The position numbers and the translations under genes were made by a program. DNA of 64,000 nucleotides from assembly GCF_013376005.1 (NCBI RefSeq), contig NZ_JABMJK010000003.1, positions 434,001-498,000 on the forward strand, read 5' to 3'. This document shows, one piece after another, positions 1-64,000 of the stretch. The notes below the pieces were generated by a model, which was not told the origin of the DNA, ran no database searches, and saw nothing but the letters and a program-made list of their open reading frames with translations. The stretch's first letter is position 1, and every line of letters begins with the position of its first letter. The stretch comes from Duganella sp. SG902 (GTDB lineage Bacteria; Pseudomonadota; Gammaproteobacteria; Burkholderiales; Burkholderiaceae_D).

Positions 1-1232
1 TCGGCGTGGCGGCCAGCATCGCCACCCTGACCATCCTGCACGTGATGTCGGGCGACCCGATCCCGCACAAGAGCGACCGCCTGTTCGTGCCGCTGGTGGA
101 CAACGGCCTGCCCGACAACTACAAGCCCGGCGACAAGCCGGACGACAATCAGCTGAGCTACCGCGACGCCACCAATATCCTTAACAGCAAGGCCGGCGAG
201 CGCCGCACCGTCATCTTCGGCATCGGGGTCGCCATCGAGCCGGAACGCAAGGATATCGGCGCGTTCAACGTGCGCGGCATCGCGCCGACCGCGGACTTCT
301 TCAATATGTTCGAAACGCCCTTCCTGCACGGGCAGGGCTGGACGCCGGCCGAGGACAAGAACGCCGCCGACGTCGTGGTCCTGAGCCGCGCGCTGTCGGA
401 AAAACTGTACGGCGACGCCGACCCGGTCGGCAAGCGCATGACGCTGGGCGGCCACCAGTACCAGATCGTCGGCGTGCTGAATACGTGGAACGTGGTGCCA
501 CGTTTCCACCGCATCATCGGCAGCAACGATGGCGCCTTCGGCGAGGAGGATGAACTGTTCGTTCCCTTCGCCAGCGCCATCCGCCACGAATTCCCGCGCA
601 ACGGCAGCACCAGCTGCTACGAAGACATCGCGCCCGGCTTCCAGGCCTTCCTCGATTCCGAGTGCACCTGGATCCAGGCGTGGATCGAAACCCGAGGCGC
701 CTCGGACCGCGCCGAGCTGCAAAGCTTCCTCGACTCCTACGCCACCGAGCAGCGCAAGCTGGGCCGCCTGAAACGCAACGCCCCCAACATGCTGTACGAC
801 GTGCGCGAATGGCTGGACTACATGAAGGTGGTCGGCAACGACAACAAGCTGTCGGCGTGGCTGGCGTTCGGCTTCCTCGTCTTGTGCCTGGTGAACACCA
901 TCGGCCTGCTGCTGGCCAAGTTTTCGGTGCGGGCGGCGGAAGTCGGCATCCGCCGCGCGCTGGGCGCCTCGCGCCGCGAGATCTTCGCGCAGTTCCTGAT
1001 CGAGACCACGGTGGTCGGTTTGGTCGGCGGCGTGCTTGGCCTGCTGCTGGCCTTCGGCGCGCTGGCGCTGATCGCCATGCAATCGAAGGCGCTGACGCTG
1101 GTGGCGCACATGGACTGGGTGATGCTGCTGACCACCTTCGCGCTGGCCGTGCTGTCCGCCGTCCTGGCCGGCCTGCTGCCAACCTGGCGCGCCTGCCAGG
1201 TAACGCCGGCCCTGCAACTCAAATCCCAATAA
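1..1232 (+). CDS. MacB/FtsX-type ABC transporter permease (5' end missing)
   Basis: Inner-membrane permease of a MacB-like ABC exporter, a family that moves peptides, antibiotics or lipoproteins out of the inner membrane. The frame is open to the first base of the window, so the start and part of the first membrane helix lie upstream. A GTG at 6 is only an internal codon. What remains is a large periplasmic MacB_PCD-like domain (about residues 20-270) and a C-terminal FtsX domain with three helices, including the conserved E-V-G-I-R-R-A-L-G-A motif after the first of them. It is followed after 12 bp by a second permease of the same kind, so the two probably form a heterodimer. The ATPase gene is presumably upstream, outside the window. 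Substrate unknown. Confidence 0.85.
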   Translation, partial: GVAASIATLTILHVMSGDPIPHKSDRLFVPLVDNGLPDNYKPGDKPDDNQLSYRDATNILNSKAGERRTVIFGIGVAIEPERKDIGAFNVRGIAPTADFFNMFETPFLHGQGWTPAEDKNAADVVVLSRALSEKLYGDADPVGKRMTLGGHQYQIVGVLNTWNVVPRFHRIIGSNDGAFGEEDELFVPFASAIRHEFPRNGSTSCYEDIAPGFQAFLDSECTWIQAWIETRGASDRAELQSFLDSYATEQRKLGRLKRNAPNMLYDVREWLDYMKVVGNDNKLSAWLAFGFLVLCLVNTIGLLLAKFSVRAAEVGIRRALGASRREIFAQFLIETTVVGLVGGVLGLLLAFGALALIAMQSKALTLVAHMDWVMLLTTFALAVLSAVLAGLLPTWRACQVTPALQLKSQ

Positions 1233-1244
1233 GCGAGCGCCATC

Positions 1245-2480
1245 ATGGAAATCCGTCCTATCCTTTCCGCGCTGCTGCGCAATAAGACCGGCCCGGTGCT
1301 GGTGGCGATCCAGGTCGCGCTCAGCCTCGGCATCCTCGCCAACGCGCTGCACATCGTGCAGGTGCGGCAGGCCGTGTCGGCCCGTCCGTCCGGGCTGGAA
1401 CGCGAGGAAGACATCTTCGTGCTGACCGTGCGCCACCTGAAGCAAGGCGGCCACGAAGAGCAGCTGGCCACGCAGCGCCGGGACACCGCCGCGCTGCGCG
1501 CCGTGCCGGGCGTGTTGTCGGTCGCCGAGACCAGCCAGATGCCGCTGTCGCGCTCCGGCAACTACACCGGCCTCGCGGTCGACCGCAAACAAACCCGCAC
1601 CACCGCGCAATCGACCAGCTACCACACCGCCGATTCGCTGGTGAAGACCTGGGGCCTGAAGCTGGTCGAAGGCCGCGACTTCTATCCGAACGAGGTGCCG
1701 GAGATCGACACCACCACCAGCGACGACTTCCCAAAAGTGGGCATCGTCAGCCGCTCGCTGGCCGAGAAGATGTGGCCGGGCCAGAGCAGCTACGTCGGCA
1801 AGACGGTGTACTTCGGCACCGGCGACAAGTCGCGCAGCGTGCAGGTGGTGGGCGTGGTGGATCGCCTGCAGACGCCGGGCGCGCAGATCGGCGACACCGG
1901 CGAGTATTCGATCATCACGCCGACCCGCCTGACCGGCATCGCCGTCACGCACTACACCATGCGCGCCGAGCCGGGGCAGCTGGACCGGGTGATGAAGGAG
2001 ACGGCGGAAACCATCCGCACCGCCTCGCCGACGCCGGTGGTCACGCGCGCGCGCAGCGTGAGCGAGATGCGCGCCGAACGCTATCGCGCCGACAACGCGC
2101 TGGCGTGGATGCTGGTGACGGTGAGCGTGCTGCTGTTGCTGATTACCGCCAGCGGCATCGTCGGCATGGCCAGCCTGTGGGTCACACAGCGCCGCAAGCA
2201 GATCGGCGTGCGCCGCGCGCTCGGTGCGCGCCGCATCGACATCCTGCGCTACTTCATCACCGAGAACTTCATGATCACCAGTGCCGGCGTGGCGGCCGGC
2301 CTGCTGATCGCGCTGGGCCTGAACCAGATGCTGGTCAGCCAGCTGGAGATGCCGCGCCTGCCGGCCGGCTACCTTCTGGGCGGCGCCGCCATCTTCTGGG
2401 CGCTGGGCTTGAGCGCGGTGTACGGTCCGGCGTGGCGCGCGGCCAGCATTTCGCCAGCCACCGCCACGCGCAGCGCCTGA
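1245..2480 (+). CDS. MacB/FtsX-type ABC transporter permease, second subunit
   Basis: Permease of 411 aa with an N-terminal helix (about residues 15-35), a periplasmic domain (about 40-280) and a C-terminal FtsX domain with three helices. The motif Q-I-G-V-R-R-A-L-G-A-R follows the first FtsX helix, as in the upstream subunit. The ATG at 1245 lies 12 bp after the previous stop and has only a weak purine-rich ribosome site. The gene is paralogous to the upstream permease, and both sit directly before a two-component system, which probably regulates this exporter. Family membership is clear from the architecture; the exported compound is unknown. Confidence 0.85.
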   Translation: MEIRPILSALLRNKTGPVLVAIQVALSLGILANALHIVQVRQAVSARPSGLEREEDIFVLTVRHLKQGGHEEQLATQRRDTAALRAVPGVLSVAETSQMPLSRSGNYTGLAVDRKQTRTTAQSTSYHTADSLVKTWGLKLVEGRDFYPNEVPEIDTTTSDDFPKVGIVSRSLAEKMWPGQSSYVGKTVYFGTGDKSRSVQVVGVVDRLQTPGAQIGDTGEYSIITPTRLTGIAVTHYTMRAEPGQLDRVMKETAETIRTASPTPVVTRARSVSEMRAERYRADNALAWMLVTVSVLLLLITASGIVGMASLWVTQRRKQIGVRRALGARRIDILRYFITENFMITSAGVAAGLLIALGLNQMLVSQLEMPRLPAGYLLGGAAIFWALGLSAVYGPAWRAASISPATATRSA

Positions 2481-2507
2481 GTGGAGCGACAATGTTATGC
2501 TTACGGC

Positions 2508-3854
2508 ATGCCTACCGTATTAATCATTGACGATAACGCCGCCGTCGCCGTGGCCCTCGAAGTGCTGTTCTCGCTGCACGATATCGCGGCGCTGCGCGCG
2601 GCCTCGCCCGAAGCCGGCCTGGCCATGCTGGAACAGCACAGCGTGGACCTGGTCATCCAGGACATGAACTTCACTGCCGACACCACCTCGGGCGAGGAAG
2701 GCACGGCGCTGTTCAACGCCATCCGCGACCGCTATCCGGACCTGCCGGTGATCCTGCTGACGGCGTGGACGCACCTGAACGCGGCGGTGGACCTGATCAA
2801 GGCCGGCGCCGCCGACTACCTGGCCAAGCCATGGGACGATCACAAGCTGATCGCCACCGTCAACAACTTGATCGAACTGGGGCAGGCCAAACGCGCCTTG
2901 CAGCAGCGCGTGCAGGGCGAGTTGCGCCAGCGCCGCGAACTGGAACGCGGCCACGATTTGCGCGGCATGGTATTCCAGGACCCGGCCACGGAGCGCGTGA
3001 TCCACCTGGCCTGCCAGGTGGCGCGCGCCGACGTGCCGGTGCTGATTTCCGGCCCCAACGGCACCGGCAAGGAACGGATCGCGGAAATCATCCAGGCCAA
3101 TTCCTCGGTGCGCAACGGGCCGTTCGTGGTACTCAACTGCGGCGCGATTCCGTCCGAGCTGATCGAGGCGGAGTTATTTGGCGCGGAGGCCGGCGCCTAC
3201 ACCGGCGCCTCCAAGGCGCGCGAGGGCAAGTTCGAGGCGGCCGATGGCGGCACGCTGTTCCTCGATGAAATCGGCAACCTGCCGCTGGCCGGGCAGATGA
3301 AATTATTGCGCGTGCTGGAGACCGGGCGCTTCGAGCGGCTGGGTTCCAATCGCGAGCGGCAGGTGAAGGTGCGCGTGGTCAGCGCCACCAACGCGGACCT
3401 GCAGGCCATGATCCGGGCCGGCACCTTCCGCGAGGATTTGTTCTACCGCCTGAACGTGATCGAACTGCGCCTGCCGCCGCTGGCGGCAAGGCCAATGGAC
3501 ATCCTGCCGCTGGCCATGCACTTCCTCGGGCCGGACAAGCAACTGCATCCGGATGCGCAGGCGGCGCTGCTGGCGCACCAGTGGCCCGGCAATGTGCGCG
3601 AGTTGAAGAACGTGATGATGCGCGCGGGCCTGCTGGCCAGCGGCGACGTCATCCGGGTGGCAGATCTCGGCCTGCCGGCGGCGGCGGGCGGCGGCAACGC
3701 CGGCGACGAAGCCAGCCGCGAGCCGGACCGCGACGCCATCAGCATGGCGCTGAGCCGCGCCGGCGGCGTGGTGGCGCAAGCGGCGGCGGAACTCGGCCTG
3801 TCGCGCCAGGCGCTCTACCGCCGCATGGAGCGGCTCGGCATCGTCCGTCCGTGA
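2508..3854 (+). CDS. Sigma54-dependent response regulator, NtrC family
   Basis: DNA-binding activator of RpoN promoters, 448 aa. An N-terminal receiver domain (about 1-120) has Asp8/Asp9 and the phospho-acceptor Asp52. A AAA+ sigma54-activation domain follows, with Walker A G-P-N-G-T-G-K-E near residue 182, a G-A-Y-T-G-A loop near 229 (Tyr in place of the usual Phe of GAFTGA) and Walker B L-F-L-D-E-I. A Fis-type helix-turn-helix lies at the C-terminus (S-R-Q-A-L-Y-R-R). I chose the ATG at 2508 because it begins the receiver fold; an upstream GTG at 2481 in frame would add residues outside the domain. The stop overlaps the kinase start by one base (TGATG), so the pair is translationally coupled. 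Likely targets are RpoN promoters of the adjacent exporter. Confidence 0.92.
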   Translation: MPTVLIIDDNAAVAVALEVLFSLHDIAALRAASPEAGLAMLEQHSVDLVIQDMNFTADTTSGEEGTALFNAIRDRYPDLPVILLTAWTHLNAAVDLIKAGAADYLAKPWDDHKLIATVNNLIELGQAKRALQQRVQGELRQRRELERGHDLRGMVFQDPATERVIHLACQVARADVPVLISGPNGTGKERIAEIIQANSSVRNGPFVVLNCGAIPSELIEAELFGAEAGAYTGASKAREGKFEAADGGTLFLDEIGNLPLAGQMKLLRVLETGRFERLGSNRERQVKVRVVSATNADLQAMIRAGTFREDLFYRLNVIELRLPPLAARPMDILPLAMHFLGPDKQLHPDAQAALLAHQWPGNVRELKNVMMRAGLLASGDVIRVADLGLPAAAGGGNAGDEASREPDRDAISMALSRAGGVVAQAAAELGLSRQALYRRMERLGIVRP

Positions 3855-5269
3855 TGGACGCGCAGGACGACGCCTCCGGCGATCGCGCCGCGCCACCGCC
3901 AGGCGGCACCCGCCGGCGCCAGAGCGCGCCGTTGGGCCCCGAGGCGCGGCGGCCGCGCGGATTGCGGCTCTCGCTGCTCACGCGCTGGACGGCGCTGGTC
4001 GGCACGCTGCTCACGGTCGGCATCCTGATCGCGCTCGCGGCCGATCACTTCTTCCCCCACAATCCGGGCCTGGTGCTGGCCATCTGCCTGCTGTGCGTGG
4101 TGCCGATCTCCATCATCACCATCCGCGCCGAGCTGGAACGCATGCTGTCGCTGTTCCGCGCCCTCACCGGCACCGTCACCAGCTACAAGGACGGCGACTT
4201 TTCCTTCAGCCTGCACTGGCCGCAAAACGATGAACTGAGCGACCTTGTCACCGCCCACAACGCCCTCGGCGACGTGCTGCGCCAGCAACGCCTCGACCTC
4301 GTGCAACGCGAACTGCTGCTCGACACCATGGTGCAAAACACCCCAGTCGCCATGCTGCTGGTGAGCGAGTCCGGCCCCATCGTCTACGCCAACGTGGCCG
4401 CGCGCCAGTTGCTCAACCAGGGCCGCAAGCTGGAAGGCCATAAACTCGACGAAGTGCTGAGCAGCGCCTCGCCGGCCCTGCTGGAAGCGCTGGCGCGCGG
4501 CGGCGACGGCCTGTTCACCACCAAGGACGGCGAGGAGGAAGACGTCTACCACCTGGCGCGCCGCAGCTTCAACCTGAACGGCCGCAAGCACGAACTGCTG
4601 CTGCTGCGCCAACTGACCATGGAACTGCGCCGGCAGGAAGTGCAAACGTGGAAGAAGGTCATTCGCGTCATCAGCCATGAACTCAACAACTCACTGGCGC
4701 CACTGACCTCGCTGGCGCACTCCGGCGCGGAGCTGGTGCGGCGCGGCCAGACCGAGCGCCTGCCGCAGATCCTCGCCACCATCGAGGAGCGCACGCGCCA
4801 TCTGGAAAGCTTCATCCTCGGCTACGCGCAATTCGCCAAGCTGCCGGCGCCGCGCCTCGAGGCCCAGCATTGGCAACCCTTCCTGACCCAGTTGGGCGAG
4901 CAGGTGGTGTTCCAGCAGATCGGCGAGGCGCCGGCCGAACCGTGCGCCTTCGATCCGGCCCAGCTGGAGCAAGCGCTATTGAACCTGCTGAAGAACGCCC
5001 ACGAATCCGGCTCGCCGCCCGAGCAAGTCAGCCTGGAAGTGCGCCGCCTGCACGAAGGTGTGCGCATCGACGTGCAGGATCGGGGCCCCGGCATGAGCGA
5101 CACCGTGCTGACCAACGCGCTGGTGCCGTTCTACTCCACCAAGCGCAGCGGCACCGGCCTCGGTCTGGCGCTGGCGCGCGAGATCGCCGAAGCCCACGGC
5201 GGCCGCATCACCCTCACCAACCGCGACGGCGGCGGCCTGACCGTGACCATGATCTTGCCGCTGGCCTGA
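3854..5269 (+). CDS. Sensor histidine kinase, NtrY-like
   Basis: Membrane sensor kinase of 471 aa, partner of the upstream response regulator. A basic Pro/Arg-rich N-terminus precedes two close membrane helices (about 45-62 and 70-88) with almost no periplasmic loop, so it probably senses a membrane or cytoplasmic signal. A HAMP-like linker and a PAS domain (about 155-250) follow. The dimerisation H-box S-H-E-L-N-N-S-L-A-P has the phospho-accepting His275. The ATPase domain shows the N box (N-L-L-K-N-A), G1 (D-R-G-P-G-M), F box (P-F-Y-S-T-K) and G2 (G-T-G-L-G-L). The start at 3854 is set by the TGATG overlap; a much longer open frame upstream in the same phase lies inside the regulator gene and is not coding. 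Confidence 0.92.
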   Translation: MDAQDDASGDRAAPPPGGTRRRQSAPLGPEARRPRGLRLSLLTRWTALVGTLLTVGILIALAADHFFPHNPGLVLAICLLCVVPISIITIRAELERMLSLFRALTGTVTSYKDGDFSFSLHWPQNDELSDLVTAHNALGDVLRQQRLDLVQRELLLDTMVQNTPVAMLLVSESGPIVYANVAARQLLNQGRKLEGHKLDEVLSSASPALLEALARGGDGLFTTKDGEEEDVYHLARRSFNLNGRKHELLLLRQLTMELRRQEVQTWKKVIRVISHELNNSLAPLTSLAHSGAELVRRGQTERLPQILATIEERTRHLESFILGYAQFAKLPAPRLEAQHWQPFLTQLGEQVVFQQIGEAPAEPCAFDPAQLEQALLNLLKNAHESGSPPEQVSLEVRRLHEGVRIDVQDRGPGMSDTVLTNALVPFYSTKRSGTGLGLALAREIAEAHGGRITLTNRDGGGLTVTMILPLA

Positions 5270-5281
5270 TAAACCAACGGG

Positions 5282-5434
5282 ATGTCCAAGTCCTCATCCC
5301 CCGCCGTCCGTGTCGACCAGCCCGGCCACCATCACCGAATTCCAGGGCGTGCGCAGCCTGCATCTCGCCACCTCGTGGGCGCAGGGCGCGATGCGCGTCG
5401 CCAAGCCGGACAACATCGAGCTCGAATACGTGCA
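5282..5434 (+). pseudogene. Displaced 5' fragment of the spermidine-synthase-like gene
   Basis: This stretch matches the first 173 bp of the intact gene at 8973-9758, from the shared M-S-K-S-S start to codon ~58. It lacks about 20 bp relative to that copy, including an 11-bp deletion near 5327 that breaks the frame. Similarity stops abruptly at 5434 in unrelated sequence. It starts only 12 bp after the kinase stop, so it marks the original position of the gene downstream of the two-component system. I read it as the original 5' end cut off by insertion of the following island, which then decayed. Confidence 0.8.
5398..5434 (+). repeat. 37-bp direct repeat, left copy (candidate attL)
   Basis: Thirty-seven bases identical to 9109-9145. 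This is the last part of the gene fragment before the sequence diverges, and the second copy lies inside the intact gene. It is the expected footprint of site-specific integration within a coding sequence. Confidence 0.7.
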
Positions 5435-5552
5435 AAGGGTGATTACTTGGTCAATTTGACACGCAGGCAGGAAGCGGCTCCCCCACCCAGCGAAGGACCA
5501 CCAACTCGCCATCAGCTGTTCTTATTTAGCGATAGACGGCAATCGCCTGCGT

Positions 5553-5574
5553 ATTCAATCGGTCAATGCAACAC
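5553..5574 (+). repeat. IS30-family left terminal inverted repeat
   Basis: Begins ATTCAATCGGTC and matches the reverse complement of 6752-6773 with a few mismatches in the middle. It contains the transposase stop codon. Confidence 0.7.
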
Positions 5575-6715
5575 ATCGTTCAAATCGTTGTGCTGGTGTT
5601 TCGTAGTCTAACGTCTTTCTTGACCTACTGTTCAGTCGATTCGCCACTGCGTCGAGCTGGCCTTGTGAATAGCCTGACAGATCCAGCCCCTTGGGGAAAT
5701 ACTGCCGAAGCAAGCCGTTAGTGTTTTCATTGGAACCGCGCTGCCAAGGGTTTTGTGGATCGCAGAAGTAGACTTGGATATCGGTCGCCAACTTAAATCG
5801 CTTGTGATCGGCGAGCTCTTTACCCCTGTCCCACGTCAGCGATTTGTAGAGTTCCTGCGGCAGTTTGATGGCGTGCTGAATCAGTGCATCCACGACAGTT
5901 TGCGTGTCTTTACCCGCCACCTTGACCAACATAACGTAGCGCGTCTGGCGCTCGACGAGCGTGGCGATTTGACTGTTGTGACTGCCGAACAGCAGATCGC
6001 CTTCCCAATGCCCTGGGACCGCGCGATCCGCTGCCGACGCGGGGCGCTCGCTAATCGAAATGGCATCCTTGATCCTGCCGTGGTTATCGGTCTTCTGCGT
6101 GTGATGACGGGAGCGGCGCATAACACGTGTCCGGCGCAGATGCTCAAGAAGCTCCTTCTTCAGCGCGCCACGGGCCTGGATGTAAAGGCTGCGATAAATC
6201 GTTTCGTGCGACACGTGATCCCCCTGCGAACTCGGGAACATATGCCTGAGCCATCCAGCAACCTGCTCAGGCGACCAATCGAGCTTGAGCTTGTCGGCGA
6301 CCAGTTCGGCCAGTCGCGGGCTCTCGACCAGCTTACAAGGTTTGGGGCGACGCGCCTGATCCCAAGCATGCTGATCGGCCTGTACGGCGCGATAGGCCGA
6401 ACGTCCGCCATTGCGGTTGATTTCCCTGCTGACCGTCGATGGCGCGCGTCGCAGGCGCCGCGCAAGTGCGCGCACGGATTCACCTGTGATGACCGAGCGC
6501 GATATCTCTTCGCGTTCAGTTAGTGTAAGTACCCTTGCAGACCGGCAGCGTTGTGCTGGACGTATGCCGCCTGTCTGCGCAAGAATAGGCTGGATCGACG
6601 AATGGTTTCGATCGAACAATCGCGCAATCGTCTGAAGGGAATCGCCTTGTTTCCAACGATCCCACATCAGTGCCTTCTGGCTTTCAGTGTAATAGATCCG
6701 AGGTCTCTGTTTCAT
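5555..6715 (-). CDS. IS30-family transposase
   Basis: DDE transposase of 386 aa from the ATG at 6715 (M-K-Q-R-P); a possible start three codons upstream gives 389 aa. The N-terminus holds a helix-turn-helix (L-Q-T-I-A-R-L-F-D-R-N) and a second DNA-binding segment with the IS30-type R-A-P-S-T-V-S-R-E-I. The C-terminal rve/integrase core shows G-H-W-E-G-D-L (first Asp), L-T-W-D-R-G-K-E-L (second Asp) and the end of the family motif with P-W-Q-R-G-S-N-E-N-T-N-G-L-L-R-Q-Y (Glu). All catalytic residues are present and the frame is intact. It catalyses cut-and-paste or circle-mediated transposition of its own element. Confidence 0.95.
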   Translation of the reverse strand: MKQRPRIYYTESQKALMWDRWKQGDSLQTIARLFDRNHSSIQPILAQTGGIRPAQRCRSARVLTLTEREEISRSVITGESVRALARRLRRAPSTVSREINRNGGRSAYRAVQADQHAWDQARRPKPCKLVESPRLAELVADKLKLDWSPEQVAGWLRHMFPSSQGDHVSHETIYRSLYIQARGALKKELLEHLRRTRVMRRSRHHTQKTDNHGRIKDAISISERPASAADRAVPGHWEGDLLFGSHNSQIATLVERQTRYVMLVKVAGKDTQTVVDALIQHAIKLPQELYKSLTWDRGKELADHKRFKLATDIQVYFCDPQNPWQRGSNENTNGLLRQYFPKGLDLSGYSQGQLDAVANRLNSRSRKTLDYETPAQRFERCVALTD

Positions 6716-6751
6716 GATCAACACTCCTCATGCTTATGCATTTAGGTTAGA

Positions 6752-6773
6752 GTGTTGCGACCACCGATTGAAT
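6752..6773 (-). repeat. IS30-family right terminal inverted repeat
   Basis: Ends ACCGATTGAAT, the inverted counterpart of 5553-5574. It lies about 37 bp upstream of the transposase start. Confidence 0.7.
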
Positions 6774-6813
6774 CCGCACCCCGAAGCCGCCGTTCGCGTG
6801 GGAGCATTGCACA

Positions 6814-7734
6814 TCAAATTTTAGCTACAGATTCATCAATCGCGGCAATCGAAGCTTTAACATATGGATTATCACTCGCACGCACTTCTGTAGCAAAAAC
6901 CGGCAATGACTCAAGCAGAGAGCGAGAAAGTGAGAAGCTCTTCGACATGCCTTTATCGTTTTCAAGAATAATAAAATCAGCAGCTCGAAGGACCATACAT
7001 ATTTGGTGAACGGAATCAATATAACCATTTAGATTCGACGTAACACTAGGGGCCTTTTGTTTAGAAGCTTCTAGCATTGCACTTGCGACGATGTTAGAAA
7101 TAAATATGAAGTAGCTAGGTCGTTTATTTTCATCAATACCCGAATAAGCATTTAATGCATAAGAAATAATATCTGCCTCATAGGTGCTGCGGCGCAAAAT
7201 AATTCGCAACATCTCATTATCTGTCCGCTGCCCTGCTGGAGCTGCTGGGACATTAACTATAGATGATTTTATCCCTAAGCCCATGGTTGCCTGCGCTTCT
7301 GACATCTTAGTAACTACGCCTTGGATACTACTAAGCTGCCCTTGTGAAGCAAGGATCCCTCTGTCTAATGCCTCGATTTTATCGGTAATAGTATCAACCC
7401 GAACCAGGTGGGTTTTAAATTCCGAACTGTATTCCGACAAATCCCCTGCAACGTCCTTCAAATTTTCTAATTCCCGAGCCAATATCCCAGACATGGCCTG
7501 TTGGGAATCCCCTTGAACGAAGCTATAAATGATAGCAACTACAGCTAAAATAATTGATGATATCGTCCCGGCAAAAGAAATATAATTCAAGACACTTTGC
7601 GAATCAGCGAACTCGATGGACACATGAAATATCCAGTATTCCACCATCAACAATATACAAATCAAAAACAGCCACTCTCTACGGCTAAACCTATTCTTCT
7701 TATTATTAGCAAAGCTTTCAGAAACAGAATCCAT
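6814..7734 (-). CDS. Two-TM coiled-coil protein of unknown function (island cargo)
   Basis: I do not recognise a family. The 306-aa protein (ATG at 7734; a TTG just upstream is also in frame) has a short basic N-terminus, two membrane helices (about 22-41 and 50-70) and a long cytoplasmic part. A predicted coiled-coil stretch lies around 75-150, rich in alternating hydrophobic, Lys/Glu and Ser/Gln residues, and a helical domain around 165-306 ends in S-I-A-A-I-D-E-S-V-A-K-I. It lies 78 bp downstream of the protease gene on the same strand, so the two are probably co-transcribed. Base composition is AT-rich, unlike the surrounding chromosome, which indicates recent transfer. A membrane-anchored sensor or effector partner of the protease is possible but unproven. 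Confidence 0.75.
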   Translation of the reverse strand: MDSVSESFANNKKNRFSRREWLFLICILLMVEYWIFHVSIEFADSQSVLNYISFAGTISSIILAVVAIIYSFVQGDSQQAMSGILARELENLKDVAGDLSEYSSEFKTHLVRVDTITDKIEALDRGILASQGQLSSIQGVVTKMSEAQATMGLGIKSSIVNVPAAPAGQRTDNEMLRIILRRSTYEADIISYALNAYSGIDENKRPSYFIFISNIVASAMLEASKQKAPSVTSNLNGYIDSVHQICMVLRAADFIILENDKGMSKSFSLSRSLLESLPVFATEVRASDNPYVKASIAAIDESVAKI

Positions 7735-7812
7735 CAAATCACTCTTTCATAAAAACTAACAATGACAATGGCGGCTTATGGCCGATTGGCGACAGCTTGC
7801 CGGTCAGATTGT

Positions 7813-8541
7813 TTATAGGTCACGCGACTCTTCACTCACTGATCGGTTCAGGATTTTAGGCACCCAATCGGCGAAAGCATCAGCACGAGTTGCATACGCG
7901 ACTTCGATACCACTAGCTTGTGAGGCACCAATGTAGATTCCGAGAATATCCCAAGTTGCTCCCCCAACCGACTTCTTCTTAATTACTGGACCGCCCGAGC
8001 ATCCGTCGCCGGCGATATCGCTAATCTCGTAGAACGCGACACCACGGTAAACTGACATAGGTAGACTGCGACTAATGCGCCTGCGGATGTACCCATGTGT
8101 ATAAACCAGATCAGGGTTATCCAGTCCGTCTTCCTCATACTTACTTGAAAGTTCAGCTATGGCAATCGGATAACCCCAGCAGTCATAGGTACAACTTTGA
8201 TTCTCTGAGGTATGCGAAATCACCAGCCATGACGGATGTGGAATTGAAGCTAGCCGTAAGATGCCAACATCCTCAGTCGGGTGTTTCTCTGATTCCAGAA
8301 TTCGAATAGGCACCCATACACCAGCAGCACTAACAGCGCCGACTGCAGCGCCGCCTCCATCGTCAGCAATCTGATCGATTACGTGAGCGGCCGTTATAGC
8401 AAATCCGCGTTTCCCGATACTAAAGGTGGTCCCCGTTATTGTTCGATATTCGAACTCGTTGTCTTTCCAAGCACCGAGGAATATCGGACAAACAACATCA
8501 CTGATTTTTGGACTATGAACGGTCATAAGATCTAATTTCAT
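7813..8541 (-). CDS. Trypsin-like serine protease (island cargo)
   Basis: A chymotrypsin/trypsin-fold peptidase of about 242 aa from the ATG at 8541. The triad is visible: His in A-I-T-A-A-H-V, Asp in T-E-D-V-G-I-L and the nucleophile Ser in G-D-G-C-S-G-G-P. No signal peptide is seen, so it probably acts in the cytoplasm. There is no PDZ domain, unlike DegP/HtrA. The start is uncertain: ATGs at 8541 and 8526 and a longer open frame to 8631 all lack a good ribosome site. It is AT-rich and paired with the downstream two-TM coiled-coil gene. Cytoplasmic trypsin-like proteases often occur in bacterial conflict and defence cassettes, which makes that role plausible here, but no known system was identified. 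Confidence 0.8.
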   Translation of the reverse strand: MKLDLMTVHSPKISDVVCPIFLGAWKDNEFEYRTITGTTFSIGKRGFAITAAHVIDQIADDGGGAAVGAVSAAGVWVPIRILESEKHPTEDVGILRLASIPHPSWLVISHTSENQSCTYDCWGYPIAIAELSSKYEEDGLDNPDLVYTHGYIRRRISRSLPMSVYRGVAFYEISDIAGDGCSGGPVIKKKSVGGATWDILGIYIGASQASGIEVAYATRADAFADWVPKILNRSVSEESRDL

Positions 8542-8699
8542 TAGTAAGCGGCGAGAAGCGACCGCTGAGGTGATAGTGGCTCTGGGACGTACTGTCCCAA
8601 TCTTGGAATCCGCATAACGCAATACCGGCAAGTTCGAACACCTGCTTCTGGCCGTTCTCGGCCTGTGTCCATGAGGATAGCATTTTGTTTATGTGGAAA

Positions 8700-8957
8700 A
8701 TACGCGAAACCTCACGTCCAAGGGCTATGTCGGTTTTATGGGTACGGAGCAAGCGGGAGGTGCCTCGCGTCGTCAACTTGGTGAAAAAGAAGGCACAAGC
8801 CAAGCGAAACATCGCGCTGCTCTACTGTTTATTTGGCCTCGGCCCGCGTGCCAAAGAAATTGCGGCGCTGTGCATCACAGCATGTGTTGGGCGCCAATGT
8901 TGGCCCATTCGTTCACCGCTATGACCTCTTGCGCGATGTGCACATCCATTGAGCCTG
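8700..8957 (+). pseudogene. Probable tyrosine recombinase (integrase) remnant
   Basis: One frame contains a hydrophobic helix (I-A-L-L-Y-C-L-F-G-L-G) followed by P-R-A-K-E-I-A-A-L. This matches the box I signature of tyrosine recombinases (G-x-R-x-x-E-I-x-x-L) that holds the first catalytic Arg. After about 8880 the expected continuation (H-V-L-G-A-N) moves to another frame, and stop codons follow. The rest of the catalytic domain, with the Tyr, is missing. It lies right beside the 5' end of the intact target gene, where the integrase of an integrative element usually sits. The reading rests on one short motif. Confidence 0.4.
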
Positions 8958-8972
8958 CTAAACTGACAGGCT

Positions 8973-9758
8973 ATGTCCAAGTCTTCAAAGCTCTCCACAG
9001 CCAACATCCGGTTCGATCTACCCGGCCATCCTCCTGCAACCATCACGGAATTTGAGGGCGTGCGCAGCCTGCATCTCGGCACCTCATGGGTGCAGGGCGC
9101 GATGCGCATCGCCAAGCCGGACAACATCGAGCTCGAATACGTGCAGATGATGATGATGTGGCTTCTGTTTAATGACCAGCCGCGCCACATCGTGCAGCTG
9201 GGCCTGGGCAGCGCCGCGCTCACCAAGTTCTGCTACCGCCGCCTGCCGCAGGCGCGCGTGACCGCCATCGAGCTCAATCCCAACGTGATCGCCATGTGCG
9301 AGGCGCAGTTCGCCCTGCCGCCCAATGATGAGCGCCTCAACGTGCGCGAAATGAACGCGATGGACTTCGTGCTCGATCCAGCCAACCGCGACACGGTCGA
9401 CATCCTGCAGGTGGATTTGTACGATGAGGAGGCGCGGGGTCCGGTGCTGGATTCGCAGGAGTTTTACGAGGGCTGCGCCAACGTGCTGCGCGACGGCGGC
9501 ATGATGACCACCAATGTGTTTGGCGACGACTTCAAAAACTATGACAAGAACCTGCAGACCATGGAGCTGGTGTTCGACGCGGTGGTGTGGCTGCCGGAGG
9601 TGCACGATGCGAACATCGTCGTCATCGCCTTCAAGAACGCGCCCGCGCTGGACTTCAGCGTGCTGTACGAGCGCGCGGCCGAGATCAGGAAAACCCTGAA
9701 CCTGCCGGCCAAAAACTGGGTCAACGGCCTGAAAGGCTGGATGCGCGATCACCAGTAG
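8973..9758 (+). CDS. Spermidine-synthase-like SAM-fold protein
   Basis: A soluble protein of 261 aa with the Rossmann-type fold shared by polyamine synthases and class I methyltransferases. The nucleotide-binding motif I (V-Q-L-G-L-G-S-A-A-L-T-K-F) lies near residue 73, the acidic ribose-binding residue in V-T-A-I-E-L-N-P near 95, and I-L-Q-V-D-L-Y-D near 146. Length is close to short SpeE-like proteins, but an N-terminal spermidine-synthase domain is lacking, so the substrate is uncertain. The first ~58 codons duplicate the broken fragment at 5282-5434. The present 5' end therefore seems to have been brought in by the island while the rest is the original gene. Confidence 0.8.
   Translation: MSKSSKLSTANIRFDLPGHPPATITEFEGVRSLHLGTSWVQGAMRIAKPDNIELEYVQMMMMWLLFNDQPRHIVQLGLGSAALTKFCYRRLPQARVTAIELNPNVIAMCEAQFALPPNDERLNVREMNAMDFVLDPANRDTVDILQVDLYDEEARGPVLDSQEFYEGCANVLRDGGMMTTNVFGDDFKNYDKNLQTMELVFDAVVWLPEVHDANIVVIAFKNAPALDFSVLYERAAEIRKTLNLPAKNWVNGLKGWMRDHQ
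9109..9145 (+). repeat. 37-bp direct repeat, right copy (candidate attR)
   Basis: Identical to 5398-5434. It lies inside the intact spermidine-synthase-like gene at the point where similarity between the two 5' ends stops. Confidence 0.7.
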
Positions 9759-9893
9759 TTTTCCGCATATCGATATGCATCCGCCTCATACCGATGCATG
9801 CGCGCCACACTTTTGGGCGCCCATGCACCATGTTCGTTCCGGGCCGCCGGTTACTTTACGATACATTACGTTTCAGTGCACGAAATATTGGTA

Positions 9894-9905
9894 AATGTGC
9901 ACATT
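9894..9905. promoter_or_regulatory. 12-bp palindrome upstream of a TonB receptor gene
   Basis: AATGTGCACATT is a perfect palindrome about 110 bp before the receptor start, with a second GTGCAC core about 20 bp to the left. A 14-bp palindrome (GCATATCGATATGC) lies at 9765-9778. These are candidate operators for nutrient-dependent control; no matching regulator is known to me. The rest of 9759-10015 holds no gene. Confidence 0.3.
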
Positions 9906-10015
9906 GCGCAACATTGTGGTGCATGCCGCGTTGTCGCTCATTGGAGGCTACCTTTAGTATTTTTATCAACGGCCCTACCCCGCTGGCCGTCTTCAAATAC
10001 CTAGAGAGAAAACCA

Positions 10016-12451
10016 ATGCAAAGAGCACCACAATTTAAACGCACCTTGCTGGCCAGCGCTATCCTGCTGTTGGCCGCGCAAAGCGCTTTCGCGCAGTCGT
10101 CCACCGACGGCGCCGCCAAAGCCGATGATCAACAAACCGTGGTCGTACTGGGCTCGCGCTCGGTCGCCAAAACCGCGCTGGACACCTCGGCGCCGGTGGG
10201 CCTGATCGGCCTGAAAGACCTGCAGACCGCCGGCCCGCTGGAGCTGGGCAAGCTGCTGCAAACGCTGGACCCGTCGTTCAACTTCTCCACCACCTTTATC
10301 AGCGACGGCACCGACTCGATCCGTCCGGCCACCCTGCGCTCGCTCGGCCCTGACCAGGTGCTGGTGCTGATCAACGGTAAACGCCGTCACCAGCAGGCGC
10401 TGGTCAACGTGCAGCAAACCATCGGCCGTGGCTCGGCCGGTACCGACATCAACGCCATTCCGCTGGCCGCCATCCATCACATCGAGGTGCTGCGCGACGG
10501 CGCCGCTGCCCAATACGGCTCGGACGCGATCGCCGGCGTGATCAACATCGTCCTCAAGTCGAACGTCGGCGAGACCGCCGTCAGCGGCCAGCTGGGCACC
10601 ACCTCGGAAGGCGACGGCGACATGTACTCGGCCAGCGTCAACCGCGGCTTCGCGCTGGGCGAGAACGGCGGCTTCGTCAACCTGACCGCCGAGTGGCGCA
10701 AGCGCGGCGAAACCAACCGCGCCGGCCCGGACTCGCTGCGCGTGAACCCGCCGCGCGTGACCCAGCACATCGGCGACAGCAACACCAAGGACGCCTACCT
10801 GTGGTGGAACGCCGCCCTGCCGATCGACAAGAGCAGCGAGTTCTACGCCTTCGGCGGCGTCTCGCAGCGCAAGAGCGATTCGTATGGCTTCTTCCGCTCG
10901 GCCGGCGACGCCCGCACCGTGCCGGAAGTGTATCCAAACGGCTTCCTGCCGGCCATCCACACCGACATCAAGGACGCCTCGTTCGCGTTCGGCTACCGCC
11001 GCGACCTGGCCGGCGACTGGAAGGCCGACGTCAGCATCAACTACGGCCAGAGCGAGCTGGCGTTCCACGAGTCGAACAGCTTGAACGTCTCCTACTGGTA
11101 CGAACCGAAACCGGGCGGCGGCATCTACGCCGAATCGGCGCGCGAGGCCGACACCGGCACGCTGAAGTTCAACCAGCTGACCTTCAACGCCGACGTCAAG
11201 GGCCCGGTCAAATTCGGCGAGACCGAAGTGAATCTGGCCACCGGCTTCGAGTACCGCCAGGATAACTATCAGATCGTCGCCGGCGATCCGATCTCCTACC
11301 AGTACGGCCGCACCAACAACCCGGCCATCGTGATCAAGACGCCAAGCGGCGCCACCGCAGCAGCCGGCATCCAGGGCTTCCCTGGCTACACGCCATCGAC
11401 CGCCGTGGATTCGGGACGTCACAACATCGCCCTGTTCCTGGACGCCGAGACCAAGCCAGTCAAGGAGCTGACCCTGGGCGGCGCCGTGCGCTATGAAAAA
11501 TACTCGGACTTCGGCGACACCGTCACCGGCAAGCTGAGCGCGCGCTTCGACCCGACCAAGGAAGTGGGCTTCCGCGCCAGCGCCTCGACCGGCTTCCGTG
11601 CGCCCAGCGTGCAGCAGGAGTTCTACAGCTCCGTGTCGACCAACCTGAATAACGGCGTGCTGACCGAAACCCTGACCGCGCGTCAGGGCAGCGCCGTGAC
11701 CCAGGCCTTCGGCATCAAGCCGCTGAAAGAGGAAACCTCGACCAGCATCAGCGGCGGTATCGTGCTGCGTCCGGCGAAGAACATGTCGCTGACCGCGGAC
11801 GCGTACCAGATCAAGATCAAGGACCGCATCGTGTTCTCGAGCGAGATCGCGCCTGAAGCCGGCGGCGGCCCGATCGCCAACATCCTGAAGCCACTGGGCG
11901 TGGGCCAGGCGCAGTTCTTCACCAACGCTGTCGATACCCGCACCCGCGGCCTGGACATCGTGGCGGAGCACACCACCAAGTTTGACGCGTCGACGCTGGT
12001 GCTGTCGGGCCAACTGGGCTTCAACAAAACCGAAGTGACCAAGCGCCACTCGACGTCCACGGTGCTGAGCGGCGAGAAGCTGTTCGACAAGTCGCAAGTG
12101 ACCCTGATCGAACACGGCCAGCCACGCAAGCACCACGTGGTGGGCGCGGACTACACGGTCGGCGCATGGAACCTGAACGCGCGCGCCAACTACTTCGGCG
12201 AAGTGTATGCTGAAAACTTCAGCCCTCTGCAGAAGTGGGACGCGCGCTGGCTAGTGGACACCACCGTGCGCTACGGGTTCAGCAAACGCACCTTCCTGAG
12301 CGTGGGCGTGAACAACGTGTTCAACCAGCTGCCTAACGAGTGGACCAACGGCGGCGACTTCCCGAAACTGGGCTTCACCCGTTGCTGGGAAACCTGCCCT
12401 ATCGGCGTGAACGGCCGCTCGTTCTACGTGCGTGCTGATACGGCGTTTTAA
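10016..12451 (+). CDS. TonB-dependent outer-membrane receptor
   Basis: Outer-membrane active-transport channel of 811 aa. The ATG at 10016 is preceded by a purine-rich ribosome site (AGAGAG) and opens a classical signal peptide of about 27 residues ending A-F-A-Q; a longer open frame upstream is not coding. A TonB-box-like segment (Q-Q-T-V-V-V-L-G-S-R) and plug domain (about 40-170, with L-R-D-G-A-A-A-Q-Y-G-S-D-A-I-A-G-V-I-N-I-V) precede a 22-strand barrel that ends in Phe. The plug resembles siderophore and cobalamin receptors of the CirA/FepA type. The cargo cannot be read from sequence. The gene stands alone and its end overlaps the tail of the convergent MocR-type gene. Confidence 0.93.
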   Translation: MQRAPQFKRTLLASAILLLAAQSAFAQSSTDGAAKADDQQTVVVLGSRSVAKTALDTSAPVGLIGLKDLQTAGPLELGKLLQTLDPSFNFSTTFISDGTDSIRPATLRSLGPDQVLVLINGKRRHQQALVNVQQTIGRGSAGTDINAIPLAAIHHIEVLRDGAAAQYGSDAIAGVINIVLKSNVGETAVSGQLGTTSEGDGDMYSASVNRGFALGENGGFVNLTAEWRKRGETNRAGPDSLRVNPPRVTQHIGDSNTKDAYLWWNAALPIDKSSEFYAFGGVSQRKSDSYGFFRSAGDARTVPEVYPNGFLPAIHTDIKDASFAFGYRRDLAGDWKADVSINYGQSELAFHESNSLNVSYWYEPKPGGGIYAESAREADTGTLKFNQLTFNADVKGPVKFGETEVNLATGFEYRQDNYQIVAGDPISYQYGRTNNPAIVIKTPSGATAAAGIQGFPGYTPSTAVDSGRHNIALFLDAETKPVKELTLGGAVRYEKYSDFGDTVTGKLSARFDPTKEVGFRASASTGFRAPSVQQEFYSSVSTNLNNGVLTETLTARQGSAVTQAFGIKPLKEETSTSISGGIVLRPAKNMSLTADAYQIKIKDRIVFSSEIAPEAGGGPIANILKPLGVGQAQFFTNAVDTRTRGLDIVAEHTTKFDASTLVLSGQLGFNKTEVTKRHSTSTVLSGEKLFDKSQVTLIEHGQPRKHHVVGADYTVGAWNLNARANYFGEVYAENFSPLQKWDARWLVDTTVRYGFSKRTFLSVGVNNVFNQLPNEWTNGGDFPKLGFTRCWETCPIGVNGRSFYVRADTAF

Positions 12452-13958
12452 TTGAACGGTTGGCGGCGTACGCCGCGAGGTGGATCAACGCCGCCAACTG
12501 TTTGACCAGTCCCTCCATCCGCTCGGCTGGCACTTGTGCATAGCCGAGCATCAAACCCTTCCATCCCGAATCTCCCTGTGTGTCGTGCTGGCTTAGCGCG
12601 TTGACCGCGATGCCGTGCCGCTCGGCCTGCGCCGTGACCTCGACGTCATCGATGCGCGCGTCGTTGAAGCGCAAGGACAGGTGCATGCCGGCCGAGCCGC
12701 CGTGCACCGTGGCCACCGATCCCAGATGCTTTTCCAGCGCGGCCACCAGCGCATCGCGGCGCTGGCGATACAGCCTGCGCATGCGGCGCAGGTGCAGCAC
12801 GAACTGGCCGCTGCGCAGGAACTCCGCCAGCGCCAGCTGCTCAGCCACGCGGCCGCGCGCCGACGATTGCGCGCGCATCAGGGCGAAGTCCCCGGCCAGC
12901 GCCGCCGGCACCACCACGAAGCCGATGCGCAGCGACGGGAACATGGTCTTGCTGAAGGTGCCCAGGTAGACCACTGGCGCATCGGGCGTCAGGCCCTGCA
13001 TGGCGTGCAGCGGCGCGCCGTCGTGGCGGAATTCGCTATCGTAGTCGTCCTCGATGATCAGCGCGCCCGCCGCGCGCGCGGCCTCGATCAGCGCATGGCG
13101 GCGGCGCAGGCTCAGTACACTCCCAACCGGATACTGGTGCGAGGGCGTGGTGTAGATCAGCTTTGGAGGACGCAGCAGCCAGTCCTCGCGGCGCGGCGCC
13201 ATGCCGTCGTCATCGACATCGATGCCGGCCACCACCAGCCCGGCCGCGCGCGCCGCCGCCAGCGCGCCGCCGTAGCCGGGATTCTCGATCCAGATGGTTT
13301 CGCCGGCATCGGCCAGGGCGCGCATGCACAGGTCAAGGCTGCTCTGCGTGCCATCGGTGATGAACACCTGGCCGGCACCGCACAGCACACCGCGCGAGGC
13401 GCGCAAATGGCCGGCGATCGCTTCGCGCAGCGGCGCCTCGCCGGCGGGGTCGCCGTAGTTCAGTTGCAGCGCCGTCATGCCGCGCAGTGCGCGCTCCAGC
13501 ATGCGCCGCCACAGCGCCATCGGAAAGTGCTCGAGCGCAGGCACGCCCGGCACAAACGCACCCATGCGGTCGGCATCGCCCGGCAGCGCGCGCAGGTTGC
13601 GCACGCGCTGCGACAGGCCCGGCGGCGCCGCGCCGAGGCCCGGGTCTCTCGCCGCCGCAGCGCGGCCCTTCGGCGCGTGCGCGGTCGTCGCCGGCGCGGT
13701 GAGGGTCGCGACCATCGTGCCGCGCCGGTCGCTGACAACGTAGCCTTCGCCGCTCAACTGCTCATACGCGTACAGCACCGTGTTGCGCGCCACGCCCAGC
13801 TCCTCCGCCAACGCGCGCGACGCGGCCAGCCGGGTGCCGGCGGCCAGCGTGCCCTCGCGGATGGCGGCGCGCAGGCATTCGTGCAGCATGCGCTGACGCG
13901 GCCAAGCGGCGTCGCCATGGCGCTCCGCATAGCGGTTGAACAGCAATACAAAATCCAT
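12399..13958 (-). CDS. MocR/PdxR-type GntR transcriptional regulator with aminotransferase domain
   Basis: A regulator of 519 aa. The N-terminal GntR winged helix (about 15-80, with L-A-A-S-R-A-L-A-E-E-L-G-V-A-R-N-T-V) is joined by a linker to a fold-type I aminotransferase domain (about 145-495). The PLP-binding features are conserved: I-E-D-D-Y-D-S-E-F-R and the Schiff-base lysine in G-T-F-S-K-T-M-F-P-S-L-R-I-G. The ATG at 13958 has GGAG six bases upstream, so I prefer it to an ATG four codons earlier. It is divergent from an FMN-binding oxidase-like gene, the usual arrangement for MocR regulators controlling a neighbour in response to PLP. The last ~50 bp overlap the convergent TonB receptor gene. 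Confidence 0.9.
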   Translation of the reverse strand: MDFVLLFNRYAERHGDAAWPRQRMLHECLRAAIREGTLAAGTRLAASRALAEELGVARNTVLYAYEQLSGEGYVVSDRRGTMVATLTAPATTAHAPKGRAAAARDPGLGAAPPGLSQRVRNLRALPGDADRMGAFVPGVPALEHFPMALWRRMLERALRGMTALQLNYGDPAGEAPLREAIAGHLRASRGVLCGAGQVFITDGTQSSLDLCMRALADAGETIWIENPGYGGALAAARAAGLVVAGIDVDDDGMAPRREDWLLRPPKLIYTTPSHQYPVGSVLSLRRRHALIEAARAAGALIIEDDYDSEFRHDGAPLHAMQGLTPDAPVVYLGTFSKTMFPSLRIGFVVVPAALAGDFALMRAQSSARGRVAEQLALAEFLRSGQFVLHLRRMRRLYRQRRDALVAALEKHLGSVATVHGGSAGMHLSLRFNDARIDDVEVTAQAERHGIAVNALSQHDTQGDSGWKGLMLGYAQVPAERMEGLVKQLAALIHLAAYAANRSIKTPYQHARRTSGRSRR

Positions 13959-14021
13959 TCTTGGCTCCATAAAATTAGCAATCCGTGGATCTATTGATAG
14001 AGCCAGCATTTCATTATATTG

Positions 14022-14038
14022 CCCTTTTTATGAAAGGG
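14022..14038 (+). promoter_or_regulatory. Hairpin overlapping the ribosome site of the FMN-binding gene
   Basis: CCCTTT (14022-14027) can pair with AAAGGG (14033-14038) across a 5-base loop. The right arm is the ribosome site of the gene starting at 14043, so the fold could mask translation initiation. It lies in the 84-bp divergent region shared with the MocR-type gene and may also be an operator half. Confidence 0.35.
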
Positions 14039-14042
14039 AACC

Positions 14043-14693
14043 ATGAACCAGCCACCGAGTGACCGCACCCGCATTCGCCGCGTCGCCAGCAACGCGCACT
14101 ACGACACCGCCACCCTGCACGCCATCGTCGATGACGCCTACCTGTGCCACATCGCCTTCAGCGACGGCAAGGGCGCTCATTGCATTCCCACCGCCTGCTG
14201 GCGCGAGGGCGAACATCTGTACATCCACGGCTCCAACGGCAGCCGCATGGTCAAGCACCTGCTGCAAAACGAATGCTGCGTGACCATCACCCACCTGGAT
14301 GGCCTGGTGCTGGCGCGGTCGGCGTTCAACCACTCGATGAACTTCCGCTCGGCCATGATCTATGGCCGTTTCGAAGCGGTGGAAGGCGGCGCCGCGCGCC
14401 ACGCGTTGGAAGCGTTCATGGAAAAGCTCGCGCCCGGCCGGCAAGCCGAGATCCGCCCCGGCTCGGACAAGGAGTACGCCGCCACCACCGTCCTGCGCAT
14501 CCCGCTGGCGGAGGCGGCCTGCAAAATCCGCGCGGGCGGGGTGGAAGACGACGCCGAAGACCTGAACTGGCCGGTGTGGACCGGCGTGCTGCCCTTGGCG
14601 CGCACGCCGTTGGCGCCGCTGCCGGAGCCCGACTGCAAGCTACCCGCGCCAGCCTACGTTCTGCAATGGGACTCATGTAGTTCAGCTACATGA
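14043..14693 (+). CDS. Pyridoxamine 5'-phosphate oxidase family (FMN-binding split-barrel) protein
   Basis: A soluble protein of 216 aa with the FMN-binding split beta-barrel. It is closest in layout to the short PNPOx-like / nitroreductase-like group rather than to true PdxH, whose C-terminal substrate motif I do not see. Recognisable stretches are the first strands (A-Y-L-C-H-I-A-F), I-P-T-A-C-W-R-E-G-E-H-L-Y-I-H-G and the N-F-R-S-A-M-I-Y-G-R-F core. The ATG at 14043 follows AAAGGGAA by a few bases. It is divergent from the MocR regulator, which is probably its activator or repressor. The likely role is flavin-dependent reduction or oxidation linked to vitamin B6 metabolism, but the substrate is unknown. 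Confidence 0.85.
   Translation: MNQPPSDRTRIRRVASNAHYDTATLHAIVDDAYLCHIAFSDGKGAHCIPTACWREGEHLYIHGSNGSRMVKHLLQNECCVTITHLDGLVLARSAFNHSMNFRSAMIYGRFEAVEGGAARHALEAFMEKLAPGRQAEIRPGSDKEYAATTVLRIPLAEAACKIRAGGVEDDAEDLNWPVWTGVLPLARTPLAPLPEPDCKLPAPAYVLQWDSCSSAT
14674..14692 (+). terminator. Stem-loop at the end of the FMN-binding gene
   Basis: CATGTAG and CTACATG form a perfect 7-bp stem with a 5-base loop and include the stop codon region. No T-run follows directly (a weak CTTTCTG lies 12 bases on), so it may be a processing or weak termination signal. Confidence 0.3.
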
Positions 14694-14863
14694 CGACACA
14701 TCTTTCTGTAGCATAGATACAACTTTATCCGACTACAGAGGCGAAGTAGTCGACGTAAACCGTATTTCGGCACAAACATTGTTTGACTGTTATTCTAGTT
14801 TTAATACAAGATCGAACGAAGCGTCACAAGAACGCGCCATTCGACACACACCTGGAGACTACA

Positions 14864-17587
14864 ATGCAGCTCAATCAATCCCGGCGCGGCCTGCAAGCCG
14901 CGCTGCCGCTCAGCCCTGTCGCCGCCGCCTGCGCGGTGCTGATTTCAGCCCTGTCCGCGCCAGTCCACGCGACGGCGGCCGACACCCCGCAAGCCAGCGA
15001 CGCGCCCACCACCGTGGTGGTGGCCGGCATCCGCCGCGGCATCGAGGACGCCATCTCGGTCAAGAAGGACGCGACCTCCATCGTTGAAACCATCTCCGCA
15101 GAAGACATCGGCAAACTGCCGGACGTCTCGATCGCCGAATCCATCGCGCGCCTGCCCGGCCTTGCGGCGCAACGCGTGGCCGGCCGCGCGCAAGTGATCT
15201 CGATCCGCGGCCTGTCGCCGGACTTCGCCACCACGCTGCTGAACGGTCGCGAACAAGTCAGCACCGGCGACAACCGCTCGGTCGAATTCGACCAGTATCC
15301 ATCGGAGCTGCTGAGCGCCGTCACCATCTACAAAACACCGGACGCGGGCCTGATCGGCCAAGGCCTGTCCGGCACCATCGACATGCAGACCGTGCGCCCG
15401 CTGGCCTTCTCCGGCCGCACCTTCTCGGTCAACGCGCGCGGCGAGAAAAACTCGCTGGGCAAGATCGCCAACGCCAAGGACACCGGCCACCGCGTCAGCG
15501 CCAGCTACATCGACCAGTTTGCCAACCGCACAGTCGGCGTGGCGCTGGGCATCGCCCATCTGGAGTCGCCGATCCTCGACCATGAAACCGGCACCTACGA
15601 GCCATTCTCGCAAAGCGCCGTCTCGGGCGTCCCGGCCGGCACCTACATCACCGCCGGCGTGAAATCGCTGGCCAAGAGCGGCGTGCTGAAACGCACTGGC
15701 CTGATCGGCGTGCTGGAATACCGTCCGTCGAAAATGTGGACCAGCACCCTCGACGTGTTCGCGTCCGAATTCAAGCAGGTCGACACCAACAACCAGTTCG
15801 AGGTAAACCTCGGCGGCTACAACGGCAGCAACAACCCGGTCGGCTTCAACTACCAGACCGTCAACGTGGTGAACGGCACGCTGCTGGGCGGCACCGCCAC
15901 CGGCGCCTACCCGCTGGTGCGCGGCCAGTACAACAACCGCAAGGACCAGATCCGCACCGCCGGCTGGGCCAACCGCTTCAACTTCGGCAGCTGGACCCTG
16001 CTGGCCGACGCCAACTACTCACGCGCCAAGCGCGACGAGACCTACCTCGAAAACAACCTGCAGCTGCAGACCGCGACCGGCGGCGCCTACAACGATCCGC
16101 TGATGACGGTAGGCTGGAAGACCGGCGACTTCGCCACCATCCACGGCACGCTGGATTACAGCGATCCGACCAAGCTCTTGACCGGCAACTCGATCTACGG
16201 CTACGGCAGCACCTACTCGCCGCACCTGGTGGACACCATGAAGAGCTTCAAGCTGGTGGCCACCGTGCCGGTGCCGGACGCGCTGGAAAGCGTGTTCCAT
16301 AACGTCGACGTCGGCGTCAATCACAGCAACCGCACCAAGACCAAGCGCCAGCCTTCGGGCCAGCTGTTCGCCAAGGGGAATCCGACCATCTCCAGCGACC
16401 TGCTGTACGCGCCGGTGGACCTGGGCTTCGCCGGTTCGGGCATCGTGCCGTCGTGGAACGTGCCGGCGGTGATCGCCAAGTACTTCGATCCGATCAACTA
16501 CAGCCTGGCCAATAACGCCGGCACCATCAGCCGCGCCTGGGACGTGACCGAGAAAATCACCACGGGCTTCGTGCGCGCCAACCTCGACTCGGACCTGGGC
16601 GGCGTATCGCTGCGCGGTAACGTCGGCGCGCAGCTGGTGCACACCAACCAGTCGTCGGACTCGCTGTACGCGGACAATGGCGGCGTGGCCCACCCGATCA
16701 GCGACGGCAAGAGCTACAACGACGTGCTGCCGAGCGTGAACCTGGCCTTCGGCCTGGCCAACGACCAGACCCTGCGCGTCTCGCTGGCCAAGCAGATCGC
16801 CCGTCCACGCGTGGACCAACTGAACGCCGGCTTCAACTTCACAGTCGATACCGGCACCCGCCTGCCGAGCGGCAGCGGCGGCAACACAAAACTGGATCCA
16901 TGGAAGGCCAAGGCGTTCGACATCTCGTGGGAAAAATACTTCGCCAAGAAGGGCTACGTGGCGCTGGCGGGCTTCTACAAAAAGCTCGACACCTACATCT
17001 ACACCTTCTCGGAAACCCGCGACTTCTCGCAGTACACGGCAGGCACCATCGCCATCACCAATCAGGGCCAGTACACCACGGCGTACAACGGCAACGGCGG
17101 TATCCTGAAAGGCGCGGAGCTGTCGGTGTCGGTGCCGTTCGACATGCTGACGCCGGCGCTGGACGGCTTTGGCGTGCTGGCATCCACCTCGTACACCGAG
17201 AGCCACATCGACATCAAGGAAGTCAACTCCACGATCGGCAAGATCCCGCTGCCCGGCCTGTCGCGCAACGTCACCAACCTGACGCTGTACTACGAAAAAG
17301 CGGGCTTCTCGACCCGCGTGAGCACCCGCAAGCGTTCCGACTACGTGGGTGAGATCGGCAACTTCGCCGGCGACCGCCAACTGCGCTACGTGGTGGGCGA
17401 TAGCCCGGTCGACTTCCAGATCGGCTACACCTTCAACGAAGGCGCCTACAAGGGACTCGGCGTGCTGCTGCAGGTGAACAACCTGACCAACGAGGCGTAT
17501 GAAACCTACGCCAACAGCAAGGACCGTCAGCTGGAGTACGCGAAGTACGGTCGCACTGTCCTGTTTGGACTGAACTACAAGTTCTGA
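14864..17587 (+). CDS. TonB-dependent receptor (Caulobacter/Xanthomonas type)
   Basis: An outer-membrane receptor of 907 aa. The ATG at 14864 follows GGAG and opens a signal peptide of about 37 residues ending V-H-A. The plug (about 50-190) has the hallmark of the large TonB-receptor subfamily of carbohydrate and oligomer scavengers: I-R-R-G-I-E-D-A-I, E-D-I-G-K-L-P-D-V-S-I-A-E-S-I-A-R-L-P-G and V-I-S-I-R-G-L. The barrel follows and ends in L-N-Y-K-F with the terminal Phe needed for outer-membrane assembly. Receptors of this type often import plant or microbial saccharides, but there is no CAZyme neighbour to indicate the ligand. A terminator lies downstream. The 170 bp before the gene contain its promoter; no operator was identified. 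Confidence 0.93.
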   Translation: MQLNQSRRGLQAALPLSPVAAACAVLISALSAPVHATAADTPQASDAPTTVVVAGIRRGIEDAISVKKDATSIVETISAEDIGKLPDVSIAESIARLPGLAAQRVAGRAQVISIRGLSPDFATTLLNGREQVSTGDNRSVEFDQYPSELLSAVTIYKTPDAGLIGQGLSGTIDMQTVRPLAFSGRTFSVNARGEKNSLGKIANAKDTGHRVSASYIDQFANRTVGVALGIAHLESPILDHETGTYEPFSQSAVSGVPAGTYITAGVKSLAKSGVLKRTGLIGVLEYRPSKMWTSTLDVFASEFKQVDTNNQFEVNLGGYNGSNNPVGFNYQTVNVVNGTLLGGTATGAYPLVRGQYNNRKDQIRTAGWANRFNFGSWTLLADANYSRAKRDETYLENNLQLQTATGGAYNDPLMTVGWKTGDFATIHGTLDYSDPTKLLTGNSIYGYGSTYSPHLVDTMKSFKLVATVPVPDALESVFHNVDVGVNHSNRTKTKRQPSGQLFAKGNPTISSDLLYAPVDLGFAGSGIVPSWNVPAVIAKYFDPINYSLANNAGTISRAWDVTEKITTGFVRANLDSDLGGVSLRGNVGAQLVHTNQSSDSLYADNGGVAHPISDGKSYNDVLPSVNLAFGLANDQTLRVSLAKQIARPRVDQLNAGFNFTVDTGTRLPSGSGGNTKLDPWKAKAFDISWEKYFAKKGYVALAGFYKKLDTYIYTFSETRDFSQYTAGTIAITNQGQYTTAYNGNGGILKGAELSVSVPFDMLTPALDGFGVLASTSYTESHIDIKEVNSTIGKIPLPGLSRNVTNLTLYYEKAGFSTRVSTRKRSDYVGEIGNFAGDRQLRYVVGDSPVDFQIGYTFNEGAYKGLGVLLQVNNLTNEAYETYANSKDRQLEYAKYGRTVLFGLNYKF

Positions 17588-17626
17588 TTCCGGCCAAGGA
17601 CGCCGGCCCCGCAATATGGGCCGGCT

Positions 17627-19303
17627 TTAGCCCTGCGCTTCGCGCGCAGGGCTTTTTTCGGCGCTTTGCTCGCGATACCAAAGGGCCAGCATGGACAACG
17701 CAAACAGCACCCCGAACGGAGCGGCCGGCAACGGCCGCTCCGCCGCACCGCCAGTCGCCACGATTGCCGCAGCCGCCGAACGTGTCGCGTACCGCGCGGT
17801 CGCTTCACGCCGCAGCGCGCGCTGCCACGCCGGCCAATCATTGGCGGCATAAACGTATTCCAGGCCCGGCGCCTCCATGCCTTCCGCGTTGAACTTGATC
17901 CATCCGGCTTTCTGTGGCCAGAACGCCGCGCATACACCATCCGCCTTGTCGGCGCGAGGCTGCAAGGCCATTGCCGCATAGCCTTCCGCCGCCAACATCA
18001 CGCCTGTCTTCACACCTTGCGCGCACACTTCGCTGCGCAAACCCGGCACCGGCATCGGATCGTTCAATTGCCACACCGTTTTTTGCACGCTATCCAGCGC
18101 AATCCGATCCATGGCGGATTGCCACCACAACGCCAACAGCCGTGGCTCGCTGATCGCATACTTGTGCCACTCCGTCACGCCCAGCCACACCACGCGGCCC
18201 TTGCCGACGGCGCGGCTCCACATCCACGGCTGCTTTTTCGCGTCGCGTGCCAGCACCGACCACGGCTCGGCTGCATTCTCGGCCGGATTCAAGCCGGCGG
18301 GAGGCATGGCCAGCGTGGCGTTGAACTGCCGCACGTCCTCTTTTTCAGTGGTCGGCGATTGCGGATGCAGCGGCAGCCCGAAATCACGTTGCCACATCCC
18401 GACATCCGAGGCGCTGCCGCCCAGCACAACCAACGGCACGCCCTGCCCCACCTGCGCCAACAAACTGCCGCGCGCCGATGGACTTAGATGCTCGACGTAG
18501 GCCGCATCGACAAACATCACATTCGGTGCGGTGAGCGGCGCGCGCGCCGTTTCGCCGCGCGTGATGGCCTTGCCCAGCGTGACATTCCAGTCCAGGATGG
18601 CGTTACCGTCAGCCAGCAACTGGTTCAGCACGCGCGCATCAAATGATGGCGCGTCAAAGCGGCCCTGTACCTGCAACGGCACCGCATCCGTCACCTGCAG
18701 CGGAACCGGCCCTTGAGCGATGATTTTGCCGGCGGCGTCCAGCAAGCGCGCCTGCAGCACCATGGTCTCGGCCACCGGCGGCAGCCACTGCACCGTCAAC
18801 TGCGTCGCCGCAGCCGGCGCGCCGGAATCGGCCAGCACCTGCTTGTTCTCCGCCAGCAGCTGCAAGCGCCACGCGGCCTGCGTCAGTGGACGACGCACGG
18901 AGAGTGTGAAGATGCGGCCCAGCGATATCGAACGCGGGAAGTCCAGCCAGAGCAGATCGGCGTTGGCCGCCGGCGTCCATTGCAGCGGACGCGCAGGCAA
19001 ATCGCGCCAGTCCGCCTCGCGCACGCCGTCCCCGCTGAGCGCAATGGCGGCGGCGGCGGGAATCGCAAGGCGGTCGGCGTCACTGAGATGGCCCGCCTCG
19101 GTGCTGACGGACAGCGGGGCGGCGTTGAGGGCGGCAGGCAATCGGACATCCGCGATCGACACCGCCAGCGCGGCGCCTGCAACGCCGGCCAAGGCAGCGT
19201 TGAGCCACTGTTTTTTGCGGCCATACAGCGCCGCGCTGATCGCGCCCGCCGCCAGCGCGGCCAGCGGTGGTGCTATCGCCGCGAGATCGGTAGCGATCAT
19301 CAT
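17627..19303 (-). CDS. Membrane protein with glutamine-amidotransferase-like domain, end of the MoxR/TldD operon
   Basis: A 558-aa protein of unknown function. Two N-terminal helices (about 8-27 and 33-50), a large presumably periplasmic part and one C-terminal helix (about 530-548, followed by a short basic tail) are visible. The middle includes L-L-A-Q-V-G-Q-G-V-P-L-V-V-L-G-G, similar to the GATase1-like fold found in BatA/B-associated membrane proteins, but no catalytic Cys can be assigned. The start at 19303 shares ATGA with the stop of the upstream gene, which shows translational coupling. It is the last gene of a ten-gene minus-strand run and its stop lies next to the terminator of the convergent receptor. 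Confidence 0.8.
   Translation of the reverse strand: MMIATDLAAIAPPLAALAAGAISAALYGRKKQWLNAALAGVAGAALAVSIADVRLPAALNAAPLSVSTEAGHLSDADRLAIPAAAAIALSGDGVREADWRDLPARPLQWTPAANADLLWLDFPRSISLGRIFTLSVRRPLTQAAWRLQLLAENKQVLADSGAPAAATQLTVQWLPPVAETMVLQARLLDAAGKIIAQGPVPLQVTDAVPLQVQGRFDAPSFDARVLNQLLADGNAILDWNVTLGKAITRGETARAPLTAPNVMFVDAAYVEHLSPSARGSLLAQVGQGVPLVVLGGSASDVGMWQRDFGLPLHPQSPTTEKEDVRQFNATLAMPPAGLNPAENAAEPWSVLARDAKKQPWMWSRAVGKGRVVWLGVTEWHKYAISEPRLLALWWQSAMDRIALDSVQKTVWQLNDPMPVPGLRSEVCAQGVKTGVMLAAEGYAAMALQPRADKADGVCAAFWPQKAGWIKFNAEGMEAPGLEYVYAANDWPAWQRALRREATARYATRSAAAAIVATGGAAERPLPAAPFGVLFALSMLALWYREQSAEKSPAREAQG
17630..17658 (+). terminator. Rho-independent terminator of the TonB receptor gene
   Basis: GCCCTGCGC pairs with GCGCAGGGC across a short loop and is followed by six T. 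A second GC-rich hairpin (GCCGGCCC...GGGCCGGC) lies just before it, at 17602-17625. The left part also encodes the last residues of the convergent gene. Confidence 0.85.
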
Positions 19304-21351
19304 TTTGCTTGCTCCTTGCCGGCCCACGCGCGGCGGAAAGTCGAATCCGCCGAGGGCCTCGCCTGCAGCAGCACCGGCGCTTCCGCCAAGGTGCCGCGCA
19401 GCCAGGCGCGCAGCTCGGCGCGGCATGGCACACAGCCGTCCTGCACATCCTGCACCGCGCGCTGGGCGCTGAGTTTCTGTTCCTGATCGGTGACCCGCGC
19501 GGCGATGGTGTCGCGCGCGGCCTTGGCCCACAGGGCCGGCAAGGCGCCGTCCTGCGACAACGCTTGCACCAGCTCGCGCACCTCGGCCGGCACGCTGTCG
19601 TTGGGTGCTCCCTGTTCACGTTTGTAGCTCATGGCGCCGACAATGTCGCCGGTCATACGCTTCTCCTCCTTCAGCGCCGGTGGCACGAAGGCCGTGCGGT
19701 GCAGGTAGACGCGTTCCGCCGACTGCAGTTCCTTGATCGCGTCCAGCGCCTTGTATTCCGGCGCCAGCGCCGTCTTGGGCGAGATCGCGCGCAGGGCCTT
19801 CTCGGCATCCCACATGGCGGCCAGCGCGCGGCGCAACACCGCCTTGGTTTGCGGATCGAAGATGGTGGCGTTGCCTTCCTGGTCGTGCGCGTGGCCGAAG
19901 GCTTTCATCACGGAGATTTCGCTGCCTGGACGTTCCTGGGCGCCGCCGCTTTCGTGGTGTTCCTCGTGTTCTTCCTCGCCGAACAAGCTGGATTCCTCGC
20001 CCAGGAACTGGCCGTAGCGCAGGCGCAGCTTGGTCTGGTCGGCGGCGATGGCTTCGCTGCGGTTGCGCAGGGTGGCGGCCGGCATGTCGGGATGGGCTTT
20101 CAGGTCGGCCACCAGTTGCTCCGTGTCGATGATGATCTGGCGTTGGCTGCGCAGGTTCTCGGGCTTGGTCATGGTCGGCAGCGCGGTGGATTCGAGGCTT
20201 TCCGCATCCGGGCCTGGCAGGCGCAGGGTGTAGGTTGGCGATTGCGCGGTGTGCGGGCTTGGCGCGTTGTCGGTGGCGCGCAAGAAGAAGTAGAGTTCAT
20301 CGCCCGGTTCCATGCCGAGTTCCGCCAGCGTCCATTGTTTTTTCCAGTTGCGGGATTTCGGGTCGGTGGATTGCGGCAGCGGGACTTCCTTGTCGCTGAA
20401 GCGGATGTTCTCGCCGCTGCCGCGCGCCAGCGTCATGTGCAGACTGGCGCGGACGATGGCGTAATCGTCCTTGGCGCCGACGGAGATCTGGACCGCCTTG
20501 GCATCTTTTGCCAGCAGGTGGATTAACTCGGTGGGCGCGGCGATGGTGATTTCCGGCGCCTGGTCCGGCGTGACGCGGATGTTGTAGCGGGTGCCGCCGG
20601 CGCCACGGGCGCGCCAGAACAGAGAGTCTTCAACGCGAAGTTTTGCACACTCCGGGGTGACGTCCAGCGTTTGGCCGTCGCCCAGTTCTATCACGGGCTG
20701 TGCGCCAGCCGGATTGCGCACGCACCAGCGGACCTCGGAGTATTGGGGAACCTGGATGTCGCGAGCGCCGGTTTCGAATGCGGCGACACCTGTGTAGGCC
20801 GGCGGTGTGACGCGCAGGTGGACTTCGCCATCGACGATGGGTTTATTGGCTTGCTTCGCGGTGGCTGGCGATGGCGCGGCGGTTGGGCGGGTGTGCCAGG
20901 CGGCGGCGCTGCCTGCGGCCAGCAGGCTGAGTACGAGCGGCAGGATGGTGAAGCGTGCGCGTTGGCGCGCGATGGTTTTGTAGTCGTCGGCGGCCAGTAT
21001 GCTGGCGAGTCGGGCTTGCAGGCGTTGCTGCTGAAGCCTGGCGATTGGCGTTCTGGCCTCTTCGGCCAGCAGGGTACTGCTGTCTTCCAGTTGCGGGATG
21101 GCCTGGTTCAGCCACGAGGCCCATTGCTGGTTGATGCGATGGCGCCAACGGGCCGCGTCGACGGCGATCCAGACCAGGCAAAGCGCGACGGCGGACAACA
21201 CGAACAGCCAGGCGTTGCTGACGGTAGTCGCCGGATGGAGCACGATGGCGGCTACCGCCAGCGGCGCGAGGACGGCCAGCCATTGCGGCACGCGGCGGCG
21301 CAGGATGGCGGCCCAGAGGCTGTCGCGCAGGTGGTCAGTTGCGCCGTGCAT
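19300..21351 (-). CDS. DUF4175-like membrane protein
   Basis: A protein of 683 aa. It has a cytoplasmic basic N-terminus, two helices (about 25-41 and 46-63), a coiled-coil-prone region (about 80-130), a third helix (about 132-150) and a long periplasmic part. That part has the proline-rich P-P-A-Y-T-G motif of DUF4175 proteins near residue 190 and immunoglobulin-like beta segments, followed by helical Glu/Lys-rich segments and a His/Glu cluster (E-E-H-E-E-H-H-E-S). The start overlaps the previous gene by 17 bp and the end shares ATGA with the next, so all three are coupled. DUF4175 proteins are conserved beside MoxR/DUF58/BatA genes; their biochemical role is not known. Confidence 0.8.
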   Translation of the reverse strand: MHGATDHLRDSLWAAILRRRVPQWLAVLAPLAVAAIVLHPATTVSNAWLFVLSAVALCLVWIAVDAARWRHRINQQWASWLNQAIPQLEDSSTLLAEEARTPIARLQQQRLQARLASILAADDYKTIARQRARFTILPLVLSLLAAGSAAAWHTRPTAAPSPATAKQANKPIVDGEVHLRVTPPAYTGVAAFETGARDIQVPQYSEVRWCVRNPAGAQPVIELGDGQTLDVTPECAKLRVEDSLFWRARGAGGTRYNIRVTPDQAPEITIAAPTELIHLLAKDAKAVQISVGAKDDYAIVRASLHMTLARGSGENIRFSDKEVPLPQSTDPKSRNWKKQWTLAELGMEPGDELYFFLRATDNAPSPHTAQSPTYTLRLPGPDAESLESTALPTMTKPENLRSQRQIIIDTEQLVADLKAHPDMPAATLRNRSEAIAADQTKLRLRYGQFLGEESSLFGEEEHEEHHESGGAQERPGSEISVMKAFGHAHDQEGNATIFDPQTKAVLRRALAAMWDAEKALRAISPKTALAPEYKALDAIKELQSAERVYLHRTAFVPPALKEEKRMTGDIVGAMSYKREQGAPNDSVPAEVRELVQALSQDGALPALWAKAARDTIAARVTDQEQKLSAQRAVQDVQDGCVPCRAELRAWLRGTLAEAPVLLQARPSADSTFRRAWAGKEQAK

Positions 21352-22393
21352 GGGTGAGTATCCGTTCGATGATGAAGAGCGCCAGCAGAGCCAGTGCCAG
21401 CCAGCTCGCAGGCTTGGCGCTCACGATGGCAGGCAGCGCGTTGCGGGCGGCGGCGAAGGTTTGCGATGGCGTTGGGTAGGCTGGTGCAGGTGCTACGGCC
21501 AGCGACTGCCAGGCTTCGTACAGCACGCGCGCGGTGTCGGCGTCGCGCGGTGGGAAAGCGTCCGACGTCCACAGACGGCCGCGCGGCGAGTCTGTGTACT
21601 TCAGCGTGATGCCGTTGATCGTCAGCGTGGAAGCTTTGGCCAGTTCGGGGAAGGCCGCCGGCGTGGCGATCCACCAGTGTGGCGCGTGCCAGTCAGCGGG
21701 CGGCGTTGCGTTGGGCGTGTCCCAGACGATCAGCGGAGTCTTGGCGTCCGGCTCGGCGGCGACCACGTAGCGGGTGGCGCCCTCCCCTGCGCTGCTGAAT
21801 GCGGCGAACAGGGAGCGCCATGCCGAAGCGCGCGCGTCTGTCGCCGCAAGCGCCACGCGGCGCTCGACCGGCGTGGCGATGCCCGACGCGCGTGGCGCGG
21901 CTACGGGCTGAGTGCGCAATTGGAGTTGATGGTTGTATTGCGGCAGGCGGGCCGGCATGGCGATTTGGTCAGCGCGGGCGACGATCAGCAGTTTGGCATC
22001 GCTACGCCAATCGCGTTCGTTCGCGCGCAGCCATTGCAATGCGTTTGACGGCAGCTCGGCGCGCGCGGCGGCGCCGAAGCCGGCGGCTGCTATTTCCTTT
22101 TCCGCCCATGCTTTGTCCACGCCGGCGTCGATCAACACCGTGTCGCCGCGCCACGGGAAAATGGTCGCCGCCAGCCAGGCGATCAACGCCACCAGCATCA
22201 GGCAGCGTACCAGCAGCAGCGCTTTGTCGCGCCACTGCCAGACGCGCAGCTGCTCCGGCGGTGCGGACGGCAGGAAGCGTGCCGTCGCCAGCATCTCGGC
22301 CTTCAGCCGCTGGCGCTTCTGGCGATGCCACCATACCGGCAGCAACAGCACCGGCAGCGCCAGCCACCACAGGGGGTAAGAACTCAACATCAT
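21335..22393 (-). CDS. BatA-type N-terminal double-TM membrane protein
   Basis: A 352-aa protein with the BatA N-terminal signature: a short hydrophobic N-terminus (Y-P-L-W-W-L-A-L-P-V-L-L-L-P-V-W-W-H) followed by a basic loop, a T-A-R-F-L-P segment and a second helix (about 60-80). A large middle domain with weak von Willebrand A-like features follows, then a C-terminal helix (about 330-348). I do not see an intact MIDAS D-x-S-x-S motif. It starts at 22393 in an ATGA overlap with the DUF58 gene. BatA/B-type proteins act in the inner membrane together with MoxR ATPases and DUF58 proteins in stress tolerance and protein maturation. Confidence 0.85.
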   Translation of the reverse strand: MMLSSYPLWWLALPVLLLPVWWHRQKRQRLKAEMLATARFLPSAPPEQLRVWQWRDKALLLVRCLMLVALIAWLAATIFPWRGDTVLIDAGVDKAWAEKEIAAAGFGAAARAELPSNALQWLRANERDWRSDAKLLIVARADQIAMPARLPQYNHQLQLRTQPVAAPRASGIATPVERRVALAATDARASAWRSLFAAFSSAGEGATRYVVAAEPDAKTPLIVWDTPNATPPADWHAPHWWIATPAAFPELAKASTLTINGITLKYTDSPRGRLWTSDAFPPRDADTARVLYEAWQSLAVAPAPAYPTPSQTFAAARNALPAIVSAKPASWLALALLALFIIERILTHARRN

Positions 22394-23295
22394 TTGGCCC
22401 GTGCTCCCGCGAGCTGCAACCAATTGCGTAAAACACCACTCAAAGGCTGCTCGATGCGGGCCTCGTAATGGACGATGTTATGTTGACGGCAGCGGGCCAC
22501 CACATCGTCGAAGTGTGCTCGGCTCTGCTGTTTGTAGGATTCACGGTCCGCATTGCTCATGCGATGCAAGCCGTCGTTCTGTTCCGGGTCGCGATAGGCG
22601 GTGCCGGACTTGAACGACGCCTCCACCTCGGCCTGGGTGCGCAGCGTCAGCAGGCGTACGTCGTGCCGCATGTTGCGCAGGCGGAGCAAGGCTTCGCTCA
22701 GTGGCGAAGGCCAGTCGAGGAAATCGCTGGCGGCGAAGATCATGCTGGGCGCGCGGGCGAAGTGCAGACTGGCTTTCAGCACGTCGGCGGATGGCAAGCT
22801 GCCTTGCGGCGTGGCCTTGTTCATCGCGGCCAGCACGCGCTGCAACTGGCGCGGCCCGCGCGCGGCCGGCGTGAATTCGACTTTGCCGTTGGTGCAGACC
22901 ACTAGACCGAAGGCGTCACCCTGACGCTGGGCGATGGCGGCCACGCAGGCCAGCACGGTGCGGGCGAACCACAGTTTGTCGATGCCGTTGATTTCACGGC
23001 TGGGCTCCGCCATCGACGCGGTGGCATCCAGCCAGAGCCAGACGGCGACGTGGCTGTCGCGTTCCGCCTCGCGCACGAAGTAGCGGTCGGCGCGAGCCAG
23101 CAGCTTCCAGTCCACGCGGCGCCATTCGTCGCCGGGCGCGTAGGCGCGGTACTCGGAGAACTCGACTCCGGCTCCACGCTCGCGGCCCGCGTGGATGCCG
23201 TGGCCCAGCCCCGCCAGCACGTGACGAATCACCAGGTCCAGATCCTTGGTCTGGGCCATCATCGCCGTCATGTTAGCCTGCGCGGTAACTTGCAT
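22390..23295 (-). CDS. DUF58 domain protein
   Basis: A soluble protein of 301 aa. The DUF58 signature is visible: F-S-E-Y-R-A-Y-A-P-G-D-E-W-R-R-V-D-W-K-L-L-A-R-A-D-R-Y near residues 46-71, and a vWA-like L-D-A-T-A-S-M motif near residue 90 (D-x-T-x-S, the divalent metal site). DUF58 proteins are standard partners of MoxR AAA+ ATPases. The ATG at 23295 overlaps the MoxR stop by one base (TGATG). It probably forms a metal-dependent adaptor between the ATPase and the membrane partners encoded downstream. Confidence 0.9.
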   Translation of the reverse strand: MQVTAQANMTAMMAQTKDLDLVIRHVLAGLGHGIHAGRERGAGVEFSEYRAYAPGDEWRRVDWKLLARADRYFVREAERDSHVAVWLWLDATASMAEPSREINGIDKLWFARTVLACVAAIAQRQGDAFGLVVCTNGKVEFTPAARGPRQLQRVLAAMNKATPQGSLPSADVLKASLHFARAPSMIFAASDFLDWPSPLSEALLRLRNMRHDVRLLTLRTQAEVEASFKSGTAYRDPEQNDGLHRMSNADRESYKQQSRAHFDDVVARCRQHNIVHYEARIEQPLSGVLRNWLQLAGARAK

Positions 23296-24296
23296 CAGTC
23301 AGGACGGATATGCTCGCGCAGCGCTTGCAGGATGTCGGCGATCGCCACACCGTCCGCTTCCGCTTCGAAGTTGCGCAGCACGCGGTGCGCCAGCACCGGC
23401 AGCAGCATCTCCGCGATGTCTTCACGCGTGACGGCCAGGCGGCCGTGCATCAGCGCGCGCGCCTTGGAGGCCAGCACCAACGCCTGGCCGGCACGCGGGC
23501 CGGCACCCCAGCCGATATGCTTGGTCACCGCAGGCACCGTCGTCAATGCAGGACGCGTGGCGCGCACCAGGCGCGTGGCGTAGGCTACCAGGTGATCGCC
23601 AATCTCGATATCGCGCACCAGCTGCTGCAAGCGCAGGAGCGTGGCGACGTCCATCACCGGCTCGGCGTCCTTCAGGCCGGCGTGCGTGGTGGCGGACACC
23701 ATCCGGATCTCTTCCTCTTCGGTCGGATACACCACATCGATGCGCAGCAGGAAGCGGTCCAGCTGCGCCTCTGGCAGCGGATAGGTGCCGGCCTGTTCGA
23801 TCGGATTCTGCGTCGCCAACACGAAGAAGGGCTTGGGCAGCTTGTGGGTCTGGCCGGCAAAGGTCACCGAGCGCTCCTGCATCGCCTCCAGCAGCGCCGA
23901 TTGCGTCTTCGGCGGCGCGCGGTTGATCTCGTCCGCCAGCAGCACCTGCGTGAACACCGGGCCTTGCTGGAAGCGGAACTCGCGTTTGCGCGTCGCGTGG
24001 TCCTCTTCCAGGATCTCGGTGCCAACGATATCGGACGGCATCAGGTCCGGCGTGAACTGCACGCGGTGGAAGTCCAGCTCCGTCGCCTGCGACAGCGACT
24101 TCACCAGCAGCGTCTTGCCCAGCCCCGGCACGCCCTCCACCAGCGCGTGGCCACCGGCCAGCAGGCAGATGATCAGCGAGTCGATCACATTCTCCTGGCC
24201 GATAATCACGCGTCCCATACTGGCCTTGAGCGCCTTCACCTTGGCGGTCAGTTCGCCGATTTCTTTTTCGCTCCAGGCGATCGCACCATCAGCCAT
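23295..24296 (-). CDS. MoxR family AAA+ ATPase
   Basis: A chaperone-type ATPase of 333 aa. Walker A (G-V-P-G-L-G-K-T, about 50-57), Walker B with L-A-D-E-I-N-R-A-P-P-K-T-Q, sensor 1 in L-A-T-Q-N-P-I-E-Q-A-G-T-Y-P-L-P-E-A-Q-L-D-R-F and the C-terminal lid are all present, as in MoxR/RavA relatives. The ATG at 24296 was chosen because it gives the standard family N-terminus; an open frame 32 codons longer runs into the previous gene. It lies 5 bp after the DUF4159 stop and overlaps DUF58. MoxR ATPases remodel or insert metal into partner proteins; the likely clients here are the peptidases or membrane proteins of the same operon. Confidence 0.93.
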   Translation of the reverse strand: MADGAIAWSEKEIGELTAKVKALKASMGRVIIGQENVIDSLIICLLAGGHALVEGVPGLGKTLLVKSLSQATELDFHRVQFTPDLMPSDIVGTEILEEDHATRKREFRFQQGPVFTQVLLADEINRAPPKTQSALLEAMQERSVTFAGQTHKLPKPFFVLATQNPIEQAGTYPLPEAQLDRFLLRIDVVYPTEEEEIRMVSATTHAGLKDAEPVMDVATLLRLQQLVRDIEIGDHLVAYATRLVRATRPALTTVPAVTKHIGWGAGPRAGQALVLASKARALMHGRLAVTREDIAEMLLPVLAHRVLRNFEAEADGVAIADILQALREHIRPD

Positions 24297-24301
24297 AATC
24301 A

Positions 24302-24925
24302 CTAAGCTCCCAACGCATATTGAATGATATTCACCGCAAAGCGGGTGTTGTCGACCGCGAGAAACCGCTTGTTGCGGAAGTCGTAGTCCCACTCGCAGCC
24401 GTAGTCCTTGTTGCTGTACAAAAGCCGCACGCGGCCGCCCACCTCGACCGCCTTCAGGTAGTCGTGCACCAGATCGTCGCCCCAGCCGTTCAGCTCCACG
24501 GCGGTATTGGGCGGGCCGTCTTCAAATTTGAAAAAGCTCGAATAGATCGGATGGTTGTTGGGGATCTTGTGCAGCGCCTTCGGCCCGAAGATACGGGCGA
24601 TTTCGGCCTCGAACGATTTCGCGAACAGTCCGTCGATGTCGTGGTTGCAGTCGTCCACGAACAAAAAGCCGCCGCCCTTGATGTAGCGCTCCAGGTTCTT
24701 GCGCTCGGCGGCCGTGAACTGCACCAGCTTGTGGCCGGCGAAATAGCAGAACGGCGCCTCCAGCATTTTCGGGTCGGACAGGGCGACGATGCGCTCAACG
24801 GGATCGACGCGCAAGGTCGTGTATTCGACCAGCGAGTTGAGCACGTTGCTGGGCATGCGGACATCCACATCCCAGTCTCCCGACTCGTAGGTCAGGCGCG
24901 TGAAGTAAAAATCGTACGAAGCCAC
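24302..24925 (-). CDS. DUF4159 protein
   Basis: A protein of 207 aa with the DUF4159 fold. It has an F-Y-F-T-R-L-x-Y start, R-x-L-E-R-Y-type F-L-F-V-D-D-C-N-H glutamine-amidotransferase-like core and a K-D-Y-G-C-E-W-D-Y region. I choose GTG at 24925, because GAGGA lies 7 bases upstream; a GTG six codons earlier has no ribosome site. No signal peptide is seen. DUF4159 proteins commonly accompany MoxR/DUF58/BatA clusters and have no assigned activity. A palindromic repeat fills the gap to the upstream TldE-type gene. Confidence 0.85.
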   Translation of the reverse strand: MASYDFYFTRLTYESGDWDVDVRMPSNVLNSLVEYTTLRVDPVERIVALSDPKMLEAPFCYFAGHKLVQFTAAERKNLERYIKGGGFLFVDDCNHDIDGLFAKSFEAEIARIFGPKALHKIPNNHPIYSSFFKFEDGPPNTAVELNGWGDDLVHDYLKAVEVGGRVRLLYSNKDYGCEWDYDFRNKRFLAVDNTRFAVNIIQYALGA

Positions 24926-24944
24926 GTCATTGTCCTCAGTCACA

Positions 24945-25024
24945 CGTCATTCCGGCGTAGGCCGGAATCCATAGGCCGCGTAATGTCAGGCGCAGCATGG
25001 ATTCCGGCCTGCGCCGGAATGACG
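24945..25024. repeat. REP-like palindromic repeat, copy 1 (CCGG type)
   Basis: An 80-bp element. Two outward arms (GTCATTCCGGCGTAGGCCGG and CCGGCCTGCGCCGGAATGAC) flank a less conserved centre, and each arm is itself a hairpin. It sits between a TldE-type gene and DUF4159. Confidence 0.9.
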
Positions 25025-25031
25025 GAGGGTT

Positions 25032-26369
25032 CTATACCGCGTCCGACAGGGACGTGAAGTTAAAGTCGCGCACCTTCATCGGTGGGATCAGCATCTGGAA
25101 GCGCACTTCGTCGCCGCCGATCACCACCGGCTTGCCCAGTTCATCGATGTTGTTCAACATCGTCACCGGGCTTTCATTGAAGCGGAAGTTCTTGATCGGA
25201 TGCTTGATCTTGCCGTTCTCGATGTAGAACGTGCCGTCGCGCGTCAGGCCGGTCAGCAGCAGCGACTGCGGATCGACCATGCGGATGTACCAGGTGCGCG
25301 TGACGAGGATGCCCTTCTTGGTCGAGGCGATCAACTCCTCGGTCGACTTGCCGCCGCCCGCCATGATCATATTGCCGTGGCGGCCCACCGCGCGCTGGCC
25401 CTGCTTCTCGGCCCAGTAACGCGTGTAGTCCAGCGAGGCGACCTTGCCGCCCTTGATCACGTCCGCGCGCTCGCGCGCCAGCATGGCCTGGTTATCCCAG
25501 GGCAGCACCGGCACGTCGGGATTCCACGGATCGGCCCAGATGTTCACCTGCTCGTCGAACAGCTTTTCGCCGAGGCGATTACCGCCACCCTTCTTCGACA
25601 GGAAGCTGCGCCCCTCGTCGGCCTGGCGCGCATCGAAGGCGCCGAACATGCGGCCGATGATTTCCGACGTCGCCGCAGGCTCCAGGATCACCGTGTAGCG
25701 GCCCGGCTCCAGCGCCTTGGCGTCCACCGATTTCACCGCTTTTTCAATCGCGATCTCCGAGGACTCGCGTGGATCGAACTTGCGTGCGTCGTTGGCGGAG
25801 CGCGTCACCCAGCCGGAGCCACGACCATCCTCGGTGCGGGTGGTGACGGTGAAACCCAGATTGCTCAGGGTCTGGTAGCCGAACACGCCATTCGAGTTGG
25901 CCACCGTTTCAAAGCCGGTGGTATCGCTGAAAAAGCCGGCCGCGATCAGGCCCTGCTTCTTCGCCGCGTTGATGCTCATGGCCGCCACTTCGGCGCGGTA
26001 CTCCGGATCGATGGCGGCGGTGGCTTCGCTGAATGTGGCCGACGGCTTGTACTCCTGCTTCTTGATCGCCGGCTGGAACTCCGGATTCTCCGGCGCCAGG
26101 CGCGCCACGTCTTCCGCGCGGCGCACCACTTTTTCCAGCGACTTATCGTCAAACTCATTGATCGACGCCGTGCCCTGCTTTTTTCCGAAGGCCACGCTCA
26201 CCGTCAGCTGCGTGTTCTGCGTCAGGCCGGCGGTGGACACGGCGTTGCGCGCGTAGCGGATGTTGCCGTTGCGGGCGCCGTTGATCTGCACGCGGCATTC
26301 ATCGGCCTTGGAGAGCGACAGTACCTTGTCGCAAATGCGCTTTGCTTCATCTTGCATCAGCATCTTCAT
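25032..26369 (-). CDS. TldE/PmbA-type peptidase partner subunit, copy 1
   Basis: A protein of 445 aa of the TldD/TldE family, the non-catalytic-looking member of the heterodimer. It has the N-terminal repeat with N-I-R-Y-A-R-N-A-V-S-T-A-G and the late N-F-R-F-N-E-S-P-V-T-M-L-N-N-I-D region but no HExxxH. It starts 3 bp after the TldD1 stop. No signal peptide is visible, in contrast to its partner. TldD/TldE heterodimers cleave unfolded or modified peptides, for example in maturation of microcin B17 and degradation of CcdA. The 445-aa length is identical to that of the second copy at 28123-29460. Confidence 0.88.
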   Translation of the reverse strand: MKMLMQDEAKRICDKVLSLSKADECRVQINGARNGNIRYARNAVSTAGLTQNTQLTVSVAFGKKQGTASINEFDDKSLEKVVRRAEDVARLAPENPEFQPAIKKQEYKPSATFSEATAAIDPEYRAEVAAMSINAAKKQGLIAAGFFSDTTGFETVANSNGVFGYQTLSNLGFTVTTRTEDGRGSGWVTRSANDARKFDPRESSEIAIEKAVKSVDAKALEPGRYTVILEPAATSEIIGRMFGAFDARQADEGRSFLSKKGGGNRLGEKLFDEQVNIWADPWNPDVPVLPWDNQAMLARERADVIKGGKVASLDYTRYWAEKQGQRAVGRHGNMIMAGGGKSTEELIASTKKGILVTRTWYIRMVDPQSLLLTGLTRDGTFYIENGKIKHPIKNFRFNESPVTMLNNIDELGKPVVIGGDEVRFQMLIPPMKVRDFNFTSLSDAV

Positions 26370-26372
26370 GGC

Positions 26373-28010
26373 TTATCCAATCTTGCGTGCAGTGTTGATC
26401 ACATTGACGCCGTTGAAGCGCGTGGTCGGCGAGCCGTGCGACACGGCGCTGACCTGGCTGGGCTGGCCCTTGCCGTCGAAGAAGGAGCCGCCCATGCGCC
26501 AGTCGCGCTCATCGCACAATGCGGTGCAGGCGTTCCAGAATTCCTGTGTGTTCGACTGGTAGGCCACGTCTTCCAGTTGGTTGACGATCTTGCCGTTCTT
26601 GATTTCGAAGTACAGCTGGCCGCCGAACTGGAAGTTATAGCGCTGCTGATCGATCGAGAACGAGCCGCGGCCGAGAATGTAGATGCCCTTCTTGACGTCC
26701 TTGATCATCTCGTCCGGAGTCAGCTTCTTCTTGCCCGCTTCCAGCGACACGTTGGGCATGCGCTGGAACTGCACGCTGCTCCAGCTGTCCGCGTACGAGC
26801 AGCCGTGCGATTCTTTTTCACCGATGACGGCGGCCTGATCGCGCGTGGCCTGGTAGTTCACCAGAATGCCGTTGCGGATTAGATCCCAGCGCTTGGCGGC
26901 TACGCCTTCATCGTCGTAACCGACGAGGCCCAGCGAACCTGGTGTGGTCTTGTCGGCCACGAAGTTGACGATGTCCGCGCCATACTTGAAGTTCTTCGAC
27001 TTCCACTTGTCCAGCGTGGCGAAGCTGGTGCCGGCGTAGTTGGCCTCGTAGCCCAGCACGCGATCCAGTTCGGTGGCGTGGCCGACCGATTCGTGGATGG
27101 TCAGGAACAGGTGTTCCGGCGAAAGTACCAGATCGTACTTGCCCGGTTCGACCGTTTTCGCGGTCAGCTTTTCTTTCGCCTGACGGCCGGCCGCGCGCGC
27201 GTCTTCGATCAGATCGTAGGCGCCCTTGTACAGCGTGGTGACGCCGCCGGCGGCCTTGATGCGGTTCTCCGGTTTGCAGTCGAAGAATTCATAGCCCATG
27301 CTGGATGGCGACGACAGGCCGTCGCGTGTGCGGAACTTGCCGCTGGCCTTATCGACAGCGGTGGCGGTGAACGGCGACCACAGACGATGGATGTCCTGGT
27401 CGATGTAGGAGCCGTCGGTGGAGGCGAAGTACTTCTGCTGGTTCACCTGGAACAGCATGGAGCGCATGAAGTTGGCGCCCGCTTCCATGCCGGCCTTGTT
27501 GGCGGCCAGGAGCATCTCGGCCTTTTCGGCGATCGGCACCGCGCGCCAATCTTTCTTGAACGGCGTGGCCCAGGCCACCTCGCCCACGCCTTTGACCGGC
27601 GCCAGCACCACCGGCTCGGTTTGCAGCTTGGCGTTGGCCTTGGCGATGGCCACCGCCTGGCGCGCGGCGTCGGCCACCGAGTCCAGCGTCATGACGTTGG
27701 TGGAGCAGAAGCCGTACGCGCCGTTGGCGATCACGCGCACGCCGACGCCGGAGGATTCGGTGTTGACGATGTCCTCCACGTTCAGATCGCGCGTGGTGAT
27801 GAATTGGTTCAAATAGCGGCCGATGCGCACGTCGCAGTAAATGGCACCGGCCTTGGTGGCGGCGTTCATGGCGGCGTCGGCCAGCGATTTTTTGAATTGC
27901 ACAGCCATCGGGTTGAGCAGCTCCTCAGCCGCGATGGCGTTACCGAAGACCGGCACCAGCAGCGCTCCGCCAGCGGCGGCGCTTACTTTTAAAAATGAAC
28001 GGCGTTCCAC
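26373..28010 (-). CDS. TldD-type zinc metallopeptidase with Tat signal, copy 1
   Basis: A 545-aa peptidase. The GTG at 28010 has AAAGGAG 6 bases upstream and opens with E-R-R-S-F-L-K followed by a hydrophobic stretch ending in A-I-A-A, which is a twin-arginine (Tat) signal peptide. Canonical TldD is cytoplasmic, so this implies export of a folded metalloprotein. The zinc-binding H-E-S-V-G-H motif lies near residue 325 and a Cys (G-C-S-Y-A-D, near 420) supplies the third ligand as in TldD. An ORF that starts further upstream crosses a palindromic repeat and is not used. It is translationally close to its TldE-type partner. Confidence 0.88.
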   Translation of the reverse strand: MERRSFLKVSAAAGGALLVPVFGNAIAAEELLNPMAVQFKKSLADAAMNAATKAGAIYCDVRIGRYLNQFITTRDLNVEDIVNTESSGVGVRVIANGAYGFCSTNVMTLDSVADAARQAVAIAKANAKLQTEPVVLAPVKGVGEVAWATPFKKDWRAVPIAEKAEMLLAANKAGMEAGANFMRSMLFQVNQQKYFASTDGSYIDQDIHRLWSPFTATAVDKASGKFRTRDGLSSPSSMGYEFFDCKPENRIKAAGGVTTLYKGAYDLIEDARAAGRQAKEKLTAKTVEPGKYDLVLSPEHLFLTIHESVGHATELDRVLGYEANYAGTSFATLDKWKSKNFKYGADIVNFVADKTTPGSLGLVGYDDEGVAAKRWDLIRNGILVNYQATRDQAAVIGEKESHGCSYADSWSSVQFQRMPNVSLEAGKKKLTPDEMIKDVKKGIYILGRGSFSIDQQRYNFQFGGQLYFEIKNGKIVNQLEDVAYQSNTQEFWNACTALCDERDWRMGGSFFDGKGQPSQVSAVSHGSPTTRFNGVNVINTARKIG

Positions 28011-28033
28011 AAATTTCTCCTTTAGCCTGAAAG

Positions 28034-28114
28034 CGTCGCTCCCGCGCAGGCGGGAGCCCATGCCGCGCGGGCGATCAGGCGCAGCATGGATTCCCGCCTG
28101 CGCGGGAATGACGG
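28034..28114. repeat. REP-like palindromic repeat, copy 2 (CCCG type)
   Basis: The arms here read TCCCGCGCAGGCGGGA and TTCCCGCCTGCGCGGGAATGAC. It lies between TldE copy 2 and TldD copy 1, just upstream of the latter's ribosome site. Confidence 0.9.
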
Positions 28115-28122
28115 GGATACCT

Positions 28123-29460
28123 TTACACCGCGTCCGACAGGGAGGTGAAGTTGAAGTCACGGACCTTCATGGCCGGGATCAGCAACTGGAACTGCGACTC
28201 GTCGCCCGACAGGATTTCCGGCTTGCCGATTTCATCGATGTTGTTCAACATCGTCACCGGGCTTTCATTGAAGCGGAAGTTCTTGATCGGGTGCTTGATC
28301 TTGCCGTTCTCGATGTAGAACGTTCCGTCGCGGGTCAAACCAGTCAGCAGCACCGACTGCGGATCCACCATGCGGATGTACCAGGTACGGGTCACCAGGA
28401 TGCCCTTCTTGGTGTTGGCGATCAGCTCCTCGGTCGACTTGTTGGTGCCGGCCATGATGATGTTGCCCGGCGTGCCGACGGCGCGCTGGCCCATCTTCTT
28501 GGCCCAGAACTGCGAGTAACCCAGCGAGGCGATCTTGCCGTTCTTGATGATGTCCTGACGCTCGCGCGCCAGCATGCTTTGCGCGTCGAATGGCAGCACG
28601 GCGACATCCTTGTCCCACGGATCGGCCCAGACGTTGACCTGCTCATCGAACAGCTTCTCGCCGAGGCGGTTGCCGCCGCCTTTTTTCGACAGGAAGCTGC
28701 GGCCTTCATCGGCCGAACGCGCGTCGAAGGCATTGAACATATACGCCAGCACGTCGGAAGTGGCGGCCGGCTCCAGGATCACGGTGTAGCGGCCCGGCTC
28801 CAGCGCCTTGGCGTCCACCGAACGCAGCGCCTTCTCGATGGCGATGTCGGACGCGGCGCGCGCGTCGAACTTGCTGGCGTCGCCCACGCTGCGCTTGACC
28901 CAGCCCGAACCGCGGCCATCCTCGGTGCGCACGGTCAGGGTGAAGTCCAGGCCCGTGTCCTGCTGGTAGCCGAACACGCCGTTGGAGTTGGCGATGGAGG
29001 TGAACTGGGTGCTGTCGGTGAAGAAGCCCGCCGCCACCAGCTTGTTCTTGCGCGAGTTCTCGATGCTGTAGGCCGCCACCTGCGCGCGGAATTCAGGATC
29101 GATGTCGGCGGTCTTCTGGAAGAAGGTCTGCGAGGCCTTGTACTCCTGCTTCGACGGCGTCGGCATGAACTCCGGATTTTCCGGCGCCAGTCTCGCCAGG
29201 TCTTCCGCGCGACGCACGGCCTTTTCCAGCGACTTGTCGTCGAACTCGTTGACGGTGGCGGTGCCCTGCTTCTTGCCGAAGGCGACCGACACCACCAGCT
29301 GCGTATCTTCAATCAGGCCGGCGGTGGACACGGCGTTGCGTGCGTAGCGGATGTTGCCCTTGCGGCTGCCGTTGATCGACACTTCGCACTGATCGGCCTT
29401 GGTCAGCTTCAGCACTTTGTCGCTGATACGCTTGGTCTCTTCTTGACTCAGGAATTTCAT
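28123..29460 (-). CDS. TldE/PmbA-type peptidase partner subunit, copy 2
   Basis: A 445-aa paralogue of the gene at 25032-26369, with the same conserved stretches (N-I-R-Y-A-R-N-A-V-S-T-A-G near residue 37, N-F-R-F-N-E-S-P-V-T-M-L-N-N-I-D near 390). It has no HExxxH and no signal peptide. It begins 18 bp after its TldD partner. The strong similarity and equal length show that the TldD/TldE pair was duplicated as a unit. The two copies could differ in substrate. Confidence 0.88.
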   Translation of the reverse strand: MKFLSQEETKRISDKVLKLTKADQCEVSINGSRKGNIRYARNAVSTAGLIEDTQLVVSVAFGKKQGTATVNEFDDKSLEKAVRRAEDLARLAPENPEFMPTPSKQEYKASQTFFQKTADIDPEFRAQVAAYSIENSRKNKLVAAGFFTDSTQFTSIANSNGVFGYQQDTGLDFTLTVRTEDGRGSGWVKRSVGDASKFDARAASDIAIEKALRSVDAKALEPGRYTVILEPAATSDVLAYMFNAFDARSADEGRSFLSKKGGGNRLGEKLFDEQVNVWADPWDKDVAVLPFDAQSMLARERQDIIKNGKIASLGYSQFWAKKMGQRAVGTPGNIIMAGTNKSTEELIANTKKGILVTRTWYIRMVDPQSVLLTGLTRDGTFYIENGKIKHPIKNFRFNESPVTMLNNIDEIGKPEILSGDESQFQLLIPAMKVRDFNFTSLSDAV

Positions 29461-29478
29461 CTTGTCTCTCTCCGGGGC

Positions 29479-31116
29479 TTAGCCGATTTTGCGGGCGGTG
29501 TTGATAACGTTGATGCCGTTGAAGCGCGTGGTCGACGCGCCGTGCGACACGATGGACACTTGCGGTGGCTGGCCCTTGCCGTCGAAGAAGGAGCCGCCCA
29601 TGCGCCAATCGCGCTCGTCGCAGATGCCGACGCAGGCGTTCCAGAATTCCTGGGTGTTGGACTGGTAAGCCACGTCCTCCAGCTGCTGGCCGATCTTGCC
29701 GTTCTTGATTTCGTAGAACAGCTGGCCGCCGAACTGGAAGTTGTAGCGCTGCTGGTCGATCGAGAACGAGCCGTCGCCGACGATGTAGATGCCTTTCTTG
29801 ACGTCCTTGATCATCTCGTCCGGCGTCATGCGCTTCTTGCCCGCCTTGAGCGAGACGTTAGGCATGCGCTGGAACTGCACATTGGCCCAGTTGTCCGCAT
29901 ACGAGCAGCCGTGCGATTCTTTTTCGCCGATGATGTGGGCCTGGTCGCGGGTGGCCTGGTAGTTGACCAGGATGCCGTCCTTGATGATGTCCCAGCTCTT
30001 GCACTTGACGCCTTCGTCATCGTAGCCGACCGCGCCCAGCGAACCCGGGGTGGTCTTGTCGGCCACGATGTTGACCAGCTCCGAGCCGTACTTGAACGAC
30101 TTGGTCTGCCACTTGTCCAGCGTGGCGAAGCTGGTGCCGGCGTAGTTGGCCTCGTAGCCCAGCACGCGATCCAACTCGGTCGGGTGGCCCACCGATTCGT
30201 GGATGGTCAGCCACAGGTGTTCCGGCGTCAGCACCAGGTCGTACTTGCCCGGTTCGACCGACTTGGCTTTCAGCTTGGCCTTGGCCTGCTTGCCGGCCAG
30301 GCGCGCGTCCTCGATCAGGTCATATGATTTGGTGTACAGCGTGGTCACGCCGCCGGCCGCCTGCAGCTTGTGCTCGGGGCGCGCGTCCAGGTATTCATAG
30401 CCCATGCCGACCGGCGCCGACAAGCCCTGACGGGTGCGGAACTTGTTTTCCTTCTGGTCCACGGCGGTGGCGAAGAACGGCATCCACAGGCGGTGGATGT
30501 CCTGGTCGATGTAGGAGCCGTCGGTGGAGGCGAAGTACTTCTGCTGATTCACCTGGAACAGCAGCGATTGCATGAAACTGGCGCCGCCGTCCATGCCGGC
30601 CTTGTTGGCGGCGATCAGCAGGTCGGCCTTGTCCTTGATCGGCACCGTGCGCCAATCCTTGACGATCGGCGTCGCCCACGACACCTCGCCTACGCCCTTC
30701 ACCGGCGCCAGGATCAGCGGCTCGGTTTGCAGCTTGGCGTTGGCCTTGGCGATGGCGACCGCCTGGCGCGCGGCGGCCGCCACGCCGTCCGGCGTCATGT
30801 CGTTGGTGGCGGCGAAGCCGTAGGCGCCGCCGGCGATCACGCGCACGCCGACGCCGGCCGATTCGGTGTTGACCACGTTCTCGACGTTGAGGTCGCGCGT
30901 GGTGAGGAACTGGTTCAGATAGCGGCCGATGCGCACGTCGCAGTACGAGGCGCCCGCCTGGGTGGCCGCGCCCATGGCGGTATCGGCCAGGGCCTTCTTG
31001 AATTTCACATCCACTGGCTTGAGCAGTTCGTCCGCCGCGATGGCGCGGCCGAACGCGGGCAGCAGCATCGTGCCCAGTGCCAGACTACTGATATTGAGGA
31101 ATGCACGTCGTTCCAT
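29479..31116 (-). CDS. TldD-type zinc metallopeptidase with Tat signal, copy 2
   Basis: A 545-aa paralogue of 26373-28010. ATG at 31116 follows GGAGAG and opens with E-R-R-A-F-L-N plus a hydrophobic segment ending in A-I-A-A, again a Tat-type signal peptide. H-E-S-V-G-H and the downstream Cys region (G-C-S-Y-A-D) are conserved, so it should be an active zinc peptidase. This is the first gene of the ten-gene minus-strand run, with a 309-bp divergent intergenic region upstream that includes a phased repeat array. Function by family is peptide cleavage; the periplasmic location is inferred. Confidence 0.88.
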   Translation of the reverse strand: MERRAFLNISSLALGTMLLPAFGRAIAADELLKPVDVKFKKALADTAMGAATQAGASYCDVRIGRYLNQFLTTRDLNVENVVNTESAGVGVRVIAGGAYGFAATNDMTPDGVAAAARQAVAIAKANAKLQTEPLILAPVKGVGEVSWATPIVKDWRTVPIKDKADLLIAANKAGMDGGASFMQSLLFQVNQQKYFASTDGSYIDQDIHRLWMPFFATAVDQKENKFRTRQGLSAPVGMGYEYLDARPEHKLQAAGGVTTLYTKSYDLIEDARLAGKQAKAKLKAKSVEPGKYDLVLTPEHLWLTIHESVGHPTELDRVLGYEANYAGTSFATLDKWQTKSFKYGSELVNIVADKTTPGSLGAVGYDDEGVKCKSWDIIKDGILVNYQATRDQAHIIGEKESHGCSYADNWANVQFQRMPNVSLKAGKKRMTPDEMIKDVKKGIYIVGDGSFSIDQQRYNFQFGGQLFYEIKNGKIGQQLEDVAYQSNTQEFWNACVGICDERDWRMGGSFFDGKGQPPQVSIVSHGASTTRFNGINVINTARKIG

Positions 31117-31270
31117 GTTCTCTCCAACGTTGTATGTGGGCCAGCCGCCCATGAGCTTCTTTTATATTGTTACTTTACGTTACATCTGAATATCTGTTGC
31201 CGCTTCGTGCGGATTGCAAAATGTATGCCAGACGATAATGTTGTGCAAGTGGCTGTTTTTTGACCGAAAA

Positions 31271-31310
31271 GTGTCCGTTCCGGTGTCCGCAGGGTGTCCG
31301 CTGGTGTCCG
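31271..31310. promoter_or_regulatory. Array of four GTGTCCG repeats between divergent genes
   Basis: GTGTCCG occurs at 31271, 31283, 31294 and 31304, all in the same direction, spaced 12, 11 and 10 bp, about one helical turn. It lies between TldD copy 2 (minus) and the methyltransferase (plus) in a 309-bp region without genes. Such phasing suggests an operator for a cooperatively binding regulator. The regulator is unknown. Confidence 0.5.
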
Positions 31311-31425
31311 CGCACTGTGCGGGTGCGCGGCCATCCATTTTGCTTGACCTGCTGACAAGCTTGGCCGATGATCGCGCTGGGCGCGCGCAGGCGTCGCTCC
31401 CATCCAACACTTCAGGAGACTGTGC

Positions 31426-32238
31426 ATGAAACGATACGTACTGGCCGCACTGGCCACCACGATGATGTTCGGCGCGACCGGCGCCGTGCAGGCCGACGAC
31501 GCGCTCAAGGCGGCCATCGCCGCCCCGTCGCGCACGCCGGACAATGTGAAGCGCGACGTTTACCGTCATCCGTATGAAACGCTGAGCTTCTTCGGCATCA
31601 AACCCAACATGACGGTGGTGGAGCTGGCGCCGGGCGGCGGCTGGTACACCGAGATCCTGGCGCCCTACCTGCGCGCCAACGGCAAGCTGATCACCGGCGG
31701 CAGCGACCTGGCCTCGCCCAACGAGAACGAGCGCAAGAGCGCGGAGCGCTGGATGGCGCGCCTGAACGCCAAGCCGGAGGTGTACAACAAGGTGGCCATC
31801 GGCGTGTTCTCGCCGGGCCGCAAATACGAGCTGGCGCCGCCGAACAGCGTGGACATGGTGCTCACCTTCCGCAACATCCACAACTGGATACCGCTCGGCC
31901 CGGACAAGATGAAGGAATTGTTCGGCAACCTGTACACGGTGCTGAAGCCGGGCGGCGTGCTGGGCGTGGAGGAGCACCGCCTGCCGGCCTCCAAGACGCA
32001 GGACGACAAGGCCAGCACCGGTTACATGCACGAGCAGTACGTGATCAAGCTGGCGGAAGCGGCCGGCTTCAAGTTCGCCGGCAAGTCGGAGGTCAACGCC
32101 AACCCGAAAGACACCGCCGATCACAAGAACGGCGTCTGGGCGCTGCCGCCGACCCTCACCAACGGCGAAGAGGACCGCGCCAAGTACCTGGCCATCGGCG
32201 AGAGCGACCGCATGACGCTCAAGTTCGTGAAGCCGTAA
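31426..32238 (+). CDS. Signal-peptide-bearing class I methyltransferase-like protein
   Basis: A 270-aa protein with a SAM-dependent methyltransferase fold. The motif V-V-E-L-A-P-G-G-G-W-Y-T-E (motif I) is near residue 67, the L-T-F-R-N-I-H-N-W region near 147 and L-K-P-G-G-V-L-G-V-E near 175. ATG at 31426 follows AGGAGAC and opens with a clear signal peptide (M-K-R-Y-V-L-A-A-L ... V-Q-A-D-D), so the product is predicted periplasmic. That is odd, because SAM is cytoplasmic, though this exported family is known from several proteobacteria. Substrate unknown. It ends 12 bp before the convergent chemoreceptor gene. Confidence 0.85.
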   Translation: MKRYVLAALATTMMFGATGAVQADDALKAAIAAPSRTPDNVKRDVYRHPYETLSFFGIKPNMTVVELAPGGGWYTEILAPYLRANGKLITGGSDLASPNENERKSAERWMARLNAKPEVYNKVAIGVFSPGRKYELAPPNSVDMVLTFRNIHNWIPLGPDKMKELFGNLYTVLKPGGVLGVEEHRLPASKTQDDKASTGYMHEQYVIKLAEAAGFKFAGKSEVNANPKDTADHKNGVWALPPTLTNGEEDRAKYLAIGESDRMTLKFVKP

Positions 32239-32250
32239 GCAAACCTTGGT

Positions 32251-33729
32251 TCAAAAGCGCGTGAACTTGGTTTCATCCGGCGCGCCGTCGGTCGCCAGAC
32301 CGATGTTGCGCGCCGGCCGGCCGGCGGCGGCGGGCTTCAGCGCCGCCGGCCGCCGCGCCGTCACGCGCGGCCCCTCGTCCGCCACGGCGTACTGCTTGAA
32401 CACCGCCATCAGCCGCCGCAGCTGATCGGCCTGGGCGCTCATCTCTTCCGCGGTGGCCGCCAGCTCTTCCGAACTGGCCGCGTTGACCTGCGTGGTCTCG
32501 CTCAACTGGCTCACCGCGCTGTTAATCTGCCGCACGCCGGAGCTCTGCTCTTCCGACGCCGCCGCGATCTCCTGCACCAGGTCCGAGGTCTTGCGGATGT
32601 TCGGCGCCAGCTCGTCGAACATTTCGCCGGCCTGCTCGGCCAGTTTCACGCTGTCGGCCGCCACCTCGCTGATTTCCTGCGCCGCCACCTGGCTGCGCTC
32701 GGCCAGCTTGCGCACCTCGGCCGCCACCACCGCGAAGCCCTTGCCATGCTCGCCGGCGCGCGCCGCCTCGATGGCCGCGTTCAACGCCAGCAGGTTGGTC
32801 TGGTAGGCGATATCGTCGATGATGCCGATCTTGCCGGCGATCTGCTTCATGGCCGACGCGGTGGCCTTCACCACCTCGCCGCCGCGCCCGGCCCCCAGCG
32901 CCGCCTGGGTGGCGATGCCGTCGGTGACCTTGGCGTTCTCGGTATTCTGCGCGATGGAGGCCGTCATCTGCTCGATCGAGGCGCTGGTCTCCTCCACGCC
33001 GGCGGCCTGCTCGCTGGACGCCTGCGACAGCGATTGCGCCGTCGCGCTCACCTCCTGCGAGGCGCCCGACAGGCTGCTCACCACCATCTGCACCTCGCGC
33101 ACGATGCCCGACAGGCTGCGCGTGATCCACACCGCCAGCACACAGCCGGCGATGGCGATCACCACGTCCACCGCCAGGATCATCTGCTTGGCGGAGTCGG
33201 TCACCTGGCGCATGGCCAGCGATTCGCGCTGGGTCTCGGCCTCGTTCACCTTGAGCAGCTTGCGGAAGGCGGAGGCGATGGCCTCGTCGGCGCCCTTGAT
33301 GTTCTTGTCCATCTCCAGCGCCGTCATGCCCTTGTCGTGCATGGCCTCCAGCTGCGTCATGCTGTGCTCATAGCTCTTGACGCCGGCCTGCACCTCGCCC
33401 AGCAGCACCTGCTCCTCCGGCGTCAGCGGCCCGGCGTCACGGTAGAGCCCCATCTCCTTGTCGATCATCGCCAGCTCGGCGCGGAACTGGGCATTGCTGT
33501 CCGGCCCGCGCAGGATGTAATTCTTGAAGTGACGCACCGCGCGCCCGTGCGCCGTCACGCCTTCCAGCACGGCGTTCTTGCGCGCCAGCGTGACGCTTTC
33601 GAAATCGCTCCAGTGATCGTGCAAGGCCGTCAGCTTGGCAAAGGCGATGACGCCCAGCAGTATCACCAGCAGCACGATGCCGCCGAACCCCGCATGCAGC
33701 CGGGTCTCCATTTTCATCCGTTTGAACAT
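32251..33729 (-). CDS. Methyl-accepting chemotaxis protein, operon transducer 4
   Basis: A 492-aa transducer. TM1 (about 13-32), a four-helix-bundle type periplasmic domain (about 33-185) and TM2 (about 188-208) are followed directly by a signalling domain with the hairpin tip [23 protein letters not shown]-type sequence. A Pro/Ala/Arg linker leads to the tail P-D-E-T-K-F-T-R-F. It is the last gene of the chemotaxis operon, 57 bp after the binding-protein gene. The signal is unknown; the neighbouring binding protein is a candidate partner. Confidence 0.93.
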
Positions 33730-33786
33730 GGCGCGTCCTCCTCCATAGCATTGTGAACCAATATTGGGACCTAATTCTCACCAAAA

Positions 33787-34530
33787 CTAACGGTGCAGCC
33801 AGCGCCTGGTCAGGCGCGCGAAACTGCCGTCCTGCTTCATGCTGTCGAGCGCCTTCTGCCACGGCGCCACCTGGGTGTCCGGCGTGTCCGGCGGGAAGGT
33901 CAGGTAGCTCCGGATGTTCATCAGGAACAGTACCGGCACCACCGTGCCGGGCGACACTTTCGCCTGCGCCAGCAGGGCCGGCAACTGCTCGCGATCGGTC
34001 ACCATGGCCTGGCGGCGGCCGGCCAGCAGCATGGTCAACATGATGCGCGAGGTGCCGACCGGCTCCAGATTGGTGAACCCGGCCTGCGCCAGATATTCAT
34101 AGGAATAGAATTCGCGCGGCAGCAGGATGCCGTCCAGCGTGCGCGCGTCGTCCAGCGTCCGCAGGTGCAGCCCGGCGCCGCGCAGCGCGTACAGATAAGT
34201 GTGGGTCTCCATCACCGGCCCCACCCACTTGAACTTCGCCTCGCGCGCGGGGGGTCGCTTCGGGCAGGCCAGCATGACGTTCTCGCCGGACAGCGCGGTG
34301 CGGTAGGCGCGCACCCACGGCACCACCTCGATCGGCGTGCGGTCGCCGATGCGGCGCTGGATCTCCCGCACCACCTCGGCGCAAAAACCCGTGACCGTAC
34401 CGTCGCGCACGAAGAACAGCGGCACGGCGTCCGAGCCAAGAATACGCAACGGTCCGCGCGCGGCCGCCGCAGCTTGTGGCGCCAACAATGCCGCCAGCGG
34501 CAGCGCCACGGCCCAGGTCTTCCAATGCAT
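33787..34530 (-). CDS. Periplasmic solute-binding protein (family 3) in a chemotaxis operon
   Basis: A 247-aa protein with a signal peptide of about 23 residues (ending A-A-A-A-A) and an SBP_bac_3-like fold: R-I-L-G-S-D-A-V-P at the start, V-P-W-V-R-A-Y near 70 and the C-terminal S-M-K-Q-D-G-S-F-A-R-L. Related proteins bind amino acids or small acids for ABC importers, but no ABC permease is nearby. It is 12 bp from one transducer gene and 57 bp from the next, so it probably presents a ligand to a chemoreceptor rather than serving uptake. Confidence 0.85.
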   Translation of the reverse strand: MHWKTWAVALPLAALLAPQAAAAARGPLRILGSDAVPLFFVRDGTVTGFCAEVVREIQRRIGDRTPIEVVPWVRAYRTALSGENVMLACPKRPPAREAKFKWVGPVMETHTYLYALRGAGLHLRTLDDARTLDGILLPREFYSYEYLAQAGFTNLEPVGTSRIMLTMLLAGRRQAMVTDREQLPALLAQAKVSPGTVVPVLFLMNIRSYLTFPPDTPDTQVAPWQKALDSMKQDGSFARLTRRWLHR

Positions 34531-34542
34531 TACGCGTCCTTG

Positions 34543-36222
34543 TCAAAACTTGGTGAAATTGGCCTCATCGGGGTCGCTCATTTCCGCCATGCGCCGGGTG
34601 GTCACGGCGCCGCCCAGGCGTGTCGGCCTGGCCGGCCGGCGTGCCGGCGTCGCCACCTGCGGCTTGTAGCCCGCGCCGGCCAGCTTGAAGAACGACATCG
34701 CCTGCTGCAGTTGCTCGGCCTGGCCGCTCATCTCTTCCGCCGTCGCCGCCAGCTCCTCGGAGCTGGACGCGTTCTGCTGCGTGGTCTGGCTCAGCTGCGT
34801 CACGGCCGCGTTGATCTGGCCGACGCCGGCCGACTGCTCCTCCGACGCCGCCGTGATCTCCTGCACCAGGTTGGAGGTGCGGCGGATGTTCGGCACCATC
34901 TCGTCCAGCAGCTGGCCGGCCTTCTCCGCCAGCTCGACGCTGCTCGACGCCACCTGCTCGATCTCCTGCGCCGCCACCTGGCTGCGCTCGGCCAGCTTGC
35001 GCACTTCCGCCGCCACCACCGCGAAGCCCTTGCCATGCTCGCCGGCGCGCGCCGCCTCGATGGCCGCGTTCAACGCCAGCAGATTGGTCTGGTAGGCGAT
35101 GTCGTCGATGATGCTGATCTTCTTGGCGATCTGCTGCATCGCCGCCACCGTCGACTTGACCGCCTCGCCGCCCTCCGCCGCTTCCAGCGCGGCCTTGCTG
35201 GCGATGCCGTCGGTGACCTTGGCGTTCTCGGTGTTCTGCGCGATCGAGGCCGTCATCTGCTCGACCGAGGCGCTGGTCTGCTCGGTGCCGGCGGCCTGCT
35301 CGCTGGCGGCCTGCGACAGCGACTGCGCGGTGGCGCTCACCTCCTCCGAGGCCGAGGCCAGCGCCTCGGCGCCGTTGTTCACCTCCTGCACCACGTGCGA
35401 CAGCTTCTCGATCATGCCCTTCATCGCCGCCAGCAGGCTGCCGGTGTCGCCGGCCTTGAGCGCCACCTCGGCACGCAGGTCGCCATCCGCCACCTGGCGC
35501 ACGATGTCGGCCGCGTACGACGGATCGCCGCCCAGCTGTTTCATGATGCCGCGCAGGATGAACAATCCGATCGCCACCAGCAGCGCCAGCGCCACGGCGG
35601 CCGCGGTGTACATGCGCGAGGTGGCGGCCGCCGACGCGGCCTCGGCCTCCTTGACCGCGTCGTCGCCATACTTGACGTTCATGTCGACCAACTTGTCGCC
35701 CAACGCCTCCACCTCGCGGAAGGCCGGGCGGTTGTCGGCCAAGACCTTGTGCAGCGTGATGAACAGCTCCTTGCGCTTGCCGATGTCGGCGCCCTGGATC
35801 TGCGTCAGCAGGCTGCCGAATTCGGCGTCCTTCTGGCGCCAGGTATCCCAGGCCTTGACGAACTGCTTCCACACCACCGCCTCCTCGCTGGTCTGCGGCA
35901 GCGGTTCGTAGATTTTCCAGGCATGGTCGATCTCCGCGAAGATTTCGCCGCGGCGCTTGATCTGCTGGGCGATTTCCGCGCTGTCCTCGGGATACATGAT
36001 GAGCGCATCGGCGGCGCGGTTGGCCGAACGGATGCTGGTCTTGCCCTCGTTGATGGCCATCAGCGCCTGCACCGACGGCATGCGGTTCTCGCCGATCTCT
36101 TTGAGCATCTCGCCTTGCTTTTTCAGCCCCTGCAAGGCGATCAGCACCACCAGCAACAGCGCCAGCACGGCGACGCCGATCAGCGCCAGGATCTTGGTCC
36201 TGACTGTAATAGTTGAGAACAT
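34543..36222 (-). CDS. Methyl-accepting chemotaxis protein, operon transducer 3
   Basis: A 559-aa transducer with a four-helix-bundle sensor. TM1 (about 10-29), periplasmic domain (about 30-190), TM2 (about 194-214), a HAMP-like linker containing [12 protein letters not shown], and a cytoplasmic signalling domain with the conserved tip near residues 375-400. The tail reads [12 protein letters not shown] at 36222 has GGGAGA 6 bases upstream. About 890 bp of its coding DNA are nearly identical to the paralogue at 36756-38444, so the two share all cytoplasmic functions and differ only in the periplasmic sensor. Confidence 0.94.
34703..35592. repeat. Long near-identical direct repeat, copy A
   Basis: Coding DNA for HAMP and signalling domain of transducer 3. 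It repeats at a constant offset of 2222 bp at 36925-37814 with only scattered mismatches, which points to recent duplication or gene conversion. Confidence 0.85.
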
Positions 36223-36232
36223 GATGGTCTCC

Positions 36233-36742
36233 CTAGTGGATTTGCGCTACGAATTCTTGCAGGTGCAAGGTCGATACCACGTGCCGCACGTTCAACAACA
36301 GGACAAAGCGTCCCTGCACCTTGCCGATGCCGTTCAACAGGTCGGCCGTGACCGCGCCGAAGCGCGGCGCCGGCTCGATGTCGGTGGCGAGGATCTCCAG
36401 CACGGCGTTGACGGCATCGACCAGGATGCCGATCACGAACGGCCCATCATCGCCCTCCACCTCCACCACGATGATGCAGGTGCGCTTGCCGATGGCGGAC
36501 GGCTCGCGCCCCAGCCGGCGCGCCAGGTCCAGCACCGGCACCGCCGTGCCGCGCAGGTTGATCACGCCGCTGATGGACGGCGGCATCTGCGGCACCGGCG
36601 TCACGCCGGCGTATTCCAGGATCTCGCGCACCGCCAGTATCCCCATCGCGAACATGTCCTGCCCCAGCATGAAGCTGAGGTACTGCGCCGATGCCGCTTG
36701 CTGCTGCGGCACGGGTGGATCGGCTACGGTCAAGGCAGTCAT
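36233..36742 (-). CDS. cheW: CheW-like adaptor protein (second copy)
   Basis: A 169-aa CheW-domain protein: [12 protein letters not shown] start, I-R-E-I-L-E-Y near 45, [14 protein letters not shown] and C-I-I-V-V-E-V. It links receptors to the CheA kinase. It lies between the two near-identical transducers (spacings 10 and 13 bp), so it probably serves them. It is clearly paralogous to the CheW at 42156-42731. Confidence 0.92.
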
Positions 36743-36755
36743 GGCTACACCCCCG

Positions 36756-38444
36756 CTAGAATTTGACGAAGTTCGCTTCGTCCGGTTCGCTCATCTCGTT
36801 CATGCGCCGTCCGGCCAGCGCGCCGGCGGGAGCGCCCGGCTTGCGGCCGGTGCGCCCGGGCTTGTGCCGCACCGGCGAACGCACCGCGTGCGAGCCGCCG
36901 GCCAGCTTGAAGAAGGACATGGTGTGCTGCAGTTGCTCGGCCTGGCCGCTCATCTCTTCCGCCGTCGCCGCCAGCTCCTCGGAGCTGGACGCGTTCTGCT
37001 GCGTGGTCTGGCTCAGCTGCGTCACGGCCGCGTTGATCTGGCCGACGCCGGCCGACTGCTCCTCGGACGCCGCCGTGATCTCCTGCACCAGGTTGGAGGT
37101 GCGGCGGATGTTCGGCACCATCTCGTCCAGCAGCTGGCCGGCCTTCTCCGCCAGCTCGACGCTGCTCGACGCCACCTGCTCGATCTCCTGCGCCGCCACC
37201 TGGCTGCGCTCGGCCAGCTTGCGCACCTCGGCCGCCACCACCGCGAAGCCCTTGCCATGCTCGCCGGCGCGCGCCGCCTCGATGGCCGCGTTCAACGCCA
37301 GCAGATTGGTCTGGTAGGCGATGTCGTCGATGATGCTGATCTTCTTGGCGATCTGCTGCATCGCCGCCACCGTCGACTTGACCGCCTCGCCGCCCTCCGC
37401 CGCCTCCAGCGCGGCCTTGCTGGCGATGCCGTCGGTGACCTTGGCGTTCTCGGTGTTCTGCGCGATCGAGGCGGTCATCTGCTCGACCGAGGCGCTGGTC
37501 TGCTCGGTGCCGGCGGCCTGCTCGCTGGCGGCCTGCGACAGCGACTGCGCGGTGGCGCTCACCTCCTCCGAGGCCGAGGCCAATGCCTCCGCGCCGTTGT
37601 TCACCTCCTGCACCACGTGCGACAGCTTCTCGATCATGCCCTTCATCGCCGCCAGCAGGCTGCCGGTGTCGCCGGCCTTGAGCGCCACCTCCGCCGTCAG
37701 GTCGCCATCCGCCACCTGGCGCACGATGTCGGCCGCGTACGACGGATCGCCGCCCAGCTGCCGCATGATGCCGCGCAGGATGAACAATCCGATCGCCACC
37801 AGCAGCGCCAGCGCGATGCCGGACGAGAGATACATCGCATTGAGCGCCTTGGCCGACGCCGCGTCGGCGGTGCTCACCGCCTCATCGCCATACTGCACGT
37901 TCAGCGCCACCAGCTTGTTCAAGCTGGCCTCCGCGTCGTGAAACACCGCGCTGTTGTCCTTGATGGCGCTGTGCATGGTGGCAAACAACTCCTTGCGTTT
38001 CGCCGCATCGGCGCGCAGTATCTGCCCGGCCAGATCGGTCAGGGCGGCGTCGCGCTGTTTCCACGCATCCCACTGCTTGACGAAGGTGCTCCACAGCGCC
38101 TCTTCCTCCTTGGTCTGCGGCAGCGGATCGTAGATCTTCCACGCCTTGTCGATGCGCTCCCACCCCTCCTGCTTGCGCTTGAGCTCATGCGCGATATTGG
38201 CCTGGTCGTCGGGATACAGCGCCATGGCGTCGATCGCGCGGCTGGCCGAGCGGATCGCGGTCTGGCCTTCGTTGATGACTTGCAGCGCCTGCACCGAGGG
38301 CATGCGGTTCCGGCCGATTTCCGCCAGCATTTCCCCCTGCGTTTTCAAACCCGAAAACGCGATCAGCATCACCGTCAGCAAGGCCGCCACGGCCACCGCC
38401 AGCAAAATCAAAATCTTGGTTCGCACCTGCAACGTCGACAGCAT
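36756..38444 (-). CDS. Methyl-accepting chemotaxis protein, operon transducer 2
   Basis: A 562-aa transducer paralogous to the one at 34543-36222. TM1 (about 10-29), four-helix-bundle periplasmic domain, TM2 (about 194-214), HAMP and signalling domain, and tail [12 protein letters not shown] at 38444 is preferred over the ATG two codons upstream, because it aligns with the paralogue start and has GGAGGGG at proper spacing. The periplasmic half differs from its paralogue, the cytoplasmic half is nearly identical. Confidence 0.94.
36925..37814. repeat. Long near-identical direct repeat, copy B
   Basis: Counterpart of 34703-35592, inside transducer 2. Confidence 0.85.
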
Positions 38445-38474
38445 GAACATCCCCTCCCACCGTGGTTGTCGTTC

Positions 38475-39737
38475 TTATTCGCCCGCCAGCGCGCGCAGCC
38501 TGCGCCTGTCCTGACGGATCCACCCCACCAGCTCTTCGGCCGGCATGGGTTTGGCCAGCAAATAGCCCTGCGCCATGTCGCAACCGAGGTCGCGCAACAG
38601 CTTCCAGTCTTCCACCTTTTCCACGCCCTCGGCCACCGTGGCCACGCCCAGGCTCTGGCCCAGGTCGAGCGCGCTTTTCAGCACCTTGTGGCGGTTCGGC
38701 CACTGCGCCGCGCCGTTGACGAAGGCGCGGTCGATCTTCAGTTCCGTGAACGGGCAGCGCGCGAACTGCTGCATCGATGAGTAACCGATGCCGAAATCGT
38801 CCATCGCCAGCCCGTAGCCGGCCAGCCGCAGGCGCCCCAGGTTGGTCAGCGCCTGCGACAGCTGGCGCATCACGCTGGTCTCGGTGACCTCCCACACCAG
38901 CGCGGCCGGCGTCACGCCGGAGGCCGAGACCTGCGCCATCAGGCGGTCGATGAAGCCGCGGTCGGCCAGGTTGTCGGCCGACAGGTTGACCGACACCGTC
39001 AGCGGCGGCAGGCCATGGCTTTGCCAGGCCAGTATCCGCTCCAGCACGTGATGCACCATGCCGAGCGTGAAGTCGGCCATCAGCGGCGTGCCCTCCAGCG
39101 CGTCGATGAAGTGCGGCGGCGGCAGCACGCCGCGCCGCGGATGCTTCCAGCGCGCCAGCGCCTCCACGCCTTTCAGCTGGCCGTTCCGCATCGCCACCTT
39201 GGGCTGGAAGAAGGGCACGAACTCGCGCCGCCCCAACGCCTGCGCGATCTCCTCCAGCGAGGCGTGCGGCGGCGGCGGCGCGGACGGCGCGCAATCGCTG
39301 GGACGTCCCTCGGCCTTGCACAGCAGCTGCGACAGCGATTCCAGCTGCACCGGCTTGAGCAAAGTGCCCAGCAGGCCGATGGCGGCGTCCTCGCACGCCA
39401 TGTTCTCGATGATCTCCAGCAGGCGCGGATCGCGCGCGCTGACCACGATCAGGTTTTCCGTCAGGCGCCGTTCGCGCAGCTGGCAAGTGAGCTCGATGCC
39501 GTCCATGCCCGGCATTTCAAGATCGGTCAGCACCAGGAACAGCGGCGCGGCCTGCGCCTCCAGCACCCGCAAGGCCTCGTTGCCGTCGCCGGCCTCGAGG
39601 ATCTCGCCGAAGTCCAGCTGGCGCAGCAGGCCGACCAGGTAGCCGCGCTGCACCACGCTGTCCTCCACCACCAGCACGCGGCGGCCGCTCCACGGCGGCG
39701 CGGCGGCGATGGGGGCGATGGCGGGCGTGGAGGTCAT
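38475..39737 (-). CDS. Response regulator with EAL domain (c-di-GMP phosphodiesterase)
   Basis: A 420-aa protein. Receiver domain (about 20-140) with V-V-E-D-S and the phospho-acceptor in V-L-T-D-L-E-M-P-G-M-D-G, then an EAL domain (about 165-410) with V-E-A-L-A-R-W, the D-D-F-G-I-G-Y-S-S metal motif and V-A-E-G-V-E. The residues needed for c-di-GMP hydrolysis look intact. ATG at 39737 lies 2 bp after the CheB stop, so translation is coupled. The receiver is probably phosphorylated by the CheA of the same operon, which would link chemoreceptor input to c-di-GMP level. Confidence 0.93.
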   Translation of the reverse strand: MTSTPAIAPIAAAPPWSGRRVLVVEDSVVQRGYLVGLLRQLDFGEILEAGDGNEALRVLEAQAAPLFLVLTDLEMPGMDGIELTCQLRERRLTENLIVVSARDPRLLEIIENMACEDAAIGLLGTLLKPVQLESLSQLLCKAEGRPSDCAPSAPPPPHASLEEIAQALGRREFVPFFQPKVAMRNGQLKGVEALARWKHPRRGVLPPPHFIDALEGTPLMADFTLGMVHHVLERILAWQSHGLPPLTVSVNLSADNLADRGFIDRLMAQVSASGVTPAALVWEVTETSVMRQLSQALTNLGRLRLAGYGLAMDDFGIGYSSMQQFARCPFTELKIDRAFVNGAAQWPNRHKVLKSALDLGQSLGVATVAEGVEKVEDWKLLRDLGCDMAQGYLLAKPMPAEELVGWIRQDRRRLRALAGE

Positions 39738-39739
39738 GA

Positions 39740-40813
39740 TCAATACTGCAGCTGCTGCAGGATTTCGCGATAGATCGCGTTCAGCGGCACCGACTTCTCG
39801 ACGCCGCCCCGTTTCACCGCCTCCTTGGGCATGCCATACACCACGCAGCTGGCCTCATCCTGCGCCACCGTGCGCGCGCCGGCCTTGAGCATCTCCAGCA
39901 GGCCGGCCGCGCCGTCGTCGCCCATGCCGGTCATGATCACGCCCAGCGCGTTGGCGCCGGCCGCGCGCGCGGCGGAGCGGAACAGCACGTCCACCGAAGG
40001 CCGGTGGCGGTTGACCAGCGGACCGTCCACCACCTCCACGAAGTATTGCGCGCCGTTGCGGCGCAACAGCATGTGCTTGCCGCCGGGCGCGATCAGCACC
40101 TGCCCCTGCAGCACGCGGTCGTTGTTGGCCGCCTCCTTGACGCGCACCTCGCACACGCTGTCCAGCCGCGACGCGAAGGCGGCGGTGAACTTCTCCGGCA
40201 TGTGCTGCACCACCACGATGCCGGGCGAGACGCGCGGCAGCGCCGTCAGCACCTCCTCCAGCGCCTGGGTGCCGCCGGTGGAGGTGCCGATCGCCACCAC
40301 ACGCTCGGTGGTGGCGGTCATCGGCCGCACGTTCTCCGGCGGCAGCACGGCGTCGGCGTTCAGCTTGGCGGTGACCGGCGGCGGCGCCGGGCGGTTGGCC
40401 AGCTTGCCGACGTGGGCGCCGGACGCCGCCCGCACCGCCGACACCAGTTCGTCCGCGCTGTCGTGCAGGAACTGCTTGAGGTCCAGGCGCGGCTTGGTGA
40501 TGATGGCCACCGCGCCGGCGGTCAGCGCCTCCACCGAGGTCTGCGCGCCCTTCTCGGTCAACGTCGAGCAGATCACCACCGGCGTCGGTCGCTCCGCCAT
40601 CAGCTTGCGCAGGAAGGTGATGCCGTCCATCTTGGGCATTTCCACGTCCAGCACCAGCACGTCCGGCCACTGCGTCTTCATGCGTTCCATCGCCAGCAGC
40701 GGGTTGGCCACCGCGTGGGTGACGGTGATGCCGGGCGCCGCGTTGAGCAGGGCGCTCAGCACCTGCCGCACCACGGCGGAGTCGTCGACGATCATGACCT
40801 TGATAGCGCTCAT
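39740..40813 (-). CDS. cheB: CheB, chemoreceptor methylesterase response regulator
   Basis: A 357-aa protein. Receiver domain (about 1-125) with V-D-D-S and [11 protein letters not shown], linker, and methylesterase domain (about 165-350) with the catalytic Ser in I-G-T-S-T-G-G, His in Q-H-M-P-E-K-F and Asp in [11 protein letters not shown]. It removes methyl groups from receptors when phosphorylated. Start at 40813 is fixed by the receiver fold and an ATGA overlap with CheD; a longer open frame upstream runs through CheD. Confidence 0.96.
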
Positions 40814-41334
40814 GCGTGGGTCCTTGCTCCCGCGTTGCCCCATCCCGGCTCCGGCGGAACCTGGCGGCTCAGCACCTCGCCGCTGCGGATGGTGAAGATC
40901 AGTTGACGGTGGCCTTCGCCGAACAGGCTCTCGGACACCACGTGTATGCCATGCTGCTGCAGCAGCGCGCGCGCGAAGTCGCCGTTCTGGGCGCCGATGT
41001 CGCGCACCCGGCCGCGCGCGCTGCGCGGGAACATATTGGCGCCGCCGAAAATCTTGCCCTGGCACTGGGCCAGCGGCACGCCCTGGCGCGCCAACCCGTC
41101 CAGCAGCAACTGCATGGCGTCGGCGCCGTACATGCCCGGCTTGTCGGCCGGACGGTCGGCCCTGCGGCGGCCATGGCCGGGCAGCAGGAAGTGCGACATG
41201 GCGCCGATGCGCAGGCCCGGATGCCACAGCGTGATCGAGACGCAGGAACCCAGCAGCGTGCGCACGCGGTACTGGGCGTCGCCGACGAAGTAATCGCCCG
41301 GCATCAGGAAGATGTCGATCAGCTTTTCGCTCAT
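40810..41334 (-). CDS. cheD: CheD, chemoreceptor glutamine deamidase
   Basis: A 174-aa protein. The catalytic Cys is in [10 protein letters not shown] and the His in G-A-M-S-H-F-L-L-P. The C-terminal half (F-G-G-A-N-M-F ... G-D-F-A) matches the family. It deamidates receptor Gln to Glu, which makes methylation sites. Overlaps CheR by 4 bp at the start and CheB by 4 bp at the end (ATGA in both). Confidence 0.95.
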
Positions 41335-42140
41335 GGCTTGCGATAAATCGAAGGCGCCACGGCGGCCAGGCTGTCGTTGATATCGTTCAGCGTTTCCGAA
41401 TGGCCGATCAGGAAATAGCCGCCGGGGCGCAGCTGCGCCAGCAGGCGCGCCACCACCTGGCGCTTGGTTTCCAGGCTGAAGTAAATCATCACGTTGCGCA
41501 GGAAGATCACGTCGAAGCTGCCGATCCGCGGCAGCGGCGCGTTCAGGTTCAGGTGCTGGAACTGCACGCGCTGGCGCAGGCCGCGCTCGATCAGCAGGGT
41601 GCCGGCCTCGCTGCCCTGGCCCTTGAGGCAAAAACGCTTGAGGTAAGCCTGCGGCATCTGCGCCGCGCGCTCGATCGGATAGTGGCCGCTGCGCGCGCGC
41701 TGCAGCACGCGGGTGCTGATGTCGGTGCCCAGCACCTCCCACGCGCCATCGATGCCCATCACGTCGGCCAGCACCATGGCGATGCTGTACGGCTCCTCGC
41801 CGCTGGAGCTGGCCGCGCTCCACACGCGCAGCGTGCGGTTCTTGTCGCGCGCGTCCTGCGCCAGGTCGCGCAGCAGCGCGAAGTGCTTGGGTTCGCGGAA
41901 GAAGTAGGTCTCGTTGGTGGTCAGCAGGTCGACCGCCACCTGCAGCTCGGCCGGCTGGGCGCGGCTTTCCAGCAGGCGCAGGTAGTCGCCGTAGCTGTTC
42001 AACTGATAGTGCGCCAGCCGCTTGGCCAGCCGGCCGCTGACCAGCGCCTGCTTGCCGTTGGCCATGGTGATGCCCGCCGCATCGTAGATGAAGCGCTGGA
42101 ACTGCATGAACTCGCGCTCGGTGATCATGGCCACGGGCAT
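41331..42140 (-). CDS. cheR: CheR, chemoreceptor methyltransferase
   Basis: A 269-aa protein with the N-terminal helical CheR_N domain (about 10-70) and a SAM-binding domain containing [25 protein letters not shown] and [10 protein letters not shown]. It methylates receptor glutamates. No TPR or pentapeptide-binding extension is seen. It is 15 bp from CheW and shares ATGA with CheD. Confidence 0.96.
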
Positions 42141-42155
42141 GGGGCACCGCCTTGC

Positions 42156-42731
42156 CTAGGCGACGGCGGCGGCGGTGCCGCGCGCCATGTCGACGATCTC
42201 CTCGCTCGACAGCACGCGCTCGATGTCGAGCAGGATCACGAAGCGGCCGCGATCCTTGTCCATGCGCTTGCCCATGCCGGCGATGAAGTCGGGACGGATG
42301 CGGGTGCCGAACGCGGGCGCCGGCTCGATGTCGGCGGCGGCGATCTCCACCACCGCGTTGACCGCGTCCACCAGCATGCCCAGCACCTGCTTGCCCTTGT
42401 CATCCTCCTCCGCGCCGGCGGTTTCCACGATGACGATGCAACTGCGCTTGCCGATCGCGCTCTGCCCGCGGCCGAAGCGGGCCGACAAATCCATCACCGG
42501 CACCACCGCGCCGCGCAGGTTGATCACGCCGCGCACGCAGTCCGGCATCATCGGCACCGTGGCCAGGCTGCCGTACTCGATGATTTCCTTGATGTGCAGG
42601 ATGCCGACCGCGTACTGCTCCTCGCCCAGCATGAAGGTCAGGAACTGGCTGGGCAGCGCGGCGCCGCTTTGCAGCGCGTCCAGGGCGCTGCTTCCGTAGG
42701 TGACGACATTGGCGTTGATGGCGGTGCTCAT
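42156..42731 (-). CDS. cheW: CheW adaptor protein
   Basis: A 191-aa CheW-domain protein: Q-F-L-T-F-M-L-G-E-E-Q-Y-A-V near 28, V-I-N-L-R-G-A-V-V-P-V-M-D-L near 68, and a V-N-A-V-V-E-I core. It couples receptors to CheA. Lies 13 bp after CheA and 15 bp before CheR. The longer loop with E-E-D-D-K-G-K-Q distinguishes it from the operon's second CheW. Confidence 0.94.
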   Translation of the reverse strand: MSTAINANVVTYGSSALDALQSGAALPSQFLTFMLGEEQYAVGILHIKEIIEYGSLATVPMMPDCVRGVINLRGAVVPVMDLSARFGRGQSAIGKRSCIVIVETAGAEEDDKGKQVLGMLVDAVNAVVEIAAADIEPAPAFGTRIRPDFIAGMGKRMDKDRGRFVILLDIERVLSSEEIVDMARGTAAAVA

Positions 42732-42744
42732 GGTCTTCCTTTTT

Positions 42745-44916
42745 CTATGCGGCCAGCGACAAGGCGCCCTTGCCGCCCACCGTGCGCATCAGGGCGGCCA
42801 CGTCCAGGATCAGCGCCACCTCGCCGCTGCCCAGGATGGTGGAGCCGCTGATGCATTTGACTTCGCTGAACATGGGGCTGAGCGGCTTGATCACGGTCTG
42901 GAATTCGCCCAGCAGCGTGTCCACCACCAGCCCGGCGCGCTGGGTGCCGAACTTGAGCACCACGATGCTCTCGCGCCGCGTGGCCGCGCCGGCGATGCGG
43001 AACAGGGAGCGCAGCCGCACCAGCGGCAGCACCTGGCCGCGCAGGTTGGTGTAGTCCTGCCCCGGCTCGGTGGCGTACTCGATGCATTCCTCGATCATGT
43101 CGAGCGGGATCACGAACACCGACGCCCCCACCTGCACCAGGAAGCCGTCGATGATGGCCAGCGTCAGCGGCAGGCGCACGGTGACGGTGGTGCCCTGCCC
43201 CTCCCTGCTGCCGACGTCCACGCTGCCGCGCAGCGCCTGGATGTTGCGCTTGACCACGTCCATGCCGACGCCGCGCCCGGACAGGTTGGTGATCTTCTCG
43301 GCGGTGGAAAAACCGGCCTCGAAGATCAGGTTGTAGATTTCGCTGTCGCTCAGCTTGCGCTCGGGGTCGACCAGCCCGCGCTCGATGGCCTTGGCGAGGA
43401 TTTTTTCCTTGCGCAGGCCGCCGCCGTCGTCGCTCACCTCGATCACGATGCTGCCCGATTCATGGAACGCGTTCAGCTTGATCATGCCCTTGGCCGGCTT
43501 GCCGGCCGCCAGCCGCGCCTCGGCCGGCTCGATGCCGTGGTCCATGGCGTTGCGCACCAGGTGCATCAGCGGGTCGCCGATCTTCTCCACCACGGTCTTG
43601 TCGAGCTCGGAATCCTCGCCGTCCACGATCAGGCCGATGTCCTTGCCCAGCTCGCGCGCCACGTCGTGCACCACGCGCTGGAAGCGGTTGAAGGTGGCGC
43701 CGATCTTCACCATGCGCAGTTCCAGCGCGGCGTCGCGCACGTCCTCCACCAGGCTGGTGAGGATGGAGGTGCATTCCAGCAGCTCGGCGTTGTGGAGGTT
43801 CTGGCCGATCATATTGGCGCGCGCGCCGGCGATGATCAGCTCGCCCACGAGGTCGATCAGCCTGTCCAGCTTGTCGGAGTCGACCCGGATCGAGCGGCTC
43901 TCCTGCGCCTTTTGCTCGCTGACCTGCTTTTGCTTGGCCAGCGCCGCCTCCACCACCACCGGCGCCACGTTGCCGGCGCCGACCAGGATGCTGCCCAGCT
44001 GCTGGACCGGCGCGTCCTGCGGCAGCTGGTCGCGGTTCGCTTGCCGCTGCAGCGCGCCGTCCAGCTCCTGCTGGGTCACGCTGCCGCAGCGGACCAGCAT
44101 CTCGCCCAGGCGCGCGCGCTGCTCCGGCAAGGCGCGGATCAGGTTGACGTATTCCGACACCTTGCTGTGCGGCGGGATGATGCGGATCTCGCAGTCGTCC
44201 TGCACGAACTCGAACACGCCGGCGATGGCGTCGCGGTCGGCCTCGCTGTCGAAGGAGATCTCGAAGCCGAGGTAGCACAGCTCGGCGTCCATTTCATCGG
44301 GCGGCGGCAGGGCGTCCGGCACGGTGGCGATGCCGACCACGCGGCCCAGCTTGCCCAGGTAGCGCAGGAAGGCGATCGGGTCCATCCCGTTCTGCAGCAC
44401 GCCGCGGCCGAAGCGCAGCGAGATGTGCCAGTAGTCGCTGTCGCCGCGCTCGGCGTCGATGCGCTCCACCCTGGGCCCGGCGTGCAGCGCCGGGACGGCG
44501 GCCGGCGCGGCCGGGGCCGCTTCGCCGTCCATGTGGCGGCGCAACTGCTGCTGCAGCATCTCGCCTTCCGGCGCGGTGTCCGGGTCCTGCTCGTGCTGGC
44601 CGGCGGCCAGGCCGTTGATCATGCCGGACAGGTAGTCGCAGCACGACAACAGCAGCACCACCATTTCATCGTTGAGCGTGACGCTGCCGTCGCGTACCTT
44701 GTCCAGCAGGCTTTCCACCACATGGGTGAAGGCCACGATGTGGTCCAGGCTGAACAGGCCGGCCGAGCCCTTGATGGTGTGGGCCGCGCGGAAGATGGCG
44801 TTGATCGCCTCGCTCTGGTCGCCGGCCAGGTCGACGTTGAGCAGGGCGTTCTCCATCTCCTCCAGCAGTTCGCGGCTTTCGGCGATGAATGTCTGTAGCG
44901 CTTCGTCCAGGTTCAT
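42745..44916 (-). CDS. cheA: CheA, chemotaxis histidine kinase
   Basis: A 723-aa kinase. The P1 HPt domain (about 1-105) has the phospho-His in R-A-A-H-T-I-K-G-S. A P2-like region follows; then P3 dimerisation (about 340-400), the P4 ATPase (about 400-585) with N-box L-V-R-N-A-M-D-H-G and G-boxes D-D-G-G-G and G-R-G-V-G-M-D-V-V, and the P5 CheW-like domain. It phosphorylates CheY, CheB and probably the REC-EAL protein. 10 bp after the STAS gene. Confidence 0.96.
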   Translation of the reverse strand: MNLDEALQTFIAESRELLEEMENALLNVDLAGDQSEAINAIFRAAHTIKGSAGLFSLDHIVAFTHVVESLLDKVRDGSVTLNDEMVVLLLSCCDYLSGMINGLAAGQHEQDPDTAPEGEMLQQQLRRHMDGEAAPAAPAAVPALHAGPRVERIDAERGDSDYWHISLRFGRGVLQNGMDPIAFLRYLGKLGRVVGIATVPDALPPPDEMDAELCYLGFEISFDSEADRDAIAGVFEFVQDDCEIRIIPPHSKVSEYVNLIRALPEQRARLGEMLVRCGSVTQQELDGALQRQANRDQLPQDAPVQQLGSILVGAGNVAPVVVEAALAKQKQVSEQKAQESRSIRVDSDKLDRLIDLVGELIIAGARANMIGQNLHNAELLECTSILTSLVEDVRDAALELRMVKIGATFNRFQRVVHDVARELGKDIGLIVDGEDSELDKTVVEKIGDPLMHLVRNAMDHGIEPAEARLAAGKPAKGMIKLNAFHESGSIVIEVSDDGGGLRKEKILAKAIERGLVDPERKLSDSEIYNLIFEAGFSTAEKITNLSGRGVGMDVVKRNIQALRGSVDVGSREGQGTTVTVRLPLTLAIIDGFLVQVGASVFVIPLDMIEECIEYATEPGQDYTNLRGQVLPLVRLRSLFRIAGAATRRESIVVLKFGTQRAGLVVDTLLGEFQTVIKPLSPMFSEVKCISGSTILGSGEVALILDVAALMRTVGGKGALSLAA

Positions 44917-44926
44917 GGCTTTCCCC

Positions 44927-45223
44927 TCAAGCGTGGATCAGCACGGCGTCGCCAAAGAAGGCGCCCAGGTCCAGCATTTCAAAAATCTCCACCACGGCCG
45001 GGCTGTGCTGCAACAGCCGCAGCTCGCGCTGGTCGGCGGCGGCCGCCTGCTTGGCCAGCATCAGCACCTGCAGGCCGGCGGTATCGAGTTCGGTCACGCC
45101 CGACAAATCGATTTCCAGCACGCGCGCCTTGCGCAGCGCCTCCATCACCGTGAGCTTCAAATCGGCGGCGCGGTAGATGGTCAGCTCGCCGTCGAGGGAA
45201 ATCCGGTTGATCTCATCCGCCAT
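44927..45223 (-). CDS. STAS-domain protein (anti-sigma-factor-antagonist type)
   Basis: A 98-aa single-domain STAS protein, with L-D-G-E-L-T-I-Y near the start and L-D-L-S-G-V-T-E-L-D-T-A-G-L-Q-V near 40-55. The Thr in D-T-A-G is at the position of the phosphorylated Ser/Thr of SpoIIAA-like proteins. It lies between cheY and cheA in one operon. Similar single STAS genes occur in chemotaxis-like (Frz/Wsp-type) clusters; no partner kinase of RsbW type is in the window. Confidence 0.9.
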   Translation of the reverse strand: MADEINRISLDGELTIYRAADLKLTVMEALRKARVLEIDLSGVTELDTAGLQVLMLAKQAAAADQRELRLLQHSPAVVEIFEMLDLGAFFGDAVLIHA

Positions 45224-45238
45224 GGCCGCCTCCCCGGG

Positions 45239-45607
45239 TTATGGCATGACCAGCTTGGCCACCGCGCCCAGCAGCACCTCGGGCTTGAACGGCTTGACCA
45301 CCCAGGCCTTGGCGCCGGCCGCCTTGCCCTCCTCCTTCTTGCCCTCGGCCGACTCGGTGGTCAGCATGATCACCGGCGTGAACTTGTAGTTGGGCAGCTG
45401 CTTGAATTGCTTGACGAAAGTGATGCCGTCCATGTTGGGCATGTTGACGTCGCACACCACCAGATGAATTTTCTGGCCGGTGCACTTGGACAGCGCGTCG
45501 ACGCCGTCGCGCCCTTCGATCACCTCGTAGCCCGCGCCCTTGAGCGCGATGCCGACCACTTGCCGCAGCGAGGCCGAATCATCGACCACCATGATGGTTT
45601 TTGCCAT
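45239..45607 (-). CDS. cheY: CheY-like response regulator
   Basis: A 122-aa single receiver domain with V-V-D-D-S, phospho-acceptor in V-V-C-D-V-N-M-P-N-M-D-G, Thr in M-L-T-T-E-S and Lys in V-V-K-P-F-K. All key residues are conserved. Output target unknown; no flagellar motor genes are in the window. Confidence 0.94.
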   Translation of the reverse strand: MAKTIMVVDDSASLRQVVGIALKGAGYEVIEGRDGVDALSKCTGQKIHLVVCDVNMPNMDGITFVKQFKQLPNYKFTPVIMLTTESAEGKKEEGKAAGAKAWVVKPFKPEVLLGAVAKLVMP

Positions 45608-45619
45608 GTCTTGTCCACC

Positions 45620-46783
45620 TCAGAAAAAAGTGATCTCGTCGGCGTCGGCGGCGGCCGGCGCCGCGTGTTTGACGCCACTATGCACCGCGTGCTCCTCCGC
45701 CATCGCGTAGGTCTTCTGCAGCTCGCGCAGCAGGCGCTCGGGATCGAGCGGCTCCAGCACGCCGCTGGCGACGTAGCGGTCGCGGTTCTCGCGCAGCAGC
45801 GCCGGCAGGCGCTCCATGTTGTCGCGCACGTGCGCCATCACCTGGCTCACGCGGTCCTGGAACTGCAGCTGCACCAGCGCCTCGCCGACCTCGCCCTGGA
45901 TGCCGACGCTTTCCTGCTTGAGCTGCTCGGACTGCTGCGCCAGCGCGTCGGTGATCTCGCGGAATTCGCTGAGCACGGCGTCGATCATGCCCTCGGCCGA
46001 GGACATCGATTTGTCCTCCGCCTCGCTCGATTGGTCGGCGGCCTGGCTGGCGGCCAGGATGGCGCTGCTGATCAGGCCCACGCGGTTGGTGATTTCCTTG
46101 CCGGTCTCGGCCGAGCGCATCGACAGCTGGCGCACCTCCTGCGCCACCACCGCGAAGCCGCGTCCGGCCGGGCCGGCGCGCGCCGCCTCGATGGCGGCGT
46201 TCAGCGCCAGCAGATTGGTTTGCGCGGCGATGCTGGCCACGCCCTCGGCCATGCCGCGCAGCTCGCGCGTGAAGCGTTCCAGGTCCTTGATCTGCGCCAG
46301 CATGGCCTGCTTGGACGACATGGCCGACTTCATCGAGCTGACCACCGAACCGAGCCGCGTCTGGCTGTGGCTGAAGACTTCCGTGATGGAAGTCCCTCCG
46401 GCGCAATCGGCGCTGGAGACGTGCACCGCGTTGTCGAGCCGGTCGACGATGTTGGAGAAGCGCGACGCCAGGTCGGCCACCGCCTCCTCCATCTGGCTGC
46501 GCGAGTTTTCGATATGGCGGCACCACACCGGCAGCAGCGCGTCGCCGAAGCGCTCGCGCGCGGCCAGGTAGTCGTCGATCATGCGGTTGTCGCCAGCGCC
46601 GCCGCCGGTGCCGAAGCCGCTGTCGCGCGTGAGCCAGAACGCCGCGCCCAGCAACAGCGCCGCCCAGATCAGTGTGTACCAGCCCCAGGCGCTCCAGCCC
46701 GCGGCCACCGTCCCCAAAGCGCCCGCGCCGGCGAGGCCGACAGGCACTAGCATTTTGCCACCCACAATACTTGGATTGTTCAC
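45620..46783 (-). CDS. Short methyl-accepting chemotaxis protein, operon transducer 1
   Basis: A 387-aa transducer without a periplasmic sensor: two close hydrophobic segments at the N-terminus (about 12-30 and 34-52), then a cytoplasmic coiled coil with the signalling tip ([12 protein letters not shown] near 190). It ends in D-A-D-E-I-T-F-F. Start: GTG at 46783 with AGGTGG; an ATG at 46753 is an alternative. It is the first gene of the operon. A receptor of this kind probably senses a cytoplasmic or membrane state. Confidence 0.9.
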
Positions 46784-47027
46784 TGGATGCCACCTCGTTT
46801 GTAGTCCTGCGGTCTCTCGACAAACTACACGCGCGCCGCGTTGTGGCGGGCAAATCCATTGTATCTGTAGTTGCCGATGGCATGCGCAAAATAGCCCGCC
46901 AGTTGCGCAACTGCATCAGGCGGACATCGGTGCCGGTGACACGCGCGCGAAGATGCACTCGACTTTTTTCATTTCCGCGGGTAAATTACCAATATTGCAA
47001 ATTGCGCAATTGAACTTTGGAGATGAA

Positions 47028-47714
47028 ATGAAACAGTATGGTGCGGAATTCTTTGGTACGTTCTGGCTGGTGCTCGGCGGTTGCGGCAGCGCCGTGCTGG
47101 CGGCGGCCTTCCCCGGCGTGGGCATCGGCCTGCATGGCGTATCGCTGGCGTTCGGCCTGACGGTGCTGACCATGGCGTACGCCATCGGCCACATCTCGGG
47201 CTGCCACCTCAACCCGGCGGTATCGATCGGCCTGTGGGCCGGCGGCCGCTTCCCGGCCAATCAGCTGCTGCCTTACATCGTGTCGCAAGTGTTGGGCGGC
47301 ATCGTGGCCGGCGGCGTGCTGTACCTGATCGCCAGCGGCAAGGCCGGCTTCGACGTCAGCGCCGGCTTCGCCTCCAACGGCTACGGCGAACACTCGCCGG
47401 GCGGCTACTCGCTGACCGCCGCGCTGGTGACGGAAGTGGTGATGACCATGATGTTCCTGCTGGTGATCCTGGGCGCCACCGACGCGCGCGCGCCGAAGGG
47501 CTTCGCGCCGCTGCCGATCGGCTTCGCGCTGACGCTGATCCACCTGATCTCGATCCCGGTCACCAACACCTCGGTCAACCCGGCGCGCAGCACCGCCGTC
47601 GCCCTGTACGTGGGCGACTGGGCGGTCGGCCAGCTGTGGCTGTTCTGGGTGGCGCCGATCGCCGGCGCGCTGCTGGGCGCGGCGGTCTACCGCTTCATCG
47701 GCAAGGCCGACTAA
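47028..47714 (+). CDS. aqpZ: Aquaporin Z
   Basis: A water channel of 228 aa with six helices and the two N-P-A loops (H-L-N-P-A-V-S and S-V-N-P-A-R-S). The selectivity filter residues Phe, His, Thr and Arg of AqpZ appear in place, with Arg following the second NPA. ATG at 47028 follows GGAGAT. It is divergent from the chemotaxis operon; the 244 bp between hold both promoters and no gene. The stop codon overlaps that of the convergent transducer gene. Confidence 0.96.
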
Positions 47715-49300
47715 GCCAGCAGGGCCCTGGCCGGCCGGCGCGCGTTGTCTTCCAGCTTGAAGATGCTGACCGCGCCGGCCAGCCTGGCGGCCTGCTCCTG
47801 CATCGAGCCGGCCGCCGCCGCGGCCTGCTCGACCAGCGCGGCGTTCTGCTGCGTCACATGATCCATCTGTGAAATCGCCTGGTTGATCTGCTCGATGCCA
47901 TGCGTCTGCTCGACGCTGGCGTTGCTGATCTCACCCACGATGGCGGTCACGCGCTGGATGCTGGCCACCACCTCGTCCATGGTGCCGCCGGCCTGTCCCA
48001 CCAGCCGCGTGCCGGCCTCCACCTTCCCCACCGAATCGTCGATCAGCGCCTTGATCTCGCGGGCCGCGCCGGCCGAGCGCTGCGCCAGGTTGCGCACCTC
48101 CGACGCCACCACCGCGAAGCCGCGCCCCTGCTCGCCGGCGCGCGCCGCCTCCACCGCCGCGTTCAGCGCGAGGATATTGGTCTGGAAGGCGATGCTGTCG
48201 ATCACGCCGATGATGTCGACGATCTTCTTGGACGAGGCGTCGATCGAGGCCATGGTCTGCACCACGTCCGACACCACCGCGCCGCCGCGCTGCGCCACCT
48301 CGGCCGCGCTGGCCGCCAGCTGGTTGGCCTGGCGCGCGTTCTCGGCGTTCTGCTTGACGGTGCTGGTCAGCTGCTCCATCGACGACGCCGTCTCCTCCAG
48401 CGAGCTGGCCTGCTGCTCGGTGCGGGTCGACAGGTCGAGGTTGCCGGCCGCGATCTCCGAGGACGCGGTGGTGATGGTGTCGGTGCCGCTGCGCACGTCG
48501 CTGACGATGCGCACCAGTCCGCTCGACATGCGGTTCAGCGCATGCAGCAGCTTGCCCGGCTCATCCTTGCTGTAATCGCCGGGCGCGCGGTGGCTGTGGT
48601 CGACCAGGTCGCCCCCGGCCACGCACTCGGCCAGCGCCACCGCCTCGTTGATCGGACGGGTGATGCCGGTGGTCAGCCACCACGCGAACGCCACGCCAAA
48701 CGCCACCACCAGCACGGCCAGCAACACCAGTTGATTGCGGCTGCTCTCGGCCACGTCCTCGATCTTCCGCGCGGCCGCGTCGATCTCCTTGCGCTGGTGG
48801 TCGAGTATGCGTTGCAGCATGCCCTCGTACACCTTGGACGACGGCAGGTAGACCTGCTCCAGCAGGCGCGTGGCCTCGGCGGCGTCGCCGGCCGCCTTGG
48901 CCTTCATCAGGCCGTCGCGCGAGCTGACGTAGATCTTGCGCGTCTCCACCAGCTCGGCCATCAGCTGCTTGTCGCCCTCGTTGGCGAGCTCCTCGATCTT
49001 CTTGATCAGGCCCTGCGAGTAGGCGGTGGCGGTCTTGGCCTCCTCGGCGAAGAAGGTGGCCAGCGAGGGGTCGGCGCTCTTGGCCACCGCCGTGGTACGG
49101 CGGATGCCGGAATACACCATGCGGTACCAGTCCGAGATCAGGCGCTCCTTGGCCAGCGGCAGGTCCATCATGGCGCGGGTGGAGTCGGCCACGCCCTGCA
49201 GGCGATAAATGCCGAGGCCGGTGTTGAAGATCAGGATGGCGAGAATGACCGTGAAGCCAAACGACATCCGCCTGCCGATGCTGAGATCAGAGATTTTCAT
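47711..49300 (-). CDS. Methyl-accepting chemotaxis protein, stand-alone
   Basis: A 529-aa transducer with TM1 (about 11-31), four-helix-bundle sensor (about 32-185), TM2 (about 190-210), HAMP (about 212-265) and a signalling domain with the [16 protein letters not shown] tip. ATG at 49300 follows GGGGGA. It ends in R-A-L-L-A and lacks the D-E-x-x-F-x-x-F tail of the operon transducers. Its class differs from them. It is alone, convergent with aqpZ. Confidence 0.95.
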
Positions 49301-49553
49301 GCCGGTCCCCCTTATCGAATTGTTCTTCAATAGTAACGCCAACCGATGGGCTGCGGCACGCCTTCAACGCTTGTTCAACTATTTTAAGGTTGAAATATAT
49401 TTTTAATTTGCATTCTAATCCGCAACAATTATTGCGCCACCGCGTGTGAAAAGGTTTACACTTTCGGATTCGCTTTTGTACGGCCGTTTACATAGCGGGA
49501 TTTAAAATACAACATTATCCGTTCGGCCACCCGTACGCCTAAACCACTGAGTC

Positions 49554-50171
49554 ATGAGCAACGCATTCCTAGAACACCGCGCCAAATACCGCGAAGCCGT
49601 GTCCCGCCGCTACGGCGTGACGCCCGAACTGTACGACGAAGCCTCGCGCCTGCTGGCGCCGCTGGCCACGCCCTTCAGCATGCGCAAGGGCGAGTACCTG
49701 CAGCGCATCGGCGTGCCGGCGCAATACGTGCACTGGCTGCACAGCGGCGTCGCGCGCACCGGCTTCATCACCGAGTCCGGCAACGAAGTCACGCTGCACT
49801 TCCAGACCGACGGCGAGCCGGTGGCCGCCCATGACGACCTGTTGCGTTCCCGCGATGCGCTGCCGGCGATGAACTTCGTCGTGGCCGAGACCGCCATCCA
49901 CGGCTACCGCCTCGACTGGGCGGAAGTGAGCGCGCTGTACCAGGCCAACAGCCAGTTGCGCGACTACTACCTGGCCGCGGCCCAGTGCAGCATCATCGAG
50001 CAAAGCCGCCGCCTGTACCTGAACGCCTCGCCGGCGCAGGGGCGCCTGAACGCCTTCCGCCGCGAGTACCCGGGGCTGGAGCAGCGCATCTCGCAGAAAG
50101 TGGTGGCATCCTTCCTGGGCATCACGCCGCAATACATGTCGCAGCTGCTGCGGCAGGATGGCAGCAAGTAA
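49554..50171 (+). CDS. Crp/Fnr-type transcriptional regulator
   Basis: A 205-aa regulator with a cyclic-nucleotide-binding-like beta roll (about 35-130, with F-S-M-R-K-G-E-Y-L-Q and S-G-V-A-R-T-G-F) and a short C-terminal helix-turn-helix (K-V-V-A-S-F-L-G-I-T-P-Q-Y-M-S-Q-L). It lacks the Cys cluster of FNR, so its ligand is unknown. A divergent transducer gene is upstream. The 253-bp gap before it is AT-rich near its promoter. Confidence 0.88.
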   Translation: MSNAFLEHRAKYREAVSRRYGVTPELYDEASRLLAPLATPFSMRKGEYLQRIGVPAQYVHWLHSGVARTGFITESGNEVTLHFQTDGEPVAAHDDLLRSRDALPAMNFVVAETAIHGYRLDWAEVSALYQANSQLRDYYLAAAQCSIIEQSRRLYLNASPAQGRLNAFRREYPGLEQRISQKVVASFLGITPQYMSQLLRQDGSK

Positions 50172-50222
50172 CGCGAGTTGTCCGCCTTAGGGTAAGCCTT
50201 TTTCGACCACAAACTGATGAAC

Positions 50223-50302
50223 CGTCATTCCCGCGCAGGCGGGAATCCATAGGGCGCATGGTCATAAGTTCAGCATGGATTCCCGCCTGCGCGGGAATGA
50301 CG
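50223..50302. repeat. REP-like palindromic repeat, copy 3 (CCCG type)
   Basis: Arms CGTCATTCCCGCGCAGGCGG and CCGCCTGCGCGGGAATGACG. Its right arm forms the 3' end of the following minus-strand gene. Confidence 0.9.
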
Positions 50303-50860
50303 GCTATTAACTTCTTCTTGAAAATCCTTCTTCTCGCAACTCGCTTCTTTATATTCGCGGCCATCGAACTTCAGCACCACCCAATACTGTGACAGGGCGT
50401 TGTGGCTGTAAACAAGTAGATCGTTATAACCATTTGCGCTGGAAGGCAGCACCCCAACCCCGTCACTTCCGCTCTTGAAAATGGTTCGGTACGCAGCGCC
50501 CTTTCCTGTCGCATTCCGCGTGACGAGCCAATACCGGAACAGGTGCGCACCATAAAACGCGGAACAGTAAGGCTTGAGCGCGGGGCGCACGAAGTACGCT
50601 TTTTGAGCATCCCTGCTGACAGTTAGCGGCGCGATCAAGAAGAGCGCCGCCTCCTGGCCCTTCTTCAGATCCTGCTCCCGCATGCATTCATGGAGCAGAC
50701 GCCTGTCGTTCTCATCCTCCCCACTCAAAACGTGTTGAATCAAACCAGCTGGCGCCGGCATAGTCCTCGTCAACTCGGCTTCAGTCTTCGACCAAAAAAC
50801 TGGCTCAGCCGCGGCGGCGCATGCCGCCGAAAAATACAGGATGAAAAAGAACAGTTTCAA
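50270..50860 (-). CDS. Small secreted protein of unknown function, with repeat-encoded tail
   Basis: A 196-aa protein with an N-terminal signal peptide (hydrophobic F-F-F-I-L-Y-F-S-A-A-C-A-A-A-A-E) and two later Cys. I do not recognise a family. The start is a TTG at 50860 with an AGGTGG ribosome site 4 bases upstream, 9 bp after the neighbouring gene's stop; an AUG start is not available in this frame there. The last ~12 residues (R-H-S-R-A-G-G-N-P-C) and the stop come from the palindromic repeat, so the original C-terminus has been replaced. It is co-transcribed with the small Cys-rich gene upstream. Confidence 0.7.
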   Translation of the reverse strand: MKLFFFILYFSAACAAAAEPVFWSKTEAELTRTMPAPAGLIQHVLSGEDENDRRLLHECMREQDLKKGQEAALFLIAPLTVSRDAQKAYFVRPALKPYCSAFYGAHLFRYWLVTRNATGKGAAYRTIFKSGSDGVGVLPSSANGYNDLLVYSHNALSQYWVVLKFDGREYKEASCEKKDFQEEVNSRHSRAGGNPC

Positions 50861-50869
50861 CCATCCACC

Positions 50870-51214
50870 TCATTTGCTGTCCGCTTGCGACTGAAGCTCC
50901 TTGAGACGCTTTGAGATCAAGTCCATCTTGCCCTCTGCGTCGAACGCGGCACAGCTTTCGGAAACCATCCTCTCCTTGCCGGCGGCATCTGAGAAGTAAA
51001 GCTTCTCACAGTCGCATCGAAGCGCGGCGACGACGCGCTTCTTCTGCCTGAGGCTGCGGACTTCCGCAACCCAGCAGGAATCGGCGCAACCGCAAGAGCG
51101 ATAGATCAGTTCCTGGCCCTTTACATTCCAATCTAATTTATACGACGCGCCAGACTGCGCGAACACCCCGCCAGTCGCAAGTAGAAGAAACGCGAACGCA
51201 ACAAACCTCATCAT
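50870..51214 (-). CDS. Small Cys-rich secreted protein of unknown function
   Basis: A 114-aa protein with a signal peptide of about 20 residues (ending F-A-Q-S) and six Cys, arranged as C-G-C-A-D-S-C, C-D-C and a single C. This suggests disulfides or metal binding in the periplasm. The tail is charged (Lys/Glu) and helical. Start at 51214 or the next ATG (51211); AGGGG lies upstream. It forms a two-gene unit with the gene at 50270. Confidence 0.75.
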   Translation of the reverse strand: MMRFVAFAFLLLATGGVFAQSGASYKLDWNVKGQELIYRSCGCADSCWVAEVRSLRQKKRVVAALRCDCEKLYFSDAAGKERMVSESCAAFDAEGKMDLISKRLKELQSQADSK

Positions 51215-51332
51215 TCAGGCCCCTAACTTGTCAGAGGAACGTGTACGTAGCATTTCGAAACCTAGTGTGAGTGGGAATCGGTGACGGGAGGGCGCGGCGG
51301 CGGCGCGGGTGGCGCCGCCAGCCGGTGGGGAA

Positions 51333-51698
51333 TTACTTCTTGATGCTCTTGATCTTGTTGTTCTCGTCGACGAACACCAGCTTCGGCACGTGGGTCTCGA
51401 CGGCCTCTTCGCTCATCGGGCCATAAGTGCAGATGATCAGCAGGTCGCCCAGCTGCGCCTTGCGGGCGGCCGCGCCGTTCAGCGAAATCTCGCCGCTGCC
51501 GCGCTTGCCGGCGATGGCGTAGGTGGCGAAGCGCTCGCCGTTGTTCACGTTGTACAGTTCGATGTATTCGTTGACCTTGATATCCGCAGCTTCCAGCAGG
51601 TCCACGTCGATACCGCAGGAACCCTCATAGTTCAGGTCGGCCTGCGTCACCGTCACGCGGTGCAGCTTGGAACGCAGCATCATTCGTTGCATAGACAT
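51333..51698 (-). CDS. panD: Aspartate 1-decarboxylase
   Basis: A pyruvoyl-dependent enzyme of 121 aa that makes beta-alanine for pantothenate. The self-cleavage site is in Y-E-G-S-C-G-I-D (between Gly and Ser), and the [14 protein letters not shown] core is conserved. ATG at 51698 follows GAGGGA; a longer open frame upstream is not coding. It stands alone; a GC hairpin lies downstream (51297-51318). Confidence 0.97.
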
Positions 51699-51862
51699 CT
51701 TATTCCCTCGATAGTAATCATTCAAACTTGGCATCCTGTCCAGCCAGAGGCCGCGACGCGAGGGCGGCATTGTACCATCAGCGCCCCATCCGCAGCCGCT
51801 TTCTCCCCGCTGGCGCTGGCTTTGTGGCATATTGCTGCTAGTAAAAGTCTTCAACTATTTTC

Positions 51863-53578
51863 ATGAAACTCTCTCGCCTGCTCACCGCGTCCACCGCCGT
51901 CCTGGCGTTGCTGGTGGTGGGCATGCTGGCCCACATCACGCGCGACGCTTGGCGCCGCTACGAGGCCACCGACACCGGCCTGCAAGCGCTGCGCCTGACC
52001 CAGCGCGCCATGGTGGCGGCCGAAAAGCTGTCGTTCGAGCGCGGACCGGTCAACGCCGTGCTGGGCGAGCGGGAGCCGGCCGACCCGGCGCGGCGCGAAG
52101 GGCTGTTGCGCGCGCGTGCCGCCACCGACCTCGCGCTGCTGCAGCTGGAGCGCGAGCTGCAGATCGACCTTGGCGCCCCACGTCCGGTGGAGATGGCGCC
52201 GCTTTACCGCGCGCTGGCGGCGGCGCGCGGCACCATCGATCAACTGGCGGCATCGCCGCCCGCAGCGCGCACGCCTGAACAGCTGACCGAGGCGGTCAAC
52301 CAGATGTTCGCGCTGGTGCCGCTGGCGCAGGACGCGGTGACCGGCTACACCTTCGCTTCCGAGCGCGCCTACCCGCGCATCTCGCGCACGCTGATCAAGG
52401 CGCGCTACGCGGTGGAGCTGCGCGAATACGCCGGCCGGCTCGGCTCCGTGCTGACGGTGCCGCTGGCCATGCGGCGGCCACTGGAGCTTGAACAGTACGA
52501 GCAACTGCAAACGCTGCGCGGCCGCATCGCCCAACTGCGCCAGCAGATACAACGCCTTGGCGGCGACAACGCGGCCACCCTGGCGCCGGTGATCGCGCGC
52601 ATGGACGAGGTGTTCTTCGGCGCCGGCCTGCGGCTGGTGACGGAGATCGAGCAGGCCAGCCGCGATGGCCGCGATTACGGCATGGATACCGGCCAGTTCG
52701 CGCAACGCTACGTGCCAACCATGACGCCTATCCTGGCGCTGCGCGACGAGTTGCTGGGCGAGGCGCAGGCCCAGGCCCAGCGCGATCACGAGCACGCGCG
52801 GCGCGAGTTGATCATCGCCTGCCTGTCCGGCGTGGCGATCCTGCTGGCGCTGACCCTGCTGATGCTGATCGTGCGCCGGCGCGTGATCCTGCCGCTGCTG
52901 CGCGCCACGCGCGCGGTGATCCGCCTCGGTGATGGCGACTACTCGCGCGATCCCGGCGGCATGCAACGGCGCGACGAAATCGGCGACATGCTGCGCGCGC
53001 TGTCGACGCTGCGCACCAACAGCATCGAGCGCCAGCAGCTGGAGATGGAGCGTCAGCACCTGATCGAGGAGCTGCGGCGGCGCGCCGATACCGATTACCT
53101 GACCGGCATCCTGAATCGCCGCGCGTTCACCAAGGCCGGCAACCAGCGGCTGCGCCGCGCGCATGAGCAGGACGAGTCGCTGTCGGTGCTGCTGTTCGAT
53201 ATCGACCACTTCAAATCGGTCAACGATACGCATGGCCACGAGGCCGGCGACCAGGTTTTGATCCAGGTGGCGGCGGTGGTGCGCGATCAGTTGCGCGATG
53301 GTGGAATACTGGCGCGCCATGGTGGCGAGGAGTTCGTGGTCATGCCGTCGCACTGCACGCAGGAGCAGGCCTGCCTGCTGGCGGAACGCCTGCGCCAGGC
53401 GATTGCCGACACCTCGCTGACGCTGGCCGATGGCCACATTCTGCGCGTGACCGCCAGCTTTGGCGTGGCCAGCGCCAGCGGCCCGCAGGCGGCGTTGGAC
53501 GATCTGCTGCACGCCGCCGACCTGGCCCTGTACCGCGCCAAGCGCAAGGGCCGCAACCGCGTCGAAAGCGCCAGCTGA
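51863..53578 (+). CDS. Membrane diguanylate cyclase (GGDEF)
   Basis: A 571-aa protein that makes c-di-GMP. One N-terminal helix (about 7-26), a long periplasmic helical sensor (about 27-310), a second helix (about 315-337), a HAMP-like linker, and a GGDEF domain (about 405-565) with D-T-D-Y-L-T-G-I-L-N-R-R-A-F and the active site R-H-G-G-E-E-F. It is divergent from panD. Confidence 0.94.
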   Translation: MKLSRLLTASTAVLALLVVGMLAHITRDAWRRYEATDTGLQALRLTQRAMVAAEKLSFERGPVNAVLGEREPADPARREGLLRARAATDLALLQLERELQIDLGAPRPVEMAPLYRALAAARGTIDQLAASPPAARTPEQLTEAVNQMFALVPLAQDAVTGYTFASERAYPRISRTLIKARYAVELREYAGRLGSVLTVPLAMRRPLELEQYEQLQTLRGRIAQLRQQIQRLGGDNAATLAPVIARMDEVFFGAGLRLVTEIEQASRDGRDYGMDTGQFAQRYVPTMTPILALRDELLGEAQAQAQRDHEHARRELIIACLSGVAILLALTLLMLIVRRRVILPLLRATRAVIRLGDGDYSRDPGGMQRRDEIGDMLRALSTLRTNSIERQQLEMERQHLIEELRRRADTDYLTGILNRRAFTKAGNQRLRRAHEQDESLSVLLFDIDHFKSVNDTHGHEAGDQVLIQVAAVVRDQLRDGGILARHGGEEFVVMPSHCTQEQACLLAERLRQAIADTSLTLADGHILRVTASFGVASASGPQAALDDLLHAADLALYRAKRKGRNRVESAS

Positions 53579-53602
53579 CAGCCGTTGGCGGCGAATAACC
53601 AT

Positions 53603-53681
53603 GTCATTCCGGCGCAGGCCGGAATCCATGCTGAGCCACCACGCCGGCGATCTATGGATTCCGGCCTGCGCCGGAATGACG
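53603..53681. repeat. REP-like palindromic repeat, copy 4 (CCGG type)
   Basis: Arms GTCATTCCGGCGCAGGCCGG and CCGGCCTGCGCCGGAATGAC around a short centre. Its right arm forms the 3' end of the beta-lactamase-fold gene. Confidence 0.9.
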
Positions 53682-55232
53682 GGTGGGCGTGAAGTTCAAA
53701 TCACGGAAGTCGTAGCTGAAATCCGTCTCGGTGGAGATGGGCGCCATTTTCATGCGCTCGATGCTGCCGTCCGGATTGAGCGCGAAGGTCACGTAGGCGT
53801 CGGCGTTGAAGTTGCGCTCGCGCCAGCGCACGATGAAGGTGTCGTGCTGGAAGTGCTCCAGCTCTCCGCTCAGGTCCGGCGTGCGCTCGAAGCGCATCAC
53901 CTGCCTGCCGCCCTCCTCGCGGATGCTGATCTTGCCATACCACGCATCCTCATACTCGCCGTTGTAGGACGCCAGCGGCAAAGACGGTTTCGACGCCACC
54001 GCGCGCGCCGTGTGCTCCTTGCCCTGCCGCTCCAGCTCCTCCCTGTGCGCGGCCGCTTCCTGATCGGCGTACAGCTGGATCCAGTCGGACGGCCGCACCT
54101 GCAGGTAGTGGTCGAGGATACGGTAGTACAGCGAGGCCATGGCCGGGCTGTTCTCCGCATTGGTCAGGATGGCGATGCCCAGCTTCTCCTCCGGCACCAT
54201 CAGCACCGTCGAGTAAAAGCCTTGCAGCGCGCCGCCGTGCATGGCGATCTTGCGGCCCTTGTAGTCGCGCAGCTGGAAGCCCAGGCCATAGGCGTAGAAG
54301 TTCGGTTTGGTGGCGGCCAGCGCCGGCTTGGGCTCGCGGATGCGCATCGGCGTCTGCTCGGTCCACATCTCGGCCGCCTGCTGGGCGCTGAACAGTTGCT
54401 TGCCGTTGTCCATCTTGCCGCTATTGAGCAGCACCGTCATCCAGCGCGCGATGTCCTCCGCGTTGGTGTTGATGCCCACCGCGCCCACCGCGTTCGGCAC
54501 CGGCATCGGCTTCACCACCGCGATCCTGTCATTGATCTTGCTATGCGGCGCCGAGTAGTCGCTGGTGGCCAGCATCTCGGCCACGCTGGTCTTGGTGCCG
54601 GTCATGCCCAGCGGCGACAGGATCTGCTCCTGTATCGCCTCGCCCCACGGCTTGCCCGCCTTGTCCGCGATGATCTTGCCCGCCACGATGTACAGCAGGT
54701 TGTCATACGCGTAGCTGGCGCGGAAGCTGGTGGCCGGCTTCACGTAACGCAGCCTGGCGATGATTTCGTCGGTGCTGAAGGTGGTGCTCGGCCACCACAG
54801 CAAATCCCCGGCGCCGAGGCCAAGGCCGCTGCGGTGCGTGAGCAGGTCGCGCACCGTCATCTGGCCGGTCACGTACGAGTCGTACATCTGGAAGCCCGGC
54901 AGGTGCTTGGTGACGGGATCGTCCCACGCCAGCTTGCCCTGGTCGACCAGCATCGCCAGCCCGGCGGCGGTGAAGGCCTTGGAGTTGGAGGCGATTTCAA
55001 ACAGGGTCTTGCCGTCCACCGGCGCCGGCTCGCCCAGCTTGCGCACGCCGTAACCCTTGGCCGTCACCACCTTGCCATCCTTGACGATGGCGATCGCCAT
55101 GCCAGGCACGTCGAAGGTCTTCAAGGCGCGGTTCACGTCCGCATCGAGATTAAACGCGGGCACGCTGGCGGCGTGCGCCGCCACGGCGGTCAGCGTGAAC
55201 GCGGCCGCCGCAAATGTGTGAGTCAGTTTCAT
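53652..55232 (-). CDS. Serine hydrolase, beta-lactamase class C fold, with DUF3471-type C-terminus
   Basis: A 526-aa periplasmic enzyme with a signal peptide of about 20 residues (ending A-H-A-A). The nucleophile is in E-I-A-S-N-S-K-A-F (S-x-x-K), the Tyr in Y-A-Y-D-N (Y-x-N) and a H-G-G triad element lies near 355. C-terminal region (about 420-515) is the DUF3471-like beta domain. It probably hydrolyses a peptide or ester, not necessarily a beta-lactam. ATG at 55232 shares ATGA with the M1 peptidase stop. The last residues (R-H-S-G-A-G-R-N-P) come from a palindromic repeat. Confidence 0.9.
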   Translation of the reverse strand: MKLTHTFAAAAFTLTAVAAHAASVPAFNLDADVNRALKTFDVPGMAIAIVKDGKVVTAKGYGVRKLGEPAPVDGKTLFEIASNSKAFTAAGLAMLVDQGKLAWDDPVTKHLPGFQMYDSYVTGQMTVRDLLTHRSGLGLGAGDLLWWPSTTFSTDEIIARLRYVKPATSFRASYAYDNLLYIVAGKIIADKAGKPWGEAIQEQILSPLGMTGTKTSVAEMLATSDYSAPHSKINDRIAVVKPMPVPNAVGAVGINTNAEDIARWMTVLLNSGKMDNGKQLFSAQQAAEMWTEQTPMRIREPKPALAATKPNFYAYGLGFQLRDYKGRKIAMHGGALQGFYSTVLMVPEEKLGIAILTNAENSPAMASLYYRILDHYLQVRPSDWIQLYADQEAAAHREELERQGKEHTARAVASKPSLPLASYNGEYEDAWYGKISIREEGGRQVMRFERTPDLSGELEHFQHDTFIVRWRERNFNADAYVTFALNPDGSIERMKMAPISTETDFSYDFRDLNFTPTRHSGAGRNP

Positions 55233-57070
55233 TGTTTTTTGAATGCCTTGTCTACCGCTGCTTGCGTCAGCGGGTGGTAGTGCGAACGCGCCTTGGCGTA
55301 GACCGCCTTCGCCCAGTCCTTCTCGTTGGGGTTCTTCAGCAGCGCGGTGTACAGCGGCACCACGAACAGCTTGCGGCCCACGCTGTTGAGGAATTTGCCC
55401 AGCGGCTCGCGCACGTTGTAGCCGGCCTTCACCGACGACAGGTAGAAGCGGTAGGCGATTTCGTTGTTGCCGCTCTTGCCCAGGCCGAAGGTCTGGTCGA
55501 GTTCCTGCATCTGCGCGGCGCTGGCCTTGCCGTCGATGTCGTTCAGGAAGTGCATCCACTCCAGCGCGATCCAGTTCTTGCCGTTCAGTTCAGCGGTCGG
55601 CAGTTCGCCTTTCAGCCAGGCGGCGCGCTGCGTGTCCAGCGCGGCCAGGCGTGGCGAGGCCGCGCGCTTGGCGGTGGCCGGGATGCCGGGCGCGTACAGC
55701 CATTCGTCCAGCTCCGAGGCCGACATGTATTCCGGATGCGCGTCCAGCAGGTTCTTTTTAAGGTAGTCAACAAATTCGTCGGTGGTGGCCGACTTGAAGG
55801 CGTGCGAATCGAACCAGCCGCGCAGGAAGGGATCGAACACTTCGCGGCCGGCGCGCTGTTCCAGCGTGCGCAGGAACCATGCGCCTTTGGGATAAATCAG
55901 GCTGCCGTCCGGATACGCCGACGGATCGTTGTCGGCGCCGCGCGTGGCCAGCACCTGCTTGGCAGCGGGGATGTTGGCCAGCGATGCCAGCGCCTCCTCC
56001 TGCTCCACTTGCAGGTTCATCTCCGCCACCTCGTCGCCGTACAGTTTTTCGACGATGCGGGTGGTGACGTAGGTGGTGAAGCCTTCGTTCAGCCAGGTGT
56101 ACTTCCACGAGGCGTTGGTCACCAGGTTGCCGGACCACGAGTGCGCCAGTTCATGCGCGATCAGGTCGACCAGGCTGCGGTCGCCGGCGATCATGGTCGG
56201 CGTGAGGAAGGTCAGGCGCGGATTCTCCATGCCGCCGTACGGGAAGGATGGCGGCAGCACGATCATGTCGTATCGGTCCCAGCGATAGGGGCCGTACAGG
56301 CCTTCGGCGGCGCTGATCATCTTCTCGGTGTCGGCCAGCTCGTAGGCGGCGGCCTCGATGCGCGCCGGTTCGGCGTAGACGGCGGAGCGCGGGCCGAGGT
56401 TGCGCACTTCGATTTCGCCGATGGCGATCGCCAGCAGGTAGGATGGAATCGGCTGCGCCATCTTGAACTTCCAGCCGCCGGCGCCGGTGGCCTGCTGATC
56501 GTTCTCGGCGCTCATCACCACGCGCAGGCCGGCCGGCGCGTCGATGCGGGCGCTGTATGTGAAGCGCACGGCCGGCGTGTCCTGCACCGGCGCCCACGAG
56601 CGGGCGTTGATGTCCTGCGACTGGCTGAACATGAACGGACGCTTGCCGGACATGGTCTGCTCCGGCGCCATCCATTGCAGCGCGGCGGCCGACGGCGCGG
56701 TGCGGTAGTACACACGCACTTTCTGCGGCTGGAACGGCAGCGCGATGCGCAGCGCGCGGCCCTTCTGGGCGTCGAATTTATCGAGCATGAAGGAGGCGGC
56801 GCTCCAGCGGCCGTCGGGGTTCAACACCTGCACCTTGGCGATGTTGAGTTCATTCGTGTCCAGCACCAGCGTGCGGGCGGATTTGTCGATCCAGTTCAGT
56901 GTGAGCTCGGCGTAGCCGGACAGGATCTTGTGGCTGAAGTCAGCTTTCAGGTCCAGGTGCAGATCGGTGGTGCGCACCTGATCGTAACGGGCGTAGCTCA
57001 GCGGATCGGCGTGGGCGGCGAACGTCAAACATGCGGATAGCACGAACGCGGAAAAAGTCTTCTTGATCAT
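55229..57070 (-). CDS. M1 family aminopeptidase (LTA4-hydrolase-like), secreted
   Basis: A 613-aa zinc aminopeptidase with a signal peptide of about 21 residues (ending A-H-A-D). The exopeptidase motif P-Y-G-G-M-E-N-P is near 295 and the zinc motif H-E-L-A-H-S-W-S-G ... N-E-G-F-T-T-Y near 325-350. The C-terminal helical domain is of the LTA4H type. ATG at 57070 begins the signal peptide. Cleaves N-terminal residues from peptides in the periplasm; it is coupled to the downstream hydrolase through ATGA, which suggests a joint role in peptide processing. Confidence 0.95.
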   Translation of the reverse strand: MIKKTFSAFVLSACLTFAAHADPLSYARYDQVRTTDLHLDLKADFSHKILSGYAELTLNWIDKSARTLVLDTNELNIAKVQVLNPDGRWSAASFMLDKFDAQKGRALRIALPFQPQKVRVYYRTAPSAAALQWMAPEQTMSGKRPFMFSQSQDINARSWAPVQDTPAVRFTYSARIDAPAGLRVVMSAENDQQATGAGGWKFKMAQPIPSYLLAIAIGEIEVRNLGPRSAVYAEPARIEAAAYELADTEKMISAAEGLYGPYRWDRYDMIVLPPSFPYGGMENPRLTFLTPTMIAGDRSLVDLIAHELAHSWSGNLVTNASWKYTWLNEGFTTYVTTRIVEKLYGDEVAEMNLQVEQEEALASLANIPAAKQVLATRGADNDPSAYPDGSLIYPKGAWFLRTLEQRAGREVFDPFLRGWFDSHAFKSATTDEFVDYLKKNLLDAHPEYMSASELDEWLYAPGIPATAKRAASPRLAALDTQRAAWLKGELPTAELNGKNWIALEWMHFLNDIDGKASAAQMQELDQTFGLGKSGNNEIAYRFYLSSVKAGYNVREPLGKFLNSVGRKLFVVPLYTALLKNPNEKDWAKAVYAKARSHYHPLTQAAVDKAFKKQ

Positions 57071-57149
57071 GGTGATACTTTCAATATTGTCTTTAGCGCC
57101 AAGGAGAATAGCATAGCCATGTTTCTGGCATGTGTTAGAATCGCGGCCG

Positions 57150-57256
57150 TAAGTGGGGAGTAGTCGGCTTGCGCCTTCCGGGTGCAAGAACCTGTGTCAA
57201 CATAATCGGTCCGCAGACCGTGGTGCAGGTGGCTGAAAGGCTGGACGAGACCATGA
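57150..57256 (+). promoter_or_regulatory. yybP-ykoY manganese riboswitch (aptamer)
   Basis: Contains the conserved core of the family: GGGGAGTAG near the 5' end and GACGAGACC near the 3' end, separated by about 80 bp that can form two arms. It lies upstream of a GDT1/TMEM165 gene, the classical target. Family members bind Mn2+ and turn on efflux. Confidence 0.88.
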
Positions 57257-57260
57257 TCAT

Positions 57261-57308
57261 CGCGCGGCCATGTTGGGCCGGAGCCGCGCCTTGGTCATTG
57301 GTTTTTTT
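57261..57308 (+). terminator. Riboswitch expression-platform terminator
   Basis: GCGCGGC (57262-57268) pairs with GCCGCGC (57283-57289), followed by a run of seven T at 57302-57308. The upstream CGCGGC (57142-57147) can pair with the right arm, a possible antiterminator. It lies before the translation start. Confidence 0.7.
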
Positions 57309-57337
57309 GTTCCGGCCCCCTAACCTTATCACATCCC

Positions 57338-57913
57338 ATGGAAGCCTTCCTCGTCTCTACCGGCATCGTCGCCCTTGCGGAAATCGGCGACAAAACCCAG
57401 CTGCTCGCGTTTGTCCTCGCCGCCCGGTTCCGTCGCCCCTTGCCCATCGTCGCCGGCATATTCGTCGCCACCATCGCCAACCACGCTTTCGCCGCCGCCA
57501 TCGGCGCCTGGATCACCAGCCTGCTGGGGCCCGAGATCCTGCGCTGGGTGCTGGGAGCGTCCTTCCTCGCCATGGCCGCGTGGACGCTGGTGCCGGACCA
57601 GCTGGATGAGGAGGACACCCAGCTCGCCCGTTACGGCGTGTTCCTGACCACGCTGATCGCCTTCTTCCTGGCCGAGATGGGCGACAAGACGCAGGTCGCC
57701 ACGGTGGCGCTGGCGGCGCGCTATCACGGCATCGTGGCCGTGGTGTGCGGCACCACGCTGGGCATGATGCTGGCGAACGTGCCGGCCGTGTACTTCGGCG
57801 ACAGGATCGCCAACAAGGTCTCGCTCAAGCTGGTGCACGGCATCGCCGCGGTGATCTTCGCGGCGCTGGGCGCGGCGACGCTACTGGGCGCCGGCGCCAG
57901 CCTGGGGGTCTGA
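57338..57913 (+). CDS. GDT1/TMEM165 family manganese exporter (UPF0016)
   Basis: A 191-aa inner-membrane protein with six helices in two repeats, each with the E-x-G-D-K-T motif (E-I-G-D-K-T-Q near 15 and E-M-G-D-K-T-Q near 110). Members of this family, such as MneA/MntX, export Mn2+. It is under a yybP-ykoY riboswitch, so expression should rise with Mn2+. Its end overlaps the convergent cyclic glucan synthase gene by 33 bp. Confidence 0.93.
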   Translation: MEAFLVSTGIVALAEIGDKTQLLAFVLAARFRRPLPIVAGIFVATIANHAFAAAIGAWITSLLGPEILRWVLGASFLAMAAWTLVPDQLDEEDTQLARYGVFLTTLIAFFLAEMGDKTQVATVALAARYHGIVAVVCGTTLGMMLANVPAVYFGDRIANKVSLKLVHGIAAVIFAALGAATLLGAGASLGV

Positions 57914-60900
57914 GGCCGCCGCCGCCGGCGCTGGCAGCAGCAGTTCCACCTGCCGTTCGCCGCCGCTGTCGCGCAGCTCGATCAACTGGTCGTGTTGCGG
58001 CACCCCGTCCACCGTCAGCGAAGGCGGGCCGTTCTCGGCACGCACCACGCGGATCACATACGAAGTGGCGCCATAGCGGTAGGTCAGCGTGAAGCCGGGC
58101 CACGCCTCCGGCAGGCGCGGCTCGAGCCTGAGGTGGGTGGCGGTGCGCGTGAGACCCAGCAGCGACTCGATGATCAGGCGGTACATCCAGCCCGACGAAC
58201 CGGTGTACCAGCTCCAGCCGCCGCGCCCCACGTGCGGCGGCACCGCGTAGACGTCAGCCGTCACCACATACGGTTCCACCTTGTAGACCGCCGCGCCCTC
58301 GGCGGTGCGGCCGTGCATGACCGGGTTGATCATGCGCGCCAGCTCCCATGCGCGTTCGGTCTCGCCCAGGCGCGCGAAGGCCATGGCGGTCCAGATGGCG
58401 GCGTGGGTGTACTGGCCGCCGTTCTCGCGCACGCCCGGCACGTAGCCACGGATGTAGCCCGGGTTCGGGCCGGCCTTGTCGAACGGCGGGTCGAGCAACT
58501 GGATAATCCCGGAATCGCGCCGCACCAGCCGCCGGTTGACCTGCTCCATCGCGCCGCGCACCCGCGCCGGATCGGCGGCGCCGGACAGCACACCCCAGCT
58601 TTGCGAGATCGAATCGATCTGGCATTCCTCGTTGGTGTGCGAGCCTAGCGGCGTGCCATCGTCGAAGTAGGCGCGGCGATACCATTCGCCGTCCCAGGCG
58701 TTCTGCTCGACGTTGGCGGCGATGCGGCGCGCCTGCTCGCGGCACTCGGCGGCGAATTCGGCGTCGTGACGCAGGTCGGCCACCTCGGCGAAGCGCTTCA
58801 GCACTTCGCACAGGAAGAAGGCCAGCCACACGCTCTCCCCTTTGCCATGCTCGCCCACCTTGTCCATGCCGTCGTTCCAGTCGCAGGAACCGATCAGCGG
58901 CAGGCCGTGCTGGCCGAAGCGCAGGCCGTTGCGGATGGCGCGCACGCAGTGGTCGTACAGCGTGCCATGCTCGCCGGAGCGGGCCGGCAGGTCGTAGTAG
59001 GAATCCTCCTCCGGCTTGACCGGGCGCCCCTCCAGGTAGGGCGCGGTTTCATCGAGGATGGCCATGTCGCCGGTGGTGGAGACGTAGCGCCAGGCGCCCA
59101 GCGGCAGCCACAGATAGTCATCCGAGCAGTGCGTGCGCACGCCCCGGTCCGACGGCGGATGCCACCAGTGCTGCACGTCGCCTTCCAGGAACTGGTGGGC
59201 GGCGCACAGCAGCAACTGGTCGCGCAGCAGCTGCGGTTGCGTGTGGACGGTGGCCATCGCATCCTGCAGTTGGTCGCGGAAGCCGAACGCGCCGCCGGAC
59301 TGGTAGTAGCCGCTGCGCGCCCAGATGCGGCAGGCGATGGTTTGGTACATCAGCCAGCCGTTGGCGATGACGTCCAGCTCCGGTTCCGGCGTTTCGATGC
59401 GCACCGCGCCCAGCGTCTGCTCCCAGTGGGCGTGCACGGCGGCCAGCGCTTCCTGCGCGGCGCCGGCGCTGCGGTGTTTCTGTACCAGGCTGCTGGCGTC
59501 GGCGTTGCGGCGCCCGCCCACGCCCAGCACGAACACGATCTCGCGCTCCTGCCCCGGCAGCAGGTCGAACGGCGCCTGGATCGCGGCGCAGGCATCCAGC
59601 CCGGCGCCGACCTTGCCCGACAGGCGCGAACGACGCAGCGCCGCCGGCGCGGCCAGCGTGCCGTTGCGGCCCATGAACTCGGTGCGGTCGCTGGTGAAGG
59701 TGCGCAGCGTGGCGTCGCAGTTGAAGAAGGCCACGCGGCCGCCGAACTCGGTGTTGTACGGGTTCTTGGCGAACAGCGCGCCACTGGCCGGATCGGCCTC
59801 GGTCAGGATGTGCATGCCCGACTTGGAGCGCATGTCGCCCAGCACCCATTCGACGTAGCCGAAGGCCGACAGGCGGCGCTGCACCAGCGAATCGTTGCGC
59901 ACTTTCAGCACCGTGTACTTGATCGGCGCGTCGACCGCCACGAAGGTGGTCATCTCGCTGTGGATGCCGGCCTCGATATGCTCGAACACGCTGTAGCCGA
60001 AGCCGTGGCGCGTGATGTAGGCGCCGTTGCCGCGCGCCGACAAGGCGGTCGGGGACCAGAACTGGCCGCTCTGCTCATCGCGCAGGTAGAAGGCCTCGCC
60101 GCTGGCGTCGCTCACCGGATCGTTATGCCATGGGGTGATGCGGTATTCGTGCGCGTTCTCGTGCCAGGTGTAGGCCTGGCCGCTTTCCGAGATCACCGTG
60201 CCGAACTGCGGATTGGCCAGCACGTTGGACCACGGCGCCGGCGTGCGCCGGGTGTCGCTGGTGGTGATGACGTATTCGCGGCCGTCGGCCGTGAAGCCGC
60301 CGATGCCGTTCTCCAGCACCAGCCCGCGCGCCGGATGCGTGACCGGGCCGGCGTCGGCGTATTCGCCGCGGCTGTCGGCCAGCAGCGGCGGCATGCGCAT
60401 GGCCGGCGGCGCGGGACGCTTGATCTGCTCGGCCAGGGTGCCGCGCGCGTCGCTGATGATGACGCGCGCCACCGATTGCAGCAGCACCCGGTCCTCGTTC
60501 GCGATCTGGTCCGCCAGCCGCACGAAGATGCCGCCGGGCCGGTCGATGGCCTGGGCGTCGATGCCGGAGGCGATCAGGCCCATGATCTGGTCGTGCAGGG
60601 CCTGGCGGTAGCCGGATTGGTCCTCGTACCAGATCACCAGGTCCACCACCAGCCCTTTCAGGCGCCAGTAGGCGTGCGCCTGCACCATCTGGCGCGCCAG
60701 CTCGATATTGGCGGCGTCCTTGATCTGCAACAGCACGATCGGCAGGTCGCCCGAAATGGCGTAGGCCCACAGCCCGGACTGGCCGCGCTGGTTCTTGATC
60801 AGGGTGGAGGCGTCCGCGCGCAGCGCGGCGTTCGGGTAGATCACCGAGTTGGCCAGGCGGCCGTACAGCTGGCCATCGGCCTCGCTGGCGTTCAGCTGGC

Positions 60901-63900
60901 GCAGCACCACCTGGCTGTGGGTCCACGCCAGCTCGAACACGCGATCGGCCAGGTGGCGGTCCTGGTACTTGTCGATCAGGTGCAGCGCGGCGTCGCGCTG
61001 CTCGGTCATGCCGGTGACGATGTCCACCGTCGCGTACTGGTCGGGCTGCAGCGTGATGGTGTAGCGGATCGCCACCACCGGATCGAGCACCGAACCTTCA
61101 GCGCCGCTCAGCGGTTCCTTGTTCAGCATCGCGCCCGGCGCCGCCGCCGTGTTGCCGCGGCCGATGAAGCGCGCGCGGTCGGTTTCAAACGACACGTTCA
61201 CGGCCGGCGCGTCATGCACCACCATCGCGTGCATCAGCCACGGCATGCTGTCATGGGCGCCGCGCGGACGGCGCGTGCACAGGATGGCGTTTTCATGGCG
61301 CAGGATCTCGGTCTGCACGAACAGCTTGCTGAAGGCCGGGTGGGCGTTGTCGGCGGCGGCCGGCGCCATCACCACCTCGGCGAAGCTGGTCACCTCGATG
61401 GTGCGTACGCGCTCGCTCTTGTTGGTGATGCGGGTGCGGCGCAACTCGATGTCGTCCTCCGGCGAGACCACGATCTCGGTGTACAGGTCGATGTTGCGGT
61501 CGGAGCGGCGGAACTCGGCGCGGCCCTCGGAGAAAATCACCTCGTACTTGCGCGGCTCGACCAGCGTCGGTTGATAGGTGGTGGACCAGAATTCGCCGTC
61601 CTCGACGTCGCGCACGTAGCAGAAATTGCCCCAGTTGTCGCGCGTGCTGTCCTCGCGCCAGCGGGTCACCGCCAGGTCCTTCCAGCGGCTGTAGCTGCCG
61701 CCGGCGTTGGTGACCATGACGTGGTAGCGGCCATTGGACAGCAGCTGCGTTTCCGGCACCGGCGTCGAATGCTGCGTCAGTATCCGCATCGGCATCGACT
61801 GCTCGGCGGGGTTGGCGCGGATCGCCGCCAGCTCGGTGGTGTTGGAGTAGAAGGCCCCGGCCTGCGGGCTGCGCTCCTGCAGCACCAGCAGCGTCGATTG
61901 CAGCAGCGGGTCGGATTCGAAGCGGCGCTGCATCGGCCGGTCGTGCAGCAGGTAGCTGAGCGACAGCAGGCCCATGCCCTGGTGGTGCACCATGAAGGAA
62001 CGGATGATGGCGAAGCTCTGGCCGCGCGGCAGGCGCGAGGCGGTGTAGTCGACCGCCTCGAAGAAGCCGTAGCGTCCCATGAAGCCCAGTTCCGCCATGC
62101 GCTGCAGGTTGGCGCAGGACGCCTCCGGCTGCACCATCAGGCCCATCATGCTGGCGTACGGCGCGATCACCAGATCGTCGGCCAGGCCGCGCTTGAGGCC
62201 CAGCCCCGGCACGCCGAACGCGCGGTACTGGTAGTTCATGCTGGCGTCCACGGTGTTGTAGCCGGATTCGGAGATCCCCCACGGCACGTTGCGGCGCTTG
62301 CCGTAATCGATTTGCGCGTCGATCACCGACTGGTAGGTCTGGTCCAGCAGCGTGCTCGGATAGTTCGGCATCACCAGCAGCGGCATCAGGTACTCGAACA
62401 TGGAACCGCTCCACGACAGCAGCACCGGCTTGCCGGAGACGATGCACAGCTGGCGGCCCAGCGCGAACCAGTGCTCCTGCGGCAGCTGGCCCTGGGCGAT
62501 GGCGACAAAGCTGGCGAGGCGCACCTCGGAGGCCAGCAGGTCGTAATAGCTGGCGTCCAGCCGGCGCTCGCTGACGTTGTAGCCGATCGCCAGCAGATTG
62601 GTGGTGGCGTTGTACAGGAAGCCGTATTCCATCTGCGCGAAGGCGCCGCAGCGCTGCCCCAGATCGGCCAGCGCGCGCATGCGCTCGTGCGCGGCGGTGC
62701 TGCCGCGCTCCAGCAGCTGCGCCAGTTGCTGCTGGCGTTCGCGTTCGGCCGGCGCCAGGTCGGTGACGGCGACGGCGGCGCTGGCGCGCGCCAGACCGGC
62801 CAGCTCGCGCAGGGTCGGCATGCGCATCATGTTGGTGTCGAGCACCACGTCGGCCGACAGCGCGGCCCATGGCGTCAGCTGTTCCAGTTCGTCGAGCGCG
62901 GCGCGGCATTGCCGCACGAGCGAGGTGGCCCAGGCGGCGCCGGTCTCGCCATGGGCGACGGCGTGCGGCTGCAGGGCGCCGGCCTGCTCCTCCATGCGCT
63001 GCAACCACGCGTGCAGCTGCTGCAGGTTGCCGGGGTCCGGCGCCGGCGTCAGCGCGGCCAGCAGCGCGGCGGCTTTGGCGGCCAGCTCGCTGTCGGCGCC
63101 ATTGGCGCCGGCTTCCGCCAGCGTCTCCTGCAGCACGCGCGCGGTGGTGTCGATGCCGCTGACGATTTGCGGGCCGAGCACCGGCGCGTCATACAGGCCG
63201 GTCAGCCCTGGCTGCAAGGTCAGCAAGTGGCCGGCCAGGTTGCCGCTGTCCACGGTGGAGATGTAGACCGGCTGCAGCGGCTTGAGGGTCTGCGTGTCGT
63301 ACCAGTTGTAGAAGTGGCCGTGGTAGCGTTCCAGCTTGTCCATGCTGTCCAGCGTATTGGCGGTGCGTTCCATCAGCTGCGCCACGGTGATGTAGCCGAA
63401 GTCGCTGGCCGTCAGGTTGGCCAGCAAGGCCATGCCGATATTGGTCGGCGAGGTGCGGTGCGCCACCACCTGCACCGGGTGCTCCTGCATGTTATCGGGC
63501 GGCAGCCAGTTGTCCTCCGGGCCGACGAAGTGGTCGAAGTAGGCCCAGGTGCGGCGCGCCAGCTTGTGCAGGAACTGCTGCTGGTCCGGCGTGAGCTGCG
63601 CGTGGGTGCGCGCGATCGGGCGGCTGATCCAGTCCGCCACCGCCGGCGCCACCAGCCACGCCAGCAGGAACAGCGCCGCCGGCGGCAGGCTGGCCGGACG
63701 CCAGCCGAGCAGCGCGCCGCCGACGAACAGCGCCAGCACCGGCGCGAACCACATGGTGCGCCAGGTGCTTGCCGTGCCCTCGGCCTGGCGCGACAGCGCC
63801 GAGGCGCGCCATTCCAGCAGGCGGCGATGCGAGATCAGCGAGCGCCACAGGCTGCGCAGGATGGCGTCCATGCTGAAGTAGGCCTCGTACGGCAGGAACA

Positions 63901-64000
63901 CCAGCATCAGGATGGCGTGCGAGAACTGCATGCCGGCGCGCCGCAGCGCCGCCCGGATATGCTGGCTCCACAAGGTGTCGCGCGGACGGCGGCAGGCGTC
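57881..64000 (-). CDS. Cyclic beta-1,2-glucan synthase, C-terminal part (5' end beyond the window)
   Basis: At least 2,039 residues of a giant membrane enzyme; the frame is still open at 64000, so the start is outside the window. Full-length relatives (NdvB/Cgs) have about 2,800 residues. Visible parts: membrane helices (near 75-115 of the visible part), a large middle domain, and a C-terminal GH94 phosphorylase-like domain with F-R-D-Q-L-Q-D-A, H-C-S-D-D-Y-L-W-L-P and the catalytic Asp in C-D-W-N-D-G-M-D. The GH94 domain controls ring size. It makes periplasmic or secreted cyclic glucans for osmoadaptation or host interaction. A TTG at 63973 is not the true start. Confidence 0.93.
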   Translation of the reverse strand, partial: DACRRPRDTLWSQHIRAALRRAGMQFSHAILMLVFLPYEAYFSMDAILRSLWRSLISHRRLLEWRASALSRQAEGTASTWRTMWFAPVLALFVGGALLGWRPASLPPAALFLLAWLVAPAVADWISRPIARTHAQLTPDQQQFLHKLARRTWAYFDHFVGPEDNWLPPDNMQEHPVQVVAHRTSPTNIGMALLANLTASDFGYITVAQLMERTANTLDSMDKLERYHGHFYNWYDTQTLKPLQPVYISTVDSGNLAGHLLTLQPGLTGLYDAPVLGPQIVSGIDTTARVLQETLAEAGANGADSELAAKAAALLAALTPAPDPGNLQQLHAWLQRMEEQAGALQPHAVAHGETGAAWATSLVRQCRAALDELEQLTPWAALSADVVLDTNMMRMPTLRELAGLARASAAVAVTDLAPAERERQQQLAQLLERGSTAAHERMRALADLGQRCGAFAQMEYGFLYNATTNLLAIGYNVSERRLDASYYDLLASEVRLASFVAIAQGQLPQEHWFALGRQLCIVSGKPVLLSWSGSMFEYLMPLLVMPNYPSTLLDQTYQSVIDAQIDYGKRRNVPWGISESGYNTVDASMNYQYRAFGVPGLGLKRGLADDLVIAPYASMMGLMVQPEASCANLQRMAELGFMGRYGFFEAVDYTASRLPRGQSFAIIRSFMVHHQGMGLLSLSYLLHDRPMQRRFESDPLLQSTLLVLQERSPQAGAFYSNTTELAAIRANPAEQSMPMRILTQHSTPVPETQLLSNGRYHVMVTNAGGSYSRWKDLAVTRWREDSTRDNWGNFCYVRDVEDGEFWSTTYQPTLVEPRKYEVIFSEGRAEFRRSDRNIDLYTEIVVSPEDDIELRRTRITNKSERVRTIEVTSFAEVVMAPAAADNAHPAFSKLFVQTEILRHENAILCTRRPRGAHDSMPWLMHAMVVHDAPAVNVSFETDRARFIGRGNTAAAPGAMLNKEPLSGAEGSVLDPVVAIRYTITLQPDQYATVDIVTGMTEQRDAALHLIDKYQDRHLADRVFELAWTHSQVVLRQLNASEADGQLYGRLANSVIYPNAALRADASTLIKNQRGQSGLWAYAISGDLPIVLLQIKDAANIELARQMVQAHAYWRLKGLVVDLVIWYEDQSGYRQALHDQIMGLIASGIDAQAIDRPGGIFVRLADQIANEDRVLLQSVARVIISDARGTLAEQIKRPAPPAMRMPPLLADSRGEYADAGPVTHPARGLVLENGIGGFTADGREYVITTSDTRRTPAPWSNVLANPQFGTVISESGQAYTWHENAHEYRITPWHNDPVSDASGEAFYLRDEQSGQFWSPTALSARGNGAYITRHGFGYSVFEHIEAGIHSEMTTFVAVDAPIKYTVLKVRNDSLVQRRLSAFGYVEWVLGDMRSKSGMHILTEADPASGALFAKNPYNTEFGGRVAFFNCDATLRTFTSDRTEFMGRNGTLAAPAALRRSRLSGKVGAGLDACAAIQAPFDLLPGQEREIVFVLGVGGRRNADASSLVQKHRSAGAAQEALAAVHAHWEQTLGAVRIETPEPELDVIANGWLMYQTIACRIWARSGYYQSGGAFGFRDQLQDAMATVHTQPQLLRDQLLLCAAHQFLEGDVQHWWHPPSDRGVRTHCSDDYLWLPLGAWRYVSTTGDMAILDETAPYLEGRPVKPEEDSYYDLPARSGEHGTLYDHCVRAIRNGLRFGQHGLPLIGSCDWNDGMDKVGEHGKGESVWLAFFLCEVLKRFAEVADLRHDAEFAAECREQARRIAANVEQNAWDGEWYRRAYFDDGTPLGSHTNEECQIDSISQSWGVLSGAADPARVRGAMEQVNRRLVRRDSGIIQLLDPPFDKAGPNPGYIRGYVPGVRENGGQYTHAAIWTAMAFARLGETERAWELARMINPVMHGRTAEGAAVYKVEPYVVTADVYAVPPHVGRGGWSWYTGSSGWMYRLIIESLLGLTRTATHLRLEPRLPEAWPGFTLTYRYGATSYVIRVVRAENGPPSLTVDGVPQHDQLIELRDSGGERQVELLLPAPAAAASDPQAGAGAQ

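Follow-up and report, generated by a model that had tools for sequence, protein, structure and literature searches.

The genome of the soil bacterium Duganella sp. SG902 was found to carry an operon of ten genes that we read, with a probability of about one half, as an envelope system in which a TldD/TldE protease would be exported to the periplasm by the Tat pathway, with TldE as a hitchhiker, and attached to a MoxR/DUF58/Bat-type module. The operon occupies positions 17627-31116 of the window, the whole 64,000-nucleotide stretch of DNA that was analysed, and has the gene order TldD1-TldE1-TldD2-TldE2-DUF4159-MoxR-DUF58-BatA-like-DUF4175-like-ORF10, all on the minus strand, in agreement with the ten co-directional genes described in an earlier, sequence-only reading of this DNA. 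That reading had also taken several of the genes to be coupled by overlaps, which holds within the MoxR module, where the MoxR/DUF58 junction reads TGATG, the DUF58/BatA and DUF4175/ORF10 junctions both read ATGATG, and the BatA-like and DUF4175-like genes overlap by 17 nt. Inverted repeats (no strand assigned) lie in the TldE1-TldD2 interval (28034..28113) and in the TldE2-DUF4159 interval (24945..25024), the second within the gap across which the TldD/TldE half meets the MoxR module, and the tight coupling here therefore does not span all ten genes.

TldD1 (29479..31116), with the motif HESVGH and an N-terminal Tat-type signal, is the predicted catalytic subunit, and TldE1 (28123..29460), in which no signal peptide was seen, its non-catalytic partner. 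A second catalytic subunit, TldD2 (26373..28010), is 79% identical to TldD1 and also has a Tat-type signal; TldE2 (25032..26369) is the second non-catalytic partner. Three PmbA_TldD domains were detected over the Pfam cut-off in both TldDs and both TldEs. The HExxGH motif was present in 89 of 89 TldDs and HExxxH in none of 79 TldEs, and H306, E307, H311 and C404 are invariant among 27 aligned TldDs. C495 is also invariant in these 27 rows, and the alignment to E. coli TldD stops short of Cys454; in E. coli this residue, near the C terminus, is the third metal ligand.

TldD1 scored below the NCBIfam TldD equivalog cut-off in both comparisons, with 77.7 bits against a threshold of 513 and 131.2 bits against one of 635. 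Judged by sequence, the operon TldD is a member of the TldD superfamily and not a canonical orthologue, and the same genome additionally encodes a canonical TldD/TldE pair. Three relatives outside the operon (38-42% identical) have no module nearby, and the two whose N terminus was read have no twin-arginine motif. No relatives of TldD1 were found in viral contigs. E. coli TldD/TldE (PmbA) is alike in its Pfam domains, in having HExxxH in TldD only and in an adjacent partner gene; it differs in that the operon TldD bears a Tat-type signal and sits in a MoxR operon. As described in the available part of PMC5810440, the two E. coli subunits form a stable heterodimer in which both are required and TldD holds the metal site, and an active exported enzyme would therefore require TldE to accompany TldD.

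The TldD1 gene starts with ATG at 31116 (MERRAFL...) and the TldD2 gene with GTG at 28010 (VERRSFL...), each preceded by a purine-rich stretch. The Tat signal peptides predicted here are both 27 residues long, that of TldD1 (31036..31116, minus strand), read from the sequence, being likely cut between AIA and A, and that of TldD2 (27930..28010, minus strand) scoring over the cut-off of TIGR01409 (20.4 versus 16.7 bits) and below that of PF10518 (20.5 versus 22.7 bits). TldD1 matched neither profile, and at E up to 0.1 TIGR01409 detected 8 and PF10518 9 of the 27 TldDs. A twin-arginine motif was present in the N-terminal region of all 179 collected TldDs of the operon type. All 89 that were examined closely have RRxF at the very start, followed by positions 9-22 free of charge, and 77 of them have AxA within positions 21-34. 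R3, R4 and F6 are invariant in the 27-sequence alignment, in which positions 2-30 are less conserved than the remainder (4/29 versus 166/515 invariant). No RR motif occurs in the first 15 residues of any of the 79 TldEs, whose positions 9-22 hold 2-6 charged residues; the TldE of locus L103 is included in this set, while its TldD was omitted from the close examination.

Nineteen TldDs of the canonical and of another group served as controls. In five of these, RR-x-[FLIVM] occurred within the first 110 open-frame residues, and two (L121 and L122) formally fit a start followed by RR-x-F-[LIVMFA] when TTG is read as the start codon, with charged residues behind the motif and a later ATG as the likelier start. 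A third control, L133, has RR and a hydrophobic run but no start codon upstream. The full Tat-type architecture, judged by eye, was seen in 0/19, and inspection of this genome's own canonical TldD revealed no twin-arginine motif. A chance origin of RRxFL was considered and rejected, given its invariance in the alignment, its presence throughout the collected TldDs and the difference from the controls. The claim that both TldDs begin in Tat fashion is borne out by the sequence, Tat export of TldD is well supported at the sequence level, and TatC is encoded in the genome.

The DUF4159 protein (24302..24943), well over the Pfam cut-off, is assigned a GATase-I/ThuA-like fold, and its conserved start is probably the GTG at 24925. 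In 11 of 11 loci outside Oxalobacteraceae it has a signal-like N-terminal extension (five with RR, one with RK and five with a single R). No RR signal was found on DUF4159 in the 78 testable Oxalobacteraceae loci, and the local copy has no signal peptide. As TldE and the local DUF4159 are without any signal, co-export is required by our model, a point absent from the earlier reading; the signal-less Oxalobacteraceae DUF4159 could alternatively act in the cytoplasm. Transport of hitchhiker complexes by Tat is documented, in the part of PMC4273604 that was available, for PaoABC and HybOC. These have one subunit with a Tat signal and signal-less partners, as predicted for TldD/TldE, but they are redox enzymes, unlike the protease TldD/TldE, whose hitchhiking is predicted only. 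A DUF4159 match, 28.5% identical, was also observed on a Corynebacterium plasmid.

A single gene order down to DUF4175 was found in 89 of 92 loci, the remaining three stopping at contig ends; loci L001-L017, short and overlapping others, were excluded from all counts, and a few loci of other phyla come from plasmid records. Operon-type TldD and operon-type DUF4159 occurred in the identical 13 genomes among 398 of the phylum and in the identical 14 among 97 of the family, two genomes belonging to both sets. The two halves proposed to act together are linked when tested from the TldD side, and on this comparative evidence the coupling of TldD/TldE with the MoxR module is well supported. Core genes lie close together (median gaps of 69 bp or less), with gaps of 250-480 bp in a few loci and insertions of 1.5 and 2.3 kb in two. 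In six loci of other families only one TldD-TldE pair precedes DUF4159, and one of the six has an additional TldD in inverted orientation; TldE2 is absent from five Oxalobacteraceae loci that retain TldD2. No flanking ORF family (at least 100 aa) that could be a conserved extra partner was present in more than 5 of 17 diverse loci; the widest is an upstream divergent gene in 5/8 Oxalobacteraceae loci, and two groups extend beyond this family: one, present in L093 and L102, looks LysR-like by eye, and the other joins L095 with L104 and L107.

The remaining five genes encode the rest of the module, with membrane topology taken from a hydropathy reading. The MoxR-family AAA+ ATPase (23295..24296), with no signal or clear TM, and the DUF58 protein (22390..23295), with a VWA-type DxSxS/DxTxS motif, are both taken as cytoplasmic, and both (AAA_3 plus AAA_lid_2, and DUF58) score well over the Pfam cut-off. 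The AAA_3 ATPase thus adjoins a VWA-type protein with a MIDAS motif, in which D90 and S94 are invariant across 16 rows and position 92 is Ser or Thr. The BatA-like membrane protein (21335..22393) has a central domain predicted to be periplasmic from a positive-inside reading; its BatA domain, at 23.5 bits, is slightly below the cut-off of 25.9, and the BatA N-terminal domain was matched at E up to 0.1 in 15 of 15 scanned family members. The next protein (19300..21351), whose large domain past the third TM is predicted periplasmic from its presumed orientation, is called DUF4175-like through its relatives, as it has no match itself and PF13779 was detected in 2 of 14 members, with a best E of 1.8e-13. 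ORF10 (17627..19303) is membrane-anchored through a C-terminal TM. It has no Pfam match, 14 members show scattered single matches only (best E 2e-4, DUF7408), its model suggests mixed beta and alpha/beta regions, and a fold search gave poor whole-chain matches, with a query TM-score of at most 0.14 in the best 50 matches listed; ORF10 is therefore assigned no function of its own.

The Bat aerotolerance operon of Bacteroidota comprises MoxR, DUF58, a BatA-type protein and further Bat genes (BatB-BatE). The operon shares MoxR, DUF58 and the BatA-type N terminus with it, but no BatB-BatE were recognised, and TldD/E, DUF4159, the DUF4175-like protein and ORF10 are added; no Pfam matches of BatD type, of VWA beyond DUF58 or of TPR were found in the other operon genes. 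Sinorhizobium and Gemmatirosa records contain neighbourhoods in which MoxR and DUF58 are accompanied by BatA or DUF4159 parts but not by TldD, and the module can therefore have a function independent of TldD. The Sinorhizobium pSymB record unites MoxR, DUF58, BatA-like and DUF4159 parts, but has no TldD/TldE within 9 kb of MoxR, and there a single 937-aa protein combines the BatA-like part with the DUF4159 part. The MoxR protein RL3499 of Rhizobium, from an operon (RL3499-RL3502) of MoxR and a membrane protein, is important for membrane integrity according to the available portion of PMC3893208. We infer that RL3499-RL3502 corresponds to the pSymB locus and lacks TldD, and this envelope-integrity module is a probable TldD-less relative of the one described here. 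For a Stenotrophomonas operon of matching content, the accessible text of PMC7688217 reports that some genes were down in every one of seven isolates when grown as biofilms; its Venn analysis gives 5S rRNA alone as commonly down in all isolates.

The course of events we infer begins in the cytoplasm, where TldD and TldE would assemble and take up metal. Tat would then export the folded heterodimer by means of the TldD signal; DUF4159 may hitchhike as well in Oxalobacteraceae, elsewhere bearing its own signal. In the periplasm TldD/TldE would trim unfolded N termini of proteins or peptides, and cytoplasmic MoxR and DUF58 would act through the BatA-like, DUF4175-like and ORF10 proteins, whose large domains are placed in the periplasm, and would in this way either gate the protease or serve in remodelling or presenting substrates. 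A bolder version, which we put forward tentatively and hold to be rather doubtful, is an ATP-powered transmembrane machine of new layout, in which a MoxR ring in the cytoplasm would drive membrane proteins of Bat-like type, these would feed a TldD/TldE chamber protease in the periplasm or gate it, and TldD, TldE and, in Oxalobacteraceae, DUF4159 form one folded Tat hitchhiker cargo. The module also occurs without TldD, and its presence alone therefore implies no direct contact between ATPase and protease. Maturation or control of the peptidases by MoxR/DUF58/BatA, as put forward in the earlier reading, is a hypothesis.

Somewhat unlikely, though the most serious competitor, is that MoxR and DUF58 work before export as a dedicated assembly or metal-insertion chaperone for TldD/E, much as NorQ/NorD serve nitric oxide reductase, leaving the protease alone in the periplasm. 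MoxR/VWA pairs assist metal insertion, NorQD being the example (PMC13036017, as far as its text was available), TldD carries the motif of a metal site and would have to acquire both its metal and its partner ahead of Tat export, and perfect co-occurrence suits a dedicated chaperone. NorQ/NorD and other such pairs likewise place a MoxR AAA+ protein beside a VWA-type one, but the operon encodes neither nitric oxide reductase nor any other known client and has additional membrane proteins. With a chaperone role it is hard to account for three membrane proteins whose large domains are predicted to be periplasmic; moreover, a similar module exists without TldD, and no such partner of E. coli TldD/E is named in the part of PMC5810440 available.

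We consider it improbable that the operon matures a RiPP-like peptide in the periplasm from a precursor encoded elsewhere. TldD/E removes the microcin B17 leader (PMC5810440, available part), and additional TldD copies in several lineages could signify several substrates. The short core gaps speak against this, as does the absence from the operon of a RiPP modifying enzyme (Pfam). Furthermore, 943 ORFs of 20-110 aa were compared that lie inside the operon or no more than 3 kb from it at 17 loci, and none recurs outside Oxalobacteraceae save one, an antisense shadow of the start of DUF4159 that two loci share. No obvious precursor had been seen in the sequence-only reading, and this survey gives the same answer; with the Tat-type signals and the coupling of the halves that part of the interpretation stands, while its two TldD/TldE pairs, both present here, prove to be a duplication within one family, Oxalobacteraceae. 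Very improbable is a peptidase on the cytoplasmic side, working with the membrane module, with the TldD N terminus no export signal or a mere anchor, which would suit the weak Tat profile scores and the missing signals of TldE and local DUF4159 but not the invariance of RRxF within an N terminus that otherwise varies and is uncharged, the frequent AxA and controls without such architecture.

Among the papers listed by a literature search, none describes an exported TldD/TldE. If the reading as an exported protease joined to a MoxR/DUF58/Bat-type module is true, a conserved exported form would place a chamber protease trimming unfolded N termini in the periplasm and would represent a new multi-subunit Tat cargo. 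MoxR/Bat-type modules would gain a concrete enzymatic partner and, as a client candidate shares the operon, the targets of MoxR/DUF58/Bat modules would become directly testable.

The ten genes of the operon are transcribed from the minus strand, from TldD1 (29479-31116) to ORF10 (17627-19303), in the order TldD1, TldE1, TldD2, TldE2, DUF4159, MoxR, DUF58, BatA-like, DUF4175-like and ORF10. Pfam comparison confirmed the TldD/TldE, DUF4159, MoxR and DUF58 assignments; the BatA label was backed by 15/15 family members, that of DUF4175 by 2/14, and ORF10 received no name from domain comparison. TldD1 shares 99% identity with its D. radicis counterpart, which marks the genome as Duganella-like. As the genome also encodes a TldD and a PmbA of the canonical kind elsewhere (two further PF19289 matches, 234-235 bits), the TldD/TldE pairs of the operon are extra. 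REP-like inverted repeats, whose pattern GTCATTCCNGCNNANGCNGGAATCCA matches the window 7 times and is absent from 100 shuffles, lie at four places, two inside the operon, at the TldE2/DUF4159 (24945-25024) and TldE1/TldD2 (28034-28113) joints, and two at 50224-50301 and 53603-53680. A terminator-like hairpin is found at 17629-17653, and a convergent gene resembling a TonB-dependent receptor, as judged by eye, lies directly downstream of ORF10 (14783-17587, plus strand). The divergent upstream gene (31426-32238, plus strand) has a signal-like N terminus and, judged by eye only, resembles a methyltransferase. In five of the eight Oxalobacteraceae loci compared, a related ORF flanks the operon. 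The ORF10 relative at locus L104 (2284-4281) carries a long low-complexity Asn-rich insertion ahead of the last transmembrane segment.

TldD1 and TldD2 begin with MERRAFLNISSLALGTMLLPAFGRAIAA and VERRSFLKVSAAAGGALLVPVFGNAIAA, respectively. The motif RR-x-F-[LIVMFA] was present in the N-terminal region of all 179 TldDs above 700 bits in the collected loci L018-L110. N termini were read closely at 47 chosen loci and the window, with L103 left out of the TldD count (89 TldDs and 79 TldEs), and the motif stood directly at the start in 89/89 TldDs, with no charged residue at positions 9-22 in any of them and AxA at positions 21-34 in 77. In an alignment of 27 of these proteins, only M1, R3, R4, F6 and P20 were invariant within the first 30 positions. 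By contrast, curated Tat profiles were weak: TIGR01409 was above its cut-off for TldD2 and not for TldD1, and TIGR01409 and PF10518 matched 8/27 and 9/27 TldDs, respectively, at E up to 0.1. Of 19 control TldDs, two had the bare motif behind a TTG codon, but no uncharged stretch followed it. RR-x-[FLIVM] was absent from the first 15 residues of all 79 TldEs, each of which has two to six charged residues at positions 9-22. HExxGH is kept in 89/89 TldDs, and HExxxH occurs in none of the 79 TldEs. A third TldD-like group of about 480-510 aa (L136-L139, with further matches scoring about 130-180 bits) is neither canonical nor operon-type, and the four members read had no such twin-arginine signal. 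Among the papers listed on TldD (with TldE, twin-arginine, periplasm and MoxR), on DUF4159 and on MoxR together with PmbA or DUF58, drawn from a library with few subscription journals and judged by title and opening of the abstract, none describes an exported TldD; a term search of the main text of a Pseudomonas aeruginosa Tat substrate study (PMC6085387) returned neither TldD nor PmbA.

Among the 93 loci L018-L110, L103, whose TldD is 39% identical, lacks the module. The fixed order DUF4159-MoxR-DUF58-BatA-DUF4175 follows TldD and TldE genes, one or two of each (D-E, D-E-D-E, D-E-D or D-D-E, where D is TldD and E is TldE), in 89 of the other 92 loci, which are not independent cases as the same genome is at times repeated (e.g. 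L046 and L106); the other three stop at contig ends. By kinship labels, seven other families of at least two classes contribute eleven loci. Operon-type TldD (best match >850 bits, the next genome reaching 392) and operon-type DUF4159 (E below 1e-100, with a profile partly made from the very genomes counted) share the same 13 of 398 phylum genomes; a 14th DUF4159 row, genome G138 (E 8e-4, 19 bits), looks like a chance match. The two proteins likewise share the same 14 of 97 family genomes, two of which are common to both sets. The whole gene row was present in 13/13 phylum genomes, inspected in full, as were 9 of the 14 family genomes. The distribution is patchy, with one same-genus genome lacking the system. 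At L092 (11077-12611), about 1.5 kb with only short ORFs on both strands separates DUF4159 and MoxR. A Stenotrophomonas maltophilia study mentions an uncharacterised operon that encodes a MoxR-like ATPase alongside two TldD proteins, and reports some of its genes as downregulated in the biofilms of all seven isolates; the Venn analysis of that study gave only 5S rRNA as commonly down (PMC7688217). As described there, this operon would match the D-D-E form.

A quick tree of 90 TldDs divided those of the Oxalobacteraceae group into a set of 36 first copies and a set of 36 second copies (supports 92 and 95), with one Pelomonas nested inside, so that one duplication took place before these genera spread. 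The two copies at L093 were mutual nearest kin (support 96) and, on this placement, represent a separate duplication. First copies of the D-D-E loci sat on their own branch and the copies at L097 were placed apart from each other, which points to an older or lateral origin; L097 also has a further, inverted TldD with a twin-arginine motif after ORF10 (5352-6986). Five Oxalobacteraceae loci (L041, L056, L071, L082 and L084) lack TldE2 and retain TldD2, and L093 has the same D-E-D layout with two TldDs and one TldE, so that one TldE can probably serve two TldDs.

The DUF4159 model has a GATase-I/ThuA-like fold, its best structural match being the Haliangium protein 4i66 (E 1.3e-11, query TM 0.78); gamma-glutamyl hydrolase and ThuA-like proteins come next, ranking well below it. 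Identity to the window protein is 69-73% even at loci outside the Oxalobacteraceae group, all eleven of which encode a signal-like N-terminal extension on DUF4159 (five with RR, one with RK and five with a single arginine). In the family group (79 loci, Oxalobacteraceae and one Pelomonas), an RR signal was found at none of the 78 loci testable for the DUF4159 start, L062 being unmatched by the anchor pattern, and in 76/78 the farthest in-frame start lay just 3-9 residues ahead of the domain. DUF4159 of this group would thus either ride along with TldD/E or have moved to the cytoplasm.

A module of this kind also occurs without TldD. In a Sinorhizobium pSymB record, MoxR and DUF58 are accompanied by a 937-aa protein that is annotated DUF4159 and gives a weak BatA match (16 bits); a weak ORF10-like match (15 bits) follows it. 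A Gemmatirosa record reads DUF4159-like (18.5 bits), MoxR, DUF58 and BatA-like (42 bits), and a Prevotella record has MoxR and DUF58 only. None of the three records has a TldD less than 9 kb from its MoxR match. Rhizobium RL3499-RL3502 affect cell morphology and envelope integrity, according to the title of the report, and a citing paper (PMC3893208) describes RL3499 as a MoxR important to membrane integrity and cell morphology. This operon probably corresponds to the TldD-less loci and would itself lack TldD.

E. coli TldD/E is reported as a stable heterodimer with the metal site of TldD enclosed in a shell, and it trims unfolded N termini (PMC5810440). Given such a heterodimer, an exported TldD would be active only with TldE along, and TldE may be carried out together with it as a hitchhiker, an export route described as established for Tat (PMC4273604). 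By hydropathy, BatA and ORF10 each have transmembrane segments close to their two ends, whereas those of DUF4175 lie in its N-terminal part; a positive-inside reading suggests that the large domains of all three face the periplasm. MoxR/VWA pairs are reported to remodel targets or to aid metal insertion (PMC13036017). Two models are live: one is cytoplasmic maturation of TldD/E before export; in the other, the module would present substrate to the exported protease, or gate it, across the membrane.
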